Source: Gammaproteobacteria bacterium
Lineage (GTDB): Bacteria; Pseudomonadota; Gammaproteobacteria; DSM-16500
Length of the DNA stretch: 64,000 bases
Direction of reading: 5' to 3'
NCBI GenBank assembly: GCA_019634835.1
Contig: JAHCAO010000009.1
Coordinates: forward strand, 1-64,000
Below are positions 1 to 64,000 of the stretch, in pieces. The first letter of the stretch is position 1. Each line of letters begins with the position of its first letter. The translations under genes were made by a program, and so were the position numbers. A model generated the notes under the pieces. That model ran no database searches. It was not told the origin of the DNA and saw nothing but the letters and a program-made list of their open reading frames with translations.

Positions 1-1603
1 AATCCACCTCAAAAGTTAAACCACCTTGGTTAGGTGTGAGGTTGGCCTTGAATCCTGATTCATCTTCTTTATTGATCTGTCCATAAAATTTTGAGAATTC
101 TTTTTCTACTTCGCTGTAAAGATGAAGGAGTTTTTCTTCACTAATTGAAGTGTAAATATCAGATAAATTCTTTGAAAGATTATATCGGATAGAATAAATA
201 TCTTTTTCTCGTTTTTTTTCTTGATAATTTTTAAACCTTTCATCAGCAATGATAAGATATTGCTTTGCTTCTTCTTCTTTTGACACCTCGGGAAGTTTTT
301 TTACTTCTTCTAAGACTGTGCCAAGAATATGTTGGATATTATCATCAATTCTTAAGTATGGGTTATCAACAAATTTTAAAATATTTTCAACATTTAAAAA
401 CGGTGAATCTAATAGTTTTATATCTGATAAAATCAGTATGACAAGTTTGCCAAGGTCTTCAGCTTCTTGAGTCATATTTAGAGATATAGCGGTTCGCTTA
501 ATTTCTATTATTTCATCAGAAATGATTTTCCAGTTTGCTTTAAGGATGTCACAGCCATTCAAAATTTTATTTTTGATAGAAACAGCGTGATTATTTTTTT
601 CAATTTTATTTTGGATATATTCTTTTAGTTTTTCAATATCCCATTCATTGTCGCATAAGGGACATATTTCTTCTTGAACTAAATCCAGACCAGTTTCATA
701 TAGATGTTGTTTTGAAATGTTATTGAGAATATCAGGAGATTTTTCAATTTCATTGATGGCAAGCTTGGTTTCATTAAGTGCTGATTTAACAATTTCTTGG
801 TGTTGCGTTATTTTCAAAACGAACGCATTAATTTTTTCTTGAGCATCTTTTTTTGAAATTTGTTTTTTTGTATCGCTAATCTTTGAGTCTATCCCTTCGG
901 ATAGCTTGGTTTGAGATGAAATGCTTAATATTTCATCTAAGCCAATTGACTTACGTACCTTATTAATTGATGTAATAACTAATTCTTGTTTTAGCTCTTG
1001 AAGTTGTAAGTGATTTAAAAAATTTTTAGTAGAATGATTAACTTCATTGCTTTTTGCAGTTAATTCTCTTTGCATCTTGTTACATAAAGTCTGGAAAGAA
1101 GTCCTTACTTTTTCTACCGCTTCCATTTTAAGCAGAGCTTGTACTTCTTTGGCTCTTTTTCCTGGTTCAGCTAAAATGAATTTTAAAATTTCCTTCCTAG
1201 AAAGAGCGAATTCAGGATGTTCTTTTAAAAATGAAAGTATTCTTTGAGCTTCATTATTATTAGGATTTATAGATGGTTTTTGAGGTGATGCTACGGTTCT
1301 TTCTATTGTAAAAATTTCACCCTGCTGATTAATTATATCAATAACTACCTTAGCCTTTTCGGGCATATCTCGAAAATCAACATGTGGTGCATGGGATTTT
1401 AAAGAAATATTAGCTGTGCCTACTCCTGATAAGCGAGTAATTTCGCCGGTTAATCCAAATTCAATCGCATCAACAACCCCACTTTTACCTGTTCCATTAA
1501 GCCCTTGAATAATTAAATTAATACAGTTCAAATCGATTTGTAATCGCTTTATTCCTCGAAAATTTTCAATAAGTATAGATTTAATCTTGATCAAATGAAT
1601 CAT
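1..1603 (-). CDS. Rad50/RecF-like ATPase with zinc-hook CxxC, 3' end outside window
   Basis: I translated this frame by hand; it stays open from an ATG at 1603 to the window edge, so about 534 residues are visible and the C-terminus is missing. The N-terminus has the RecF/SMC/Rad50 opening (IENFRGIKRLQIDL) and a Walker A motif GLNGTGKS near residue 35. A long helical stretch follows, with CPLC near residue 313, the usual form of a zinc hook at the tip of a Rad50-like coiled coil. The Walker B/signature half should lie beyond base 1. It overlaps the stop of the upstream small gene by 23 bases, suggesting translational coupling. Proteins of this class act in DNA repair or as ATPase parts of phage-defence systems. 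The effector partner, if any, lies outside the window, so I do not assign a system. Confidence 0.8.
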   Translation of the reverse strand, partial: MIHLIKIKSILIENFRGIKRLQIDLNCINLIIQGLNGTGKSGVVDAIEFGLTGEITRLSGVGTANISLKSHAPHVDFRDMPEKAKVVIDIINQQGEIFTIERTVASPQKPSINPNNNEAQRILSFLKEHPEFALSRKEILKFILAEPGKRAKEVQALLKMEAVEKVRTSFQTLCNKMQRELTAKSNEVNHSTKNFLNHLQLQELKQELVITSINKVRKSIGLDEILSISSQTKLSEGIDSKISDTKKQISKKDAQEKINAFVLKITQHQEIVKSALNETKLAINEIEKSPDILNNISKQHLYETGLDLVQEEICPLCDNEWDIEKLKEYIQNKIEKNNHAVSIKNKILNGCDILKANWKIISDEIIEIKRTAISLNMTQEAEDLGKLVILILSDIKLLDSPFLNVENILKFVDNPYLRIDDNIQHILGTVLEEVKKLPEVSKEEEAKQYLIIADERFKNYQEKKREKDIYSIRYNLSKNLSDIYTSISEEKLLHLYSEVEKEFSKFYGQINKEDESGFKANLTPNQGGLTFEVD

Positions 1604-1775
1604 CCTCTAAAAAAATTGTTTTTTTAAGATCATTTGATGTTGGCATTTCTTTAGATTCAAATAAAAGCGTTAAATTAGATAAAATCTTTTCATCTTCAAT
1701 TACACTTCTTTCTCTAATTGATTTAATAAAAGTATCAATTATATCTTTATAAAATGCTGATTCATTTCCATTCAT
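1581..1775 (-). CDS. Small acidic protein coupled to the Rad50-like ATPase
   Basis: A 64-residue acidic, helix-rich protein whose 3' end overlaps the start of the ATPase gene by 23 bases. I do not recognise a family. Its position directly before an SMC-like ATPase recalls the small middle components of ABC-type three-component systems, but no motif supports that; it is inference from context. It is probably in one transcript with the DUF6471 gene upstream, the gap being 44 bases. Confidence 0.5.
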   Translation of the reverse strand: MNGNESAFYKDIIDTFIKSIRERSVIEDEKILSNLTLLFESKEMPTSNDLKKTIFLEDDSFDQD

Positions 1776-1819
1776 TTTTCATATCCTAAAAAGATAAGTA
1801 TCATTTCGATTCGCTTATT

Positions 1820-2056
1820 TTAATCGTTAGAGTTTAATTCATCTAAACGTAAATTCTTAATACCAATCGCAGCTGCACACTGCAAAAAAAATGCAAATTG
1901 AAAAGCGCCTCGGCTAACTTTTATTTTTATGCTATTTGTGGTGTCATTGATACCAAGTGCAGATAATTTTTCCTGTAGCTGATCATATGTGATCCCTCTC
2001 CGCTTTAATTCTGCTTTTAAAATATTTGCTGCCAAAGTATTCCAGTCTAATTCCAT
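1820..2056 (-). CDS. DUF6471-domain protein, probable regulator
   Basis: A 78-residue protein that fits the DUF6471 pattern along its whole length: an N-terminal helix with LKAELKRRGITYDQLQEKL, then a second half with FQFAFFLQCAAAIG. The fold looks like a small helix-turn-helix relative (recognised by eye, no search run). It is transcribed away from the DUF932 gene. The 142-base gap between the two genes holds three copies of an 11-bp motif, so an autoregulatory or divergent-promoter role is plausible. It probably heads the operon 78-aa, 64-aa, ATPase. Confidence 0.75.
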   Translation of the reverse strand: MELDWNTLAANILKAELKRRGITYDQLQEKLSALGINDTTNSIKIKVSRGAFQFAFFLQCAAAIGIKNLRLDELNSND

Positions 2057-2078
2057 GAGTTAATACCTCAAGATTTCT

Positions 2079-2165
2079 TATATGAAACTAAAGCTACATT
2101 AAAAAAACTTAAATGTCAAAAGTGTATTGACATAAGTTTCATATATGTTATTATAGTTTCGTATA
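2079..2165. promoter_or_regulatory. Divergent promoter region with three copies of an 11-bp operator-like motif
   Basis: AGTTTCATATA occurs at 2135-2145, as its exact reverse complement at 2079-2089, and with one mismatch (AGTTTCGTATA) at 2155-2165. A plus-strand promoter fits between: TTGACA at 2127-2132 and TATTAT at 2149-2154 (spacing 16) or TTATAG at 2151-2156 (spacing 18). Two motif copies therefore touch the -10 of the DUF932 promoter, and the inverted one sits about 23 bases before the DUF6471 start codon. This is the arrangement expected of a shared repressor site. Confidence 0.6.
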
Positions 2166-2197
2166 CAACACTAATGATTCACTTAAGGAGCAATAAA

Positions 2198-3007
2198 ATG
2201 TTTAACGCGCTTAGCTTAGAAAGCTTAAAAGCAATAACTCCATCTATATTCACTAAAGAAGGTGCAGCCGATACTAGTAATAAATACAAACACATCTCAA
2301 CCATCGATGTAGTAAAGGGTTTAATGTCTGAAGGTTTTATACCAGTAAAGGCAATCCAAAGCGGTACACGCAAGATCGATAAGGCACCTTTTACTAAACA
2401 TATGTTACGTTTTCGTCATGTTGATAGCGTCCCAACTGCTGGCGGTTTGTTTCCGGAACTAGTGCTAGTCAACTCCCATGATGGCTTATCTTCCTACCGT
2501 TTAATGGCTGGCTTGTATCGCCTGGTTTGCTCAAATGGTTTAGTTGCTGGTGATACATTCAAAGAAGTTCGCGTAAGGCATCAAGGCGATGTTATAGGCA
2601 ATGTCATAGAAGGAACCTACGAAGTGATGAAAGAGACTACCAAACTATTAGAACATGCCGAAACTATGGGAACAATTGAATTGACTCAACCTGAAAAAAA
2701 CATTTTTTCGGAAGTCGTTCATCAATTACGTTTTGATGGTGACGAAACTTTAAAGGAGGCAATCAAACCAGAGCAATTTTTAAGACCTCGTCGTTATCAG
2801 GAAAATGGAAAAAATAATTTATTTACTGTCTTTAATGTTGTGCAAGAAAATGTGATCAAAGGTGGTCTGCGCGGTTGGACGAGAGATGGGCAAGGTCATG
2901 TTAAACGTGCCTCAACTCGTGAAATAAAAAGTATTGATCAAAACAATGCTCTTAATCGTGCGCTTTGGACATTAGCAGAAAAAATGATGCAGTTACGTAA
3001 AGCTTAA
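2198..3007 (+). CDS. DUF932-domain protein
   Basis: A 269-residue protein of the DUF932 (phage/plasmid-like TIGR03299) type, seen in the central HMLRFRHVDS...LFPELVLVNSHDG region and the SYRLMAGLYRLVCSNGL segment. The start is taken at 2198, not the upstream in-frame ATG at 2174, because AAGGAG at 2185-2190 sits seven bases before 2198. DUF932 genes are common on conjugative plasmids and prophages; their biochemical role is not established. A consensus-like promoter lies upstream and two strong hairpins follow the stop. Confidence 0.85.
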   Translation: MFNALSLESLKAITPSIFTKEGAADTSNKYKHISTIDVVKGLMSEGFIPVKAIQSGTRKIDKAPFTKHMLRFRHVDSVPTAGGLFPELVLVNSHDGLSSYRLMAGLYRLVCSNGLVAGDTFKEVRVRHQGDVIGNVIEGTYEVMKETTKLLEHAETMGTIELTQPEKNIFSEVVHQLRFDGDETLKEAIKPEQFLRPRRYQENGKNNLFTVFNVVQENVIKGGLRGWTRDGQGHVKRASTREIKSIDQNNALNRALWTLAEKMMQLRKA

Positions 3008-3014
3008 AGGTAAT

Positions 3015-3039
3015 GGTGATAATGAGCGACATTATCACC
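3015..3039 (+). terminator. Hairpin terminator after DUF932 gene
   Basis: A perfect 10-bp stem (GGTGATAATG with CATTATCACC) closes a five-base loop eight bases after the stop codon and is followed by a short T-rich stretch ending in TTTT. This fits an intrinsic terminator. Confidence 0.6.
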
Positions 3040-3054
3040 AATCATATTTTACTA

Positions 3055-3077
3055 GGCAGCCTCTCGCAGAGGCTGCC
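3055..3077 (+). terminator. Second, GC-rich hairpin in tandem
   Basis: A perfect 10-bp stem (GGCAGCCTCT with AGAGGCTGCC) with a three-base loop, starting 15 bases after the first hairpin. The following T-run is weak (ATTTCT). It may be a back-up terminator or an RNA processing/attenuation structure ahead of the next small genes. Confidence 0.5.
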
Positions 3078-3116
3078 ATTTCTAACCACTTTTAAATACC
3101 ATCATGGAGATTAAAA

Positions 3117-3326
3117 ATGATTAAAGCGATCATACGCAAAACCTACTTACCAATCCAAGTAATTTTTGACGCTATCCGTCATCAACAGGCGAAACGTTTA
3201 ATGATGTCATACACCCTTAAAATTAATACAGATCAAAACTGTTGCGCCTTGAGGAACGACGTATGTATAAAAATCGCACGAGCAAAGCAATTTAACTTGC
3301 CACGTACCGCTATGAATGGAGCATAA
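3117..3326 (+). CDS. Small hypothetical protein
   Basis: A 69-residue basic protein preceded by GGAG seven bases before the ATG. No family recognised. It overlaps the Shine-Dalgarno of the next gene and lies in the same orientation, so it is probably the first member of a small operon of three after the tandem hairpins. Its reality rests on the ribosome site and tight spacing only. Confidence 0.4.
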   Translation: MIKAIIRKTYLPIQVIFDAIRHQQAKRLMMSYTLKINTDQNCCALRNDVCIKIARAKQFNLPRTAMNGA

Positions 3327-3330
3327 AAAA

Positions 3331-3699
3331 ATGAAAATGATATCTGTAGAAAGCGCTAGGAATTATATAAAAGAGCTAGAAAATATTTTTTATTCATTAC
3401 ATGTGGATGATAGCATTTGGCATGAATTTGACACGATAACAGATCAATATTTTGGTAGCAATTTGAGGGAAATACGACAAGATGCTATTACGGAAGAAAT
3501 AGCGATCACATGGCATATTGAAGATGTCCAAAGTATTCGCCCAGATTTAACAGATGAACAAGCTAGTGACGTCCTTATTCATTTGAAAAAAAATCACGAT
3601 GCGAATGATGGAATAAATTGGTACATCATCGAAATAGTTGCAGATATTTTATTCCCTTCCAGTGCAGAACATACGGAATACAAGGATATCTCCGCATGA
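3331..3699 (+). CDS. Conserved-looking plasmid hypothetical protein
   Basis: A 122-residue acidic protein. The start at 3331 is chosen because GGAG at 3318-3321 is correctly spaced for it; an in-frame ATG at 3316 would overlap that site. The middle (RPDLTDEQASDVLIHLKKNHDANDGINW) resembles small proteins found in integrating elements and plasmids, but I know no function. It shares a four-base ATGA overlap with the next gene. Confidence 0.6.
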   Translation: MKMISVESARNYIKELENIFYSLHVDDSIWHEFDTITDQYFGSNLREIRQDAITEEIAITWHIEDVQSIRPDLTDEQASDVLIHLKKNHDANDGINWYIIEIVADILFPSSAEHTEYKDISA

Positions 3700-3887
3700 A
3701 TCAATACAAGGTAACATTCAAGCGTGTAGAAGCATTCTATAAATCCATTCTTATAGAAGCATCTAGCGAAGCAGATGCGCGCCATCAAGCAGATAATTTG
3801 TCTAATGAAGGAGAAATTGAATTTGACTACTGTAAAGACTCGGATATTCTGGATGATTATATTCTTGATATTGAAAAGATAAACTAA
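3696..3887 (+). CDS. Small protein, DpnD/PcfM-like
   Basis: A 63-residue protein starting at the ATGA overlap with the preceding stop. It begins YKVTFKRVEAFYKSILIEA, then an alanine/aspartate helix and a hydrophobic-acidic tail. The strand-helix pattern recalls the DpnD/PcfM family of plasmid proteins; this is a weak resemblance. The longer open frame upstream (from 3618) overlaps the previous gene and is rejected. Confidence 0.5.
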   Translation: MNQYKVTFKRVEAFYKSILIEASSEADARHQADNLSNEGEIEFDYCKDSDILDDYILDIEKIN

Positions 3888-3945
3888 AGATTGCGGAATC
3901 TTTTGACATGCTCCTTGCAAAAGTGGGGCGCATTCTAACTCAAGA

Positions 3946-4353
3946 TTATGTATCTAAAATACTAACTATTTTTTTATAATGAACTTGGATTGCGTCACGA
4001 TATTTATAATTGTGCTTAGGTGTATGAGAGTGATAATTGCCAATACCTGACCAAAGATTTTTACCTTCAGCAATACTTTGACTTAATATCCATGTTCCGA
4101 CAGAAATGTTTTTACACGCATTGTATTGCATATCTTCTTTGGTATAACCATAGGCTGCGATTCTAGGCAACCAAATACTATTAATTTGCATCACACCATA
4201 ATCAAATGTGCCATTTTTATTTTTAATAGCATCGCCGTTTTTTCCGCTCTCTTGCTTTAAAACAGTGATAATAAGAGCCGCCGGAATTCTGTAGATGATG
4301 GCCGCACGGTTAATACAATCGAGCGGCACATCATTAATCATAATAGGGATCAT
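3946..4353 (-). CDS. Conjugation-associated lytic transglycosylase (SLT domain)
   Basis: A 135-residue soluble lytic transglycosylase domain. The catalytic glutamate is in LKQESGKNG, followed by the DYGVMQINS motif and the C-terminal GNYHSHTPKHNYKYR segment typical of VirB1/F Orf169-like enzymes. These open the peptidoglycan so that the transfer apparatus can be assembled. There is no clear signal peptide, as in several VirB1-like proteins of plasmids. It is the last gene of the transfer region; in F the corresponding gene lies next to oriT, which supports the oriT proposal just upstream. Confidence 0.85.
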   Translation of the reverse strand: MIPIMINDVPLDCINRAAIIYRIPAALIITVLKQESGKNGDAIKNKNGTFDYGVMQINSIWLPRIAAYGYTKEDMQYNACKNISVGTWILSQSIAEGKNLWSGIGNYHSHTPKHNYKYRDAIQVHYKKIVSILDT

Positions 4354-4373
4354 AAAAAAGCCTACTATGTTAG

Positions 4374-4610
4374 TCAGCTTATTAATGTATCGATTTTATT
4401 GATATCAGGTCTTGAATTTTTTTCCTTTAGGTAGTTAACCCAGTCTTTATCCTTCTTTAAAATATGCTCGGCCGCTTGCTCAAAAAAATCATCAATTTTT
4501 TTTATTTTCAGCCAATCACAATATTGTCTTATATTATCTAACAGCTCTCGTTCAATATTGATGCGGGCTTGTTCTTTTTCAGTTTTTTGTTTTACTTTGA
4601 TAATTGGCAT
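4374..4610 (-). CDS. Small basic DNA-binding-like protein next to candidate oriT
   Basis: A 78-residue protein with a basic N-terminus, then helices (RINIERELLDNIRQYCDWLKIKKIDDFFEQAAEHIL). The strand-then-two-helices pattern is that of ribbon-helix-helix proteins, though the match is by eye. A GGAG six bases before the ATG supports the start. It lies between the palindrome cluster and the transglycosylase gene, a position typical of relaxosome accessory or plasmid-copy proteins. Confidence 0.6.
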   Translation of the reverse strand: MPIIKVKQKTEKEQARINIERELLDNIRQYCDWLKIKKIDDFFEQAAEHILKKDKDWVNYLKEKNSRPDINKIDTLIS

Positions 4611-5031
4611 ATCGTTTTCTCCGTGAATTAAATTTTATAAATGATGACTCACTTTGCCTAAAAATTTAGGCAAGCAAACTGATTGCTTACGCTCAAAACC
4701 GTATAAGGAAATTTTTAATAAATAATAGAGAGGTAACTCAGCTATTTTTTTAAGTTGTGTTTTTGCCCTATTAAATTTCTCACACATCTCGCACCGATGG
4801 GTGCATGTTGAAATAGGTAGTTCAATCAATAATTTAGTGATGATTGTAAAATTTGAATGATTTTTTAATTTTATTTCTCTTTTGTGCCACCAATGGCACG
4901 TGGATGTATATTTATTTTTTTGAATTAAGCCGTCATTTTGTGCCATATTCTTATTAATTTGGCACATAGAATAGCCTTCACGTGCCAAAATTAGCACATT
5001 AATGATTCTATGTGTGCCACTCATGGCACAC
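4611..5031. other. Palindrome-rich non-coding region, candidate oriT/operator cluster
   Basis: This 421-base stretch holds at least four GTGCCA-based inverted repeats: 4884-4899 (GTGCCA, 4 bases, TGGCAC), 4940-4965 (same arms, 14-base spacer), 4982-4997 (imperfect), and 5012-5031 (extended 8-bp arms, CTCA centre). Nearer the downstream gene are GCACC/GGTGC at 4791-4804, a perfect palindrome GCCTAAAAATTTAGGC at 4656-4671 and AAGCAA/TTGCTT at 4672-4688. It lies between the relaxase/RHH genes and the transglycosylase. An open frame of 143 codons (4635-5066) crosses it, but its sequence follows the repeats and looks non-coding. Function (nic site, accessory-protein sites or operators) is inferred. 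Confidence 0.5.
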
Positions 5032-5388
5032 TTATAAAATATCTTCACGGAACAATCCTTTGACATGGTCTGTCGCTTTTTCTTTATACTTATCCAAAAT
5101 TTCGAGAATTTTGTCTTGATTATTCGATGATGAATTTTCGACTAAAAATCGTGTTAATAAACGCGTTTCCATTGACCAAATGAGATTATTTTTTATCATT
5201 TCGCGAAGTAATTTGATGTCATCACTATCATCTTCATCGTCATTTTTCTTAGCTGATTCCTCAATCTTTAGTCCTAAATTCACAAGCTCTCTAACGCCTT
5301 CTGCAAGTGATTTTTGCCCCATTGATTGTCGGCGGGCTTCTAGCTTTTCATATACATCTTTAGAAAAACTGATATTAATTCTTTCCAT
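5032..5388 (-). CDS. Ribbon-helix-helix protein, probable relaxosome accessory
   Basis: A 118-residue protein. Residues 1-45 (RINISFSKDVYEKLEARR...SLAEGVRELVNLGLKI) form a ribbon-helix-helix DNA-binding unit; an acidic linker (DDEDDSDD) and a helical C-terminal half follow. AGGAG stands eight bases before the ATG. It directly follows traI (17-base gap) and directly precedes the GTGCCA palindromes, so it is a TraY/MbeC-like candidate for binding those sites. Function inferred from fold and position. Confidence 0.7.
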   Translation of the reverse strand: MERINISFSKDVYEKLEARRQSMGQKSLAEGVRELVNLGLKIEESAKKNDDEDDSDDIKLLREMIKNNLIWSMETRLLTRFLVENSSSNNQDKILEILDKYKEKATDHVKGLFREDIL

Positions 5389-5405
5389 AAATACTCCTGT
5401 TATTG

Positions 5406-8400
5406 TTAAATTTCTCGTTCAATATCTTTAAATTGTGCAATGGTTTTGGACGGATTATTTTGTTTCAAGTGATCCTGAACCAGAGTAGGTTGATAAGCCT
5501 CTTTCGTTAATTGCTTAGCAAACCTATCAATGGATTTTTCTGATATTTGATTATTATTTTGTTTGAGAATATTTACTTGTGATAAACTCAAAATCAAATT
5601 ATTTTTGTTCATATCACCGTAGATATTTTCGTAAGAAATTGCATTTTTCAGATCGTTTTTTATAGGATCGACGCCAGCCATTTTTAATACATCGTTATAA
5701 TCTTGCTTTGCGCTATTAAGCGTCGTTGGCATCATAATAGAGACGTATTTATTACCTTCGATTAATCGCTTAACTGCCGATGCTATGACTTTGTCTGATT
5801 TCAAATCCTTGCCGTCATTATCAAGACAAAATACCGTTTTTTCTGAAAGTGATTTAACGTCAATATTTGCAAAATTAGATTTACTCAAGGTAATTTTTAC
5901 TGTTGCGTTTGAGATCGCTTGAGAAAGACTTAAAGCCGTTTCTGCACCCTCAGCAATTAGCGTTGGCGATCCCTTCTGACCTTTAATTGTTACTGCTGCA
6001 CCCTTCATTACACCAAACGTTTGCTTTTGAATTTTGATGGTAGATTTATCAACCTTGGTTGCTGTATTTGGATCCAAATAGGTGGCCTGCACGGCCTGAA
6101 TTTTACCCTGACTATCTCGCGCAATGACTAGCATGGCAGGATAGGTTTTTCCATTTAATTTGGAATAAATACCAGAATGAAACCGGATATCATCCGGATA
6201 TTCTTTTAAGTCAATTGCACGATGTTCTTTGAGATATTTTTCAACGATGGTTCCTGAGATCGGACGGCTTTGTTCAGCTAGTTTCTTAGCAAATTCAACT
6301 TTTGCCTGCTGTTCTTGCTTCAATTGCTTATCAAGATTTTGCTGATCTTTATTAGATTTAATCCTCTTACTTTCATTTAATTCACCATGCGAACCAGGAT
6401 AAATACCTAACCACTTTGCGGCATATTGAAGTGCTTCTTGGCGGCTCAATCCAAGCTGCTTTTGAATAAAGCTCAGCATATTTTTACCGCCACCCTCGCC
6501 ACCGAAATCATTCCACCATCCTTGTTTTTCTCCCTTAGTCGTGACTGATAAGCTGCCTTGATTGTTGCCAAATTTGATGAAATTACTCCCCCTCGACTTG
6601 GGACTACCAAGAATATCCGTAGCGATTTTTTCAGCCTCACGATTCACACCTTCCTTAAGACGCTCGATGGAATATCGATCATATTTTGGATGATTATTCT
6701 TAAGAGATTTTTCATTTTTTGATGGCAAAACATCCTTAGCTTTTTCGCTAGATTTGTTATTAGACACAGGCATTGTTTGGTATTTACTTTTGTTTTTATC
6801 GGGAAATTCACCAATGACCTCAAGGCTGCTTATCTTTTTTGCGTGATTTTTTTCAACCATTTTTAGTAGATTATTGACATTATCGGTATATAAACGAAAG
6901 GTATTTACTGCACGTGTTAATGAAACTAAAAATGCGGGTTGAGTCGTTAGATTTTGACGAAAACTTTCGAGATGTGCTAAGACGATGTCTTTTGTTTTCC
7001 CTTGCACAGTATAAACTGTTGCCGCGTAGCCATGATCCCAGTGTTGATGTTTTGGCTCGTTTGCATTGAATGTTACGAGCTCTTTATTCGCAAGTTCAGC
7101 AGTCACTTTATTATTTTCGATATGGATAATTTTTGCAGATTCTGAACTTAAAAACCCATGTTTTTTGTCTGATCTTGACCAGCGAATCATATCGCCGGCT
7201 TGAATATCTCTCGATTCTTTCTTAAAAACTTCGATACTACTTAATCGATTTTTATTAAATTTAGGTACCTGCCAAATAACTTCGCGATCATTGCCATCTT
7301 TTAATTTAATGACGCTTTGATCTTGGCTAATTTCAGTAATCGCGAAATAATCACCGGATTTTATTTGGCTAGATTCATGCTTCCCAAAACGCAATACATC
7401 GCCAACATTAAAATTAGTAATATGTGATCGTTCAACTTGTGTCAGACTAGAAGCAATTAGAACTGGTAATGATACTTCCTTATCGCCTAATGTCCCGTCC
7501 AGCTTGAGTTGTTCTCTGATTAATGTATTTGCTAGGGCCCTATCATCATGGCCTGGCGTAATGACTTGAATGTTGTCTCGTTCACTTTTATCAAAGGTAA
7601 AATAGTCTTTTACTAATACGCTAACACGGTCATAACGATTTTTAATTCTAGCCGCTTGCCAATTTCCATCTTTGATATCTTCCTTTTGGAGAGATATTTC
7701 AATAATAGAATTTTTCAATGTTGCAAAAGCAGCTTTGAAATCATATTCAATCGTTTCTTTCGTTGCTTGTTTAAGACTAGTATCGTTTTGCCGTTTAATG
7801 GTAGTCAATTTGACTGTTTCGATGGATGGTGTATTTTGAATCAGATCAAAAGGCTTTCCTCCTTCAATAGACTGAATTTGACGATGATCTCCTGTTGGAA
7901 TCGCACGGCATCCGAATTGATAGGCTATTTGCAATCCTTCCAGCATTTTCCTATTGGATACCATAGAAGCTTCATCAATAATTAATATCAGTTTGCTTTT
8001 GTCAGCTGGTAAACCCTCGCCCATTCCATATTTAGTATTGGCAATAAAACTATCCAATGTCCGCGCAGGTAAACCGCGTTTACGAAGTTCTTCTACAGCG
8101 GTATGCGTAGGAGCCAGTCCTATAATTTCGTATCCTTGAGAAGCAATCAAATTTTTAGCAGCAATTACATCTGCTACTGTTGCTAGCATATGAGTTTTTC
8201 CGGTGCCTGGATGTCCTTGCACGGCCATAACACGGTCTTTATTTTGTGTAATCACTTTCACTGCCGCCGTTTGTTCTGGGTTTAGTTTAGAAGATTCGCA
8301 GTATTGGGTGACGAGATCATCACTGGCTATGGGCTGAAATTTACCCTGATCTTGAGTACATATTGCTAATATTTCGCGTTCCATCTTGACAGCATCAGCT

Positions 8401-11400
8401 GTCGTCCAGAGTGTTCCGTCATTTCTTCTACCTCTCAGCAATATGCCAGCTTGCTCCATGGCAACTGTAGCCCTGGTGAGCGTATCCTGCGTCACATCAC
8501 CTAAAGCATGCTGCATGGCTGTTTGCATTAATTGCTTATGGGTAAATCCAGCTTCTCGTTCCGCCAAATGATGCATTGCATATTCCACTGCCTCGACCGC
8601 CGTGCGGGATAAGTTAGATGCCTTATTTCCATTTGTGGCAATAATTTCTTTTTCAAGAATGGAATAAAGAGAATGCAGATTTTTCTTTATCTCTTCTGCA
8701 TTTTTAAGTGTGTCGTGCGCGGTTAATTTATTTCCTGTTTTATTTTCTAAATGAGTCACTAACCCTTGGTGACTGTCTGTGTAAACCCAGGCTTCTTTAG
8801 GCTGTGAAATAGCTTGATAGAATTGTCGTTGATCTGTCGTAAATGACTTAGCGGGTATCTCAGCAATTAATAGAGTTGGTTTTTCATGGGCAATCTGATG
8901 AGCTGTCGCTGCATAACCATAATCAAGATGTCGATGATATGGTTTAGCTGAATCAATTATAACTGAGTGGCCTGTAGAGTTTTGCAGTTTGATTTTGCTT
9001 TGTTTGATATCCGTTATAATAAAACGTTCGCCTTTGGTAATCTGTTGACTTTTATTTGATCTGTGAAAAAGCACCGTTTCACCAACAGCAAATTCGCGTT
9101 TTTTCTCATTAAATAATTCAATTTTTCCAGATGCACCACCTACCTTATCAGGCCTCCATGTTATAGTTTCTCCACTTTCTTTTTGAAGAATTACTCGATT
9201 AGATTTTTTATTATTTTGAATGATTTTTACATACTCTCCTTTAGTAATTGAAAGCGACGGAAAGGAATCGTTAAAACGCACAACTTGATCTTTTTCATAA
9301 AAGAGAGCATGGGTTGCTTTTTCTGCGGACAAGAAGACTGGTATCAATACATAGATCTGCATTGATTTACCGAGTAATTTATTGTTTATCAATTCACTAT
9401 GAGTCAATAGATTAAGTTTCTCTACTGTCTCTTTATGCCGTGACATTAACCATGAATTATTTCTTTCATGTTCGGTCAATCGGCTAAAGTGTTTTGCCAT
9501 CGCAATACTTCTATCAGCTGACTCCTTTACTTCAATGATTCGATCAGAAAACTTATGAATCGCTTCTTGGATATTTAGATTTTTAAAAGATGTACTTTTA
9601 TTCGCTGATTCATTGAGTGAAATTGTCTTAATACCATGATCAATCATCTGGTCTAATGAAGACCCTGTTTGCTGAGGTAAAAGCGTTTTGTTATCTCCCA
9701 ATAAAATGAGTTTCGTATTATGTTTACTATTCCATTCCGTTAAATTCGCTTTCTGATAAGTAGAGAGTAAATGTGCATTATCTACTATTAAAATATTTGG
9801 CTTAGGATAATTGATATCCTGATAATCTTTTTGCCGAGACAAAAATTGTATAACACTATAATGTTTTGGCGTTGAATCAATAAACAGTCCTTTAATTTTC
9901 TCCCATAAAGTTTGAGCTGGTTGTTTTAATTCATGAGCGAGCTGCTTACTATTAATGAGAGTGGGACTTAACACTGCTACTTCTAAATCAACTGATTTAG
10001 CAATCTTGATAATGGGTTCGATGAGAGAATTTTTTGCTCCTTGTCCTTCTATCAAGACTATTCGATCATTGCCAAAAATAGACTTTAACTGAGTATGATG
10101 ATCTGAATTAATTTCTTTGTGTTGCGTTAAATAATTAACTAAATGAAAAGAATCAACGGTTGGCTGTAATAATTTATTTTGTTTTATTTGTAGCAATAAT
10201 CGTTTTTCATCCTCAATAGTATTTTTCGCCATTAATAGAGTTTTACCCTCTTCATTAGCTAATGAAATTAATTCACCAGTTTTGATTTGTGATTCAACTG
10301 CATGTAATAACGATTCAAATGAAAGACCATTGCCGATAGCATGAGTCGATGCGACTGTCATGACTTCTTCTAATGTAAATGTCGTTTGAAAAGTAGATAA
10401 TGATTTTGCAGCTTGAGCAATTGCATCAAGCTCTAATTTTTCTGGTTCAATAATATTATCTTTTGTAAATTTATTTTTTTTATTGAATGTGTTTTCAATC
10501 AGCCTATTAAAATCGAATCCCAATTCTTGGGCAGCGTGCTCCCATTCATTCTTGAGTTCTTCTCTATCTACTTTTTCTTTAGCATCACGTGTATTTAAGG
10601 CGACAAACGCCGCTGCTTTTCCACCTGATAACCCTTTTTCATCTAGCTGGCTTTCAATTTGTGATCGACGTTTTGAAAAATATTGAATCACATCTTTAGG
10701 AACATCTGAAATTTCAAATATGCTTGTTTTATCATTTATTTTAATGTCATATCCTAACTGCTTCACCCTAAAAGCAAGTTCGGTTTCATAGAGTTTAGAT
10801 AGAAAACGATTATGGTGACGAACTCTCTCAATAAATCCATTAACCTCACCCGATATCTCTTCACCGTAAGCACCTAAAGAAGAAGCGAGTGATCGCCATT
10901 TTCCATCTTTGCGTTCTGTCATATTCATGATGACACTATGTGTATGTAATTGTGGGTCTTTAGCGCGTGACAAATCATGATGATAAAGAGAGACAACTAA
11001 ATTATTCGTACTTTGATAAGTCATTCCATCAGAGGTTTTGATTCGTGCCTGACTATTATTTTTCTCAATATAAGTCAATGCAACTTTAACAGCCTCTCGA
11101 TGTGCTTCTATTAATCGTTTATCACCGCCAATCAATGCCATGATGGAAACAGATTTAGGCGCACTAAATGTTAAATCCCACCCGGGGCGGTGTTTGATAG
11201 CGCCATCCACCATTTTGCCAAGCTGCTCACCATTGGCAAGTTTACCCTGTAGGAGTTCAGTGAATTGCTTATCATCCACTTTTCCTGAAAGAGAAAGTTT
11301 GTTTGCTCCTTTTCCCCACCATTCACTCTGATCGAATCCTTCTTCTTGCGTATAATAATTATCTTTTTCACTAAAATAGTGACTTGCCTGACTCACATTT

Positions 11401-11423
11401 TTTACAACGCTGCTTGATAACAT
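5406..11423 (-). CDS. traI: TraI: MobF relaxase, double helicase and Toprim fusion
   Basis: A 2005-residue relaxase-helicase. The N-terminus has the MobF catalytic tyrosine pair (Y23, Y24; also Y16) and the three-histidine metal site in HHDLSRAKDPQLHTHSV near residues 148-163. A first helicase-like region (about 450-900) has a degraded Walker A (IEGQGAKNSL) but a recognisable DNAH box, like the vestigial translocation domain of F TraI. The active RecD-like helicase has GHPGTGKT near 1068 and IDEASM near 1149. The C-terminus carries a primase-like region (WWNDFGGEGGG near 1640) and a Toprim domain with IAEGAETALSL near 1819 and FCLDNDGKD. It nicks oriT, stays bound to the transferred strand and unwinds it. 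It follows traD with 11 bases between. Confidence 0.96.
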   Translation of the reverse strand: MLSSSVVKNVSQASHYFSEKDNYYTQEEGFDQSEWWGKGANKLSLSGKVDDKQFTELLQGKLANGEQLGKMVDGAIKHRPGWDLTFSAPKSVSIMALIGGDKRLIEAHREAVKVALTYIEKNNSQARIKTSDGMTYQSTNNLVVSLYHHDLSRAKDPQLHTHSVIMNMTERKDGKWRSLASSLGAYGEEISGEVNGFIERVRHHNRFLSKLYETELAFRVKQLGYDIKINDKTSIFEISDVPKDVIQYFSKRRSQIESQLDEKGLSGGKAAAFVALNTRDAKEKVDREELKNEWEHAAQELGFDFNRLIENTFNKKNKFTKDNIIEPEKLELDAIAQAAKSLSTFQTTFTLEEVMTVASTHAIGNGLSFESLLHAVESQIKTGELISLANEEGKTLLMAKNTIEDEKRLLLQIKQNKLLQPTVDSFHLVNYLTQHKEINSDHHTQLKSIFGNDRIVLIEGQGAKNSLIEPIIKIAKSVDLEVAVLSPTLINSKQLAHELKQPAQTLWEKIKGLFIDSTPKHYSVIQFLSRQKDYQDINYPKPNILIVDNAHLLSTYQKANLTEWNSKHNTKLILLGDNKTLLPQQTGSSLDQMIDHGIKTISLNESANKSTSFKNLNIQEAIHKFSDRIIEVKESADRSIAMAKHFSRLTEHERNNSWLMSRHKETVEKLNLLTHSELINNKLLGKSMQIYVLIPVFLSAEKATHALFYEKDQVVRFNDSFPSLSITKGEYVKIIQNNKKSNRVILQKESGETITWRPDKVGGASGKIELFNEKKREFAVGETVLFHRSNKSQQITKGERFIITDIKQSKIKLQNSTGHSVIIDSAKPYHRHLDYGYAATAHQIAHEKPTLLIAEIPAKSFTTDQRQFYQAISQPKEAWVYTDSHQGLVTHLENKTGNKLTAHDTLKNAEEIKKNLHSLYSILEKEIIATNGNKASNLSRTAVEAVEYAMHHLAEREAGFTHKQLMQTAMQHALGDVTQDTLTRATVAMEQAGILLRGRRNDGTLWTTADAVKMEREILAICTQDQGKFQPIASDDLVTQYCESSKLNPEQTAAVKVITQNKDRVMAVQGHPGTGKTHMLATVADVIAAKNLIASQGYEIIGLAPTHTAVEELRKRGLPARTLDSFIANTKYGMGEGLPADKSKLILIIDEASMVSNRKMLEGLQIAYQFGCRAIPTGDHRQIQSIEGGKPFDLIQNTPSIETVKLTTIKRQNDTSLKQATKETIEYDFKAAFATLKNSIIEISLQKEDIKDGNWQAARIKNRYDRVSVLVKDYFTFDKSERDNIQVITPGHDDRALANTLIREQLKLDGTLGDKEVSLPVLIASSLTQVERSHITNFNVGDVLRFGKHESSQIKSGDYFAITEISQDQSVIKLKDGNDREVIWQVPKFNKNRLSSIEVFKKESRDIQAGDMIRWSRSDKKHGFLSSESAKIIHIENNKVTAELANKELVTFNANEPKHQHWDHGYAATVYTVQGKTKDIVLAHLESFRQNLTTQPAFLVSLTRAVNTFRLYTDNVNNLLKMVEKNHAKKISSLEVIGEFPDKNKSKYQTMPVSNNKSSEKAKDVLPSKNEKSLKNNHPKYDRYSIERLKEGVNREAEKIATDILGSPKSRGSNFIKFGNNQGSLSVTTKGEKQGWWNDFGGEGGGKNMLSFIQKQLGLSRQEALQYAAKWLGIYPGSHGELNESKRIKSNKDQQNLDKQLKQEQQAKVEFAKKLAEQSRPISGTIVEKYLKEHRAIDLKEYPDDIRFHSGIYSKLNGKTYPAMLVIARDSQGKIQAVQATYLDPNTATKVDKSTIKIQKQTFGVMKGAAVTIKGQKGSPTLIAEGAETALSLSQAISNATVKITLSKSNFANIDVKSLSEKTVFCLDNDGKDLKSDKVIASAVKRLIEGNKYVSIMMPTTLNSAKQDYNDVLKMAGVDPIKNDLKNAISYENIYGDMNKNNLILSLSQVNILKQNNNQISEKSIDRFAKQLTKEAYQPTLVQDHLKQNNPSKTIAQFKDIEREI

Positions 11424-11434
11424 ATCGTGAACCT

Positions 11435-13315
11435 CTAAATATCAAGAGAATGAGCAACTTCCGCCTGTTTTTTAGCACCTTTTCTTTGTTTAGCTTTTTT
11501 CACATCTGTCGGTTGTTCTTCATTTTCCCAAGGATTTTTAGCTAAATTGTGTTTTTCAAACTGATTAATCAATTCATTAACATCTTTAAAGTGCGATTCA
11601 TCGATATCACGAAGAATGTAACCTTCATTAACTTTTGGACGATTCTTGTAACCAAAATCAAGCAAGGTAATGGGATATTTTCCTGGTAACCGTATGTAGG
11701 CATGTAGATCATCTAATGTCATGATTTCGGAATAGCTCACTAATGGTTTAGTAGTTTCATTACGACTAATGGTTATTCCATCTCTTATACTATTTGCTCC
11801 ATAAGAGATGCCTTCACGTACCTCATCAACCACTGTTTCACCCAAATTCATCGCTGACCATTTAGCAACATTTGCATCAGGTTCTCTAAACATTAATCGG
11901 GTGTTCAATAAGGTAGAGATACTATCAGCGCCATTCTTTCCATAAATATCTGCAACGCCAGGATAATCTTGTGCGCCAATAACAAAACACGCGCCGAATT
12001 TTCTCCCTTCTGCAAGCCCTGGTTTAACATAAGGCAATTGTTGCAGACTTTGAAATTCATCAATGGTAATAAAAATTCGACGAGTATCACTTGGTGGTAA
12101 GCTTAATAGCGTATTGATTGCAATATCCAGATAGGTTGATATAAGCGGTTTCAATGTTTCATTTCTATCACCAAGGGAGGTGATAAACAGCCAATTATCA
12201 GCCTTATCATCATGTATCCATTTTCTAATGGAAAAAGGGCTGGAACCTGCTTTAATGTACTTTAAACTTTTTAAATATGTAGCAAGAACAGATTTAATAG
12301 ATACAGCTGTTTTCTCAATTTTTTCTGATACGAGCGTTTCAGCATATGTCCCTTTTAAATAATCTTGTATCGCTTCATTATCTGCGGTTAATAAATAACG
12401 TAATAATTTCAAATGATGACGCTCTGGATCATTTCGCATCTGAAAAGCAGCGGTTGAAAATATAGTACGAGCCCCATTGACCCAAAAAGGGTCTTGAGTT
12501 GATGGTGGCATCGGAATCAATGCGGCAGCTAGATTATCAAAATCAGCGGAATCTCGACATTCAAGCCACATGTCCCACTCTTCACCTCTAGTATCCAGTG
12601 GATTTAATAATTTATCGTAACCAGGTCGATAAAATTTTTCTAAATAAACACCACCTTTATCATAAATAATTGCTCTATTGCCTCTTTCACGAATTTGTTC
12701 TAGCAATTCGCTAATTGCATTTGTTTTTCCTGCACCAGTTGATCCATGAAAAAGAAAATGCGATGTTTCTTTACCTTTAATCAAAGGTAAGCCTGCAAGT
12801 TTCAAATCAGAATTTTTCTTTGCTTTATTAATTATTTTTTTTGTTTCTGATTTAGTAGCAAGAACATCACCTTTAATTGTTTTATTTTCCGTTTGTGATT
12901 TTCCCCGGCGCCTTAGCCAAACAGAAATAGCTGACATAATCAAGAAAGCAACTATTCCACCAATCAACATGGCTTGGACTAATTTAAGACTCACGTTTCT
13001 AATGATTTTCTTAACTAAAGATGATTCATTTATATCGGTATATTTAACATTGACCTTCTCCCCATTAGGTTCAATGAATTTTGTACTGGCTCCATCATTT
13101 AAAGCAGGAATAAATGTAGACCACGCATATTCGCCTGATACGTACCATTCATATTCCGTAACAGTGAGCCATGAAACAAAAGATGTTGTAATGAAAAATA
13201 CAATAGCCGCCGCTAAAAATACTTTTTGCGTGATTTGAATAAACATACGAATATTATGTAATGTGATTTGACCACCACGCGTGTAGTTTTTTATTGTCGA
13301 TTCTTCTTTATTCAT
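11435..13315 (-). CDS. traD: TraD: type IV coupling protein
   Basis: A 626-residue inner-membrane ATPase of the VirD4/TraD family that hands the relaxase-DNA complex to the secretion channel. Two membrane segments lie in the first 140 residues. Walker A (HGSTGAGKTNA) is near residue 188 and Walker B (IFITIDEFQSL) near 415. The C-terminus is basic and short compared with F TraD (about 717 residues). It is encoded between traG and traI, the usual place. Confidence 0.95.
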   Translation of the reverse strand: MNKEESTIKNYTRGGQITLHNIRMFIQITQKVFLAAAIVFFITTSFVSWLTVTEYEWYVSGEYAWSTFIPALNDGASTKFIEPNGEKVNVKYTDINESSLVKKIIRNVSLKLVQAMLIGGIVAFLIMSAISVWLRRRGKSQTENKTIKGDVLATKSETKKIINKAKKNSDLKLAGLPLIKGKETSHFLFHGSTGAGKTNAISELLEQIRERGNRAIIYDKGGVYLEKFYRPGYDKLLNPLDTRGEEWDMWLECRDSADFDNLAAALIPMPPSTQDPFWVNGARTIFSTAAFQMRNDPERHHLKLLRYLLTADNEAIQDYLKGTYAETLVSEKIEKTAVSIKSVLATYLKSLKYIKAGSSPFSIRKWIHDDKADNWLFITSLGDRNETLKPLISTYLDIAINTLLSLPPSDTRRIFITIDEFQSLQQLPYVKPGLAEGRKFGACFVIGAQDYPGVADIYGKNGADSISTLLNTRLMFREPDANVAKWSAMNLGETVVDEVREGISYGANSIRDGITISRNETTKPLVSYSEIMTLDDLHAYIRLPGKYPITLLDFGYKNRPKVNEGYILRDIDESHFKDVNELINQFEKHNLAKNPWENEEQPTDVKKAKQRKGAKKQAEVAHSLDI

Positions 13316-13344
13316 GTTTAGTCCTCACCTTCATCTATTCGATT

Positions 13345-16155
13345 TCATTCACGATCTTTTGTATCCACGTTATTCCACAAATCGCTCGCGAGTGATCCAT
13401 GCCTACTATGTGCTTTTTCATTTTCGATTTTTTGTTGAATAACTGTGCCATCTTGCGTAATGGATTGATGTTTTTTGTGCACGTCTTGCGCGCTGGTTCC
13501 GATCATGCTTTCAGCCTGATTTTTAACCGAGTAATCAATTAAATGATTTGGAGTGAGTCCAGAAGTTCTTGCCTTTTCTTCCAGTTCATGATGATTGGAT
13601 TCATCAACGTTTTTTATTCGCGAACTATTTGGTATATGTTTGTTGTTTGCGTTAAATGTTTTTTGAACAGATTGTGATGAATGTGAAAGACCATGACTCC
13701 ATTTATTTTCTAGTTCTGATTTATAATGCTCTGTAAATGATTTTAGATAATGATCTCTTAATCCTGGGTCTCGCATGATGTGACGAACTGAATCTGCACC
13801 AAGCGTACCTTCTCCGTTACTACCTGGCTGGTTTGCGACATAATTAACAAATTCTTGAGTACCAACAGTATCAATCCTAACAGAATCTTCTTCTGCTCTA
13901 CTTGCTTGTTCGCGATAACTTTCAGCTTGTTGAAGACTAGATTGCATATCATGTCGATATCCTTCAGCATGCTCAAATGAGTTGCCCATGTTATCGACCA
14001 GTTTACTGCCTGTTTCATTATTAATTCTTAGACTTTTATCCTGTGCAGCACGTGAGATGATATCGACACTTTCGGAATAATGAGAATCTTTAAGAAAATC
14101 TTTTGCATCAGAATAAAGTGAACCTTTATCTGTTGAATTATTGTGTCCTGCCGTGCGAGACGCACCAAGTGTTCCTGATAGAGAGCCTTCAACACCACCA
14201 GAAGGTCCCATTCCCTTTTGTCCGCCAGAAACGCCAAAGCTTCCAGTCAATCCTGCTTTACCATCCGCATACACGCTGGACAATACATTTGCGGCTTCGT
14301 TATAGGAGACGTGATGTCTATCAGCAAAATCTTGAGTAAGTCTTTGGACTTCTCCAAAGGCTTTAGTGGTCCCTGCCGATGCGCTGATACTCCACCCATC
14401 ACCGCTGGAGGTAGAATTTCCTAAATGTGACCCAATTTCATAGACGTTTCGCATCCCTGCACTGGTTGCATCATGATAAGCATGATTTGAGTTTTGGGCA
14501 GCAGTAATGGCTTTATCCGCACTCTGCGAATAACCCGTTCTAAAAGCATTTGAAAACCCGATATTACTACCGATATTTGAGATGGTATTACCCATATTTA
14601 ACACTTGATCGCTATTAGGCATTACAGATAACTGTGAGCCATCTGATAGCTGAACCATTGATGATCCGGTTGAAACACGAGCATTGGTATCAGCATGATT
14701 AGCTGAATGATTGAACGCGCTTTGATTACCGAAATTGGTATTCCCAAAACCCATATTGCCTGTTGCCGCTTCTGCCGCACCCGTTGCTGCGGTAGACTGA
14801 GTCACTCCTCCTGCATATTGAGACGCTTGCAAGAAGGCATGATGCATACCCCAAATAAGGCCGCCAGCAAGTACGGGGACACTCATGGATAGGTAGCCAG
14901 CAAGCCCTGACATATCTGCATTGATTTGTAAAAAGCCAGGCATCGCCTGCAAGGTCAAACCACTGGTTGTTGCTGCAATACTTTTACTTTGACTATAAAA
15001 GGACACGCACAAATTAAGCACGGCATAAAGTGGTGGCCATAATTGAACCCACACCAACGTGTAGATATAACTTCTAAGTGTCGTGATTCCAAAAGGCATC
15101 ATGATCAACAAAATCACGAATACAAATGAACCATAGGTAATCAGTTCTATTGCATTTTTAATTAAGGGAAGCCATACCGCTGCCATGTCCCCCACTGTTT
15201 GATTGGTCAATCGCTTTTGTTCTTGCGCTCTGACAAAAGCGTAAGATTGAAGTGCAGCTGTTGCATTCAAATTAGCCCCCATGCGCACAACACCACGTTG
15301 AATGGCATTTGCCATAAGGCTTTGTTGCATAATACGATCAGCTTGGCCTGATAGCTTTGCTAAATAGCCATAACTGATATCTAAATATTTTGTAAGAGCC
15401 TGTTTAGGGTCAGGTGAATTCGAAAATAATCTTGTGGAATAAAGTGATTTGGCAGCTGCTACTGCTTTTGTCCAATCACTCGTTAATAAAGGAATCGTTT
15501 GGCGACATGTTTGAAATTCACTACGGTTATCTTCATCGGTATAGACAAATCCCCGTGCTGGAGAAGCATTTTGAGAAACCAGTGCCCATATATTATTGCT
15601 TTCAACTAAATCGTTGATGGAATATTTTTTAAGTAAAATATCGTAAAAAACACATTGGTGGATAAAGCCCTGCATATTGCTATCAAATCGCGCATCTGTA
15701 ATTTCAAATTGACTAACAGCTCTCACGATTTCAGAAGCAAAAAACATCCCACTTCGATGATAGCGAAGATCATCTGGCATAGAAAAATTCATCTCTGTTA
15801 ATTGGGTCAGTGCATAGCTCAGTGAAGTAGTTACATTAGCAAGCAATGCAAGCCCTAATGGCATATGGTCTACTGCATACGGCTTCCCGCCATTGACCTC
15901 ATCAATAATTTCAATGCTCATTTTCGGCAGAAAAAAAATGTAGATGGATAAATAAACCAATCCAAACCATTTAATCAAATCAATGATATTACGCTTCAAT
16001 ACGAAACTAGAAAGAACACTAAACCCTCCAATCAGTATGGATACACGTAGGAGTGTTGAATACGTACTGGTACCAAAGCTTGTCACAATGGCATTAAAAT
16101 ACTGTGCATATAAATCGCCATTACCGAGAACATAGACAGGTAAAATTGATGACAT
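13345..16155 (-). CDS. traG: TraG: mating-pair stabilisation / pilus assembly
   Basis: A 936-residue TraG-type protein. The N-terminal third has several membrane segments; the middle (LPLIKNAIELITYGSFVFVILLIMMPFG...LWPPLYAVLN) is the conserved TraG-N region; the rest is a long serine/glycine/histidine-rich periplasmic domain. The start at 16155 is preferred over 16182 because GAGG lies eight bases upstream of it and the shorter form begins SSILPVYVLGNGD, the normal family start. TraG acts in pilus assembly and mating-pair stabilisation, and in F also in entry exclusion with TraS; no traS is seen here. Confidence 0.93.
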   Translation of the reverse strand: MSSILPVYVLGNGDLYAQYFNAIVTSFGTSTYSTLLRVSILIGGFSVLSSFVLKRNIIDLIKWFGLVYLSIYIFFLPKMSIEIIDEVNGGKPYAVDHMPLGLALLANVTTSLSYALTQLTEMNFSMPDDLRYHRSGMFFASEIVRAVSQFEITDARFDSNMQGFIHQCVFYDILLKKYSINDLVESNNIWALVSQNASPARGFVYTDEDNRSEFQTCRQTIPLLTSDWTKAVAAAKSLYSTRLFSNSPDPKQALTKYLDISYGYLAKLSGQADRIMQQSLMANAIQRGVVRMGANLNATAALQSYAFVRAQEQKRLTNQTVGDMAAVWLPLIKNAIELITYGSFVFVILLIMMPFGITTLRSYIYTLVWVQLWPPLYAVLNLCVSFYSQSKSIAATTSGLTLQAMPGFLQINADMSGLAGYLSMSVPVLAGGLIWGMHHAFLQASQYAGGVTQSTAATGAAEAATGNMGFGNTNFGNQSAFNHSANHADTNARVSTGSSMVQLSDGSQLSVMPNSDQVLNMGNTISNIGSNIGFSNAFRTGYSQSADKAITAAQNSNHAYHDATSAGMRNVYEIGSHLGNSTSSGDGWSISASAGTTKAFGEVQRLTQDFADRHHVSYNEAANVLSSVYADGKAGLTGSFGVSGGQKGMGPSGGVEGSLSGTLGASRTAGHNNSTDKGSLYSDAKDFLKDSHYSESVDIISRAAQDKSLRINNETGSKLVDNMGNSFEHAEGYRHDMQSSLQQAESYREQASRAEEDSVRIDTVGTQEFVNYVANQPGSNGEGTLGADSVRHIMRDPGLRDHYLKSFTEHYKSELENKWSHGLSHSSQSVQKTFNANNKHIPNSSRIKNVDESNHHELEEKARTSGLTPNHLIDYSVKNQAESMIGTSAQDVHKKHQSITQDGTVIQQKIENEKAHSRHGSLASDLWNNVDTKDRE

Positions 16156-16160
16156 AGTCG

Positions 16161-17570
16161 TTACCTCAATCCTTTTGCCCAAGACAATGTACTTGCAAAT
16201 TCAGTGGATAAATCACCTGCCAACATGCGTTCTATTGCTTGTGTTTGCTCAATGAGCTGAACAGTCACCGCTAACTGGCTGTATGATGTTTTTCGTTGAT
16301 TCGTGAGCATCGTCATTTCTTTTTCAATGTTAGGTTCAATTTCTGCGATGATTGCATCTGGAAATGGAAGTGCAGCAACACTTGATTTAATGACAGCGAG
16401 CGATTCATGCAAATATTGGTAGAGAATATCCATCGCGATGACATCCGCATATTGCTCAGTATCAGGAAGATTGCCGTCTTTCATATAAGCTGCTTGCACA
16501 TTCAGCATTTTATAAACAGGAAGACTAGTCGCTTGTAGTAACCCAATTTCCTCATTAGTAAGTGGAGAGTCTTGAACAATTTTTTGTGCCATGCTGCGTA
16601 ATAGCTTTGCAACACGACTTTTGAAAGCATTGCTTGATGAAATGTTAATTTCTTTATCTGCTTTTGGATGAAGACATCCATCCGTATCAGTCGAATCGCA
16701 GCGATATATCGTCGCTTTACCGCCATTTAGAAGTGCTTTAACCAAGTTATTATTGTCAACTAATGCAGGATAGGAAAGATGGTGCATTGAATCACCATCT
16801 TTATAAAGAATAACCGTACCTGAGAATGACATAAATAATTCTGCGAGTTCGCTGTCATTTTGTAAAAAAGGACGACGTTGAAGTGCTTTCCAAACGACGT
16901 TTCCATTATCAATAATTAAATCTTTAAATCTGCCATCGTTCTTTCCCCTATTAATCGCCTTATCAAAATCACCTCCCGCACCACAACCTTGTCTTGCCTG
17001 AGCCCAATCAGAAAAATAATTGGTACTCGATCCAACATCCTCGCATACTCTTTGTTGTGCACCACGTACACGTGGCCACATCCCACCCACTAATGCTTCG
17101 GCTGTTTCGCAAGAATTAAGACTCGCTTGATTAATCTTATTGCGAAAGTCATTCCATTTATTCATCACATTTTCAATCATGGGTGATGCTGTTTCTAACG
17201 CTAAAGTAAAAGCATAGACCCCACCACTGTTTAACGTATTCTGTAGTACTTGTTTCATTTCATTGGCATCAATTAATGAAAAGCTTCCTGCATAAATATC
17301 AATGCCACCGCAACCTGAACGATAGGTTGGGAAATTAAGTTGCATAATTTGCACGTCTCTTACTTGCGTACGCATACTAACGCTTCCACCAGTGTAATAG
17401 CCTGCTTGCTGACCATGGTATGCGTGAGGTGATGTGGTGTTGGATGAATAGCCAAGGCCATTAAAATAGCTATCTAAATCATTATTAATATTTGCGTAAG
17501 TAACAGACGAGAAAAACAAATAACTGCATGAACAACAAATGAAATAACAAAAATATTTTTTCCTTGTCAT
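16161..17570 (-). CDS. traH: TraH: pilus assembly protein
   Basis: A 469-residue exported protein with an N-terminal signal peptide and the conserved TraH signature FPTYRSGCGGIDIYAGSFS near residue 85. C-terminal helices are likely coiled coil. TraH works with TraF, TraU, TraW and TrbI in F-pilus extension/retraction. The gene overlaps traF by four bases. Confidence 0.94.
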   Translation of the reverse strand: MTRKKYFCYFICCSCSYLFFSSVTYANINNDLDSYFNGLGYSSNTTSPHAYHGQQAGYYTGGSVSMRTQVRDVQIMQLNFPTYRSGCGGIDIYAGSFSLIDANEMKQVLQNTLNSGGVYAFTLALETASPMIENVMNKWNDFRNKINQASLNSCETAEALVGGMWPRVRGAQQRVCEDVGSSTNYFSDWAQARQGCGAGGDFDKAINRGKNDGRFKDLIIDNGNVVWKALQRRPFLQNDSELAELFMSFSGTVILYKDGDSMHHLSYPALVDNNNLVKALLNGGKATIYRCDSTDTDGCLHPKADKEINISSSNAFKSRVAKLLRSMAQKIVQDSPLTNEEIGLLQATSLPVYKMLNVQAAYMKDGNLPDTEQYADVIAMDILYQYLHESLAVIKSSVAALPFPDAIIAEIEPNIEKEMTMLTNQRKTSYSQLAVTVQLIEQTQAIERMLAGDLSTEFASTLSWAKGLR

Positions 17571-18337
17571 TTTATTTTCTCTCCAAATCCTGTCGCAATT
17601 TCATATACTTTTCGTTTCAGATCAGAAAGACTGATTAATCCATAAGTAATAGGGAATGCTCTTTCGGTGTAAGGATTGACCGCAAATAAAGCTGGTTCTA
17701 CACGTACGCCAAAACGCTGCGCCTGGCCTTGGTTGATATATGAATTTGGAAATTCTGGAAGTGAAATACCATCCGTTGTAATGGGTATCACTTTAATTCC
17801 GTAGCTTTCCGCAAATTGTTTGACAATCGGTGCAAACGATCTGCAATAAGGACAAGTAGAGTGATAAAAGAAAAATAATCCACTCGTAGAAGCTAATTGT
17901 TTAATTGCCGTATCTTCTTTTGCATGATTTTGATCAGATTCAATCATTCTTCCTGCATTATTCGTTGGGTGAATGAGTGAATAATCTAACTCTGGATTTT
18001 CTAATAACACTTCTTTCCATTTATTAGAAAATTTCTCAGCTTGTCGTGATAATTGATCTTGTACTATTTTATAGTTCTTTATATTTTCCTTTGTTGGGTA
18101 TAGCACCGCTTGATCTAATGCTCTTTTTATCGTAGAACGAACAGCATCCATTTGCACAACAGGATCACTAGCTTCAACTTCATCATCCTCATTATTATTT
18201 TTTGGATCATCGTACCAATGCCAACCTTTAGCATGCTCATTATAATAATCATTATCACTAGCGTATGCACTCATACTAAATATTGTGTACGAGATACATA
18301 AAAATCCTATAATCAACTTAAGACTGTGGGACATCAT
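17567..18337 (-). CDS. traF: TraF: periplasmic thioredoxin-like pilus assembly protein
   Basis: A 256-residue protein with a signal peptide ending near MSAYAS and a C-terminal thioredoxin fold. The motif CPYC (in FYHSTCPYCRSFAP) is intact; F TraF itself lacks an active CXXC, so this version is likely redox-active and could assist the disulfides of TraN, TraH and TraU. The start at 18337 is chosen from AAAGGA seven bases upstream; the open frame extends to 18355 inside traN. Confidence 0.92.
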   Translation of the reverse strand: MMSHSLKLIIGFLCISYTIFSMSAYASDNDYYNEHAKGWHWYDDPKNNNEDDEVEASDPVVQMDAVRSTIKRALDQAVLYPTKENIKNYKIVQDQLSRQAEKFSNKWKEVLLENPELDYSLIHPTNNAGRMIESDQNHAKEDTAIKQLASTSGLFFFYHSTCPYCRSFAPIVKQFAESYGIKVIPITTDGISLPEFPNSYINQGQAQRFGVRVEPALFAVNPYTERAFPITYGLISLSDLKRKVYEIATGFGEKIK

Positions 18338-20111
18338 GAGATTTTCCTTTATCAATAAAATCTTTCATCTTGTCCTGAATACGCTGATTCAGTTTGCCTT
18401 CGTCTTCTATCGATTGTTTTTTTGCGATATCTTCATAAAATTCTTTAAAGTCAATTTGACTAAAATCAATTTTTTGCAATTCTTCAGTGGTCATTCCGCC
18501 ACAATCTGGGTGCTTAGCATCACCAAAATGTCGTCCGAGTTGCTTCTCTCTTCCTTGCTCCTGAACAATACGAGCGAGCTTGGTAGGGAACACGCAATAG
18601 ACTTTACGTTTTTTTAAACAAATACCAGCTGCACAATCATCACTGTATTGACCAACATAATGGGCTGTACCATTTTCTTTGGCTTTACCTAATTCTTTTT
18701 CTTCTTGAGAACAATGTAATAAGGGAAGATCATCAATCAACCAACCTTCATTTCGACAACAATTAGCTGCTCCCAAAATGACGTTATCGCAGTCTTTATC
18801 TTTGCCTTTGAATATGAAATTTTGGTCTAATTGTTTGGCAGCATCGGCCACAGCTGATAATGCAGAAACTGCTTCTTGAAAATCAGGATCGGCTTGTTTT
18901 TGGGTATTAACACAATCACCATCTAAGCAATACATTTTGCCATTGCATATTGCGCCCGTGACAGAACAATTTTTTGTTGGACAACGAAAAGTTTGTAGGT
19001 ATTTATTACATCCTCCGTCAGTACGATCTAAGCAAACTGAATTGATTTGCTCACAGCCTTGATCTCTTAAAGGTTTGCAAGCTCCACCGCCTGTGCCTGC
19101 GTTACCTAAACAACGGTAATTTGCTTCCTTTTCCCAACATTCTCTCGTAATTGGAATATTTTGAATAACACGGGTCGATTGAGGAATAACACATTGTTCT
19201 GTTTGAAATGTACAACTTGGAGTATTGGCCAACCCTAAGCATCCATCCTCCCAACGATCTCGCTGTTCGTAGGTAGTTGTTGAAGATACGATATCAATTT
19301 GGACATCTTTCCTGTGACCACCATTGATATGAAGCGTTAAGTTAAGCCCATTCCCACAGGCAGGAAATGCAATGGTATCAATGTTTGCATTGCCTGATTG
19401 GCTGATAATATTTCCACGTAATGACTTACAATCAATATTTTTTGGCAGCCGACCATCTAATCGAAAACTAGCATCGTGGGGTCCGAGGAAACTAATACTT
19501 CCATTCGTCGTATTGACCACCACACCAGCATAGTTATGATCATCAACCGATAGATGAGCGGTCAAAGTGTAATGAGTATCATTTTGATGTGGAATTAAAT
19601 CCACGTTAAGTGTTTTTTTACAATACTGCTGAATACTATCGGGTGTATCTTCACACTGCTTTTCTTCATAGGTCGTTGTACAAGATTCCTTCTTAGTGCA
19701 ATCAATAAACTCATCAGAAATACCTTTGACAATATCATCGGCATGATCTTGTATCTGACTGATACGTTTAATTTGATTTGCTAATGCTTCTTTATCAATA
19801 GACTTTTGATTTTCCGCTGCATGATTAACGGCCTTAGTCACTTCACTATTCGAGCTCGCTGAAGCGGCGTCTTCTTTAATAGTTGAACCAGATTGATCAA
19901 CGCCACCATAGTAGTTAGATTGATCTGGAGATTCGGTATAATTTTTGAATATATTTTTTGGTTCAAATTTTTTAAATATGTTTATTGATTGCTGTCTATG
20001 CTTAGCTGCTGCCGCTATCCCTTCTTCAAACGATTTATCATCTGCTTCTGCAAACGACATCGATAGCATACATATCAATACAGTTACTAAGCGTACTATT
20101 TTATGAATCAT
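18318..20111 (-). CDS. traN: TraN: cysteine-rich mating-pair stabilisation outer-membrane protein
   Basis: A 597-residue protein with a signal peptide (cleavage near SFAEADD) and many cysteines spread from about residue 135 to 530, including CRNEGW and CVFPTKLARIVQEQGR, the conserved TraN C-terminal segment. TraN is the outer-membrane adhesin contacting recipient cells. It overlaps traF on one side and trbC by four bases on the other. Confidence 0.93.
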   Translation of the reverse strand: MIHKIVRLVTVLICMLSMSFAEADDKSFEEGIAAAAKHRQQSINIFKKFEPKNIFKNYTESPDQSNYYGGVDQSGSTIKEDAASASSNSEVTKAVNHAAENQKSIDKEALANQIKRISQIQDHADDIVKGISDEFIDCTKKESCTTTYEEKQCEDTPDSIQQYCKKTLNVDLIPHQNDTHYTLTAHLSVDDHNYAGVVVNTTNGSISFLGPHDASFRLDGRLPKNIDCKSLRGNIISQSGNANIDTIAFPACGNGLNLTLHINGGHRKDVQIDIVSSTTTYEQRDRWEDGCLGLANTPSCTFQTEQCVIPQSTRVIQNIPITRECWEKEANYRCLGNAGTGGGACKPLRDQGCEQINSVCLDRTDGGCNKYLQTFRCPTKNCSVTGAICNGKMYCLDGDCVNTQKQADPDFQEAVSALSAVADAAKQLDQNFIFKGKDKDCDNVILGAANCCRNEGWLIDDLPLLHCSQEEKELGKAKENGTAHYVGQYSDDCAAGICLKKRKVYCVFPTKLARIVQEQGREKQLGRHFGDAKHPDCGGMTTEELQKIDFSQIDFKEFYEDIAKKQSIEDEGKLNQRIQDKMKDFIDKGKSHDVPQS

Positions 20112-20584
20112 ATTTTCGCCTCATTAAAGAGAGCAAGGGATTTTTTTGCAATCACTGAAACTCTATCTTCTTCATTTGCAATTTTTTTTAAGGCATAAGA
20201 TAAGGTGACGTCCCCATATACAATGTCGTAATCAAGCGTACAGCTCATGCCTGGTAAACAATTAGGTTCTTTTACAACTACCACAGCCGGTACTTTTACA
20301 ATTTGAAATCGTTGAAATAAAGTAGGATCAACTTGCACACCTCCTTGGTTATCTTTAGTTAGCACACTTATTTTATTGATGGTGTCTTTAAATGAATTAT
20401 TAATGAAACCACGTACCACAACAGGTGCATCAATTATTTTGGCTTCTCTCATCCATCCTTTCAAGCTTTCATCTGGCATGGAAAATGAAACGAAGATAAT
20501 GATATTTTTATCTAACATTTGGTTTGCATAACAAGGTGAAACCAGTATCAGGCTTAAGCAAACTAACAGTTTTTTTATATTCAT
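20108..20584 (-). CDS. trbC: TrbC: F-type pilus assembly protein
   Basis: A 158-residue periplasmic protein with a signal peptide (MNIKKLLVCLSLILVSPCYA) and the TrbC features FVSFSMPDESLKGWMREA and VDPTLFQRFQIVKVPAVVV. The start at 20584 is chosen for the signal peptide; the longer frame to 20653 would overlap the apparent tail of the preceding gene. The arrangement with traN and traU is that of F. Confidence 0.9.
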   Translation of the reverse strand: MNIKKLLVCLSLILVSPCYANQMLDKNIIIFVSFSMPDESLKGWMREAKIIDAPVVVRGFINNSFKDTINKISVLTKDNQGGVQVDPTLFQRFQIVKVPAVVVVKEPNCLPGMSCTLDYDIVYGDVTLSYALKKIANEEDRVSVIAKKSLALFNEAKI

Positions 20585-20600
20585 TATCTTCTCGTATTGA

Positions 20601-20684
20601 TTAGGACTTATTCTTTTTAAATGCTTCATCATAGTTAGGAAGCCATACACCATTTGTTTCGTGATAACGAAGGCGCGCAGCTTC
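20601..20684 (-). other. In-frame coding extension after the TGA of the upstream tra gene
   Basis: Directly after the TGA at 20687-20685 the same frame stays open for 27 codons (including YHETNGVWLPNYDEAF) to a TAA at 20603-20601. That TAA is 16 bases before the trbC start, a normal operon spacing. The stretch looks like protein rather than spacer, which suggests the TGA interrupts an originally 207-residue gene. Confidence 0.55.
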
Positions 20685-21224
20685 TCAGCTCTTTCTATTG
20701 TCTGATTCGTTTTTTAGTTTATTTTGTAGTTGTCTTGATTTGTCTTTTCTGGCGTCTTTTTCTAATTGCTTTGTTCGCAAATCATCCATGCGTTTTCCAT
20801 TCTCTTCAAACGCATCGGCAGCTTGATTTGCAAATGCTTTATGCGCTTCCCACATTTTATCTGGCATTTCAGCGAATTTTTTATCAAATTCCTTTTGCTG
20901 CTCTGCCATCTGACTTTGTGAATTTCGAATAAAATTTAAGTTTTCCTGCATCCCTCTATCGACTGCTTCATGAAATTCATTTTGTTTTTGTTCGAAAGAT
21001 TTGCTCCACTTACCTGCGTCTTTTTCTGATTCAACGATTTTGTTATGAATACGTGCTTGATCTTGATTGAATTGGTCATTAAAACGATTCATCGTTTGCT
21101 GAAATTTATTAAAATAACTCCACATAATGAATTCATCTATCATCCAATTTGCAGCGACAAAGATTAAAAAAATGACCGCTATTTTTTTGAAATTAAGATC
21201 ATTAACTAAATTATTAAAATTCAT
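20685..21224 (-). CDS. Membrane-anchored coiled-coil protein of the tra operon, possibly shortened by an in-frame TGA
   Basis: A 179-residue protein between traU and trbC. Residues 13-33 form one membrane segment (IAVIFLIFVAANWMIDEF); the rest is a charged glutamine/lysine/glutamate-rich helix typical of a periplasmic coiled coil. I do not recognise an F counterpart. The reading frame continues for 27 more plausible codons after the stop (see 20601-20684), so the gene may carry a nonsense mutation near its 3' end. Most of the coiled coil is retained, so it may still function. Confidence 0.75.
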   Translation of the reverse strand: MNFNNLVNDLNFKKIAVIFLIFVAANWMIDEFIMWSYFNKFQQTMNRFNDQFNQDQARIHNKIVESEKDAGKWSKSFEQKQNEFHEAVDRGMQENLNFIRNSQSQMAEQQKEFDKKFAEMPDKMWEAHKAFANQAADAFEENGKRMDDLRTKQLEKDARKDKSRQLQNKLKNESDNRKS

Positions 21225-21245
21225 GACTCTCTCCTTATGTTAAAT

Positions 21246-22235
21246 TTACGCAGCACAGCAATTTCTTTTTCGCCACACGAGATAACCAAAGTCTTCACCT
21301 TTAAATGGGTATTCATGTGCGGCCTCCCACGTGATCGTGGTTGCACCAAATGGATGACAACCGCCACTACCCGTCGTAGGAACGGGGTTAGTCATCTGGT
21401 ATCGATAACGAGATTTAGGAATAATGGGAGATGGATAGGTTTGACAAAGCGCAGGGCCATCCACTCCGATGCTATCCCATAACAGTCCTTCTCGGTGCAT
21501 TTTATATGCCATTCTTTCCGTGAGGAGTGTACTCGCTTGCGCACCACCAACATGTTCTTGTACTGTCCCTGTTAGTGGATACATGGAACCTTGTGAGCCC
21601 GCGCACCAGAACAATAAATCCAATGGTCCGTAAGTTGACGCCGCTAAACTGTCAGCTGCGCAAGCAGCTTGTGCGATCGGATTACCAAAGAGGATAGCTT
21701 CAGGATTTAAGATAAAGCCCCACTCTTCATCTCGCCACGTAGGATCAAGCTCTGTGAGGTAGGCAATGTCCATATCCCCTGTTTCGAGGCAGAGCCCATC
21801 CGTGATCAGTTTCAACCAGAATAACAGCGGAAAATGATACCAATGCACATGGTAAAAACTGTTGTTCTGACTACTATTTGCTGTTTCTTGCGCGCCAATA
21901 CCAAAAGAAGATCCCATATTCAGTTGTAGACCACCTAAATTAACCATGCAGAATGGAAGGCGTGTAACATCAACCAGGGCTATTGGTTCCCAAAAGCCTG
22001 TGGTGACTCCAACCCGAGGAAGCGGAGTCTGGCAATAACAAACTGGACTGCTTGGGTTAGAAGAATTATCCGCGGTATTGCCTTTAAATATTGCTACGCT
22101 CCCAATGGTGATGGGGAACAAACAACTCCAACAAACATCTGTAATTGGATTAACAAATGATCCTTGGCATAAACTGCCAGCAATAGCTGAGGAAAAGTAA
22201 AAAATTGAAAACATCAGGCACAAGAAAGCTCTCAT
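21246..22235 (-). CDS. traU: TraU: pilus assembly / DNA transfer protein
   Basis: A 329-residue periplasmic protein with a signal peptide (to SSAIAG) and the TraU signature of cysteine pairs: VNPITDVCWSCLFPITIG, CYCQTPLPRVGVTTGFWEP, and a C-terminal ...RKRNCC. TraU is needed for DNA transfer and pilus function in the F system. The gene overlaps traW by four bases. Confidence 0.95.
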   Translation of the reverse strand: MRAFLCLMFSIFYFSSAIAGSLCQGSFVNPITDVCWSCLFPITIGSVAIFKGNTADNSSNPSSPVCYCQTPLPRVGVTTGFWEPIALVDVTRLPFCMVNLGGLQLNMGSSFGIGAQETANSSQNNSFYHVHWYHFPLLFWLKLITDGLCLETGDMDIAYLTELDPTWRDEEWGFILNPEAILFGNPIAQAACAADSLAASTYGPLDLLFWCAGSQGSMYPLTGTVQEHVGGAQASTLLTERMAYKMHREGLLWDSIGVDGPALCQTYPSPIIPKSRYRYQMTNPVPTTGSGGCHPFGATTITWEAAHEYPFKGEDFGYLVWRKRNCCAA

Positions 22236-22885
22236 GGCGTTACCTCCGCAATGATTAATTCCATGCCATCTTGATAAACAACGGAGGGAACTTGGGTAAT
22301 ACGAAACGTTGTTGTTAACCTTCCTTGTTGATCAAAATAGATCGGTTGATGAAATGTTTTTTCTTGTTCAATGATAGAGCCATTTACTAAAATTAGCTTT
22401 GTTTTTCCATCGAATTTTTTATTTATTTGTTTGACCCATTCAACTTGTTCTTTATCATCACCGTCATAAAAAACTAAAGTTGTATGCAACTTTGTAAATG
22501 ATAATGGATTGATACGAGTACCTGCTTTAGCAAACACATTGCCATCTGTATCTTTTAAATCGTATGGCAATAAAATTGAAGGATCGTACCGCCAGGATTT
22601 AGCAATAACTGTTCGATGAATATTAGAAATTGCTGGATGACGGTCTATCTTCTTAGCAATTCTTGTTTTAGCTTGATCCTGCAATTTTTTCCAATCACCA
22701 TTTTGTTGCATGATAACTAGTCTATTTTGAATAAATTCCAATAAATCCGTTTCTATAATCGGATAAATCTTTCCTACCACACCCAAATCTTTGGCAAAGG
22801 AGTGCGAAGATAAAATGAGGTATAAAGCAACAAAAATAAATTTATTGCATGCACACCATTTTGAATTAAATAATCTATTGATCAT
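22232..22885 (-). CDS. traW: TraW: pilus assembly protein
   Basis: A 217-residue exported protein. After the signal peptide (ending SHSFA) it begins KDLGVVGKIYPIIETDLLEFI, the conserved TraW start, and ends with TTTFRITQVPSVVYQDG. The start at 22885 follows AGGA by eight bases and overlaps the trbI stop by 11 bases; the longer frame to 22975 lies inside trbI. Confidence 0.92.
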   Translation of the reverse strand: MINRLFNSKWCACNKFIFVALYLILSSHSFAKDLGVVGKIYPIIETDLLEFIQNRLVIMQQNGDWKKLQDQAKTRIAKKIDRHPAISNIHRTVIAKSWRYDPSILLPYDLKDTDGNVFAKAGTRINPLSFTKLHTTLVFYDGDDKEQVEWVKQINKKFDGKTKLILVNGSIIEQEKTFHQPIYFDQQGRLTTTFRITQVPSVVYQDGMELIIAEVTP

Positions 22886-23276
22886 TATTTTCATCCTGAT
22901 GCTTTTGAATAATGGATTGAACTTTTTTCTTAATAACAAATGTATAATCTTGACTGCCAGCAAATACGGCCTCACTCGGCATTAAAAGTAGATTATTTTC
23001 TTTGGAAAATTGCTTTAATGACTTCTCTAAAATCACACCAAATTGCTTCGTCTCTCTCGTCAAATCATCTTGTGATTTATTTTGTTTGGACTCATTTTTG
23101 ATAAACTCATTGACGATAGCTGTCACATTCACAACTGCTATTTTTTGTGGTTTAGGAGCAGTCATATAAAAAATTGTAAAGATAACCATACTTCCTAACA
23201 TGCCAAATAAAAAAGAATAAACATGATTGACGGAAAATAAATGATTAGCTTTAGATACAATTTGATTAATTTGCAT
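22875..23276 (-). CDS. trbI: TrbI: inner-membrane pilus retraction protein
   Basis: A 133-residue protein with one membrane segment (about 20-38) and a periplasmic part beginning KIAVVNVTAIVNEFI and ending with a charged helix, as in F TrbI. TrbI affects pilus extension/retraction. It overlaps the traC stop by 11 bases. Confidence 0.85.
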   Translation of the reverse strand: MQINQIVSKANHLFSVNHVYSFLFGMLGSMVIFTIFYMTAPKPQKIAVVNVTAIVNEFIKNESKQNKSQDDLTRETKQFGVILEKSLKQFSKENNLLLMPSEAVFAGSQDYTFVIKKKVQSIIQKHQDENNDQ

Positions 23277-25767
23277 GTGTAAATTTCTCCGCTACTTTGC
23301 TAATGGCATCACGTAATGAGTAGCCTTGTTTTTGCAATGAATTAACCGCATCAAATTCTTCGCCTTTTGAGGAGTACAGAATCCGGGAATATGGATCAAG
23401 AATAATGCGATGGACTGAACTTCCCGATGGGCCTTTAATAATGCATTCAGAATATTCATCGGTTTTGCGTAAGGATTTATACATTCGCTCAATCATAGGA
23501 TTCATCGCAAAGCGATCTTTTTTCTTCAGTTGATCAATCGCTTCTTCGGTTTGTCCTAAAACAATTTTAAAGTCGCAATTATCAAAAACAGCGGTGGTGG
23601 TGCTATTTTCAAAATAATCATTAATAGATTGAGCAACAGCAACTAGGCTCCCTGTAAAACGTCTAACGGTACGAGCGCACTCTTCAATAAAATCACTCAT
23701 ACCATCGCTTTTACCTTTAAAATGCTTCCAAATTTCTTCCAAGATTAATGTTTTAGTTTGTGTTCGATTGCCAAGATACATAACTTGACTGACCTGAAAC
23801 ATTAATAACATCATGACAATCCGTCGTAACACTCTCATTTTTTCTAGTGCTTGCAGCTCTAAAACTATAAATTCTTTATCAAGATTGATATTAGCCTCAC
23901 CTTCAAAATATCGACCATACATACCCTCTTTAGTAAAGGGATAAAGCAAATGAGAAAGGTCTTGGCATGCTTTTGCATCTTGTTTTTTTAACCAATTGGC
24001 AACTGTGGTGACTGTTGTTTTATTCCCATTCTCATGCCAGGCAGCTTTAATGGATTTTTCGAGATATACATTTTCCTCATCCGTGACACCACTTGTTGGT
24101 CTTGCCATAGCTGCCATCAGCGGCTTTAGCAATTCCAGTGATTCATCAAAATTTTTAATGTGAGTAAATGGGTTTAAACAAATAGGAACGTTAGGAGAAA
24201 ACTCGATAAATGTACCTTGTAACTCTCTACAGGTTTTTTCGTAAGAACGGCCAATATCAATGACCCAAACTCGACCACCTGATCCTAATAAACCTGTAAT
24301 ATAATCTTGCGTAAAAACAGACTTACCCTTCCCACTGGCAGCCGCAATGGCAATATTGTAATTACCTTCTTTGTTATCAAAGGGACTAAAACCAGCCACT
24401 TGTCCTCTTCTGCCAGGCAAAAGCAATATGGGTGTTTCTGTACCTTTATATTCACCTATTATCGGCGAGACATTCACTGCATTAAAAGCAGTCATTGTTC
24501 TTAAACGCCCGAATTTTTTCATGTCTTCAAACATTCCTTCCGTCATTCTGAATGGTAAGCAAGAAAGAAATGATTGAAATTGAAGATAAGAAGTTTTTTT
24601 AAGTGTCCATCCATTTGCTTGATATAAATCTCTGACTTTTCTTTCTGTGCCAGGCGCATCTTTCTCTTTCGAAAAGAGAATTAAATTACAGGATGTTTTA
24701 ACTATTTTATCGCCTTGTGATAATCGCTCTCTTACAAATTGAATGTCATAATATTTTTTTGAAATATAAGACATCAAATCATCATCTGACGTGTTTTTTG
24801 CATTTTGTTTCGTATCATAAGATTTAACGAGATTTCCGAATGATTCCTTTTCCTGGTTCATCATTCGGATGGTGAATGAAAATAAAAATGAAGAGGGTAT
24901 TTGTCTTGATATGTTATAAAGTTGCCCTATTGCATCTTCCATTTTCCATAACACAGGCTTTTCTGGATATTCTTTAATTGATAACGCTCGTGCTTCCCAC
25001 ACCTCATCATTATTTTCCATTTTTAAACTGTTTTTATTGATGTGGGTGCAAAACTCAGGATCAACTAATTGTGTCGTCAATGAATCATACTGATTCCACA
25101 TTTGCTTTGTTGGATAGACATCTGTAGAAGGATGCAGGATACCATTCATCACACTAATAAAGTCTTCAACAGTTAATGATCGTGTTGCAATTTGAATCGA
25201 TAATAATGAGCTTGAAATATCTTCTTTCAACCTGATTAAGTCATTCGCAAAATCTTGTTCTTGTTTTGCAGGAATTGAAACACAGATAAATAATCTAAAA
25301 TTTCGTAATACGAATATACCTTGTTGCACTAAGCTTTTATAAGCACCTTTTTTCAAATAATCAGTACGCTTTTTAGCAAGCCATTCAAAAATTTCACCTC
25401 TTTTGGAGCGCTCTGTTTCAAATTGATCTAAAATATGGCCTATCTTGTCAGAGCCCCAGAGTATAAATTGCAAATCAGCGTGGCTAGGTAATATATCAAT
25501 AATAATGCTTGATAAAATAGTCGCAGTTTCTTCGCTAGCGCCCAATAATAAAGAGGCTTCTAAGATAAATCCCTGGCTGTTTTTGTTATAGTAAATTCCT
25601 GTATCACGATCATATCCATCAAAATGTAAGATGCTATTTAGTGCTCCAAAATCCAGTGTTTGATGGAACCGATTGATATCAGCATCATGTGGTACAGAAC
25701 CAAATGAGGTTTTATCTCCCACCCATTTAGCGACTCTATTACCCATTTCAGTTATTTGATCAAACAT
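23266..25767 (-). CDS. traC: TraC: VirB4-family secretion ATPase
   Basis: An 833-residue cytoplasmic ATPase. Walker A (AASGKGKSVFTQDY) is near residue 476, with the VWVIDIGRSYEK strand behind it; Walker B (TLILEEIWKHF) is near 677; the final third (YSECIIKGPSGSSVHRIILDP) is typical of TraC. It powers F-pilus assembly. It follows traV by four bases. Confidence 0.95.
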   Translation of the reverse strand: MFDQITEMGNRVAKWVGDKTSFGSVPHDADINRFHQTLDFGALNSILHFDGYDRDTGIYYNKNSQGFILEASLLLGASEETATILSSIIIDILPSHADLQFILWGSDKIGHILDQFETERSKRGEIFEWLAKKRTDYLKKGAYKSLVQQGIFVLRNFRLFICVSIPAKQEQDFANDLIRLKEDISSSLLSIQIATRSLTVEDFISVMNGILHPSTDVYPTKQMWNQYDSLTTQLVDPEFCTHINKNSLKMENNDEVWEARALSIKEYPEKPVLWKMEDAIGQLYNISRQIPSSFLFSFTIRMMNQEKESFGNLVKSYDTKQNAKNTSDDDLMSYISKKYYDIQFVRERLSQGDKIVKTSCNLILFSKEKDAPGTERKVRDLYQANGWTLKKTSYLQFQSFLSCLPFRMTEGMFEDMKKFGRLRTMTAFNAVNVSPIIGEYKGTETPILLLPGRRGQVAGFSPFDNKEGNYNIAIAAASGKGKSVFTQDYITGLLGSGGRVWVIDIGRSYEKTCRELQGTFIEFSPNVPICLNPFTHIKNFDESLELLKPLMAAMARPTSGVTDEENVYLEKSIKAAWHENGNKTTVTTVANWLKKQDAKACQDLSHLLYPFTKEGMYGRYFEGEANINLDKEFIVLELQALEKMRVLRRIVMMLLMFQVSQVMYLGNRTQTKTLILEEIWKHFKGKSDGMSDFIEECARTVRRFTGSLVAVAQSINDYFENSTTTAVFDNCDFKIVLGQTEEAIDQLKKKDRFAMNPMIERMYKSLRKTDEYSECIIKGPSGSSVHRIILDPYSRILYSSKGEEFDAVNSLQKQGYSLRDAISKVAEKFTHAN

Positions 25768-25771
25768 GATA

Positions 25772-26170
25772 TTACTCTCCGTTTACATCCATTTCTTTTA
25801 GTGGCGCACCGATCCATGATCCAGGTTTAGTAATGGTATAAATGTCACTTTCCTGATGATAATTGCCTTCCTTATCTTCAAACGGTGCAACCCAAACGTG
25901 CATGACTATTTCGCTATATCGGAGAGGCTCGCCTTTTTTAAATGGACTAAATCTTGAATAAGATGAATGTTTATAAGAAATCGGTTGTATAATTGATGTA
26001 GTTGAAAGAGTTGAACCACCACCTATTTCGCCTCGATCAACCCGTGCATTAACACTATCAATGCTTTCACATCGAATACCTGTTTTCATCGGGCAATCAA
26101 ATTGTGAATTAATACCTGAGCATCCATTTAATAATGTGGATAACAAAATTAATAAGGTAACTTTTTTCAT
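25772..26170 (-). CDS. traV: TraV: outer-membrane core lipoprotein
   Basis: A 132-residue lipoprotein with signal MKKVTLLILLSTLLNGC (lipobox LLNGC, Cys17) and the further cysteines (C26, C34) that are conserved in TraV (FDCPMKTGIRCESIDSV). It forms the outer-membrane core of the channel with TraK and TraB, like VirB7. Confidence 0.9.
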   Translation of the reverse strand: MKKVTLLILLSTLLNGCSGINSQFDCPMKTGIRCESIDSVNARVDRGEIGGGSTLSTTSIIQPISYKHSSYSRFSPFKKGEPLRYSEIVMHVWVAPFEDKEGNYHQESDIYTITKPGSWIGAPLKEMDVNGE

Positions 26171-26183
26171 TTATACTCTCCCA

Positions 26184-27548
26184 CTAGGATGTTGTTTCAC
26201 TCACTCTTAATCCCAATTCTTTACTTCTTTCTTGCAGTAATTTCACTTGGTTCTCTGACAACGGCAGTGCTCTTTCATCTGAAGTTGGGAATACTCTCGT
26301 TGTTTTTTGAGTCTGCTGTGTATCAAACATGTTGGGAATGTTTGCAGCTTCCTTTTCATTTTCATCGTGTTTCTTACCATCCAGATAAAAACCTTTGAGA
26401 AATACAACATCAACCACTGTACCTGCACTTAACTGAACAACAGGTTGAAATTGTTCGGCGCGTTTGATGTTATAATCAGCAAGCTTATCCATTGCTTTAC
26501 TACTGCCTTTCGCACCACCATATTGCAAAATTTTTGAAGAATTAACTGTTTCAACATTGCCTTGTGGTGAAACTGAATTGATCGTGTAATTTTGAGCAAA
26601 CCCTTCCGATACCCCTTGTAAAAATCCTGCACCAAATGCACGCGCAGCATATTGACCGCCACCTTCGCGTAGATTTCCACGGATACCATTTTTGCCATCT
26701 CCGCCGGCAACATTCCCTTCCACAGCGAGATCAATTACTTCTCCATTAGGTGCAACGCAGCTCATACGCTCAGTTCTAATCTTTCCTCTCTCGGAGGAAA
26801 TATCACCGGATGCTGCTGCGGTAACGACACAATCTTTAAGGTGGCTATGATGTCTATTTGGCAATGTTCCATTTTCAGTTATGCGTATTAGCATTGGCTC
26901 TGGATTGGATTGAGCGGTGACAGCAGTAGAAGCATCTGCTCCCTCAATGACAACGCCCTGGACAAATGTACCTGCTGGAACATACGTATCAGGATTTTTA
27001 GGCGGACGACGTTTTGCCAGTTCTTCCGACGTCGGTGAAAGTGAGAGTCGGTCTTCTCTCATGCCTGCTGCTTCACCGTTCTCCTCATGGTTTAGATTTG
27101 ATGCAGAACGGGGCAACACTCTACCTTGATATTGTTGGCTTCCCACTAACTGAGAGGAAGGACCATCAGAAAAATTTTGATTATTATTCTTATTTGCGCT
27201 TAATTTAGCCTCTAAAGCTTTAAGGCGATTTTCTAATTCCTTTTGTTTACCTTCATCCATGGATAAATTTGAACTTAGTTTTTCATCAAACTGCTTTTTT
27301 AATTTTTCTGTTTGCGCTCTTGCCTCACTCACACTTCGTTGCACTCGTTCAAGTACCACTGTCTCAGAATCAGCATGATCTAATGGATTTGAAAAATTGG
27401 TTTTTTCAACAATCTTCTCATCATTATTTTTTTGATTTGCTAACATGAATACAAATATTCCGAAGATAGCCATGATAGCAACGACAAATATCATCAAATT
27501 TCTAAATTGATCTGATTTTGCTTTATTTGTTGCAGTATTATCATTCAT
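26184..27548 (-). CDS. traB: TraB: VirB10-like scaffold
   Basis: A 454-residue bitopic protein: one membrane segment at about 18-37, a coiled-coil/linker region (70-115), and a C-terminal VirB10-like domain (TYVPAGTFVQGVVIEGADAS ... RGNLREGGGQYAARAFGAGFLQG). It spans both membranes and links TraC energy to the outer-membrane TraV/TraK ring. It overlaps traK by eight bases. Confidence 0.94.
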   Translation of the reverse strand: MNDNTATNKAKSDQFRNLMIFVVAIMAIFGIFVFMLANQKNNDEKIVEKTNFSNPLDHADSETVVLERVQRSVSEARAQTEKLKKQFDEKLSSNLSMDEGKQKELENRLKALEAKLSANKNNNQNFSDGPSSQLVGSQQYQGRVLPRSASNLNHEENGEAAGMREDRLSLSPTSEELAKRRPPKNPDTYVPAGTFVQGVVIEGADASTAVTAQSNPEPMLIRITENGTLPNRHHSHLKDCVVTAAASGDISSERGKIRTERMSCVAPNGEVIDLAVEGNVAGGDGKNGIRGNLREGGGQYAARAFGAGFLQGVSEGFAQNYTINSVSPQGNVETVNSSKILQYGGAKGSSKAMDKLADYNIKRAEQFQPVVQLSAGTVVDVVFLKGFYLDGKKHDENEKEAANIPNMFDTQQTQKTTRVFPTSDERALPLSENQVKLLQERSKELGLRVSETTS

Positions 27549-28260
27549 GACTAACTACCCTATACAATAGTGTTTCATCACCACAGTTAAGCGTTTCATC
27601 AACTAATGAAGCAGCACGAGTATTCGCCTGATAAAATTCTTGTGGAAGAAGATTCATACGATGATTTGAATTATTTTTTAATCGCCAAATTTCTCCCTCT
27701 AAATAACTGCCACGATAAATTATCAATAATTGCATGGTGAGACTAGAAGAAAGCCTCTTTGGTTTAACTTCACCTAATGGTATGACTGCATAACCTTCAG
27801 GATGTTGTTCCTTAACCATTTGACGCATTAATTCAATAATCAATTGTGTATACGACTGGTTTGTTTCCCACGCAGAAGCTACTCGTTTTGAAGCGGATAT
27901 CGGTTTGATCGAAACATTTTCAGCGGGTACATCAATTGGATTTAAAAACAGCGTGTAAGTATGACCTTGCTCAGTGGTAATAAAAATTGAAAATGGCCTT
28001 CTTTGATAATAAAAACTAGGTTTAAGATATAAAATCCCTTGATCATACTTACCATTAAACTCTTTTATTTCATAAGTATTATCTTTTCCTTTGACAGATA
28101 TAATCCGATCACCTGTCACAAAAATTCTTGTGAATTCTCTTGCTGATATTTTAAAGAAAAGTGTTTCATTATCTTTTGCCGCTTTTGCTTGCAAAGCAAA
28201 TGAGTTAGTAAACCCAGATAGACTTATTAATAATAAAAATATTTTTATGGTTTTACACAT
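27541..28260 (-). CDS. traK: TraK: secretin-like outer-membrane core protein
   Basis: A 239-residue exported protein; signal peptide to about FALQA, then the TraK/VirB9-like beta-rich domain (ISAREFTRIFVTGDRIISVKG; TYTLFLNPIDVPAENVSI). It forms the core complex with TraV and TraB and overlaps traE by eight bases. Confidence 0.92.
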   Translation of the reverse strand: MCKTIKIFLLLISLSGFTNSFALQAKAAKDNETLFFKISAREFTRIFVTGDRIISVKGKDNTYEIKEFNGKYDQGILYLKPSFYYQRRPFSIFITTEQGHTYTLFLNPIDVPAENVSIKPISASKRVASAWETNQSYTQLIIELMRQMVKEQHPEGYAVIPLGEVKPKRLSSSLTMQLLIIYRGSYLEGEIWRLKNNSNHRMNLLPQEFYQANTRAASLVDETLNCGDETLLYRVVSHE

Positions 28261-28816
28261 GAGGTTTTACCTCTTCAAAAGATTTAACCTGTAGAAGCCC
28301 CAAATGGTAAGTAAATCTCATTTCATAGGTGAGATGCTTAATGGGTAGTTGTGTTTCACCAACTGTGTATTGAACATCGCCAGAAATTTTTGCAATAAAT
28401 TTAGATGAATCTACTTGTAGGTCAGTTAACTGAAAACTCATTGTCATATGTTCTTTTTTAAGGCGAACTTCTTGTGAAATAAGATCAGTTTTAAATTTAT
28501 CGTAATAGCGTGAATCCACATATCGAAGAAATAATTGATGTTTCATCGCTGCATTGCTTGGAGTGATATTTAACAATAGATCACTTAAAAACAGATTCAT
28601 TCCTGATAAATATTCTGCTGAAACCTCTTTAGCTGAAATCCAAAATGGTTTATCAACTACAGGTGGTATAAAATGTATCTTTTCATTATTACTCACTGTA
28701 TTGATGTAAATTCCGAAAAGAATATTCACAGCAATGGAGCCCATAGCAATCATCAAATAACTATTACGTTTTTCAGTCAGATGTTTAATTCTTGCTTTCT
28801 GTAATATTCTTTTCAT
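28253..28816 (-). CDS. traE: TraE: VirB5/B8-like transfer protein
   Basis: A 187-residue protein with one membrane segment (about 21-40) and a periplasmic domain with the TraE signature (DKPFWISAKEVSAEYLSGMNLFLSDLLLNITPSNA). Required for pilus assembly. Gene spacing to traL is four bases. Confidence 0.93.
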   Translation of the reverse strand: MKRILQKARIKHLTEKRNSYLMIAMGSIAVNILFGIYINTVSNNEKIHFIPPVVDKPFWISAKEVSAEYLSGMNLFLSDLLLNITPSNAAMKHQLFLRYVDSRYYDKFKTDLISQEVRLKKEHMTMSFQLTDLQVDSSKFIAKISGDVQYTVGETQLPIKHLTYEMRFTYHLGLLQVKSFEEVKPHV

Positions 28817-28820
28817 GGCA

Positions 28821-29111
28821 TCAACCTAATATTTCACGCATGTGTGATGGTGGCGTTGAACGGAAATTAATGAATTTTGGGAAATACCAATATGCCATGT
28901 GATATATGAAATAATGTCCTTCTTGTCCCTTTAGCTTCTTGATTAAGGCTACAGAACAAGCGCCTATTACTAGCCCATATAAAGGAGAATTAAATATCAG
29001 TAACGCTAGAAGAAATGCACCAACTAGAGCGATGACTTCATCTATAGTGAAATAGGCTATTTTATAAGATTCATCTAAATATCGGGGCATATAGGTTTTA
29101 TCTATTTGCAT
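28821..29111 (-). CDS. traL: TraL: inner-membrane pilus assembly protein (VirB3-like)
   Basis: A 96-residue protein with the TraL N-terminus (MPRYLDESYKIAYFTIDE) followed by a hydrophobic region of two membrane segments and a short C-terminal tail. Its start codon abuts the traA stop. Confidence 0.93.
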   Translation of the reverse strand: MQIDKTYMPRYLDESYKIAYFTIDEVIALVGAFLLALLIFNSPLYGLVIGACSVALIKKLKGQEGHYFIYHMAYWYFPKFINFRSTPPSHMREILG

Positions 29112-29416
29112 TAGATAATTCCCCCGATTTTAAGGATGATGTTTGCACCTACAGCTAAAATGATGACACCAAAAAATGCTTTCACTGTACGCTGACTAAC
29201 CCAGGCTAAACACGCTACGACAAATTCAGCGATATACAGATACTTTTTCCCCGTTCCATTAATCATATCGATTAGATTTGTTTCAGTGCCTTTTAGAAGG
29301 TCTTCTGCAAAGACATGCATACAAGTGAACATCAACGATATAAACAAAACTGAACGCGCAACAGATTTCATATTTATTTTCTTACTTTTGTACTTACTGA
29401 TTAACAAACTACTCAT
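29111..29416 (-). CDS. traA: TraA: conjugative pilin precursor
   Basis: A 101-residue propilin: a long leader with a hydrophobic signal ending VFAED, then a mature part of about 65 residues with two hydrophobic helices (YLYIAEFVVACLAW and KAFFGVIILAVGANIIL) as in F-type pilins. A strong AAAGGAG seven bases before the ATG fixes the start. No traX/traQ is seen nearby, so how the subunit is processed is open. Confidence 0.88.
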   Translation of the reverse strand: MSSLLISKYKSKKINMKSVARSVLFISLMFTCMHVFAEDLLKGTETNLIDMINGTGKKYLYIAEFVVACLAWVSQRTVKAFFGVIILAVGANIILKIGGII

Positions 29417-29417
29417 G

Positions 29418-29753
29418 TCATTCTCCTTTGAAATTAAAATGATTAGTCATTTTGGATTTATTTACTTCAAGAAAATTTATCTGTTTCCCAATGTTTGCTT
29501 TGTATGGACAGGGGTTCATTTGACCACATGTGTAATAAGCCGAAGGTTTATGGATATTTCCAAATATTTGATGAAATGCTCTGTGTGGCGGTGAAGATAA
29601 ATTTAATGCTACATCTTGAATCATCTCAGATGAATTTTGTTTACAACAACCAGAAATTGCGCATATCAAAAGGCATAGGCTAAGTACTTTTGATTTATCA
29701 TAAAAAAAGATATTCCCATTTTGTTGTTGCCAACTACAGGTTTTATAATACAT
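29418..29753 (-). CDS. Probable small lipoprotein ahead of traA
   Basis: A 111-residue product if read from the ATG at 29753. It has a hydrophobic stretch followed by a lipobox-like LLICAISGC, then a polar cysteine-containing domain (YYTCGQMNPCPY). Its last codons contain the Shine-Dalgarno of traA, which supports translation of the 3' part. The start is uncertain: no good ribosome site is seen, and the frame open further upstream (to 29891) runs through the iterons. Family not recognised. Confidence 0.45.
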   Translation of the reverse strand: MYYKTCSWQQQNGNIFFYDKSKVLSLCLLICAISGCCKQNSSEMIQDVALNLSSPPHRAFHQIFGNIHKPSAYYTCGQMNPCPYKANIGKQINFLEVNKSKMTNHFNFKGE

Positions 29754-29777
29754 GTGAATATAGGTATATATAGAGAA

Positions 29778-29884
29778 CAAGAGTGTTTCAGCGTAAAGGC
29801 AAGAGCGTTTCAGCGTAAAATCTGTCAATAAGCAAGAGTGTTTCAGCGTGAATAACTTTTGTATCCACAGTTTTTTGGGGATAA
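29778..29884. repeat. oriV candidate: three phased iterons and DnaA-box-like sites
   Basis: Three direct repeats of GAGYGTTTCAGCGTRAA (with a leading CAA) lie at 29778-29797, 29800-29819 and 29833-29852. Start-to-start distances are 22 and 33 bases, whole helical turns. Three sequences one mismatch from the DnaA box TTATNCACA follow: TTATTCACG (reverse of 29847-29855), GTATCCACA (29861-29869) and TTATCCCCA (reverse of 29876-29884). An AT-rich stretch lies on the traA side. The array sits just downstream of repA, a common oriV position. Confidence 0.8.
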
Positions 29885-29887
29885 CTT

Positions 29888-30784
29888 TCATGCCAAATCA
29901 CCTCTGTTTTTTTTGCTTAGAATATGCGTCCTGCTCTTTTTGAGAACGATTCCCTCATCCTGTATTTCGATATTTGCCTCCTTGTACATGACAGTGACAA
30001 TACGGAGCGATCTTAAAAATTCTCGTTTAAAATCTCTCAATCCTTGTGCATTATTTGCGTAGTTCGAACCAAACTGATTGCTCAAAAGATTCCAGGGTAT
30101 AAGCGTTGATTTTTTAAGGTATGAAAAGCGATATGTCAGCCAACCATAAATATCCATTTGAAGCGGTGAACGTCGCAATGCCTGGAACATACGCAGGTCA
30201 ATGGGCACTGGACGATTAATAAGTTCGTCGAAGAAGTCCTTTGCTAAAATAATGGTTGATTGTTTCGATATTTCGCCATTTTCATGTTGAATGGGACTCC
30301 ACCATAGCTCAAAAGAACGGGTAATCATAAACTGATCAGTCTTGCACACGCCTTGCTTTCTATTTTCATAAATGCAAGAAACTTGCGTCGAGAACAATTT
30401 AAGCATTTGTTCACGCAGCCGCGTGGCATCACCTCTTGTGCCCCCACTTTGCGATAACTTCAATGTAGAAAGGAACGCTGAAAAACTCTTGCCCAGTTCC
30501 AGAACTGGCGATTTCTTTACTTTCGCTTCACGTGTCATCCACGCCAATAATATGCGTGGGTAAGAGCCATATGGCAGCCCAAATTTAGGATTGCCAATCA
30601 TGGTTAGCGTAAAATCACCATTTACACGTTGAAATACATTACCGTCCGGTTTGCTATGTGGTAGCGTCGCCATCACCATGGCACGCGCCATATAAGCTAG
30701 CATGCCAGCTTCCTTAGCACTTTCTGCTTCAATGGCTAAGCATTCAGAAACAAGTTTATTGATTCTCGAAGATGACTTAATCAT
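29888..30784 (-). CDS. repA: RepA: plasmid replication initiator (RepA_C type)
   Basis: A 298-residue protein matching the RepA family of broad-range proteobacterial plasmids: VFQRVNGDFTLTMIGNPKFGLPYGSYPRILLAW in the N-terminal half, FSAFLSTLKLSQSGGTRGDATRLREQM in the middle and PVPIDLRMFQALRRSPLQMDIYGWLTYR near residue 200 (winged-helix DNA-binding part). It binds iterons to open the origin. The iterons lie immediately after its stop codon. Confidence 0.9.
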   Translation of the reverse strand: MIKSSSRINKLVSECLAIEAESAKEAGMLAYMARAMVMATLPHSKPDGNVFQRVNGDFTLTMIGNPKFGLPYGSYPRILLAWMTREAKVKKSPVLELGKSFSAFLSTLKLSQSGGTRGDATRLREQMLKLFSTQVSCIYENRKQGVCKTDQFMITRSFELWWSPIQHENGEISKQSTIILAKDFFDELINRPVPIDLRMFQALRRSPLQMDIYGWLTYRFSYLKKSTLIPWNLLSNQFGSNYANNAQGLRDFKREFLRSLRIVTVMYKEANIEIQDEGIVLKKSRTHILSKKNRGDLA

Positions 30785-30916
30785 TATTCCCTGCTCTACT
30801 TTATCTATGAATACAAATCATGATAAATTTAATCATTGATGACCCATATTTAATATTATAAAATTAATATGATATTTTATGGTTGTTTTTGTATGTATTA
30901 ATCGTGCACAGGTGGG

Positions 30917-32290
30917 ATGATGCTTACATTCAATGATGAAAGAACTGGATTAGTAAAAACAAATTGGGACAGCGTAAGAAACCGTGTACATAAGGTTGCC
31001 CCTGAGTTTGCAAAGTTAATTGATAAACTTTCTCCTGATAAGAGCTTTAACTTATATTTAGCTTATTTCCCTTACGGTGAATTGATTGGAGATACTGTTA
31101 GTCCTTTTCTTCCTATGGTAGATGGAGGTAATTATCGTTTATCAGATCCCAATGCTCCTAAAGATGTTATAAAAAATTTAGGTTATGGACAGAATAGCTC
31201 TCCATTAGGCATGTTATTAGAAAAATCGCTAGAATATTATATTGACCTTAAAAAGTTAGATATTTCCATCCCATGGCAAGTCTATTCGCCAGGTTCTTTT
31301 TATCCATTAGCCAGATTTCTTACAAATAAATCCGGAAGAATCTATAGTCCAAATGGTTTATTAACAGTGGTATCAGGAACACGTTCCGCATTTATGCTGC
31401 CTAAAATTGGCAGCAGCCCAAACCATTTAATGCTAAGAAGGCACTATAATAATGTTCGACCCAAACCGCCCAAAGACCTTTCTGAGCATTGGCAAGTCTT
31501 TAAAGATATAGTAAATAGTAATCATAGTAAAAATGATTGGCGCTCTTGTGTTCTATATTTCTCCCAGAAATGGGTTGATAAAATCCATCATGACAATGAG
31601 TGGGCACCTGTTAAAAATTTCTTTCTGGAATTAGCGAGCCATAAATTTGAGTATGAAAAAAATCAGATTTATTACAACATTGCGTATTCTTTAATTCAAT
31701 ATTCAAACAATCTTAAACCTAACCCATATCTTATAGATACTGCCTGTCATTTATTCGCTATTGGAGCAGGCGCAGTTCCAGGTTACTCCCCAGCAATTGA
31801 CGATCATTCGCTTCCTTTAGATTTATTGCAAAACGCCTTTGTTGAGAGCTATGGTTTAAAAAAGTATATCCCTACAATCATGCAGCCTCACCATTTCAAT
31901 TTTGAAGATATTCTCACTAAACCAATTTATTATTCCTTAAATCATCCAAGTACTTTGTCTTTTTCTCCTAAATCAAGGAAGGATTCAAGTACATTATTTG
32001 AAATGGATGAACTCATGCATATTGTCAATATTTTTCAAAAGGAATTATCTCACGATAACAATATATTATCTGATACAGTGATTTCTCAAATCGCGAAAAA
32101 TGTAGACTTTAATTTTTTTCATAACAGAACCTCAACTCACGATAATATTCTGGATTCTGAAACTATTATTAATTTTGATCCGCGCTTCTCACAAAAGAAT
32201 ACTAAATGTTCTGCACCTGAATCCATATTCTCAAGCGATGCGCCATTTTTACGGGGATGTATTGGGATAAAAGTAATATCAAAAAAATAA
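30917..32290 (+). CDS. Unrecognised 457-residue protein
   Basis: A soluble 457-residue protein that I cannot place in a family. It has no signal peptide or membrane segment. Visible segments include FNLYLAYFPYGELIGDTVSPFLP, IPWQVYSPGSFYPLARFL and SPNHLMLRRHYNNV. AGGTGGG directly precedes two in-frame ATGs (30917, 30920). It is transcribed towards the borosin operon and its stop is two bases from the methyltransferase stop, so the genes are convergent and no shared function is implied. Confidence 0.75.
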   Translation: MMLTFNDERTGLVKTNWDSVRNRVHKVAPEFAKLIDKLSPDKSFNLYLAYFPYGELIGDTVSPFLPMVDGGNYRLSDPNAPKDVIKNLGYGQNSSPLGMLLEKSLEYYIDLKKLDISIPWQVYSPGSFYPLARFLTNKSGRIYSPNGLLTVVSGTRSAFMLPKIGSSPNHLMLRRHYNNVRPKPPKDLSEHWQVFKDIVNSNHSKNDWRSCVLYFSQKWVDKIHHDNEWAPVKNFFLELASHKFEYEKNQIYYNIAYSLIQYSNNLKPNPYLIDTACHLFAIGAGAVPGYSPAIDDHSLPLDLLQNAFVESYGLKKYIPTIMQPHHFNFEDILTKPIYYSLNHPSTLSFSPKSRKDSSTLFEMDELMHIVNIFQKELSHDNNILSDTVISQIAKNVDFNFFHNRTSTHDNILDSETIINFDPRFSQKNTKCSAPESIFSSDAPFLRGCIGIKVISKK

Positions 32291-32292
32291 AA

Positions 32293-33084
32293 TTATGAAT
32301 TAATATTGTTTAGCTTATTAACATAAAATTCATTTGGTTCTTTTACTTTGTTAGGTGGGATATATAAAGTCGTTAGTGAAGATACCGGAGATTGAGGTAA
32401 ATCAGCTAACACAACTTCTTCTATGCTGGGCTTGCATGAAGGGTATTGGGCAGCTTCATATAAAAATACTGGGTGTTGCTCGGAATATTTTTTTAATAAA
32501 TGTTCTGTAAGTATTTCAAGACCATTTTTTGGATCCTGCTCTTGATAATTGGTTTTTATTCCAATCATACCAGCCTGCCATAAAATTAAATGACAGCTTG
32601 TATCGTACTCCCTATCATAGATTAAAAAATCCGTAGCCTCATACGATTGACAGCCACATGAACTAGGATCAATCAACAAATCAGCAAGCATACAATCTTC
32701 GGATGATATGCCAGGCAATACGTATGTATTATGCCCGTTCTTGGTAGCTAAATTGACGGAATAGATACTCGGTTCAGCTAAAAATGTTGGATGTCCATAC
32801 ATCACTAAACATAGAACTTTGGTTTTTTCTAATGCCTTAAGAACATATTCTGAGATTAAAAGATAATTTTGGTTTCTTGGAAGATTGGTATCGTAAAGAA
32901 AATCTAAGGATTCGCTATTCGGGTTTGCAGTCTCAATCCATTCTTTCATAGCCGGTTCATTTACTAAGTAAAGAACATAATCGGCTTTCTCAATACTTAC
33001 TTTTGCCTCAGTAGTAAGATGAGATAGAAATTTAATTCCTGCTCCCACCACTATCAGAGTATTTTTCATTACAAACGCATTCAT
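32293..33084 (-). CDS. Split-borosin alpha-N-methyltransferase
   Basis: A 263-residue stand-alone tetrapyrrole-methylase-fold SAM enzyme. Compared from memory with Shewanella SonM and fungal OphMA it keeps the glycine loop VVGAG (12-16), R70, Y74 and Y96 with the same spacing as the OphMA catalytic R72/Y76/Y98, the YGHPTF motif (96-101), PGISSEDCMLADLLIDP (124-140), LILWQ (166-170) and the C-terminal LYIPP clamp region. Borosin enzymes methylate backbone amides of a precursor. OphMA is fused to its peptide; here the peptide is a separate 59-residue gene ending immediately before this ATG (TAAATG). A start at M6 (33069) is also possible. It could be another tetrapyrrole-type methylase, but the motif set and neighbour make borosin the best reading. 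Confidence 0.85.
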   Translation of the reverse strand: MNAFVMKNTLIVVGAGIKFLSHLTTEAKVSIEKADYVLYLVNEPAMKEWIETANPNSESLDFLYDTNLPRNQNYLLISEYVLKALEKTKVLCLVMYGHPTFLAEPSIYSVNLATKNGHNTYVLPGISSEDCMLADLLIDPSSCGCQSYEATDFLIYDREYDTSCHLILWQAGMIGIKTNYQEQDPKNGLEILTEHLLKKYSEQHPVFLYEAAQYPSCKPSIEEVVLADLPQSPVSSLTTLYIPPNKVKEPNEFYVNKLNNINS

Positions 33085-33264
33085 TTAATAAGTGGTTACT
33101 CTTGTCATATCAGCGTTCAATTTGTCATTAGATAAAAATTCTTTTATTTTATTGCCATCACCATTAGAGAGCGCCTCTTGTACTGAGCTTGGTAAATTAT
33201 CTATTTTCTTTTGTTCGCATGGAAGTGAGTTGGCTATTTCTTGTAACGAATTAATGATGTTCAT
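33085..33264 (-). CDS. Split-borosin precursor peptide (59 aa)
   Basis: A 59-residue gene translated by hand. It has the strongest ribosome site of the operon, GGAGG seven bases before its ATG. The ATG overlaps the transporter stop (ATGA), and its TAA abuts the methyltransferase ATG. The protein has helices around residues 5-20 and then LPSSVQEALSNGDGNKIKEFL, which matches by eye the borosin-binding domain of SonA (LTDEQINAVMTGDMEKLKTL). The last residues, NADMTRVTTY, are the candidate core: threonine, valine and tyrosine residues whose backbone amides could be methylated. There is almost no follower after them. Function inferred from position and this resemblance. Confidence 0.75.
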   Translation of the reverse strand: MNIINSLQEIANSLPCEQKKIDNLPSSVQEALSNGDGNKIKEFLSNDKLNADMTRVTTY

Positions 33265-34742
33265 ATTTTAACCTCCGATTTGCTTTTGCCAGAACCTAAT
33301 TTAAAATTATTTCGTACAATAACCAATTGATTATATATGAAAATACTTAGGGTAAGAATAAATAGTCCTGTGCATATAATAGTTATATTTTGCTGTATAT
33401 TTACTAGATTTTGATCAATAAGTCCATTTTTATTGATATAGGGTAGCAGTAAAGTATTAGAGATCGATGTTGCCAGTAAGGCTCCAATACCAATATTCAT
33501 GCTCCAATAACCCGTCATCATTGCTCGCATCGATGAGGGAATTAATTCTCCAATTAACGAGTCACCAATTGGGCTAACAAAAATTTCTCCTATTGCGAGC
33601 ATTACTAGACACCCTAACATAGACCAGGCGGGAATTTTTAAATTTGAAATTTGTGAAAAACCACCTAATAAAATCAAAAGAGCAAATATGCAGAATGTAA
33701 AAGCTAATACAAAATAGCTGATATTATTCATCCCACTTTTTGTCTTGGATTTACTTTTATTCATTAGTATTGCTAAAACAGGAGCTATCATTAATATTAT
33801 GATGGCATCTGCATTCATAAACCATTGTGGGGCTAATGTTATACCGACAATATTTCTTTCAACATCATGATCGATTAATTGCATAAATGCGATTGGTGTC
33901 AGCATATACAGTGACCAAAAGAGTATAGTCAATGTCGAATAACTTATAAATTTAAGGTATTTAATTCTCTCATCGATGTTAATTTTACTGTATCCATAAC
34001 AAACAAGACATAACATTCCTGATATTGTTATCCATGTTATATATTTCTCTGTCACTGCTGCGAATTTAAGCAGAAAATTAATAAGTAATACAACTAATGT
34101 AAGTAATAACGATGTACTCAGTAACTGATTTATATTAGATTTTTTATACTTGATACTTTGATTATCGGTAATGAAAAGTAACGTCAGGCCTATTGATATG
34201 GCAAGAAGCACTCCCATAAACATGAATAGATTAGTGTAGCTATTATGGTTGGTAGAGTAACCAGATATAAAATAGCCCATTAAAAACCCAGCATTCATGC
34301 CTGCGTAACTCCACATAAACGCTGCTCTTCTTTCCTTTACTTGACTCTCGTCAAAAAGGTCCGTTATGAACATTTTCAAGCAAACGTTTGTGACTAAACT
34401 ACTCATCAAAAACAGAGATAACCCAAGATAAAGATTATTTCCAAATGCTAATATCGAACATCCTGCCAAACTTAATAATGTTCCTAAACAATATAATTTT
34501 TTACACGAAATTAGAGTATTTGCTATTGAACCGCCAATGAACGGTAAAAAATAATTCAGTGATAAAAACAATCCTGTTATTAGGGTTGCTGAATATTCAG
34601 AATGAATCTCTTTTTGAGTCAAATATAAAGATAGCCCTGAAAAGAAAACAGCAAATGCAGCTGATGAGCTTATTTCAATAAAGAAAATTGCTATAATTTG
34701 ACCAATAATACTATTTTTAGTACTACTTATATATTTGCTCAT
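33261..34742 (-). CDS. POT/MFS-type peptide transporter of the borosin operon
   Basis: A hydrophobic protein of about 493 residues with around 12-14 membrane segments. The segment AIGEIFVSPIGDSLIGELIPSSMRAMMTGYW matches the conserved late helix of proton-dependent oligopeptide (POT/DtpT-like) transporters; the family ExxER motif of helix 1 is degenerate (FFIEISSSAAF). The start at 34742 is preferred because the longer frame (to 34811) begins inside an iteron. AAAGGA lies 12 bases upstream, so initiation is not certain. Its stop overlaps the peptide start, so the peptide is translationally coupled to a transporter; it may export or import the peptide or its products. Only 124 bases separate it from the rep stop, so readthrough from rep is possible. 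Confidence 0.8.
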   Translation of the reverse strand: MSKYISSTKNSIIGQIIAIFFIEISSSAAFAVFFSGLSLYLTQKEIHSEYSATLITGLFLSLNYFLPFIGGSIANTLISCKKLYCLGTLLSLAGCSILAFGNNLYLGLSLFLMSSLVTNVCLKMFITDLFDESQVKERRAAFMWSYAGMNAGFLMGYFISGYSTNHNSYTNLFMFMGVLLAISIGLTLLFITDNQSIKYKKSNINQLLSTSLLLTLVVLLINFLLKFAAVTEKYITWITISGMLCLVCYGYSKINIDERIKYLKFISYSTLTILFWSLYMLTPIAFMQLIDHDVERNIVGITLAPQWFMNADAIIILMIAPVLAILMNKSKSKTKSGMNNISYFVLAFTFCIFALLILLGGFSQISNLKIPAWSMLGCLVMLAIGEIFVSPIGDSLIGELIPSSMRAMMTGYWSMNIGIGALLATSISNTLLLPYINKNGLIDQNLVNIQQNITIICTGLFILTLSIFIYNQLVIVRNNFKLGSGKSKSEVKI

Positions 34743-34802
34743 ATAAGAACCATATCCTTTCAAACTTTCGGTGTAACCGACTAGAAAATAAAATATTCTC
34801 AT

Positions 34803-34853
34803 ATCCCGCAAACGTCCGAGATATTAAGTGGAAATTTCTATCCTGTAAACGTC
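34803..34853. repeat. Two iterons downstream of the Rep_3 gene
   Basis: The minus strand carries GACGTTTGCGGGAT (34816-34803, identical to a copy at 38771) and GACGTTTACAGGAT (34853-34840, one mismatch from the copy at 38792). They belong to the same family as the six-copy array at 38674-38805, on the opposite strand and at the other side of rep-parB-parA. Confidence 0.8.
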
Positions 34854-34866
34854 CGTTTTTGACAGA

Positions 34867-36141
34867 TTAGTTATATTCATATAAATACTCATCAAAACTT
34901 AAAATGTTTAGCTTGTTGCTTGCTTCCGTGTTTTTAATAAACATATTGAAAATAGCTTTAACAGCTGCATGAGCTAATCCATGCTTTTTATACTTAGTCA
35001 ATGCATATGAATCACACACTTGCTCAAATTCACTAAGCAGTCGATTTTTTTCATCGTCCGCCAAAGATGAAACATAGTTTTCTATCAGATCACTCACATA
35101 CTTGTTATATTTATTTTTCTGCTTTTCTTGAACTAACTTTTCCTGCTTTTCACTTTCCAAACGAGTATCACGTAATTCTGTTATAACTGCTTTGCTTGAT
35201 CTACTCTTTTTATAATCTCTTTTTAGAGCGTCAACAAAATAAGCAGCAAGATCACGAATTTTCCCACTTTTAAAATTCTCTGAATTTTTAATTAGATCAA
35301 TCTTTCCTTGAATATAGTCATGTTCATATTTTGCTAAAACATCTTTAACAGATTCGGGTGACAATCCAAATATTTCTGTTAATATTTTAATCAGTTCAAG
35401 ATCATTTGCTTCGTTAAAATGTTCTACATGAAACGTTGCGCTTTGTTTTGTAGACAACTTGAACCTAATACTTGTGACTTTCTTGTTTACACGCTGCATC
35501 TCAGGGGAAACATTCAAATGCGAATACAGGTTAACTTCTCTTAATGCAATATCCAAAACTCGTTTTTTAAAATCACAAAATTCAGGATAGCGTCCATCGG
35601 GAATACCCATTAGTTTCCTAAAAATCGCTAATGACAACCATCCAGTTGTAGATAGCCCTTGAAATCGAATGCAATTTTCATAAAGTGCCAGACCATATGC
35701 AGATTTGAATTTCGTCATTAAATTCATATCAATCTTGCCGTACATTTCAGGATGGTAAAGCAACTCTCTCATAACTGAACTAAACTCATAAGTGCAAATC
35801 CCTTTCTCTATTTTTGCAGATGCAATAATAGAGCTTGCTCTCCACTTAGATGAATCGCTATCTGTGCTATCAAGAACATTCCATTCAATTGCTGTTGTTA
35901 TAAGCCCTATCAATGAGTTCTTTAATTTTTTTTGGTCATTGCTGTCGTAGCCAATTAATTCAGCTAATAATTTAACAGAAATCTCGTACTGTGATTTTTT
36001 AGGTAAATCATGATAAGCATTGTATAGAAGGGCATTAAATACCTTACGCTGGACAAGCGATATATTGTTTGATGAATGTATCGCATTGACATGTTTTTTA
36101 ATCTCTACAACATCGCTATCTTGCTTTTTAGGTAATGCCAT
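34867..36141 (-). CDS. Rep_3-type replication initiator
   Basis: A 424-residue protein of the initiator Rep superfamily (RepB/RepE type). The first winged-helix part reads NNISLVQRKVFNALLYNA...YEISVKLLAELIGY and the second GLALYENCIRFQ...LSLAIFRKLMGIPDGRYPEFCDFKKRVLDIALREVN, the usual family signature. The C-terminal 150 residues are an extra charged helical region. AAGGA stands seven bases before the ATG, and TATTAT just downstream of an 18-bp palindrome is a likely -10, so the palindrome is a candidate autoregulation site. This is the second initiator of the window. Confidence 0.85.
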   Translation of the reverse strand: MALPKKQDSDVVEIKKHVNAIHSSNNISLVQRKVFNALLYNAYHDLPKKSQYEISVKLLAELIGYDSNDQKKLKNSLIGLITTAIEWNVLDSTDSDSSKWRASSIIASAKIEKGICTYEFSSVMRELLYHPEMYGKIDMNLMTKFKSAYGLALYENCIRFQGLSTTGWLSLAIFRKLMGIPDGRYPEFCDFKKRVLDIALREVNLYSHLNVSPEMQRVNKKVTSIRFKLSTKQSATFHVEHFNEANDLELIKILTEIFGLSPESVKDVLAKYEHDYIQGKIDLIKNSENFKSGKIRDLAAYFVDALKRDYKKSRSSKAVITELRDTRLESEKQEKLVQEKQKNKYNKYVSDLIENYVSSLADDEKNRLLSEFEQVCDSYALTKYKKHGLAHAAVKAIFNMFIKNTEASNKLNILSFDEYLYEYN

Positions 36142-36168
36142 GACAAATTCCTTGTCCCTATAATAGGT

Positions 36169-36221
36169 AATTCGGATATCCGAATTTGACTATTTATTGA
36201 CCGAATTCGGATATCCGAATT
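36169..36221. promoter_or_regulatory. Two copies of an 18-bp perfect palindrome between parB and rep
   Basis: AATTCGGATATCCGAATT is present at 36169-36186 and again at 36204-36221, with centres 35 bases apart. The first covers the -35 area of the rep promoter; the second is inside the last codons of parB. They could be the Rep operator or the parS centromere. Confidence 0.7.
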
Positions 36222-37257
36222 TAGAGTTTTGACCTTCTATTTCCTCATCTAAATAACGTCTTATTTGATCGCAGACTTTATTAAAATCTATTAGCTTTAC
36301 GATATCTTTATGAAAGACGATGCAAGGCATTCCCTTTTGGTCTGCTTTAAACGTAAACATTTTTTTGCCTGCGCTAGACAAGATAACTGCTGTTGTTGAT
36401 GCAGATTCTTCTTGTTGATTATTTGAATCTTTTTTAAAAAAACTCGATAACATCCTTTCAAGCTTTGCGGGAGACGTTATGCTCTTACCAATTTCCGGGG
36501 CTATAGATAATAACAGTTTATTTGCGCTCTTGTTGGAATTAAGTAATTGCACAATTTTTAAAGCCATATTGACAGATAAAGCATGAATATCGGGGATTGC
36601 ACGCAAAATTTCTTGAGGAATCTTTACATATGACATCAATTCATTTAATGAGGATGATGCAACGCCCAATTTTTCTGCTAACTCTTTCTCGGTTTTAAAA
36701 GTGCCATCATTAAGAAGCTTTTTATAAAGTAGGGCGTTTGAGTAATTACTAACATTTTTCCTAAACTTATTTTCTGCATCCTGACAAGCAATCGCCTCTT
36801 GTTTCGTTAAGGAATCTTTTTTGATAACAAGGAATGGTATACCCAAACTCAAACATGCAGCATGTCTTCTTCTGCCAAAGATAATTTGATATTTGATACC
36901 ATCATGAGGATTTGGATGCGATCGAAGAAGCGCTGGCTGTAGTTGAGTATTTTCTTGTATAGAACGAATCAATTCGTCCATGTCTCCCATTTCATCTTCT
37001 GATCGATTTGCATATTCCCAAGGTTCGCATTCTTTAGGGTTCATGAAAACCAATTCATTTTCTCTAAATTCAATGCCAGATTGAGTACGGAAGTATGGGG
37101 CTGTAGGAGATGTTGTTGCTTTTAAACGATCGAGACCAACATGGTTCAATCCACCATGATCAGATTCTTCATTTGAATCAATCTTTTTAATTTGCCCTGT
37201 TTTGACTAGCATTCCCAATGGGCCAGAACTATGAACATTTTTTTTGCTGTTATCCAT
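36190..37257 (-). CDS. parB: ParB-family centromere-binding protein
   Basis: A 355-residue ParB/SopB-type protein: nuclease-like ParB-N domain with LIRSIQENTQLQPALLRSHP and IIFGRRRHAACLSLG (about 85-135), a helix-turn-helix with TEKELAEKLGVASSSLNELMSYVKIPQEIL (about 195-230), and a C-terminal dimerisation region. Its start overlaps the parA stop by eight bases and has GAGGAAG upstream. The final codons contain one of the two 18-bp palindromes. Confidence 0.88.
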   Translation of the reverse strand: MDNSKKNVHSSGPLGMLVKTGQIKKIDSNEESDHGGLNHVGLDRLKATTSPTAPYFRTQSGIEFRENELVFMNPKECEPWEYANRSEDEMGDMDELIRSIQENTQLQPALLRSHPNPHDGIKYQIIFGRRRHAACLSLGIPFLVIKKDSLTKQEAIACQDAENKFRKNVSNYSNALLYKKLLNDGTFKTEKELAEKLGVASSSLNELMSYVKIPQEILRAIPDIHALSVNMALKIVQLLNSNKSANKLLLSIAPEIGKSITSPAKLERMLSSFFKKDSNNQQEESASTTAVILSSAGKKMFTFKADQKGMPCIVFHKDIVKLIDFNKVCDQIRRYLDEEIEGQNSKFGYPNSVNK

Positions 37258-38476
37258 TTACGACTTCCTCCAATTCCGTAGTTGTGTTCTTTTGAGCTTG
37301 CCGTCCCCAAATATCTTTAAAGTGGTTTATTATTTCCATGTTTACATCATCTAAATGCTGAACAGCACGCCTGTAAGCTTCCCGACTTCCTCTTGGCTTT
37401 GAAACATCATAGATTGTTCCAATTTCGTTAGCTGCTTTGGATACTTCAATTGTGTCGCACATATGGTTTGATAATATGTAGCGGCCAAATTGTTCACGCA
37501 TCATATTTTCCATCTGCATAGCTTCGTTATTCCCACTATGCTTAGAAATCAAAATTCGTAGATACTCTAGTTTTTTATCCTTCAATTCTTTGAACAAGTT
37601 TTTCAGCGAAGCTGTATACATAATAAAACTTGAATAATCACCCATGCTTGGTGGTATTGGGATAATCATTCCATCGCAAGCAATGATCGCGTTGAGGGTT
37701 AATATGCCTAGATTTGGTCCACAATCTATCAAAATCACATCATAATTATCTTTGATATTCTTCAAAGCCTTACTAAGTCTAATGAAAGGCGACCCGAGAG
37801 TGTCTTGATTATTTTCATTACCATTTGGAAGCAATAAATCGCAGTCCTGAATAGCAAGATTGGCAGGAATAATGTCAAAGCCATCAAAGTGCGTTTTGAG
37901 AATGATATCTCTTATTTTGTCTGGGTCAGAAACAAGAGAATTTGTAATGGTATCTTCGTAACATAATTCTAAATCAGGAATAAGACCTGAACTCAGTAAA
38001 GTTGCAGTGCCCTGCCCATCAAAGTCTAATAATAGAGCTTTTAAACCAGTAATGGCGATTTTTTTTCCTAAATCAACTGCTGTTTGTGTTTTTCCCACGC
38101 CACCTTTTAAATTTGATACTGCAATGACTAACGGTTTTGAGCCAGTTGGTCTAGTATATTTAGTGTTAGCGTATTCTCTGAGTATGTTGATCGCTTGCAA
38201 CGAAAATTTTTTAACTCGACGATTTCCTTCGTTTGTTTCGGTAACAATTCCTGGGATATCGGAATGTGTTTCTAAGAGTTTTCGAAAGGTTGGATTAGAT
38301 ACACCCACCATTTGTGCCGCTTCTATTGAACCCCATGTGCGTGCTTTTTTTCTATTATCAGGATTCGTGATATAGTTTCTGAGGGTAAGAAGCATTTCAT
38401 TGCCAGCTTTATAGAATTTCTCCATAAGCTTTTCTGGGTCATCTGTTCCATAGGGAGCAATTTTTTGATCAAACAT
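37250..38476 (-). CDS. parA: ParA-family partition ATPase with N-terminal DNA-binding domain
   Basis: A 408-residue type Ia ParA. Residues 50-110 hold a helix-turn-helix (SIEAAQMVGVSNPTFRKLLE) used for autoregulation; then the deviant Walker A LKGGVGKTQTA and LLLDFDGQGTAT, and VILIDCGPNLGILTLNA. The start at 38476 has AAGGA upstream; the frame extends to 38584 with no ribosome site. With ParB it moves plasmid copies apart. An inverted repeat AAACAC/GTGTTT at 38579-38595 lies upstream and might be its operator. Confidence 0.92.
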   Translation of the reverse strand: MFDQKIAPYGTDDPEKLMEKFYKAGNEMLLTLRNYITNPDNRKKARTWGSIEAAQMVGVSNPTFRKLLETHSDIPGIVTETNEGNRRVKKFSLQAINILREYANTKYTRPTGSKPLVIAVSNLKGGVGKTQTAVDLGKKIAITGLKALLLDFDGQGTATLLSSGLIPDLELCYEDTITNSLVSDPDKIRDIILKTHFDGFDIIPANLAIQDCDLLLPNGNENNQDTLGSPFIRLSKALKNIKDNYDVILIDCGPNLGILTLNAIIACDGMIIPIPPSMGDYSSFIMYTASLKNLFKELKDKKLEYLRILISKHSGNNEAMQMENMMREQFGRYILSNHMCDTIEVSKAANEIGTIYDVSKPRGSREAYRRAVQHLDDVNMEIINHFKDIWGRQAQKNTTTELEEVVNG

Positions 38477-38673
38477 ACGTATTCCTTTTCGATCAATTAA
38501 TGTAATTTCACTTAAATTGGAATTTAACCCTATTTTTGTGAAAATGCAATTCTTAATTGTTTTTTTAGTAATCCAATAAAACACAACTAGTGTTTCTTAT
38601 TTTAATTTAGTTTATATTGTTGTTTATCACCTATTAATTACTGTGAAAACAGCTAAATAGGTAAGTGAGGTCG

Positions 38674-38805
38674 GACGTTTGCAGGGTAATGCAAGACGTC
38701 TGCGGGATTTTCTCAGACGTCTGCGGGGTGAGAACAGGACGTTTGCGGGGAATGAAATTTTGTTTGGCAAGACGTTTGCGGGATCATGTAAGACGTTTGC
38801 AGGAT
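38674..38805 (+). repeat. Six-copy iteron array
   Basis: Six direct repeats of GACGTYTGCRGGRW start at 38674, 38695, 38716, 38738, 38771 and 38792. Start spacings are 21, 21, 22, 33 and 21 bases, i.e. two or three helical turns, as expected for initiator sites. They precede the second parB. The nearest initiator of matching type is the Rep_3 gene at 34867-36141, whose 3' side carries two further copies. Confidence 0.9.
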
Positions 38806-38825
38806 AGTCATCATACGGAGATATT

Positions 38826-39701
38826 ATGTCGAGTGTGGAATTGAGAGGACTAAAAGGCTTGCAAGGTCTTGACCTAGATGGTTTGTTACATGATTCAAAA
38901 AAGCCTACATCCACGCATAATATTTCTAACTTATCTGTTGAGATGCTCACAACAGGAAAGTATCAACCTAGAACGGTAATCAGTGATGACTCTCTATTTG
39001 ATTTGGCGTCATCCATTAAAGCTCAAGGAATTATTCAACCGCTCATTGTTAGAAACATAGGTGCGGATAGATACGAAATCATTGCTGGCGAGCGTCGATG
39101 GCGCGCGGCAAAAATAGCAGGCTTATCAGATGTACCCGCAATTATTAGAAACGTTACAGATGAAACCGCGCTCGCGTTTGCGTTGATTGAAAATATCCAA
39201 AGAGAATCGCTTAATCCCATTGATGAAGCAGTATCTTTAGTTCGTCTAAAGGATGAATTTTCAATGACACACGAGGAAATTGCGGAAAGAGTGGGACGGT
39301 CACGCTCCGCTGTCACGAACTTGATGCGATTACTTTCTTTGCATCACGATGTGCAGGGATGGTTGAGAACCAATGAGATTGAAATGGGTCACGCTAGAGC
39401 ATTGTTATCCTTGGATGCGCAGTTGCAATTAAAGGTGGCGCAGAGAGTAATCGAAAAAGGTATGTCGGTGCGAGAAACCGAAAAAATGGTACAGAGCATT
39501 ATTAAATTACCGCATCATATTCAAGAATCTATACCAAGTAAGTTCGATGCAAAGATCAATGACTGGACTAAACAATTGTCTAAAAAATTATCATCTAACG
39601 TGAAAATTCATCTTAATGCTAAAGGCGAAGGTAAGATCACCATTAGCGTGCAGTCACCAGAAGAAATTGAATGGTTAATAAAAAGCATTAATTGTGATTA
39701 A
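38826..39701 (+). CDS. Second ParB (Spo0J/RepB-like), no ParA beside it
   Basis: A 291-residue ParB of the chromosomal/Spo0J type: LTTGKYQPRTVISDDSLFDLASSIKAQGIIQPL, then YEIIAGERRWRAAKIAGL (the CTP-binding GERRxR box) and ENIQRESLNPIDEA, a helix-turn-helix (THEEIAERVGRSRSAVTNLMRLL), and a C-terminal dimer domain. CGGAGA stands eight bases before the ATG. It differs from the ParB at 36190 in type and direction and has no ParA neighbour on its own strand. Confidence 0.9.
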   Translation: MSSVELRGLKGLQGLDLDGLLHDSKKPTSTHNISNLSVEMLTTGKYQPRTVISDDSLFDLASSIKAQGIIQPLIVRNIGADRYEIIAGERRWRAAKIAGLSDVPAIIRNVTDETALAFALIENIQRESLNPIDEAVSLVRLKDEFSMTHEEIAERVGRSRSAVTNLMRLLSLHHDVQGWLRTNEIEMGHARALLSLDAQLQLKVAQRVIEKGMSVRETEKMVQSIIKLPHHIQESIPSKFDAKINDWTKQLSKKLSSNVKIHLNAKGEGKITISVQSPEEIEWLIKSINCD

Positions 39702-39750
39702 TAGTAGTGCTGTTTCTCATATTTATTACAACTAATATTGTATATATTTT

Positions 39751-39845
39751 AGCTTTAAAATCTAGTATAACTAGATTTTAAAGCTGTATCGCGAACTATA
39801 TTTTTGTATAACTTTATAATATATGTTATAATTCTAGTATGACTA
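39751..39845 (+). promoter_or_regulatory. AbiE promoter/operator with a 15-bp inverted repeat and possibly leaderless start
   Basis: A perfect inverted repeat (15-bp arms AGCTTTAAAATCTAG, five-base centre TATAA) spans 39751-39785. A second, shorter site CTAG-N5-CTAG at 39834-39845 repeats its centre and overlaps the antitoxin ATG at 39839. TATAAT occurs at 39815-39820 and 39827-39832; from the latter the expected transcript start falls on the ATG itself and no Shine-Dalgarno is present. AbiEi antitoxins are known to repress their own promoters through inverted repeats. Confidence 0.7.
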
Positions 39846-40618
39846 GATTTAAAAGAAATAAATTAAACGAAGTAATAACACAGATGCCGCAAGGTCTAGT
39901 GCTAACGCTAGGCTGGCTAAAAGAGCATGGAGTGTCATCTAAGCTCGCTTGGTGGTATGTACAATCTCGCTGGTTGGAAAGGGTGGGGAATGAGGCTTAT
40001 AAGAAATATGGCGATAAAGTTAGCTGGGTGGGAGCGTTATCGGCAGTACAGAACCAATTGCATTTACCATTACATGTAGGTGCAAAAACGGCGCTAGAGT
40101 TACTAGGACAAGCGCATTTTATACCTATGCAGGGGATAAAACGCGTTGCTCTTTTTCATAGCTCTGTGGTTAAAGTACCATTGTGGTTCCGTAAGGCGAA
40201 AGCTTGGGATGTTGAATTCAATATATATCAAGTATCACTATTTCAAGAAGATGATTCACCATTAGGAGTGGTAAACAGAGCGGTAGATGGTGTAGAAGTT
40301 TATCTTTCGAGTCCAGAGCGTGCTGCCTTAGAAATATTATATTTAGTTCCCAACAAACAATCTTTTGAAGAGGCATCTAAGCTAATAGAGACTTTAACCC
40401 AGCTTCGCCCCAATCTTGTCCAGAGTTTATTGGAAAAATGTAAATCAATAAAAGCGAAACGCTTATTTTTGTATTTGGCAGATAAGTTTCAGCATCCGTG
40501 GTTGTCCAAAGTTGATTTAAGTAAGGTGAGCTTAGGGCACGGGAACCGAGTAATAGGAGAGGGGGGAGATTATCATCCGAAATATCAATTATCTTTGCCA
40601 AAAATAGTGGAGGAGTAA
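39839..40618 (+). CDS. abiEi: AbiEi-family antitoxin/repressor
   Basis: A 259-residue type IV-like antitoxin: N-terminal winged-helix domain (VLTLGWLKEHGVSSKLAWWYVQSRWLERVGNEAYKK) and the C-terminal AbiEi region (LHVGAKTALELLGQAHFIPM; VEVYLSSPERAALEILYLVP). It represses its operon and counteracts the toxin. Its stop codon abuts the GTG of abiEii. Confidence 0.88.
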   Translation: MTRFKRNKLNEVITQMPQGLVLTLGWLKEHGVSSKLAWWYVQSRWLERVGNEAYKKYGDKVSWVGALSAVQNQLHLPLHVGAKTALELLGQAHFIPMQGIKRVALFHSSVVKVPLWFRKAKAWDVEFNIYQVSLFQEDDSPLGVVNRAVDGVEVYLSSPERAALEILYLVPNKQSFEEASKLIETLTQLRPNLVQSLLEKCKSIKAKRLFLYLADKFQHPWLSKVDLSKVSLGHGNRVIGEGGDYHPKYQLSLPKIVEE

Positions 40619-41548
40619 GTGGGGTATTCACGCGGGTATATAACACAGGTTGAACTTTTATTACAGATATTGCCAGTTATTAATAGGCAGGACTGTTTTG
40701 CATTAAAAGGTGGTACGGCTATTAATTTATTTTTCCGCAATATGCCCAGATTAAGCGTGGATATTGATTTGACTTACTTACCTATTGAACCACGGGAACA
40801 ATTCTTAAAAAATATCACCCTAGCTTTAAATACATTGGCTCAGAATATAAAAGAGATAGGAAATAATAAATATCAAGTTGAAGAAGTATTTACAAAAGAA
40901 CCTAGACAATTATCAAAATTGATTATATCGAATAACACAACAAAAATTATCATAGAACCTAATTTTGTATTAAGAAGCGCGGTTTTTGACTGCGAAACAA
41001 GAGAATTATGTCAGCGCGCGCAAAACGAATTTTTAACTTATTTCACGATAAAAACGCTTTCATTTGCTGATTTATATGGTGGTAAAATTTGCGCTACACT
41101 TGCACGTCAGCACCCACGTGATTTATTTGATATAAAAATTTTGTTAGAAAACGAAGGTCTGACAGAGTCAGTCCGGCAAGCTTTTGTTATCTACCTGGCG
41201 AGCAATTCTAGACCTATGCATGAGTTATTAAATCCAAAACCAAACTTGCAGAATACAAGAAAAATTTATGAGGAATCTTTTATAGGGATGACTACTGAAG
41301 AGGTTTCTTACGAACAACTAGTTGAAGTACGATACAAATTAATTGAATTAATATTAAAATCACTAACAGTAAATGAACGGAAATTTTTATTGTCAATTAA
41401 AGCCGGCAATCCTGACTGGCAGTTAATTCCTATTACTGGTTTAGATAAATTGCCAGGTCTTAAATGGAAAAGTTTGAATATAGAAAAAATGGATACTGAA
41501 AAGCAAAAAATCGCTTTGGATAAATTAAAAAAGGTATTAGAGCTTTAA
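40619..41548 (+). CDS. abiEii: AbiEii-family nucleotidyltransferase toxin
   Basis: A 309-residue nucleotidyltransferase-fold toxin. The active site is LKGGTAINLFF and RLSVDIDLTY (GG...DxD); the second conserved region is DLYGGKICATLARQHPRDLFDI. It starts with GTG at 40619, directly after the antitoxin TAA and behind GGAGGAG. AbiE pairs stabilise plasmids and can abort phage infection; here it sits in the maintenance block. Confidence 0.88.
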   Translation: MGYSRGYITQVELLLQILPVINRQDCFALKGGTAINLFFRNMPRLSVDIDLTYLPIEPREQFLKNITLALNTLAQNIKEIGNNKYQVEEVFTKEPRQLSKLIISNNTTKIIIEPNFVLRSAVFDCETRELCQRAQNEFLTYFTIKTLSFADLYGGKICATLARQHPRDLFDIKILLENEGLTESVRQAFVIYLASNSRPMHELLNPKPNLQNTRKIYEESFIGMTTEEVSYEQLVEVRYKLIELILKSLTVNERKFLLSIKAGNPDWQLIPITGLDKLPGLKWKSLNIEKMDTEKQKIALDKLKKVLEL

Positions 41549-41680
41549 ATGAAAAACTATTCAATTTAGTTTGATGGTAGTCTAGGTTTTAAAATTGTAG
41601 GAAAATTTTTAGCGCCTTGGCATCCAGTTCCTCTTCATATCATGAAGCTCAATATGAGCAATCTCATTAATAATTAAAAA

Positions 41681-41875
41681 TTACTTCATACCAATAAATA
41701 ATAAATTTGGGCTCAAAATTAGGGTTTCCTTTAGTGCGCGCGATAATTTTTTTATGTATTTTTCTATTTTCATCGCGAGCGATTTTTCACCGATAATTTT
41801 CCAGGATTGTGCAATGCAGACAGGTTTGAAGCTACAGGTATATTTTCTCGCAGTTCTATCTAGATGCGGCTGCAT
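41681..41875 (-). pseudogene. 3' remnant of a GIY-YIG nuclease gene
   Basis: The 64 codons match the C-terminal half of small GIY-YIG (YhbQ-like) proteins: ARKYTCSFKPVCIAQSW, then SLAMKIEKYIKKLSRALKETLI. The N-terminal GIY and YIG strands are absent; in-frame stops lie just upstream of the ATG. The gap 41549-41987 holds nothing else that I can identify. Confidence 0.55.
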
Positions 41876-41987
41876 ATCTTTTTTCTAGATCAATAGTATA
41901 ACCAGTATAATAGCTATTATTATTGCACCGGAGAATGTATACCCAATAATTACTAATTGATTTTTTTGTCATATATAATTACGACAT

Positions 41988-43394
41988 TTATACAGCATAC
42001 AATTTAGTATTGCTTCTCAACATATCCAATGCCTGAATAATATTTTCAAAATTACTGTCAAACAGACAAGATGTTATTAATGGATGTTTATTTTTCAACT
42101 GTAAAACTTCCTTTCTAAATTCATCAACTGCATTATGCGATTTTAAGGAACGAAATGACATAGAACAAAATATATGGATATTCTGATTTCCTTCCCGTTT
42201 TCGTTTATGAATAAATATAAGGTTGTATATTAGCTCAAAAAGACAAAATAGATAATCGTATTCACGATTATCTGGAATAAGTTGAAGAAAATGTTTTCTT
42301 AATGATTCATGAAGATGCTGACTTCCATAATTAGGAAAATTAAATCCTTGATGCTTTTTAACTAATGGTAAATAAGCTGAAGAAAGTGTTGTTATTATTT
42401 CATCATTATATTTCTTAGGTGTTTTTATATAAATACCGAATAACATAAATAATGTACTGTATTTATTATTTTTCAAAGCAGCTATCCCACACGCGTAAAA
42501 TAAAAAGAGCGAAGGGAATATAGCTAATTCTTCCCAATGAGAATAAAAGCTACCAGGTGTGTAATATGAGTTATGACTTATGTGCCCAATGGCATTTTGC
42601 CAGAGCGAAGTATGTCTTTCATCGCCCCAGTAGCATCCAATAATTAGCATATTCACAAGTGGTGTTAATACATTTTCATATCGATTGACTCGGGCCCACA
42701 TCGATTCATTTGTCCTATCTGGATTGTCCAGACTGAATTCATCAGTTTGTAAAATTTTACAAATATTATTAACTTCCTTATTTAAAACATCATGCACTTT
42801 AATTATTTGCTGTGGATTGTGTATATTATCTTTGATAATTTCAACCGGAGTGACCCCAACTGTGGAGATGATATTGCTATCAATAATAGTACGAATGGCA
42901 TCTTTAAGTTGATTAATTAAAATTATTTCTTGTTCCTTGCGTTTTTCCTTTGTATCAGATGGATGAAGACAATATCTAATTGGCCAGCGCAGTGTTTTTA
43001 AATCAAAAGGTAACATATCAGGTGCTCCGTAAGCCTCATTCATTATCGCAAGCATCCGTTCATGTCGTATTGATTTTAAAGCATAGCCTCTTTCAGTTAA
43101 TACATTGGGATTGGATACACCATGTTTATTAGGTACGTGCGCAACATAGGTTAAGTCAGCGAGAAATATCCCACATTGATCAATTTTCTTTAGAATAGTG
43201 TCTGTTATTGGAGGGCTTCCAGGCACATTTTTTGTATCGTGATCTAGTGATATATCGTCTCTTTCTGAATCTTCAACACGCAATTCTTGATTCAAGGATA
43301 CAATAGCCTTTTGTATAGCGGATTTTATAAAGAACCGATTTGATTTTTCGTCAGTATCGCTTTGCCAAGAATAGAAGATCGTGACCTGAGACAT
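41988..43394 (-). CDS. TIR-like nucleotide-binding protein, possible defence effector
   Basis: A 468-residue protein. The first 150 residues (VTIFYSWQSDTDEKSNRFFIKSAI; VPGSPPITDTILKKIDQCGIFLADLTYV; NPNVLTERGYALKSIRHERMLAIMNEAYG) form a TIR/nucleoside-deoxyribosyltransferase-like fold found in many predicted antiphage proteins. The central glutamate E107 (TERGYALK) would be the NADase residue if it works like TIR. The remaining 300 residues are helical and unrecognised. It stands alone, separated from kfrA by a long inverted repeat. Confidence 0.65.
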   Translation of the reverse strand: MSQVTIFYSWQSDTDEKSNRFFIKSAIQKAIVSLNQELRVEDSERDDISLDHDTKNVPGSPPITDTILKKIDQCGIFLADLTYVAHVPNKHGVSNPNVLTERGYALKSIRHERMLAIMNEAYGAPDMLPFDLKTLRWPIRYCLHPSDTKEKRKEQEIILINQLKDAIRTIIDSNIISTVGVTPVEIIKDNIHNPQQIIKVHDVLNKEVNNICKILQTDEFSLDNPDRTNESMWARVNRYENVLTPLVNMLIIGCYWGDERHTSLWQNAIGHISHNSYYTPGSFYSHWEELAIFPSLFLFYACGIAALKNNKYSTLFMLFGIYIKTPKKYNDEIITTLSSAYLPLVKKHQGFNFPNYGSQHLHESLRKHFLQLIPDNREYDYLFCLFELIYNLIFIHKRKREGNQNIHIFCSMSFRSLKSHNAVDEFRKEVLQLKNKHPLITSCLFDSNFENIIQALDMLRSNTKLYAV

Positions 43395-43432
43395 TCAAAA
43401 ATTCCTTCTAAATATAGTATGCTCAATTAATT

Positions 43433-43477
43433 ATTTACTGGGCTAGATATAATGAAATTATATCTAGCCCAGTAAAT
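43433..43477. repeat. Perfect 21-bp inverted repeat
   Basis: Arms 43433-43453 and 43457-43477 are exact reverse complements around a three-base GAA centre. The repeat lies between the kfrA stop and the TIR-like gene start. It could end kfrA transcription, but no T-run follows in that direction, so a mobile-element relic or protein-binding site is also possible. Confidence 0.6.
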
Positions 43478-43487
43478 ACTGTTTCGA

Positions 43488-44531
43488 TTAAGAAATATTA
43501 TGCTGTTTCAATAATCCTTCAAGCTGTGTTTTCTCTTGTATTAAAAATAATTTTTCATCATGTAATATTTCAATTTTATCTTCGGCAACCTGCAATGCTT
43601 GTGTAAGTCGTTCAATCTGATCAGATAAAACAGCAATGTTTTTTTCATATATTATGGTTGAGGAGGATAACTTTTCAATTGCGGATTGGTGGTGGTTGCA
43701 CAGCTGTTGTAAGTCGTGGTAACGATGCTGTAGCGTTGTTTCAGTAATAGTTTTATCTTGTAATTGTTGTTGTAAGCTACTTTTTTCAGCGGTTATTGAG
43801 TCGCATTGTTTAGTTTTATGATCAAGCTGATTTGCTAATTGATCACGCTCACGTTGAAATTGATTAGCCTTATCTGAAAGATGAACAATCTCTTGTTTTA
43901 ATTCGGCAATATTCCGTTCATACATAGTTTTTTGTTTTTCAGCTTCTAATGTCTGCTCTTCGCGTAATTTCTGCATGGCAGTTTGATAATGTTCGAGATT
44001 GGATTGCACGTGATTAAGTAATTGGTGCAAACGTGTTGCTTCATCTTTTTGTTCATCACGCTGCTGGGCGAGCGCCTCATAACTAACCTTCAATTTCTCA
44101 TGTGTCAGTTTTTCAGCATCAAAGGCTTGCTGCGATTGTTCGGTTTGTCTCACCTGATGATGGAATTTTTCACCCAGCTGATGATGTGATGATAGTAATT
44201 CGAGATAATTTTTTTCGCTAACATTCAATTGTTGCCTCAGCTGCTCAATTTCTTGCTGAGCATCCAGCTCTACTTTTTCGATGCGTTGATCGCCTTTAGC
44301 AATTACCTGATTCCATAATTCTTTTAAAGGGGTGATAAGTTCGTGTGGAATGTCTTCCGAATTGCTCGCCTCTCCATGCTTTGATTTCCAAGCTCTAAAA
44401 TGTCTCGCAATGGTGCTTTTACTGCCCGTCCCTAAAAATTCACGGATACGGTCAAGGGTGGGATGTTGTTTCTGTTCCAAAAGTCCGATTGCGGCATTGG
44501 CCACGTCTTGATAAGTGATGCCTTGGGTCAT
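43488..44531 (-). CDS. kfrA: KfrA-like plasmid protein with long coiled coil
   Basis: A 347-residue protein: an N-terminal DNA-binding domain (ITYQDVANAAIGLLEQKQHPTLDRIREFLGTGSKSTIARHFRAWK, the KfrA_N pattern), then about 250 residues of glutamine/glutamate/leucine heptads. KfrA of RK2 represses its own gene and assists plasmid stability. Repeated CATACTA motifs upstream fit an autoregulated promoter. Confidence 0.9.
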   Translation of the reverse strand: MTQGITYQDVANAAIGLLEQKQHPTLDRIREFLGTGSKSTIARHFRAWKSKHGEASNSEDIPHELITPLKELWNQVIAKGDQRIEKVELDAQQEIEQLRQQLNVSEKNYLELLSSHHQLGEKFHHQVRQTEQSQQAFDAEKLTHEKLKVSYEALAQQRDEQKDEATRLHQLLNHVQSNLEHYQTAMQKLREEQTLEAEKQKTMYERNIAELKQEIVHLSDKANQFQRERDQLANQLDHKTKQCDSITAEKSSLQQQLQDKTITETTLQHRYHDLQQLCNHHQSAIEKLSSSTIIYEKNIAVLSDQIERLTQALQVAEDKIEILHDEKLFLIQEKTQLEGLLKQHNIS

Positions 44532-44883
44532 TTTATTTCCTTTTCTTCATCAGCAATTTTTAACCATACTAGTATGTACACCATACTAATACATACTATT
44601 AGGTTTTAAAAGTGTTTGTTATTTTACTTTTTATAGATAGCGATAACCGAGTTTATCACTAGTTATATTTTAAAATGTATAATACTATGTTGTAATGAGT
44701 GTAATTTGTATGACTCACGCCGATTTGCGATTTAAGCATGAAAGGCTCGTAAGCGATGAATAAAGACGTTGTAATGACAACATGGATGGCAGGTTATGAA
44801 GAAGTAACGAAGTTTTTCTAGTGTAGGAAGTTAGGTTGCACCGCTTAATTCCTGGTTACTAAATTCTATTCAAGGATAGATGA
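44532..44883. promoter_or_regulatory. Divergent intergenic region with KfrA-type operator cluster
   Basis: The palindrome CATACTAGTATG at 44565-44576 is followed by CATACTA at 44582-44588 and 44592-44598, giving four half-sites within 34 bases just upstream of kfrA. Further on are two very short open frames (44710-44760 and 44774-44821) with no ribosome sites, and then the mgtC start. No other gene is seen in the 352 bases. Confidence 0.55.
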
Positions 44884-45561
44884 ATGATACCTTATTCGGA
44901 ACTTATTTTGCGTCTTTTACTGGCGGCTTTATTAGGGAGCGCCATTGGTTTAGAGAGAGAACGATTATTATGGGCAGCGGGTCTGCGTACGCATATGCTC
45001 GTATGCACTGGGTCATGCCTTATCATGATTGTATCTGCCTTCGGTTTCTCGGATATTTTGGGAACAGCAGATGTCCAGCTTGATCCTTCACGGATTGCTG
45101 CGCAAGTTGTTTCCGGCATAGGGTTTCTTGGAGCTGGAGCTATTTTATTACGTGGCGATATCGTACGCGGTTTAACGACGGCGGCAAGCGTATGGGCTGT
45201 TGCAGGTATCGGATTGGCCGTTGGTGGTGGTCTTTATGCTGCAGCGGTTTCAGCGACGGTTATTATTCTCATTATCTTAGCGGGCATTAAGCCACTCGAA
45301 GAAAAATTTAAAACAAGAAGAAATAATACTTGGGTTTTAATGCTGAGTGTCAAACATGGTCAAATGTCTATGGATTTGCTTCAACAAACCATTAAAAGCA
45401 GAACTTCATATGTCCGACAGTTTATTGTTCAACCAACAGATAAGCCCGAGATTGATCAGGTTACGATTGTCTTAACGCGAATTAGCCGATTAATCGCGCT
45501 AGAAATAGTCGCTCAGCTGAAAAATTTATCATGTGTAATAGATGTAAAAGAAAACAATTGA
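44884..45561 (+). CDS. mgtC: MgtC/SapB-family membrane protein
   Basis: A 225-residue protein. The N-terminal half has about five membrane segments with the MgtC signature (LLLAALLGSAIGLERE; RTHMLVCTGSCLIMIVSAF; QVVSGIGFLGAGAIL; GLTTAASVWAVAGIG). The C-terminal 85 residues form a soluble ACT-like domain. MgtC proteins modulate ATP synthase or low-magnesium survival and are linked to intracellular growth. AAGGAT precedes the ATG. Confidence 0.92.
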   Translation: MIPYSELILRLLLAALLGSAIGLERERLLWAAGLRTHMLVCTGSCLIMIVSAFGFSDILGTADVQLDPSRIAAQVVSGIGFLGAGAILLRGDIVRGLTTAASVWAVAGIGLAVGGGLYAAAVSATVIILIILAGIKPLEEKFKTRRNNTWVLMLSVKHGQMSMDLLQQTIKSRTSYVRQFIVQPTDKPEIDQVTIVLTRISRLIALEIVAQLKNLSCVIDVKENN

Positions 45562-45646
45562 AGCTGGTATTGCAGCATGGATGAAGTTTTGTGCGATACC
45601 TTAATATCTTCTAACCCAAGTTATACTGTGTTAAGGAACAAACGGG

Positions 45647-46642
45647 ATGAGCGATCCAAAGAAGAATGAACCAGAGAAGGTGCCAACATTACGAGTATCA
45701 ACGCACATTATTCATCAACCATTAGAACCAATGATAAATCATGACATCAATATTTATATCCACGCTGCAACCAGTGACAATACCCGCCGTGCTTATCGTC
45801 AGGATATTCGTCACTTCATCACCTGGGGTGGCAAGCTGCCTACTACAACCGATGTAATCGTTACCTATCTGCATACACATGCAGCAAAATTAAATGCGCG
45901 TACACTCGCACGTCGCTTAATTGCACTGAAAAATTGGCATGTTCTGCAAGGCTTCTCGGATCCAACGAACCATCCCTTGGTTAAAAAAACACTCACTGGC
46001 ATCAAACATCTGCATGGGAAACCCAAAGAAAAGGCACGGGCTTTGGCTATGGAAGAGCTGTCACAAATGGTCGGTTATCTTAAGTCTCTAGATACTTTGA
46101 TTGCGATGCGAAATATGGCTTTACTATTAGTCGGGTTTTTTGGCGCATTTCGTCGCAGTGAGCTCGTCAACATTAAATGGGAACATATTACTTTTATGCC
46201 CGAAGGCATTGAAATTATCATTCCACGCTCTAAGACCGATCAAAGTGGAGAGGGGCAAGTATGTGCTATTCCCTATGGCGAGGATAGCCTTTGCCCAGTG
46301 ACGGCATTAAAAAATTGGTGTGAAAAGACAGATATCCAATCTGGATTTATCTTTTGTGCCATTGATCGTCATGACAAGATAAGTTCTTTACCTTTGAGCA
46401 TGCAAAGTGTCAATCTTGTTATCAAATCAATTGCAAAAGCATGTCAACTAACGCATGCAAATCAATTTAGCAGCCATAGTTTACGTCGTGGGTTTGCCAC
46501 AACCGCTAGTAGGAAAGGAGCGCCTTTTGTTTCTATCATGCGTCATGGCCGCTGGCGCCACGAAGGGACGGTATTAGGCTACATTGAAGAGGGACAGCGC
46601 TTTCTCGAAAATGCAGCAAAAATGATTTTAATCAAACAGTAG
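45647..46642 (+). CDS. Tyrosine recombinase/integrase
   Basis: A 331-residue phage-integrase-family recombinase: a SAM-like core-binding domain (about 40-130) and a catalytic domain with arginine I in FFGAFRRSELVNIKW, HSLRRGFATTA (H-x-x-R), HGRW and the tyrosine in LGYIEEG. It stands alone between mgtC and the respiratory region and may mark the boundary of an inserted segment. No attachment-site duplication is visible within the window. Confidence 0.9.
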   Translation: MSDPKKNEPEKVPTLRVSTHIIHQPLEPMINHDINIYIHAATSDNTRRAYRQDIRHFITWGGKLPTTTDVIVTYLHTHAAKLNARTLARRLIALKNWHVLQGFSDPTNHPLVKKTLTGIKHLHGKPKEKARALAMEELSQMVGYLKSLDTLIAMRNMALLLVGFFGAFRRSELVNIKWEHITFMPEGIEIIIPRSKTDQSGEGQVCAIPYGEDSLCPVTALKNWCEKTDIQSGFIFCAIDRHDKISSLPLSMQSVNLVIKSIAKACQLTHANQFSSHSLRRGFATTASRKGAPFVSIMRHGRWRHEGTVLGYIEEGQRFLENAAKMILIKQ

Positions 46643-46832
46643 AAGTTTTATTACAGCAATGATCCTTTATAAGATATTGGTCCGCAAATATATATATTCT
46701 ATTTTCCTAAATAAGGTTCTTTTGTTCAACATGAGAATCAAATGAATTTGCATGTTGCATAGTTCAATCGATGTCCAGCAAACTAATGTTGCTGTCAAAT
46801 CGTTATGGATAAATGAATTAAAATTGTTTTGT

Positions 46833-47249
46833 TCAAAACGTCAAAATAATACCTGAAACACAGAGAAGAATAAATTTTGCTATTTCAACCATTCCATAAA
46901 ACGCATGTACAAAAGATGGAGGAGACTGATCTCCAGCAATGATGATGCTCACTCGCTCATTTAATCGCGGTAACAACCAGATTGATTGAATGCAAAGAAT
47001 GAGTATTAATCCGCCCAACATTAAATAAATTTCGAATGAAACGCTAGCAAATATAATTAGGGCAATAACAAGCAAAGCCAAAACAGTTTGTACTTTATGA
47101 AAATAATTAAAAACAGTTCTTCCCACATCTAAGCCAATAGGTCTAGTAAGGCTGGGTGCGTGAAATTTTGCCCAGCTTTCTAAAAAAGAAATGCCAAGAA
47201 TCATTCCTGCCCATAAAAATACGATGATAACAATTAGCTGTGTGAGCAC
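46833..47249 (-). CDS. Four-helix membrane protein coupled to a cupin
   Basis: A 138-residue protein with four membrane segments. The first loop (GISFLESWAKFHAPSLTRPIGLDVGR) is well formed but I know no function. It overlaps the cupin stop by 16 bases, so both are expressed together from the NsrR-box promoter at 47593. Role in nitrosative stress is inferred from that. Confidence 0.75.
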   Translation of the reverse strand: MLTQLIVIIVFLWAGMILGISFLESWAKFHAPSLTRPIGLDVGRTVFNYFHKVQTVLALLVIALIIFASVSFEIYLMLGGLILILCIQSIWLLPRLNERVSIIIAGDQSPPSFVHAFYGMVEIAKFILLCVSGIILTF

Positions 47250-47566
47250 GGCTCACTACCACAGCCAATTTCCGGATCATCTAATTTAAGCTGCATATGT
47301 GTAACCATCAATTCTAGATTGCTCTTTGCATCAATGGAATGAGGAACACCAGGTGTCAAATCGAGCACATCACCTTGTGTTATGTGATGAGGAGATTTGT
47401 TTATGTAAAATATGCCTTCTCCTTTAGTCACGACGACAACGAGATCGGCATTCGTCGAGTGTTCTGGTATTGACTCATCTGCAGACAGTGTTAGTCTAAC
47501 GACTTTTAAGCCTTTACGATTTATTAAGAGTTTTTTGGGTTTAGAAGAAATAGTTGTATTGGTCAT
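47234..47566 (-). CDS. Small cupin-domain protein
   Basis: A 110-residue single-domain cupin: HSTNADLVVVVTKGEGIFYI (first motif) and ITQGDVLDLTPGVPHSI (second motif, G...PxxxPH). The C-terminus ends in a histidine/cysteine tail (CGSEPCSHS). Small cupins of this form are found in NO-responsive regulons. Its promoter region carries an NsrR-like box shared with the divergent Rrf2 gene. Confidence 0.8.
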   Translation of the reverse strand: MTNTTISSKPKKLLINRKGLKVVRLTLSADESIPEHSTNADLVVVVTKGEGIFYINKSPHHITQGDVLDLTPGVPHSIDAKSNLELMVTHMQLKLDDPEIGCGSEPCSHS

Positions 47567-47592
47567 TTTTGTTACCTTTGCTCGTTGTTTAT

Positions 47593-47615
47593 AACATATA
47601 TTTTAAATGAATGTT
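47593..47615. promoter_or_regulatory. NsrR-type operator between cupin and rrf2
   Basis: A 23-bp dyad with arms AACATATATTT and AAATGAATGTT around a single T. It has the 11-1-11 layout of NsrR sites (consensus arms AAgATGyATTT and AAATrCATcTT) and differs from that consensus at four positions. It stands between two divergent genes. Confidence 0.7.
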
Positions 47616-47667
47616 ATAATGCGTGACAATAGATGTTGAGTCAAGCAAATAAACTTAGAGGTATAAC

Positions 47668-48111
47668 ATGCAATTGACATTTTATTCTGATTATTCATTT
47701 AGGGTGCTATTCTATTTGGCCAATATGAAAAAAGAAACGGCAACAATCGCAGAAATATCAGATTTTTATCATATTTCTAAAAATCATTTAGTAAAAGTTG
47801 TTCATCGACTATCCCAGCAAGGATTCATTATTAGTCTGCGTGGCAAAGGCGGTGGGATCAAACTCGCTAAAAAACCTAATGAAATTAAACTCAGTGATGT
47901 TGCCCGCAAAACTGAACCTAATTTTACATTAGTCGAATGTTTTGATGCGAAAACCAATCAATGCGTAATCACTGGTGCATGCCGATTAAAAGGTATTTTA
48001 AATGAAGCATTAATGGCTTTTTTTCACGTGTTGGAGAATTATACGATTGCAGATACACTCAATAATAAGCTAACAAAACAAATTACTCTCTCACTATTAA
48101 ATCAGAAATAA
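47668..48111 (+). CDS. nsrR: Rrf2-family regulator, NsrR-like
   Basis: A 147-residue Rrf2 protein: winged helix (TIAEISDFYHISKNHLVKVVHRLSQQGFIISLRGKGGGIKLAK) and the three-cysteine cluster-binding loop C-x5-7-C-x5-C (ECFDAKTNQCVITGAC, about 91-106), as in NO-sensing NsrR [Fe-S] repressors. AGAGG lies upstream. The box at 47593-47615 is in its promoter and the NO reductase remnant follows it. Confidence 0.87.
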   Translation: MQLTFYSDYSFRVLFYLANMKKETATIAEISDFYHISKNHLVKVVHRLSQQGFIISLRGKGGGIKLAKKPNEIKLSDVARKTEPNFTLVECFDAKTNQCVITGACRLKGILNEALMAFFHVLENYTIADTLNNKLTKQITLSLLNQK

Positions 48112-48181
48112 TGGTTTAGTTATTATCAATTAAATCGTTTGAGTCAATTACGTCCTTGACAGTAGAAAATACGAGCATTAA

Positions 48182-48376
48182 CATGCATATAAAATACATG
48201 TTAAGAAGATCACTCCAGCTAATTTATTTAAATTGTGGATGCGCTTACCTGGCGATGTTGTTTTCGCACTAGGAGCACTCATGATGGCTTTTGATTTCAT
48301 TATGAAAACTAAACCATTTTTTCCAAAATTATCTCTTAAGACATCAAAAAATAATATGTTAGAAGAACTGATATAG
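48182..48376 (+). pseudogene. C-terminal remnant of a quinol-type NO reductase (norB)
   Basis: This frame is open from just after a TAA (48179) to a TAG at 48376, with no start codon at its beginning. It includes TPANLFKLWMRLPGDVVFALG and MAFDFIMK, which matches the C-terminal helix of single-subunit NO reductases (RxPGDxxFAxGAL). The remaining ~700 residues are missing. A stem-loop (arms 48395-48404 and 48415-48424) follows. The interval 48112-48495 holds nothing else. Confidence 0.7.
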
Positions 48377-48495
48377 CTACATAAAATTAAAAGTAGGGTG
48401 GATAAGAACGGAGCTATTCACCCTAAGTAATAATAATTTGCAAATTGAAATTAATGCCATATGCATTGATCTATTGAATGAGGTAAATTCCCACA

Positions 48496-48879
48496 TCATT
48501 TTTTTGAAATAGCACCTATTTTTAAAGACTCCGCAATTAAATTAGCTTTTTCTACTATTACATAAGCTTCTTGAGTGGGTAGATGTTTCAATGATTCTTC
48601 TTTAAATAACAGAAGCCAGCGAGAGAAATGTTTTTCCGTTAGCTGGGTTTTTTCACCTAAAATGACATGTTTTCTATAAGCATTGCCATGATATTCATTT
48701 GTCTTCAACATTATGCTATTCCAAAATTGGCAAATCAAAGGTATATGATGATCCCAATCTACTTTAGCAACATCATTGAAAATTGGATCTAAAATTTCAT
48801 CGTGTTGAACTCTTTGATAAAAATGGGCGACCAAATTTTTTATGTGCTCAGTAGTAAGTAGGCTCATGTTGTTTCTCAT
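48496..48879 (-). CDS. Group III truncated haemoglobin
   Basis: A 127-residue truncated globin. FYQRVQHDEILDPIFNDV is the B/E-helix start, WDHHIPLICQFWNSIML contains the conserved WxxH/FW pattern, and GNAYRKHVIL holds the proximal histidine (about H71). Group III globins are linked to NO or microaerobic respiration; the neighbours here support that. Confidence 0.85.
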   Translation of the reverse strand: MRNNMSLLTTEHIKNLVAHFYQRVQHDEILDPIFNDVAKVDWDHHIPLICQFWNSIMLKTNEYHGNAYRKHVILGEKTQLTEKHFSRWLLLFKEESLKHLPTQEAYVIVEKANLIAESLKIGAISKK

Positions 48880-49009
48880 TTTAATAGTTGATTAGTTTTT
48901 TACTAAAAAAATTTTAATTCGTTTGTCAGGATTTTAATCATCCGATTTAATATTCATTTTTGGCGACACACATTTGTAACAGTTATCGATTTATTTTTTA
49001 TTAAAAACA

Positions 49010-49288
49010 TTAAATCAAACAGAAACTAACTTTCAATTTATGCATAACCTCTCCAATTGAAATTTTACTTGGGGTTTTTGCTAATTTAATACCATGACTT
49101 TTTTCCTTAACATTAATGATGAATCCGAGTTGTGTTAGGCTTTGTACGACTTTAGTCAGATGGTTTTTAGGAATCTGATAATACTCCGAAATTTCAGTGA
49201 TTGTGGCAAATTTATTTGGCGCTCGACTCAAATAAAGTAGAACGAGCAAAGAGTAATCAACATAAGGCGGTAGTTGCATGTTTAACAT
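49010..49288 (-). pseudogene. Truncated second Rrf2-family gene
   Basis: A 92-residue product clearly homologous to the Rrf2 at 47668 (DYSLLVLLYLS; TITEISEYYQIPKNHLTKVVQSLTQLGFII; GIKLAKTPSKISIGEVM). It ends right after this winged-helix part, about 50 residues short, and lacks the cysteine loop. It could still bind DNA as an insensitive repressor, or it may be dead. It is divergent from cydA. Confidence 0.7.
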
Positions 49289-49313
49289 CTCTTGACAATA
49301 TAATTAACCAATT

Positions 49314-49340
49314 ATAACATGTATACTATATACATGTTAT
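49314..49340. promoter_or_regulatory. Near-perfect Rrf2/NsrR-like dyad before cydAB
   Basis: A 27-bp dyad: outer arms ATAACATGTATA and TATACATGTTAT around CTA. Its inner 23 bp (arms AACATGTATAC and ATATACATGTT, one T between) again have the 11-1-11 layout of the box at 47593. It lies 26 bases from the truncated Rrf2 start and about 90 bases before cydA. Confidence 0.7.
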
Positions 49341-49429
49341 CATCTAGTGATGCAATGGATACATATTTAATGGCTTAAAATAGGCGTATTTTAAAATTTT
49401 TAGTTAATAATAATTACAGAGTAAAATAT

Positions 49430-50812
49430 ATGCATCTTGAGCCACTGCTTTTATCACGTTTACAATTTGCATGGGTTATTGCGTTTCATATTCTCTTGCC
49501 TGCATTCACAGTCGGCCTTGCCTCTTTTATTGCTGTACTAGAAGGCATTCATTTTTTTACTAAAAACGAAATATATTTTCGCATCTCAGTGTTCTGGACG
49601 AAAATATTTTCGATTTCGTTTGGCATGGGTGTTGTCTCAGGCATCGTCATGCCATTTCAGTTTGGTACAAACTGGAGCCGTTATGCTGATGCAACGGCAA
49701 ATGTTCTTTCACCTCTTTTTGCGTATGAAGGCATAACAGCCTTCTTTCTAGAAGCATCTTTCCTTGGTGTACTTTTATTCGGACGCAACCTTGTTCCCCG
49801 CTGGGCACATTTTTTTTCAGCATCGATGGTGGCATTAGGTACTTTACTATCTACTTTCTGGATTTTATCTGCTAACAGTTGGATGCAAACACCCGCTGGA
49901 TTCAAGATTGTGAATGATCTTTTCTTTCCGACGAATTGGCTAGATATTATTTTCAATCCTTCCTTTCCCTATCGATTTGGGCATAATGTCATTGCATTTT
50001 ATATCACAACTGGCTTTGTCGTTGTTGCTGTTGCTGCTTATTTCATTCGCCGAAATATTTTTATCAAAGAAAGTCGAATCATGTTTTCAATGACACTTTG
50101 GCTTTTGACTGTACTCGTTCCACTGCAAATATTCCTAGGTGATTTGCATGGATTGAATACGCTTAAATATCAACCTGCTAAACTCGCTGCAATTGAGGCG
50201 CATTGGAATTCTGAGAAACGCGCGCCACTCATTTTATTTGCGACGCCTGATGAAAAAAATGAAACAAATCACAATGTCATTGAAATTCCTTTGCTTGGTA
50301 GTTTAATTCTAACCCATGAATTAAACGGTGAAATTCCTGGCTTAAAACAATGGCCTGCTGATCAACGCGCTCCTGTTGCTATCACTTTCTTTGCTTTTCG
50401 CATCATGGTTGGATTGGGGCTCATGATGTTGTGTGTCATTATTTTAAGTTTATGGTTACGATTCCATCGCCGTTTGCATGCGGAATGGTTTTTACGTATA
50501 TGTCAGTATGCCGGTCCGATTGGATTCCTTACTGTACTTGCAGGTTGGGTAACAACAGAAGTAGGACGTCAACCCTGGACGGTGTATGGATTATTACGCA
50601 CAGCTCATTCAATTAGTCCGTCACTGACTGGTATTGATGTTTTGCTTTCTTTTGTAGGTTATATACTGGTCTATCTCATTATTTTCCCAGTTGGATTCAC
50701 TTTAATGGCAAAAATCATTCGCAAAGGACCTGCTGAAACTGGTTCAAACGAGCCTATCGAAGGGGGGCAGCCAAGCAGTCCTGTCATTACACCACCGGAG
50801 TACAAAACATGA
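49430..50812 (+). CDS. cydA: Cytochrome bd oxidase subunit I, short-Q-loop (CIO) type
   Basis: A 460-residue subunit. LSRLQFAWVIAFHILLPAFTVG carries the haem-b595 ligand region (H19), WTKIFSISFGMGVVSGIVMPFQFGTNW is the helix before the Q loop, and GWVTTEVGRQPWTVYGLLRT is the conserved late motif. The Q loop is short as in CioA and length matches the cyanide-insensitive class. It oxidises quinol and reduces oxygen; bd oxidases resist NO. It overlaps cydB by four bases (ATGA). Confidence 0.94.
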   Translation: MHLEPLLLSRLQFAWVIAFHILLPAFTVGLASFIAVLEGIHFFTKNEIYFRISVFWTKIFSISFGMGVVSGIVMPFQFGTNWSRYADATANVLSPLFAYEGITAFFLEASFLGVLLFGRNLVPRWAHFFSASMVALGTLLSTFWILSANSWMQTPAGFKIVNDLFFPTNWLDIIFNPSFPYRFGHNVIAFYITTGFVVVAVAAYFIRRNIFIKESRIMFSMTLWLLTVLVPLQIFLGDLHGLNTLKYQPAKLAAIEAHWNSEKRAPLILFATPDEKNETNHNVIEIPLLGSLILTHELNGEIPGLKQWPADQRAPVAITFFAFRIMVGLGLMMLCVIILSLWLRFHRRLHAEWFLRICQYAGPIGFLTVLAGWVTTEVGRQPWTVYGLLRTAHSISPSLTGIDVLLSFVGYILVYLIIFPVGFTLMAKIIRKGPAETGSNEPIEGGQPSSPVITPPEYKT

Positions 50813-51813
50813 TAATTGATTTGGTGCCGTTATGGACAATCATTCTTGGAGCAGCGGTCTTTTTTTATGTATTACTGGATGGATTTGACCTTGGCGTTGG
50901 CATACTTTATGGATTTGCTATGAATCGTAATGATCGTAATCTAATTATGAATTCAATTGCTCCGGTTTGGGATGGAAATGAAACTTGGTTAATATTAGGC
51001 AGCATTGGTTTGCTTGCAGCATTTCCACTTGCTTTCGCAATTGTGATCCCTGCTGTGTATTTTCCCGTTTTAATCATGTTATTGGCATTAATCTTCAGGG
51101 GCGTTGCTTTCGAATTTCATTACAGAGATACGGAGCATGTAACATTTTGGGATCATGCTTTTTGTATTGGATCACTTGTTGCAACATTTGCACAAGGAAT
51201 CATTGCTGGTGCTTTTATTCAGGGATTTGCTGTTGAAGGACGTAAATTCGTTGGCACCTCTTTTGATTGTTTTACGTCGTTTTCTTTGTTTACCGGCTTT
51301 GCGCTTGTTTTTGGGTATGCCTTACTTGGTGCCGGCTGGTTAATACTTAAGACAAATGGAGAATTACAACAAACTGTACGTCGTCAAGGCCGTTGGTGCT
51401 TTCTCGCTGTTCTCATTGCAATTGGAATAGTTTCTCTTTGGACCCCACTGATGGACAATCATATTGCTCATCGATGGTTTTCTTGGCCTAATATAGCCTA
51501 CCTCTCCATTATTCCAATCATTACAGTAGTCATTGCTCTTTTTGAATGGCGAGCACTAAATAATAATTCTGAAATTGTACCTTTCATTGGAGCAGTAGGA
51601 TTATTCTTGATTTCATATTTAGGCATTGCAATTAGCCTTTTCCCAATGATTGTTCCTCATCATTTTACATTATGGCAAGCGGCGTCTTCTCCTGATACTC
51701 AAGCATTTTTGATTATCGGAACGTTATTTTTATTACCAATAATCCTTATGTATAGCGCATGGTCTTATTGGGTATTTCGCGGGAAGGTACGAGCTGATGT
51801 TGGCTACCATTAA
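50809..51813 (+). CDS. cydB: Cytochrome bd oxidase subunit II
   Basis: A 334-residue membrane protein with YVLLDGFDLGVGILYGF, MNSIAPVWDGNETWLILGSIGLLAAFPLAFA and FRGVAFEFHYR, the CydB signatures. About eight to nine helices. It is translationally coupled to cydA. No cydX-like small gene is seen after it. Confidence 0.95.
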   Translation: MIIDLVPLWTIILGAAVFFYVLLDGFDLGVGILYGFAMNRNDRNLIMNSIAPVWDGNETWLILGSIGLLAAFPLAFAIVIPAVYFPVLIMLLALIFRGVAFEFHYRDTEHVTFWDHAFCIGSLVATFAQGIIAGAFIQGFAVEGRKFVGTSFDCFTSFSLFTGFALVFGYALLGAGWLILKTNGELQQTVRRQGRWCFLAVLIAIGIVSLWTPLMDNHIAHRWFSWPNIAYLSIIPIITVVIALFEWRALNNNSEIVPFIGAVGLFLISYLGIAISLFPMIVPHHFTLWQAASSPDTQAFLIIGTLFLLPIILMYSAWSYWVFRGKVRADVGYH

Positions 51814-52025
51814 AGTTTGTACTACTGCTTCTTTGGGTTGCGAACATTTTCTTATTGCCAGCCAACTTAATTGACAAGAAAAATGATGGATTATAACATG
51901 CATTCAATATGTATCTTTATGCTAATATATTCAAATTCAATTAATTGCATCAATTTTGTCATCTATAAATGATCATCTTGATGACAGAGTATTTTTATAG
52001 AACACTTATCTGATCAAATCATTTA

Positions 52026-52910
52026 ATGGAAACTATTATGATTTCTTGTCTGCGTCAATATCTCATACTCTGTAAAGCACGAGTTGTTTTGCTTATGTTA
52101 TTGACGACATGGGCTGGAATGTATCTTAGTACTCATGAATCTATTTCATTGTGGTTATGGATTAATACCACTCTTGGTATCGCGTTTATGTCTGGGTCAG
52201 CAGCAACAATTAATCACATTATTGACCAACATATTGATGCAATAATGGAGCGTACGAAACGTCGTCCTCTTCCTACCGGTAACTTGTCCTTATATTCTGC
52301 TAGTGTATTTGCGACATTATTGGGTTCCAGTGGATTTCTAATTCTCTTTTTTGGTGTCAATATACTTACTGCGATTCTTACTCTATTAGCAGCTATCGGA
52401 TATTCTATCGTCTATTCAGCCTATTTAAAACATGCAACTTCACAAAATATAGTGATTGGTGGATTATCTGGTGCAATGCCGCCGTTGCTTGGTTGGGTTG
52501 CTGTGACAGGACAAATAGACCCGCAAGCATGGTTACTAGTCTTAATTATTTTCAGCTGGACGCCAGCCCATGTCTGGGCGCTTAGTCTGCATCGATTAGA
52601 GGATTATAAAAGAGCCGGGGTTCCCATGCTACCCATAACTCATGGTGTTTCATTTACAAAACTCAACATCATATTCTATAGTCTCTTGACGATTGCTTGC
52701 AGCTTGCTGCCGTACGCTATTGGCATGAGCGGTAAACCATATTTTGTTTGTGCATTATTATTGGGCATGGGTTTGCTTGGGTATGCTTTAAAATTACAAC
52801 TTTCAAGGACATATCATCGAATTGCATTAAAAACTTTTCACTATTCATTGATTTATTTGACGGGGTTATTCTTTGCAATCTTATTAGATCATCATTTATT
52901 GCTAAATTAG
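52026..52910 (+). CDS. cyoE: Protohaem IX farnesyltransferase (haem O synthase)
   Basis: A 294-residue UbiA-family enzyme with eight to nine helices. The substrate motif NHIIDQHIDAIMERTKRRPLPTG is complete (D66/D70 region) and a second SLHRLEDYKRAGVPMLP lies near residue 190. It makes haem O from haem B. There is no ctaA for haem A. A start at 52038 is also possible. The haem O may be needed for the haem-copper enzyme at 61 kb. Confidence 0.92.
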   Translation: METIMISCLRQYLILCKARVVLLMLLTTWAGMYLSTHESISLWLWINTTLGIAFMSGSAATINHIIDQHIDAIMERTKRRPLPTGNLSLYSASVFATLLGSSGFLILFFGVNILTAILTLLAAIGYSIVYSAYLKHATSQNIVIGGLSGAMPPLLGWVAVTGQIDPQAWLLVLIIFSWTPAHVWALSLHRLEDYKRAGVPMLPITHGVSFTKLNIIFYSLLTIACSLLPYAIGMSGKPYFVCALLLGMGLLGYALKLQLSRTYHRIALKTFHYSLIYLTGLFFAILLDHHLLLN

Positions 52911-53198
52911 CTATCTCTTAAACTAGTTATGTCACGAAATTATGCTTTTATAATATGAGATTTGGCTCTCATTCGAGTCAAAAAGAAACAAATATTCACA
53001 TACTTCAAATGTACGATTAATATGACTACATGAGTCGCTATTGCTTTTTTCTCAAAATTATACATCATACTGTATAATAATGGTAAGTTTAATTAAATAT
53101 GTTTAAATATTGTTACTAATAAACAATATTACATGAATATCACAATAGAATATAATCTTTATCTAGCCAAGAGAAATTGCATAAGGATACGTGCGATC
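52911..53198. other. Intergenic, no gene recognised
   Basis: The 288 bases between cyoE and the phasin-like gene are AT-rich. I see no convincing open frame, hairpin or operator of the Rrf2 kind in them. Confidence 0.5.
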
Positions 53199-53540
53199 AT
53201 GCCTCATTTAGAATTGCAAAATAATTGCGACAATTTTTTAAAATTGATCAAAGAATATTCTATTTCAGAGGATAAAAATAGCAACTTTCTGCATCAAAAC
53301 TATATTCGACAAAATATTGCCTTACTTAATGACATACTTTTGGTTAGTTTAAACCACTTAAAAAAACTACAAGAAGTAAACTCTGCAAACGATGTTATCT
53401 GCACTCAGGCGCGATTTAGTAATGAAATAAACAAAAAAATTTCATTTATGTCACAAAATTTCCTGACTAATTCATTGAGAAACGTTACAACAGATTATGA
53501 CGAATGGCTTCGTGCTCATTGTGATTTAGCAACAGACTAA
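53199..53540 (+). CDS. Small helical protein, phasin-like
   Basis: A 113-residue helical protein (LLNDILLVSLNHLKKLQEVNSANDVICTQARFSNEINKKISFMSQNF) that resembles phasin-family granule proteins: a continuous amphipathic helix with an x-L-x-x-L pattern. AAGGA precedes the ATG at 53199; the frame opens further upstream. Assignment tentative. Confidence 0.55.
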   Translation: MPHLELQNNCDNFLKLIKEYSISEDKNSNFLHQNYIRQNIALLNDILLVSLNHLKKLQEVNSANDVICTQARFSNEINKKISFMSQNFLTNSLRNVTTDYDEWLRAHCDLATD

Positions 53541-53579
53541 AACAATCATTTGATTATTTGAGAAATTCAAGGAGGGAAT

Positions 53580-54302
53580 ATGACTATTTACGACGTCAAG
53601 TTAATTGATCGAAAAGAAGTCGCTGAAAATACCATGGCATTCTATTTTGAAAAACCAGACGGATTTACTTATAAGGCTGGTCAATTTGCCGATTTTACGT
53701 TAATTGATCCAAAAGAAACCGATGCGGAAGGTAATATTCGTGGATTCTCACTCTCTAATCCTCCCTATGCAAAAGAATTAATGATTACAACTCGTTTGCG
53801 TGATACAGCATTTAAACGTGTGTTAAAAACACTTCCGTTTGGAACCGTGCTTAAGTTTGATGCAGCATACGGTTCATTTACGTTGCATAACAATAAAGAT
53901 ATTCCTGCTGTTTACCTCACTGGCGGCATAGGGATTACGCCCGTCAGAAGTATTGTTATGCAAGCAGCAAAAGATAAACTATCCCATCAAATTTTTCTTT
54001 TTTATTCTAACCACCGACCTGAAGATACCGCTTTTCTTGATGAATTAAAGGCACTTGAGAGTGAAAATCCTAATTATCACTTTATTCCAACCATGACAGA
54101 TATGGATAAATCCAAGAAAAAATGGCACGATGAAAAAGGATATATCAATAAAGCAATGCTTGAGAAATACATTAAAGATTTAACTAAACCTATTTACTAC
54201 ATATCTGGTCCAGCAGCAATGGTGACTGCGATGCGTAAAACGTTAAATGAAGCAGGTGTTAATGATGACAATATTCGTACAGAAGAATTTTCTGGTTATT
54301 AA
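53580..54302 (+). CDS. FAD/NAD(P)-binding oxidoreductase (ferredoxin-NADP reductase type)
   Basis: A 240-residue FNR-family reductase: FAD-binding RGFSLSNPP (RxFS), pyridine-nucleotide loop LTGGIGITPVRSI, and the C-terminal EEFSGY. It lacks a fused globin or ferredoxin. AGGAGG is seven bases before the start. It could reduce the truncated haemoglobin, as separate-chain analogue of flavohaemoglobin, or feed the sdh-linked chain; both are inference. Confidence 0.88.
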   Translation: MTIYDVKLIDRKEVAENTMAFYFEKPDGFTYKAGQFADFTLIDPKETDAEGNIRGFSLSNPPYAKELMITTRLRDTAFKRVLKTLPFGTVLKFDAAYGSFTLHNNKDIPAVYLTGGIGITPVRSIVMQAAKDKLSHQIFLFYSNHRPEDTAFLDELKALESENPNYHFIPTMTDMDKSKKKWHDEKGYINKAMLEKYIKDLTKPIYYISGPAAMVTAMRKTLNEAGVNDDNIRTEEFSGY

Positions 54303-54356
54303 TTTATGTTAGAGCGTTAATTTTATTCGCGATTGAGATGAAGTCAGGAGGTCACC

Positions 54357-55055
54357 ATGCAGTTCTCTATATATCGATATAATCCAGAGAGCGATTCTGC
54401 ACCGTATATGAAGGATTATGAATTAGATGTTTCATCTAAACCTGATATGATGGTATTAGATGCTTTGCAGTTAATCAAAGAAAAAGATGAAACACTTTCT
54501 TTTCGTGCTTCATGCCGTGAAGGTGTATGCGGATCGGATGGCATGAATATTAATGGTTTAAATCGATTAGCTTGTATCACTCCCCTTTCTTCTCTAAAGC
54601 CGCCTATTGTCATTAGGCCTTTGGTCAATATGCAGGTCATACGCGATTTGGTGGTTGATTTCACCTTGTTCTTTAAGCAATACGAACGTGTCAAACCCTA
54701 CTTACAAAATCATTCAGAAGCGCCTGAAAAAGAGCGGCTTCAATCGCCAGAAGAACGTGCGAAATTAGATGGATTATATGAATGTATTCTATGTGCATGC
54801 TGCACAAGTTTTTGTCCTTCCTCTTGGTGGAATCCAGAAAAATTTATTGGCCCTGCAGGATTATTATGGGCTGATCGCTTTCTTGAAGACAGTCGCGATA
54901 CAGCAACAGAAGAACGCTTAGCAGATCTTCAAGATCCGTTTAGTGTTTATCGTTGCCGCACCATTATGAATTGTACCGTTGTCTGTCCAAAACATCTTAA
55001 TCCCGCTGCTGCGATTGCAGATATACGTCGATTGATGACAAAAGAAGGATCTTAG
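54357..55055 (+). CDS. sdhB: Succinate dehydrogenase iron-sulfur subunit
   Basis: A 232-residue SdhB. [2Fe-2S] cysteines in CREGVCGSDGMNINGLNRLAC (about 58-78), then CILCACCTSFCPS and CRTIMNCTVVCPKHLNP for the [4Fe-4S] and [3Fe-4S] clusters. TCAGGAGG lies just before the start. It is the first gene of an sdhB-C-D-A operon. Confidence 0.96.
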   Translation: MQFSIYRYNPESDSAPYMKDYELDVSSKPDMMVLDALQLIKEKDETLSFRASCREGVCGSDGMNINGLNRLACITPLSSLKPPIVIRPLVNMQVIRDLVVDFTLFFKQYERVKPYLQNHSEAPEKERLQSPEERAKLDGLYECILCACCTSFCPSSWWNPEKFIGPAGLLWADRFLEDSRDTATEERLADLQDPFSVYRCRTIMNCTVVCPKHLNPAAAIADIRRLMTKEGS

Positions 55056-55078
55056 CATTATCTTGATAGAGGTCTCCG

Positions 55079-55453
55079 ATGAATAAAAGACAATTTCGTC
55101 ATTTCGATTTATTCACCATTCGTTATCCTTTTACAGCGATCATTTCAATATTGCATCGATTATCCGGTGTATTTATCTTTTTATTAATTCCCTTTTTATT
55201 GTGGCTTCTAACAATAGCAGCTGACTCAAAAGATGGATTTGAATCCATACGAAGTATTCTTGCAAATCCTATTCAAAAATTTATTTTATGGTTGGTTTGG
55301 ACTGCTTTATGGTATCACCTGATTGCGGGTATTCGTCATTTATTGATGGATATCGGATACGGTGAAAGTCTTAAAGTGGCAAGAATAAGCGGCGGATTGA
55401 CGATCATCATTACCATTCTATTAGCAATATTAACAGGGATTTGGCTATGGTAA
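55079..55453 (+). CDS. sdhC: Succinate dehydrogenase cytochrome b556 subunit
   Basis: A 124-residue three-helix protein: SILHRLSGVFIF (quinone-site Ser/Arg) and WYHLIAGIRHLLMDIG (haem-ligand histidine). It overlaps sdhD by seven bases. Confidence 0.93.
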   Translation: MNKRQFRHFDLFTIRYPFTAIISILHRLSGVFIFLLIPFLLWLLTIAADSKDGFESIRSILANPIQKFILWLVWTALWYHLIAGIRHLLMDIGYGESLKVARISGGLTIIITILLAILTGIWLW

Positions 55454-55806
55454 ACAAACTAACGACTGACATGAGTTTAACAGGAAATGGTTTGCGCGAT
55501 TGGCTAGTACAACGTTTTTCTTCACTTATTATAGGAATATATTTTATCGTACTATCCATGTTTTTTTTCACTCATCCAACTCTCAATTATCTGGATTTAC
55601 AAAATTTCTTTGCATCGAAAAGTATGCAAATATTTACACTCATCACACTAATCAGTGTATTTTTACATGCCTGGGTTGGCGTTTGGACTGTCATTACAGA
55701 TTATGTGAAACCGATAACGCTTAGGTTGATTATCCAAGTCTTGGCCATTTTAGCATTGGCGATTTATTTCTTCTGGGGCATCACCATTTTATGGAAATTA
55801 ACATAG
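55447..55806 (+). CDS. sdhD: Succinate dehydrogenase membrane anchor subunit
   Basis: A 119-residue three-helix anchor. [16 protein letters not shown] and [18 protein letters not shown] (haem histidine and the DYxKP motif) are typical. The start at 55447 overlaps the sdhC stop (ATGGTAA). Confidence 0.9.
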
Positions 55807-55816
55807 GATAGAATCA

Positions 55817-57580
55817 ATGAAACTGACGAATTATATGTTTGATGCAGTCATTGTTGGTGCAGGCGGTGCAGGGATGACCGCATCATTACAACTTGCACAA
55901 TCTGGGTTAAATGTTGCTGTTTTATCCAAGGTTTATCCAACACGTTCTCATACCGTTTCCGCACAAGGTGGTATTGCAGCGGCACTAGGCAATGTGCATG
56001 AAGATGATTGGCGCTGGCATATGTATGACACTGTTAAAGGATCTGATTACTTAGGTGATCAAGGTAGTATTGAGTATATGTGTAAAATGGCGCCACAAGT
56101 CATGTATGAACTTGAACATATGGGCATGCCTTTTTCACGACTTGAAAATGGAAAAATTTATCAACGTGCCTTTGGCGGGCAAACGATTAATTATGGGAAA
56201 GACATGGCACATCGTAGTTGTGCCGTAGCAGATCGTACCGGACATGCCTTATTACATACTCTGTTTCAAAATAACATTAAAGCCAAAACACATTTTTTTA
56301 ACGAGTGGTTTACCATCGATTTAGTCAAGAATACGCAAGGCAATATAGCGGGTATTATTGCCATGTGTATCGAAACGGGTGAGATAGCTTTTTTTAATGC
56401 TAAAGCAACTATTTTTGCGACAGGAGGAGCTGGGCGCATCTATGCTACTTCAACAAATGCATTAATTAATACGGGTGATGGATTAGGTATGACATTACGG
56501 GCTGGTTTGCCATTACAAGATATGGAGATGTGGCAATTTCATCCAACCGGTATTCCAAAAGTAGGTGTATTGATTACAGAAGGTGTTCGCGGTGAAGGTG
56601 GTTATCTTCTCAATAAGAAAGGTGAACGCTTTATGGAGCGATACGCACCGCATGCCAAAGACCTTGCCTCACGCGATGTGGTTTCGCGGGCCATCGCAAT
56701 GGAAATTCGTGCTGGAAATGGCTTTAATGCGGATGGTATTGATTATGTCAAATTAAAGTTAGATCACTTGGGCGCTGATGTCATCAATTCACGTCTTCCA
56801 GGAATAAGAGAGCTCGCTATTACATTTGCGCATACCGATCCACTGGTTGAAGCTATTCCTGTGACACCAACGTGTCATTATATGATGGGCGGTATTCCAA
56901 CTAATATACATGGTCAGGTTATTACGTTAGGGTCCGATAACAAAGATAGAATTGTTGAAGGGCTCTATGCCATTGGAGAGTGTGCGAATGTATCTGTACA
57001 CGGTGCAAATCGTTTAGGCACGAATTCATTGCTTGATCTTGTGGTATTTGGACGTGCATCAGGTCTGCATGCCGAGAATGCGATTCAAGAAGGATTATCA
57101 TTGCATACTGCTACTGAAAGTGATATCGAACAAGCTTTGCAGCGTATGAACCGCTGGGATAGTACGCAAAAAGGCGAAGATTTCAATCTCATTCGTCACG
57201 ATATGCAAAAAGCCATGCAAAATGATTTTGGTGTTTTTCGACAAGAAGAACAAATGGTAGAAGGACTTAAAAAATTAGAAAAATTGCGTGAACGATTAAA
57301 GCACGCAGCATTAACAGACAGAAGTAATGTGTTTAATACAGCTCGTATTCAAGCACTCGAATTGGATAACCTCATGGATGTCGCCTATGTTACTGCTGTT
57401 TCTGCACTCACCCGTAAAGAAAGCCGCGGTGCGCACAGCCGCGAAGATTATCCTAAACGGGATGATAAAAATTGGCTCAAGCATTTATTATGTTTTTCAG
57501 ACGGGGAAATTAATTATCGTCCAGTAAATATGAAACCACAAACGGTTAATCCATTTGAACCCACTGAGCGAGTATATTGA
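55817..57580 (+). CDS. sdhA: Succinate dehydrogenase flavoprotein subunit
   Basis: A 587-residue FAD protein. [20 protein letters not shown] (dinucleotide fold), [15 protein letters not shown] (FAD-linking histidine in RSHT), [21 protein letters not shown] and the [13 protein letters not shown] motif are all present. It oxidises succinate with SdhB; the gene is last in sdhBCDA rather than third as in E. coli. Confidence 0.97.
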
Positions 57581-57589
57581 TTTTATCTT

Positions 57590-58501
57590 ATGACTAATTC
57601 ATTTATTCTTTATCCTACCCCACCATTTAGATTGGATTATACCGTTTGGGCTTTAAGACGCAGGGATAAAAATATTGTTGATCGATGGGATGGTAAATCT
57701 TACACACGATTATTTATGATTGATAATACCTTAATTAAGGTAATGCTTGAACAGAAAACTTTTCTTGATGATCCACAGATTCATGTGACAACCAATAAAA
57801 AAATATCAAATAAAATTCAAACTCATTTAACCAGTCAATTAGAAATCATGCTGGGACTAAAAACCGATTTAAAAAAATTCTATGCGATGGCTAAAAAAAA
57901 ATCCCCACTCAATTCATTAGCAAATCAGTTTATGGGACTCAAACCACCACGTTTTCCTTCAGTTTTTGAAGCGCTTGTTAATGCAATTTCTTGTCAGCAA
58001 ATTTCATTGGATGCGGGATTACAAATACAAAATCGTTTAGTCCAATACATTAATTTAAGTCTGAATGATAAAGGTTTGCTATATGCTTTTCCAAGACCTG
58101 CGGATATTGCGAATTGCACGGTTGCTAATCTGAAAAAGATAGGTTATAGCAGAAATAAAAGTCATACACTCATTCAATTAGCATCCAAACTCGTTGAAGA
58201 TGAATCTATTTTTAATAACATAGAAGAACAATCAAATAAAGAAATTATCGATTTTTTGTGTCAATTTAAGGGTATTGGTCGATGGTCAGCAGAGTATGTT
58301 TTACTACGTGGATTAGGGAAAATTGACACATTTCCTGGCGATGATGTTGGAGCGCAAAAAAATTTACAACAATTGCTTCACCTCAATAACAAATTAGATT
58401 ATAAGAAAATTTCAAAAATAACACAAAAATGGTATCCGTATGCAGGATTGATTTATTTTCACTTGTTACTTTACAAATTAAAACAAAAAGGTATGTTTTA
58501 A
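57590..58501 (+). CDS. DNA-3-methyladenine glycosylase II (AlkA-like)
   Basis: A 303-residue HhH-GPD glycosylase. The N-terminal domain opens FRLDYTVWALRRRDKNIVDRW, the helix-hairpin-helix is CQFKGIGRWSAEYVLLRGLG and the catalytic aspartate is in TFPGDDVGAQ. It excises alkylated bases. Start just after sdhA without a strong ribosome site, so coupling to sdhA is likely incidental. Confidence 0.87.
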   Translation: MTNSFILYPTPPFRLDYTVWALRRRDKNIVDRWDGKSYTRLFMIDNTLIKVMLEQKTFLDDPQIHVTTNKKISNKIQTHLTSQLEIMLGLKTDLKKFYAMAKKKSPLNSLANQFMGLKPPRFPSVFEALVNAISCQQISLDAGLQIQNRLVQYINLSLNDKGLLYAFPRPADIANCTVANLKKIGYSRNKSHTLIQLASKLVEDESIFNNIEEQSNKEIIDFLCQFKGIGRWSAEYVLLRGLGKIDTFPGDDVGAQKNLQQLLHLNNKLDYKKISKITQKWYPYAGLIYFHLLLYKLKQKGMF

Positions 58502-58595
58502 TGCTCCAAATATTAATTAATTTGACAATAGCTTTTTTTATGCAACTTTATAAATATTGAATGACATTTTAAACCTGATCCCTTATGACGACAAA

Positions 58596-59150
58596 TCAGG
58601 ATGTTGTCTTGATTTTTGGATAATAGATTTGAATAGGTCTTTTTTTCCTGTTCACCACAGCAAAAGAGGTGAGTTTATGTCGACGAATAGAAGTTTTACT
58701 TATAATTTCCCAAACAACAAAATGTCTCACTACCTCTGCATCCGAGATAAGTGAGCGATGACATCGCCATGGCAAGGCTTCTGCACACATAATTGCAACT
58801 TTGTTATTCTTTCTTATTATCAAATTTAATTCTTTTAATCCCATGTAAAATTCTGTAGTTTGCATGTAATCTGCAAAACCACGAAAACTTGCATTATACC
58901 ATCCTACATTAATTGAATTTTTCACAGTGCGTCGTAATCCACCGAGGCGTGGCATATGTGTGTATGAAATTTTTTCTTTACGAAGTGATGTTTTAAGTTT
59001 CTCTTTGTTAAACCAGGGTACCCTATGAGATTTTGGTATGGTTCTTATATCGACAATATGTTTGATTTGATGTGCATGTAGAATATCTACAAATTCTCGT
59101 AGGGAATGTGTAGAGTGTCCAACCGTATAAAGTACAGGCATACACATCAT
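58596..59150 (-). CDS. DUF488-family protein
   Basis: A 184-residue protein of the DUF488 family: LYTVGHSTHSLREFVDIL, HIVDIRTIPKSHRVPWFN, and the CAEALPWRCHRSLISDA motif near residue 118. Function not established. Confidence 0.85.
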   Translation of the reverse strand: MMCMPVLYTVGHSTHSLREFVDILHAHQIKHIVDIRTIPKSHRVPWFNKEKLKTSLRKEKISYTHMPRLGGLRRTVKNSINVGWYNASFRGFADYMQTTEFYMGLKELNLIIRKNNKVAIMCAEALPWRCHRSLISDAEVVRHFVVWEIISKTSIRRHKLTSFAVVNRKKRPIQIYYPKIKTTS

Positions 59151-59167
59151 TCCTTGACTGATTTATA

Positions 59168-59650
59168 TCATTTACACTTGTCTTGATTTTGCTCATCAAA
59201 CCCTATTTTATAACGAAAAACTAAATCTCCTCCCAGATAGTTTGAGAAAATAAGGCCAGCAACACTCACAAAAGAAATGATGATTTCGGTTAAATTTGGT
59301 AATTGAATAACTGGAAAATATTTCAGTTTTAATCCAAAAACAATTCCAAAAAGAATAAACCATGTAACATTTAGTAATGCATGCAATGAAGCTTTATTCC
59401 ATGCGGGATGAGTTGAGGGTAAATTTGAATAATCAATTGCACCAGCACACATCGCTGCAAAGCCTAAACATAATCCTGCTGCAATACAATAAAAAGCTGC
59501 ACACGCCAAGCATTGATTTTTCAAACATAAAGAAATCACATCAAACAATAAACTCATTGGGAACAGTGCCGAAGGAAAATGCACTAACATTGAATGAATC
59601 GGATGAATACCAATCCTTGCTCGCATAAGTTGAGATATAAATTTTTTCAT
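59168..59650 (-). CDS. DUF2231-type membrane protein
   Basis: A 160-residue four-helix membrane protein with HPIHSMLVHFPSALFPMSLLFD and NYLGGDLVFRYKIG, the DUF2231 signature. The conserved histidines could ligate haem. It forms an operon with the next membrane protein. Confidence 0.8.
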   Translation of the reverse strand: MKKFISQLMRARIGIHPIHSMLVHFPSALFPMSLLFDVISLCLKNQCLACAAFYCIAAGLCLGFAAMCAGAIDYSNLPSTHPAWNKASLHALLNVTWFILFGIVFGLKLKYFPVIQLPNLTEIIISFVSVAGLIFSNYLGGDLVFRYKIGFDEQNQDKCK

Positions 59651-59655
59651 AATTT

Positions 59656-59997
59656 TTATTGCAAAATGTAGATAATCAAAATGATGAGTGCAATTACTGC
59701 CACAATCGGATGAATAACAGCTAATAGCTTAGGTATAGGTTTTTTTCTCATGTCGATTGTAAATAATGTTAATCCACCTAAAGCAGCAAGGATAAATAAG
59801 ATTATGCTTGTTATCAGTAAAGTTTCAGTATGTCCCATAACAGAATAAATAATAGCAATGATAAGCGCGATAGCAGCAATAGGACCATGTAAGAAGACAG
59901 CTAATTTAGGCGTGGATTGATTTTTAAGAATTGCTGTTAATATAATCAATCCAAAAATTGCCGCGATAATGAATAAAACAATTGCAGTAATTACCAT
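59656..59997 (-). CDS. Internally duplicated four-helix membrane protein
   Basis: A 113-residue protein from the ATG at 59997, which has GGAGG eight bases upstream. Two homologous halves are plain: ITAIVLFIIAAIFGL / TPKLAVFLHGPIAAIALII and ITSIILFILAALGGL / IPKLLAVIHPIVAVIALII. Each half has one histidine at the same position, so a paired metal or haem site across the halves is possible. Family not recognised. Confidence 0.75.
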   Translation of the reverse strand: MVITAIVLFIIAAIFGLIILTAILKNQSTPKLAVFLHGPIAAIALIIAIIYSVMGHTETLLITSIILFILAALGGLTLFTIDMRKKPIPKLLAVIHPIVAVIALIILIIYILQ

Positions 59998-60033
59998 AAT
60001 AATAACCTCCATGTATTTAACAAAATAGTCTAC

Positions 60034-60486
60034 TTACTCTTGTATATTAATGGTCAAACTCGAATTGATTGTGTTAGAAATAAAGCAATATTCATGTGCT
60101 TTATCTCGCATTTTATTTAATGCTGTTGAATCTGGTTTATGCGTACCACTAAATGTAACTTTTATGTTTAGGTTAATTTCAGTAATACAATTCTTGCCTT
60201 TTTCATTTTTACCCGTTTTTCCTGTTGCTTTATCAAGATAATTATCAATAATAAATCCATGTTTGCAAGCAACTGCAAGAAAAGTTTGCATATAACAACT
60301 CGATAATGCTGAGACTAACAATTCCTCCGGATTGGGAAATTCAACCTTACCAAAATACTCGGGAGGATTTGAAGCTTGGATGGTTTTACCGCCACTGTAA
60401 GTGATGGCATAAGTTCGATCATATGTTTCATAAACAAAATCGCGTGTGTTCCGTTTCCACTCAATAGCAACTTTATGCTCGGCCAT
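60034..60486 (-). CDS. OsmC-family protein
   Basis: A 150-residue OsmC-type protein with cysteines in SSCYMQTFLAVA (about C63) and HEYCFISNTI (about C134), the peroxidatic pair. It reduces organic peroxides. Next to Ohr below. Confidence 0.85.
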   Translation of the reverse strand: MAEHKVAIEWKRNTRDFVYETYDRTYAITYSGGKTIQASNPPEYFGKVEFPNPEELLVSALSSCYMQTFLAVACKHGFIIDNYLDKATGKTGKNEKGKNCITEINLNIKVTFSGTHKPDSTALNKMRDKAHEYCFISNTINSSLTINIQE

Positions 60487-60525
60487 TTGATTCTTCCTCT
60501 ATCAAACACAATGCATGAGATATGG

Positions 60526-60969
60526 TTATGTGCCCACAATTTCAAATGTAACATCGATATTGCCACGTGTAGCATGGGAATAAGGACAAATTTTTTCGTG
60601 TGCCTCTTTAACCAGTGCTTCAAGATCGGCTTTCGAAAAATTTTTGTCTTCAATTTTCATCTTAACTGCTAATGCAAAACCACCTTTATCTCGTGTTCCG
60701 ATTGAAACACTGCATGTTACCTTTGCATTGATGGCATCCTTTCGGTGTTGTTTGGCGATGAGATCAAGTGCACCACCAAAGCAGGCGGCATATCCTGTAG
60801 CGAAAAGATGCTCTGGCGTGACTGTATTTGGCTTACCCGGGCCACCCATTTCCTTAGGTACAGACAAATCGACATTTACAGCATGATCACTGGTTTCACT
60901 ATGTCCATTACGACCACCAATAGACGTCGCCGTTGCGGTAAAAATTGGGTTTATTTTGTCCATTGTCAT
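60526..60969 (-). CDS. ohr: Organic hydroperoxide resistance protein
   Basis: A 147-residue Ohr. TPEHLFATGYAACFGGALDLIA carries the first cysteine (C64) and HEKICPYSHATRGNIDV the second (C128). It detoxifies organic hydroperoxides as a dimer. Divergent from the oxidase-like operon at 61056. Confidence 0.92.
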   Translation of the reverse strand: MTMDKINPIFTATATSIGGRNGHSETSDHAVNVDLSVPKEMGGPGKPNTVTPEHLFATGYAACFGGALDLIAKQHRKDAINAKVTCSVSIGTRDKGGFALAVKMKIEDKNFSKADLEALVKEAHEKICPYSHATRGNIDVTFEIVGT

Positions 60970-61055
60970 TTCCTTATGTTGTTTTATACTTTAACAAGTT
61001 ATTCTCCCTAATAGGAAGATTTTAAATCTGCCATAGAAAATAAGGAAGCTTAGGC

Positions 61056-61616
61056 ATGGTAGTTTGGTATGCTGGTTTTATCACGCTTATCGGAGCGATC
61101 ACGGCTATTATCATCATGATGTGGATAGCATCTCAGCATAGGCCAAAGAAGCAAGCAAAAGAAATCAAGAAAAAGATTTACGGCGTGAGACTTTGGTATA
61201 TTTTATCCTTATTATCAGTTTTTGCAATATTATTGATCTTTACGCTTTCTTTTTTACCCTATTATCAAAATCAAAAAAAGACACCTGATTTGGCTGTCTC
61301 TGTCATAGGAAGAATGTGGGATTGGCAATTTTCTTCTAGTGATAACGCTAGCAATTCAATCAAACGAGATAGTAATGGAACCATCATACTCCCTCTTCAC
61401 AAAACCATTGAATTTCAGGTGACATCAAAAGATGTGAATCATGGCTTTGGCATATACCACTCAGATGGTCATTTATTAGCTCAAACCCAAGCGATGCCAG
61501 GCTATATCAATCGTTTGGTTTATACATTTGATGAACCTGGTGAATATACTGTTCTCTGTCTTGAATATTGTGGATTAGCTCATCATATGATGCATACACG
61601 CTTTAAAGTGGAGTAA
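61056..61616 (+). CDS. Haem-copper enzyme subunit II with CuA site
   Basis: A 186-residue protein with two N-terminal membrane helices (about 1-25 and 44-70) and a cupredoxin domain. The CuA ligands are complete: H129 (KDVNHGFGI), then C168, E170, C172, H176 and M179 in CLEYCGLAHHMM. It accepts electrons from a cytochrome c or other donor. AAGGA precedes the ATG. It is the first gene of a three- or four-gene operon with the catalytic subunit and SCO. Confidence 0.9.
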   Translation: MVVWYAGFITLIGAITAIIIMMWIASQHRPKKQAKEIKKKIYGVRLWYILSLLSVFAILLIFTLSFLPYYQNQKKTPDLAVSVIGRMWDWQFSSSDNASNSIKRDSNGTIILPLHKTIEFQVTSKDVNHGFGIYHSDGHLLAQTQAMPGYINRLVYTFDEPGEYTVLCLEYCGLAHHMMHTRFKVE

Positions 61617-61619
61617 TCA

Positions 61620-63053
61620 ATGATAAAAACTGAAACTTATACACAGCAAATGAAATCAATCATAAGCATGCATATCCATACCGTTTTGCTTTTATTTGTG
61701 ATCTTTATTTCTTTAGGCATGTTAATGCGATTTAATCAAGCAGTTGATGGGGTTATTACGCCTCTTTCATTTTATGGTGTCATTACCATGCATGGTTTGG
61801 GTATGACAGGAATATTTTTTATAGGCGGTTTAACTGCTGTTACATACCTTCTTGCGAAATATATCCATCCAAGCATAGCAGTATTAAAGCTTGTTTATTG
61901 GTTAATCGCTTTAGCGGTAGCAGGTTTATTTATATCTACACTATATGGACAATTCGGGCCGGGATGGTATCTTTTATATCCTCTCCCTTTTATCCATACC
62001 TGGCCATCCTGGTCAATTGGATTAGCGATCATTTCATTGATGATCCTTGGTGCAGCGTGGTTGATCTGGCAACTTGAGCTTTTAAGAGCCATGGCTGTGC
62101 AATATGGATTATCCAATCTTTTAGGATGGCAATATTTTAAAAAGGAAAAGTATACTGAAATTCCTGCAATAGTCTTAATTACTACTATTTGTGTTCTATC
62201 AGGAATTCTTGCGCTTATATCCGATGCAATTGTTTTAATGGTTTTTATCTATCAATGGTTAGAACCTTCTCTCAACTTTGATGCACTTTTTTTAAAAAAT
62301 GCAGGTCTTTTCTTTGGGCACACGTTAGTCAACATCACGATGTACTTAGGTATAGCTATTGTTTACGACATGATGCCATCATTTTCAGGAAGATCTTGGC
62401 ATACTGATAAAGTGATCGTCGCCGCATGGAATGCGACCTTTATTTATATATTACTTGCATATTTTCATCATCTTTATATGGATTTCGCTCAACCCATTGG
62501 AGTTCAATATCTTGGTCAGATTATGTCATATCTAAGCACAGTCCCTGCGACTGGAATTACGGTCTTTGGCGCCTTCACACAAGTTTATCGTTCCGGGATC
62601 AAGTGGACTTTTGTACCTTTATGTTTTTATTTTGGATTTATGGGATGGGTTATCGGTGGAATTGCCGCTCTGATTGATTCAACTATTATGGTCAATTTTC
62701 ATTTTCATAATACACTTTGGATACCTGCTCATTTTCATACTTATTATCTCTTGGGATATGTCCTAATATTATTAGGCTTTATCTATCATTTTAAAAATTC
62801 AAAAACAGAATTATTTGCAAAGCTAAGTTTATTTATGATGATGTTGGGTGGTTATGGATTTGTACTTATGTTTTATATTGCAGGTGTCTCAGGTGTCCCA
62901 AGACGATATGCAATTTATTCAGCTATTCCGATTCATTCTGTTGCTGACATAGGAAGAGATACTGCGACATTTGCTTTTTTCTTTTTGTTTGCCTTTATCA
63001 TGGGCCTGTTAATGTATTATTCATCCATATTTCTTAAACAAAAAAATAGCTAA
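61620..63053 (+). CDS. Haem-copper superfamily catalytic subunit I, tyrosine replaced
   Basis: A 477-residue protein with about 12 helices. The low-spin haem histidine (H58 in ITMHGLG; H373) and high-spin one (H371 in PAHFHTYYLLG) and CuB ligands H234 (FFGHTLVN) and H283/H284 (AYFHHLY) are present. Aligned on the GHPxVY motif of B-family oxygen reductases, position H+4 is N238 where the oxidase has its cross-linked tyrosine. Only Y242 lies one turn further. Such loss is typical of NO reductases of the superfamily. It is paired with a CuA subunit II. Confidence 0.85.
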   Translation: MIKTETYTQQMKSIISMHIHTVLLLFVIFISLGMLMRFNQAVDGVITPLSFYGVITMHGLGMTGIFFIGGLTAVTYLLAKYIHPSIAVLKLVYWLIALAVAGLFISTLYGQFGPGWYLLYPLPFIHTWPSWSIGLAIISLMILGAAWLIWQLELLRAMAVQYGLSNLLGWQYFKKEKYTEIPAIVLITTICVLSGILALISDAIVLMVFIYQWLEPSLNFDALFLKNAGLFFGHTLVNITMYLGIAIVYDMMPSFSGRSWHTDKVIVAAWNATFIYILLAYFHHLYMDFAQPIGVQYLGQIMSYLSTVPATGITVFGAFTQVYRSGIKWTFVPLCFYFGFMGWVIGGIAALIDSTIMVNFHFHNTLWIPAHFHTYYLLGYVLILLGFIYHFKNSKTELFAKLSLFMMMLGGYGFVLMFYIAGVSGVPRRYAIYSAIPIHSVADIGRDTATFAFFFLFAFIMGLLMYYSSIFLKQKNS

Positions 63054-63054
63054 T

Positions 63055-63681
63055 ATGAAAAACGATAGAATTGTTCAAATTCTTATTCCAATAATTCTAT
63101 TCATCTCTTTCGTTTGTCTATTTTACAAATGGACATTTGGTTTCACATCATTTACCACTGCCGCATATGTATTAAATTCAGCAGGCTCATCTCCGCGCAA
63201 AACGCCAGAATTAAAAATTCTAGATCAGAATGGACAGCAATTAAGTACAAATGAGCTATTTAAAAATAAATATGTATTACTTAATTTTATGTATTTCCAC
63301 TGTCCTTATGTTTGCTCCAGCATAATGGCTAAATTAACAACTATTCATAATCATTTAACCAACAACCAATTAAAGAAGCTGATCATAGTAAGCATAAGTA
63401 TTGATCCGAATCATGATACATCTGAAATACTTAATCAGGTTTGGAAAACTCACGATCAGCCTAAAATATGGCATTTTGTCTCTCTTGCAGACGAAATCAA
63501 TAAAGATTCTTCAAATAATCTCAGTCGCTTTGGAGTTTGGATTTATCAACGACCCGATGGCTTTTTTAACCATTCAACTTATTTATTTTTGCTTGATCCT
63601 AACGGCAACATTATTCATATTTTTAATGCAGAGCAGAACAATGATGAAATTATTCGAACAATGGAAGAAATCATAACATGA
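63055..63681 (+). CDS. SCO1/SenC-family copper chaperone
   Basis: A 208-residue membrane-anchored thioredoxin-fold protein: one N-terminal helix, the copper motif CPYVC (C83, C87) in FMYFHCPYVCSSIM, and a histidine near residue 169 (FNHSTYLFLLDPNG). It loads CuA of the subunit II encoded two genes upstream. Overlaps the next gene by four bases. Confidence 0.92.
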   Translation: MKNDRIVQILIPIILFISFVCLFYKWTFGFTSFTTAAYVLNSAGSSPRKTPELKILDQNGQQLSTNELFKNKYVLLNFMYFHCPYVCSSIMAKLTTIHNHLTNNQLKKLIIVSISIDPNHDTSEILNQVWKTHDQPKIWHFVSLADEINKDSSNNLSRFGVWIYQRPDGFFNHSTYLFLLDPNGNIIHIFNAEQNNDEIIRTMEEIIT

Positions 63682-64000
63682 AAATAATATGGGTAATAAT
63701 CACATTCATTGTCATTTCACCACCACTAGAAATGTATTTTCAAGCGACTATGTCGCGACTCATGTTAATTCAAATACCATTACTCATTTTATTGGGTTTC
63801 ATCGCTGGTAAAAATATAAAATATAGAAAAAATTTCTGGAATTATTTAGGCTTAAATGGATTAATTTTTTTTATGGGATCATTATCTTTTTGGATGTTAC
63901 CATCTTCATTTGATGAAATTATATTTAATAATTTTATTAAATATACAATGTACATTGATATGATATTTGCTGGCTTTATGTTAGAAAAAAGTTTATTACA
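63678..64000 (+). CDS. Membrane protein of the oxidase operon, 3' end outside window
   Basis: The ATG at 63678 overlaps the SCO stop. About 107 residues are visible, with three to four hydrophobic segments, including SLSFWMLPSSFDEII. The LPxxxD pattern recalls DUF1404/CtaG-like oxidase-assembly proteins, but this is weak. No stop is reached in the window. Confidence 0.6.
   Translation, partial: MKIIWVIITFIVISPPLEMYFQATMSRLMLIQIPLLILLGFIAGKNIKYRKNFWNYLGLNGLIFFMGSLSFWMLPSSFDEIIFNNFIKYTMYIDMIFAGFMLEKSLL

What the first reader, a model, noticed from the sequence alone, without database searches (positions are those of the whole stretch)
33085..34742. A split-borosin RiPP operon on a conjugative plasmid
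The gene at 33085-33264 is short enough to be missed, but it has the best ribosome site (GGAGG, seven bases) and is overlapped by the transporter stop on one side and abutted by the methyltransferase start on the other. The methyltransferase keeps R70/Y74/Y96 with the 4- and 22-residue spacing of OphMA R72/Y76/Y98, and the YGHP motif. The peptide matches the SonA binding domain by eye (VQEALSNGDGNKIKEFL). The core would be MTRVTTY at its extreme C-terminus. A POT-like transporter as first gene is not part of the split borosins I know, so it may handle export or uptake.
Basis: partly seen in the sequence, partly recalled or inferred. Interest (0 to 1): 0.95.

Follow-up and report, generated by a model that had tools for sequence, protein, structure and literature searches.

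The report
Plasmid-borne split-borosin cassette with new partner
A contig with conjugative-plasmid genes, apparently from the genus of Aquicella, carries a four-gene cassette (a transporter, a tiny peptide, a borosin-family methyltransferase and a protein of unknown function) that recurs in Legionella and its relatives and is predicted to make, and likely export, a peptide methylated on its backbone.

Summary
The finding holds and is larger than described. The enzyme at 32293-33084 is a borosin α-N-methyltransferase by sequence (OphMA 8e-44, SonM 3e-39). The 59-aa peptide gene is real: a profile built without it ranks it first among the short ORFs not used to build it (E 3e-12), and four metagenomic relatives keep its tail NADMTRVT(T/S)Y. 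The contig carries F-type transfer genes. Of 22 methyltransferase loci from Aquicella, Legionella and relatives, 21 have a transporter (some in pieces), 20 this protein and 19 a family precursor; an L. israelensis plasmid has the same four genes. In 20 other methyltransferase-bearing plasmids the protein was not found. Distant relatives of it sit with a POT transporter in YcaO/TfuA clusters on Legionella plasmids. Its model has a cyclic-nucleotide-binding-like N-domain and a C-domain without PDB match. Not shown: methylation, leader homology to SonA (weak), transport direction, the protein's role. I read it as a new variant of split borosins.

The parts
33261..34811 (-). POT-like transporter, first gene of the operon (516 aa from TTG 34811; 493 aa from ATG 34742)
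   Evidence: Pfam PTR2 61.6 bits (cut-off 27) and MFS_1 60.2 bits; closest of 8 tested transporters is the one of the YcaO/TfuA cluster on L. longbeachae pLLO, E 9e-51; no ExxER motif
33272..33276 (-). GGAGG ribosome site of the precursor, seven bases before its ATG
   Evidence: sequence
33085..33264 (-). precursor peptide, 59 aa
   Evidence: leave-one-out profile E 2.7e-12, rank 1 among the short ORFs not used to build it, 3,809 in the file; four close metagenomic homologues
33088..33117 (-). predicted core region NADMTRVTTY at the C-terminus
   Evidence: one Thr/Ser difference only in four close relatives; DM(S/T)(H/R)V-type motif in the tails of the family
32293..33084 (-). borosin-family alpha-N-methyltransferase, 263 aa (258 aa from ATG 33069)
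   Evidence: PDB phmmer: OphMA 8e-44, SonM 3e-39; R70, Y74, Y96 conserved
30917..32290 (+). convergent 457-aa partner protein: CNB-like N-domain and C-domain (about residues 246-457) without a PDB fold match
   Evidence: in 20 of 22 methyltransferase loci; models of pLDDT 88 and 93.7; no Pfam, NCBIfam or PDB sequence match
5406..29111 (-). F-type conjugation region (TrwC relaxase, TraD-like, TraG, TraN, TraC, TrbI, TraL)
   Evidence: Pfam on 7 proteins of the stretch
29888..30784 (-). RepA-type replication protein
   Evidence: Pfam RepA_C 3e-23
34867..36141 (-). Rep3-type replication initiator upstream of the operon
   Evidence: Pfam Rep3_N 6e-20 and Rep3_C 1e-13

Best explanation
This is a split-borosin cassette in which the C-terminal tail (NADMTRVTTY) of a 59-residue peptide would be methylated on its backbone by the neighbouring borosin-family α-N-methyltransferase, after which the product is likely freed from its leader and exported by the POT-like transporter. 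Shown by sequence: the enzyme family, the reality and conservation of the peptide gene, the gene order transporter-precursor-methyltransferase, the plasmid-type setting, and the recurrence of these genes in relatives. Inferred from SonM/SonA and OphMA: the enzyme works as a dimer, the leader docks on it, and SAM methyls go onto amide nitrogens around the Thr-Arg-Val-Thr stretch from the N- to the C-terminal side. Inferred with low confidence: the convergent 457-aa protein is the missing processing factor. A ligand-binding-like N-domain would gate a C-domain that carries near-invariant Ser340, His402, Asp421 and Cys448, and this could cut off the leader. None of the four genes has a recognised peptidase domain.
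For: Enzyme: PDB phmmer 8e-44 (OphMA) and 3e-39 (SonM); R70, Y74, Y96 spaced 4 and 22 as SonM R67, Y71, Y93. Peptide: leave-one-out E 2.7e-12, first among ORFs not used to build the profile; 43 family members in the protein database, 33 of 43 with a [DE]x[STRN][HRTAVK]V tail motif, chosen after seeing the data and counted on related sequences, against 1.9% of shuffled tails. Core under constraint: NADMTRVT(T/S)Y kept in 4 of 4 close relatives (part of the leader is equally conserved). Cassette: transporter in 21, partner in 20 and precursor in 19 of 22 methyltransferase loci (18 of the 19 precursors built the profile, L105 did not; L105 itself was found through the partner). In the order, the 9 of 36 genomes with the methyltransferase all have the partner beside it; 15 of 36 have the partner in all. 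Three precursor-methyltransferase loci in the own genome, one with a broken enzyme. Independent plasmid copy in L. israelensis. Partner residues: H402 in 60, D421 in 62, C448 in 57 and S340 in 58 of 62 family members; H402, D421 and C448 in 17 of 17 from borosin loci.
Against: Leader-to-SonA homology is not significant. The active site lacks the tyrosine equivalent to SonM Y58 (Asp61); in SonM, Y58F lowers kcat 15-fold but does not abolish it (PMC8429565, kinetics section). Of 21 plasmid records with a methyltransferase relative only the L. israelensis one also has the partner, so the partner is not a general part of borosin loci. It also occurs without the methyltransferase (6 of 15 partner-bearing genomes of the order), and in only 9 of 37 class-level stretches did I recognise a transporter, one of them by Pfam only; of 260 ORFs there without a match only 19 were scanned with Pfam. 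A peptidase role rests only on residue conservation without geometry. The partner is on the opposite strand, so it is not in the operon. Two loci with an intact enzyme (L027, L126) have no precursor recognised by the profile, and several transporters are in pieces (L006, L030, L031, L105).
Confidence: 0.8

Rival explanations
1. The product is a plasmid-encoded signal. The mature methylated peptide would be taken up by the POT-like transporter, and the partner would be its intracellular receptor, with the ligand-binding-like N-domain sensing the peptide.
Against: The window transporter lacks the ExxER motif (recalled) of proton-coupled POT importers, and 19 of 21 cassette transporters are MFS-like. 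The partner's C-domain shows no match to a winged helix or any solved fold (inconclusive, not excluded), and its most conserved residues could be those of an enzyme.
Confidence: 0.2
2. The partner is a self-protection or target-like protein that binds or inactivates the peptide product in the producer; the peptide acts against competing bacteria.
For: Convergent gene apart from the operon; associated with two different modification chemistries, as a protection factor for exported peptides might be. Plasmid-borne producer and protection pairs are common (general knowledge).
Against: For most partner copies read at class level no peptide-modifying gene was recognised nearby. No activity is known.
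Confidence: 0.15
3. The methyltransferase acts on something else (a tetrapyrrole or another peptide), and the small ORF is an accessory or a chance ORF.
For: It carries the Pfam TP_methylase domain and matches YabN models weakly.
Against: Borosin enzymes are the best matches by far, and the small ORF is a conserved family tied to this enzyme.
Confidence: 0.04

Closest known systems
Type IV split borosins: SonM/SonA of Shewanella oneidensis (PMC8429565)
   Same: Separate 263-aa methyltransferase and short precursor with a C-terminal core, adjacent genes; R/Y/Y active-site residues with the same spacing
   Different: Leader not recognisably homologous to the SonA binding domain; Asp at the SonM Y58 position; core is a (D/N)(M/E)(S/T/R)(H/R/T)V-like motif, with the searched form doubled in 19 of 43 family members; transporter and 457-aa partner attached
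Fused borosins: OphMA and relatives of fungi
   Same: Methyltransferase domain (E 8e-44)
   Different: Here precursor and enzyme are separate proteins
Methyltransferase beside a prolyl oligopeptidase on Bradyrhizobium plasmid p155_2
   Same: Plasmid-borne methyltransferase, 39% identical, with a small ORF before it
   Different: Has a prolyl oligopeptidase and a TauD/TfdA-family dioxygenase; the 457-aa family was found in the plasmid collection in Legionella only (8 records)
YcaO/TfuA (thioamitide-like) clusters on F-type conjugative Legionella plasmids
   Same: A distant homologue of the 457-aa protein (about 27% identity) and an oligopeptide symporter related to the window's transporter (E 9e-51 for pLLO), placed near par and tra genes; ycaO and tfu genes at such transfer regions appear in a figure legend of PMC3218107 (passage)
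   Different: Modification enzymes are YcaO, TfuA, ThiF, ThiS and an ATP-grasp protein, not a borosin methyltransferase

Membership tests
Type IV split borosin | alpha-N-methyltransferase domain homologous to OphMA and SonM, with the core-binding R/Y/Y residues | tested here: met
   E 8e-44 and 3e-39; R70 and Y74 in 28 of 28 and Y96 in 27 of 28 aligned sequences; the further tyrosine SonM Y58, which I do not count as defining, is Asp61
Type IV split borosin | precursor encoded separately, next to the methyltransferase | tested here: met
   59-aa gene directly upstream, recovered by a profile built without it
Type IV split borosin | leader is a borosin binding domain like that of SonA | tested here: inconclusive
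   profile finds no SonA in the PDB; hhalign E 0.075 over 17 columns
Type IV split borosin | SAM-dependent methylation of backbone nitrogens of the core | not testable with these tools
   needs expression and mass spectrometry
POT (PTR2) transporter | PTR2 domain above the curated cut-off | tested here: met
   61.6 bits against a cut-off of 27
POT (PTR2) transporter | ExxER motif of proton-coupled peptide importers (motif recalled) | tested here: not met
   pattern absent in 3 of 4 POT-like proteins tested (window, pLLO, L070), present in L069; hence called POT-like only
CRP/FNR regulators (457-aa partner) | cyclic-nucleotide-binding-type N-terminal domain | tested here: met
CRP/FNR regulators (457-aa partner) | C-terminal winged-helix DNA-binding domain | tested here: inconclusive
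   C-domain model of pLDDT 93.7 has no PDB match with E under 3; a family that is not listed is not excluded

The most novel reading that the evidence does not exclude
The 457-aa protein founds a new class of partner shared by peptide-modifying cassettes of Legionella-like bacteria. A ligand-binding-like domain joined to a C-domain of new fold would process, or answer to, peptides whose backbone has been changed, by N-methylation in borosin cassettes and by thioamidation in YcaO/TfuA cassettes, and the cassettes travel on F-type conjugative plasmids with interchangeable transporters.
Probability: 0.35. Interest if true: 0.87.

Novelty: new variant of a known kind. Interest (0 to 1): 0.72.

Why it matters
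In the library I could search, no paper holds both borosin and Legionella, and a survey of plasmid metabolite clusters does not use the word borosin in its main text (PMC10434180, passages). To my knowledge, transporter, leader protease and function are unknown for most split borosins. Here a recurrent four-gene set gives a candidate for transport and for a further step, in bacteria related to Legionella, with up to three loci in one genome and two copies on plasmid-type contigs. Relatives of the same partner in YcaO/TfuA clusters make one question directly testable: what handles backbone-modified peptides after the modifying enzyme. A conserved family without an assigned function gains a context.

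Tried and rejected

Limits: 21 of the 22 loci are the window or came from methyltransferase searches with the window's protein or a profile of close relatives, and L105 came from the partner search; they describe the Legionella and Aquicella side, not borosins in general. Five of them (L011-L015) are close relatives of one another. Of the 21 plasmid records I tabulated only the L. israelensis one and read one other (L075). A class-wide methyltransferase count was not obtained. Contig-length matching: of 120 listed methyltransferases 76 lie on contigs of 3 kb or more and 22 share a length with a listed partner; among the first 60 it is 21 of 37; shifted lengths give 0.7 on average (at most 4); only 120 of 421 partners were listed. 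Leave-one-out: 14 tests for 18 precursors, the five L011-L015 sequences left out together and tested through L011; 11 of 14 ranked first, L011 only at E 0.1; L016 and L074 ranked second and L010 fourth.

Full report
What was checked. The ORF at 33085-33264 (-) encodes MNIINSLQEIANSLPCEQKKIDNLPSSVQEALSNGDGNKIKEFLSNDKLNADMTRVTTY. GGAGG lies seven bases before its ATG, the transporter's stop overlaps that ATG, and its own TAA is followed at once by an ATG in the methyltransferase frame. The methyltransferase runs to 32293; its database entry begins at the second Met (P0001, 258 aa). The genes described are in the sequence as stated.

The enzyme. A one-sequence search of the PDB gives OphMA chains at 8e-44, SonM at 3e-39 and MroMA chains at 2e-37; the next hit is an enolase at E 1.9. 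R70 and Y74 are invariant in 28 of 28 aligned sequences and Y96 in 27 of 28, the exception being the own copy on contig C34, which has Glu. The tyrosine nine residues before the arginine, SonM Y58, is Asp here and in 22 of the 28. PMC8429565 (abstract, three sections and passages seen) reports that SonM Y58F loses 15-fold in kcat and Y71F 84-fold. So the enzyme is a borosin methyltransferase with a slightly altered core site. The protein search gave 795 homologues.

The peptide. I aligned 18 short ORFs that stand just before such enzymes. Built without the window's peptide, the profile ranks it first among the short ORFs not used to build it (E 2.7e-12; 3,809 in the file). The full profile finds 43 proteins in the protein database, some of them named for several Legionella species. 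Four close relatives (76-83% identical, one a 39-aa piece) keep the tail NADMTRVT(T/S)Y; the part before it (residues 24-45) is also well kept and the N-terminus less so. 19 of 43 carry the tail motif twice, as in DMSHVIPFxDMSHV.

The cassette. In the own genome there are two more loci: a full set on contig C34 and one on C18 with a broken enzyme. The locus without transporter and partner is the broken one; the other locus without partner is cut off by the contig end inside the transporter. The loci without precursor are L027, L126 and L067, the last cut off by the contig end. In L126 enzyme and partner are about 3 kb apart. In the 36 genomes of the order, 9 have the enzyme and all 9 have the partner within about 3 kb on the same contig. 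In most loci the partner is convergent to transporter, enzyme and precursor; in the window, L. israelensis, L010 and L016 the transporter comes first. Outside this group the link fails: of 21 plasmid records with a methyltransferase relative (Bradyrhizobium, Pantoea and others), only L. israelensis has the partner. The window's host is of one genus with genome G005, whose main contig has the same length as that named Aquicella lusitana in the protein searches (taxonomy); this is an inference.

The transporter. The window protein is POT-like (PTR2 61.6 bits) and lacks the ExxER motif. Its closest relative among 8 tested is the oligopeptide symporter near YcaO and TfuA on L. longbeachae pLLO (E 9e-51); the 5 MFS proteins of other cassettes do not match it. 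By best reference match, 19 of 21 cassette transporters are MFS-like and 2 POT-like (window and L126); 5 of the 19 were confirmed as MFS_1 by Pfam. The transporter slot thus seems interchangeable. Export is inferred.

Mechanism. The most likely sequence is: synthesis of peptide and enzyme from overlapping genes; docking; SAM-dependent methylation of the tail; release from the leader; export. The gene layout is shown; docking and methylation rest on family membership; the last two are inferred. For the partner I lean to processing of the leader, at low confidence, with receptor or self-protection as rivals.

Novelty. Split borosins are known, and PMC11395268 (abstract and introduction seen) lists types 0 to X; a review, PMC11285071 (passages), credits types V to X to Cho et al. 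and Imani et al. Neither of those two papers appears in my listing of borosin papers since 2021 (27 listed), so earlier notice of these loci there cannot be excluded. What I did not find in print is the Legionella and Aquicella cassette with its partner. Searches, seen as listings: borosin with Legionella (none), borosin with transporter and bacteria, borosin with split and precursor, Legionella with RiPP and gene cluster (15 of 35 listed) and at least two of backbone N-methyl, split borosin and cyclic nucleotide-binding (none of those listed with the last term). PMC10434180 (passages) says that 34% of Legionellales plasmids in its set carry metabolite clusters.

Noticed in passing
window 34808-34817, 34845-34854, 38673-38682, 38737-38746: GYAAACGTCC occurs four times (0.04 expected): twice between the Rep3 gene and the borosin operon and twice, inverted, near 38.7 kb; possible Rep-binding sites upstream of the operon.
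   Followed up: partly
L027, L028, L064, L065, L066, L071 (e.g. L028:7431-7865): A protein of about 144 aa (L028 copy: no Pfam or NCBIfam match) recurs near the 457-aa partner or the cassette; no match in the window at E 1e-6.
   Followed up: partly
L026 (own genome, contig C18): Intact precursor gene beside a broken methyltransferase, without transporter or partner: apparently a decaying third locus.
   Followed up: no
L105:6997-9722: Two partner genes in tandem at one borosin locus.
   Followed up: no
L109, L111, L116, L120, L127, L138: In six genomes a partner gene without a borosin enzyme stands beside a class I SAM methyltransferase (Methyltransf_25 or _11 Pfam matches of varying strength, L116 below cut-off).
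   Followed up: partly
window 29888-30784 and 34867-36141: Two different replication proteins (RepA_C and Rep3) flank the cassette, possibly a plasmid cointegrate.
   Followed up: no
P0260: One precursor homologue with a Legionella-type doubled core is labelled Pseudomonas aeruginosa on a 621-base contig; probably contamination or mislabelling.
   Followed up: no
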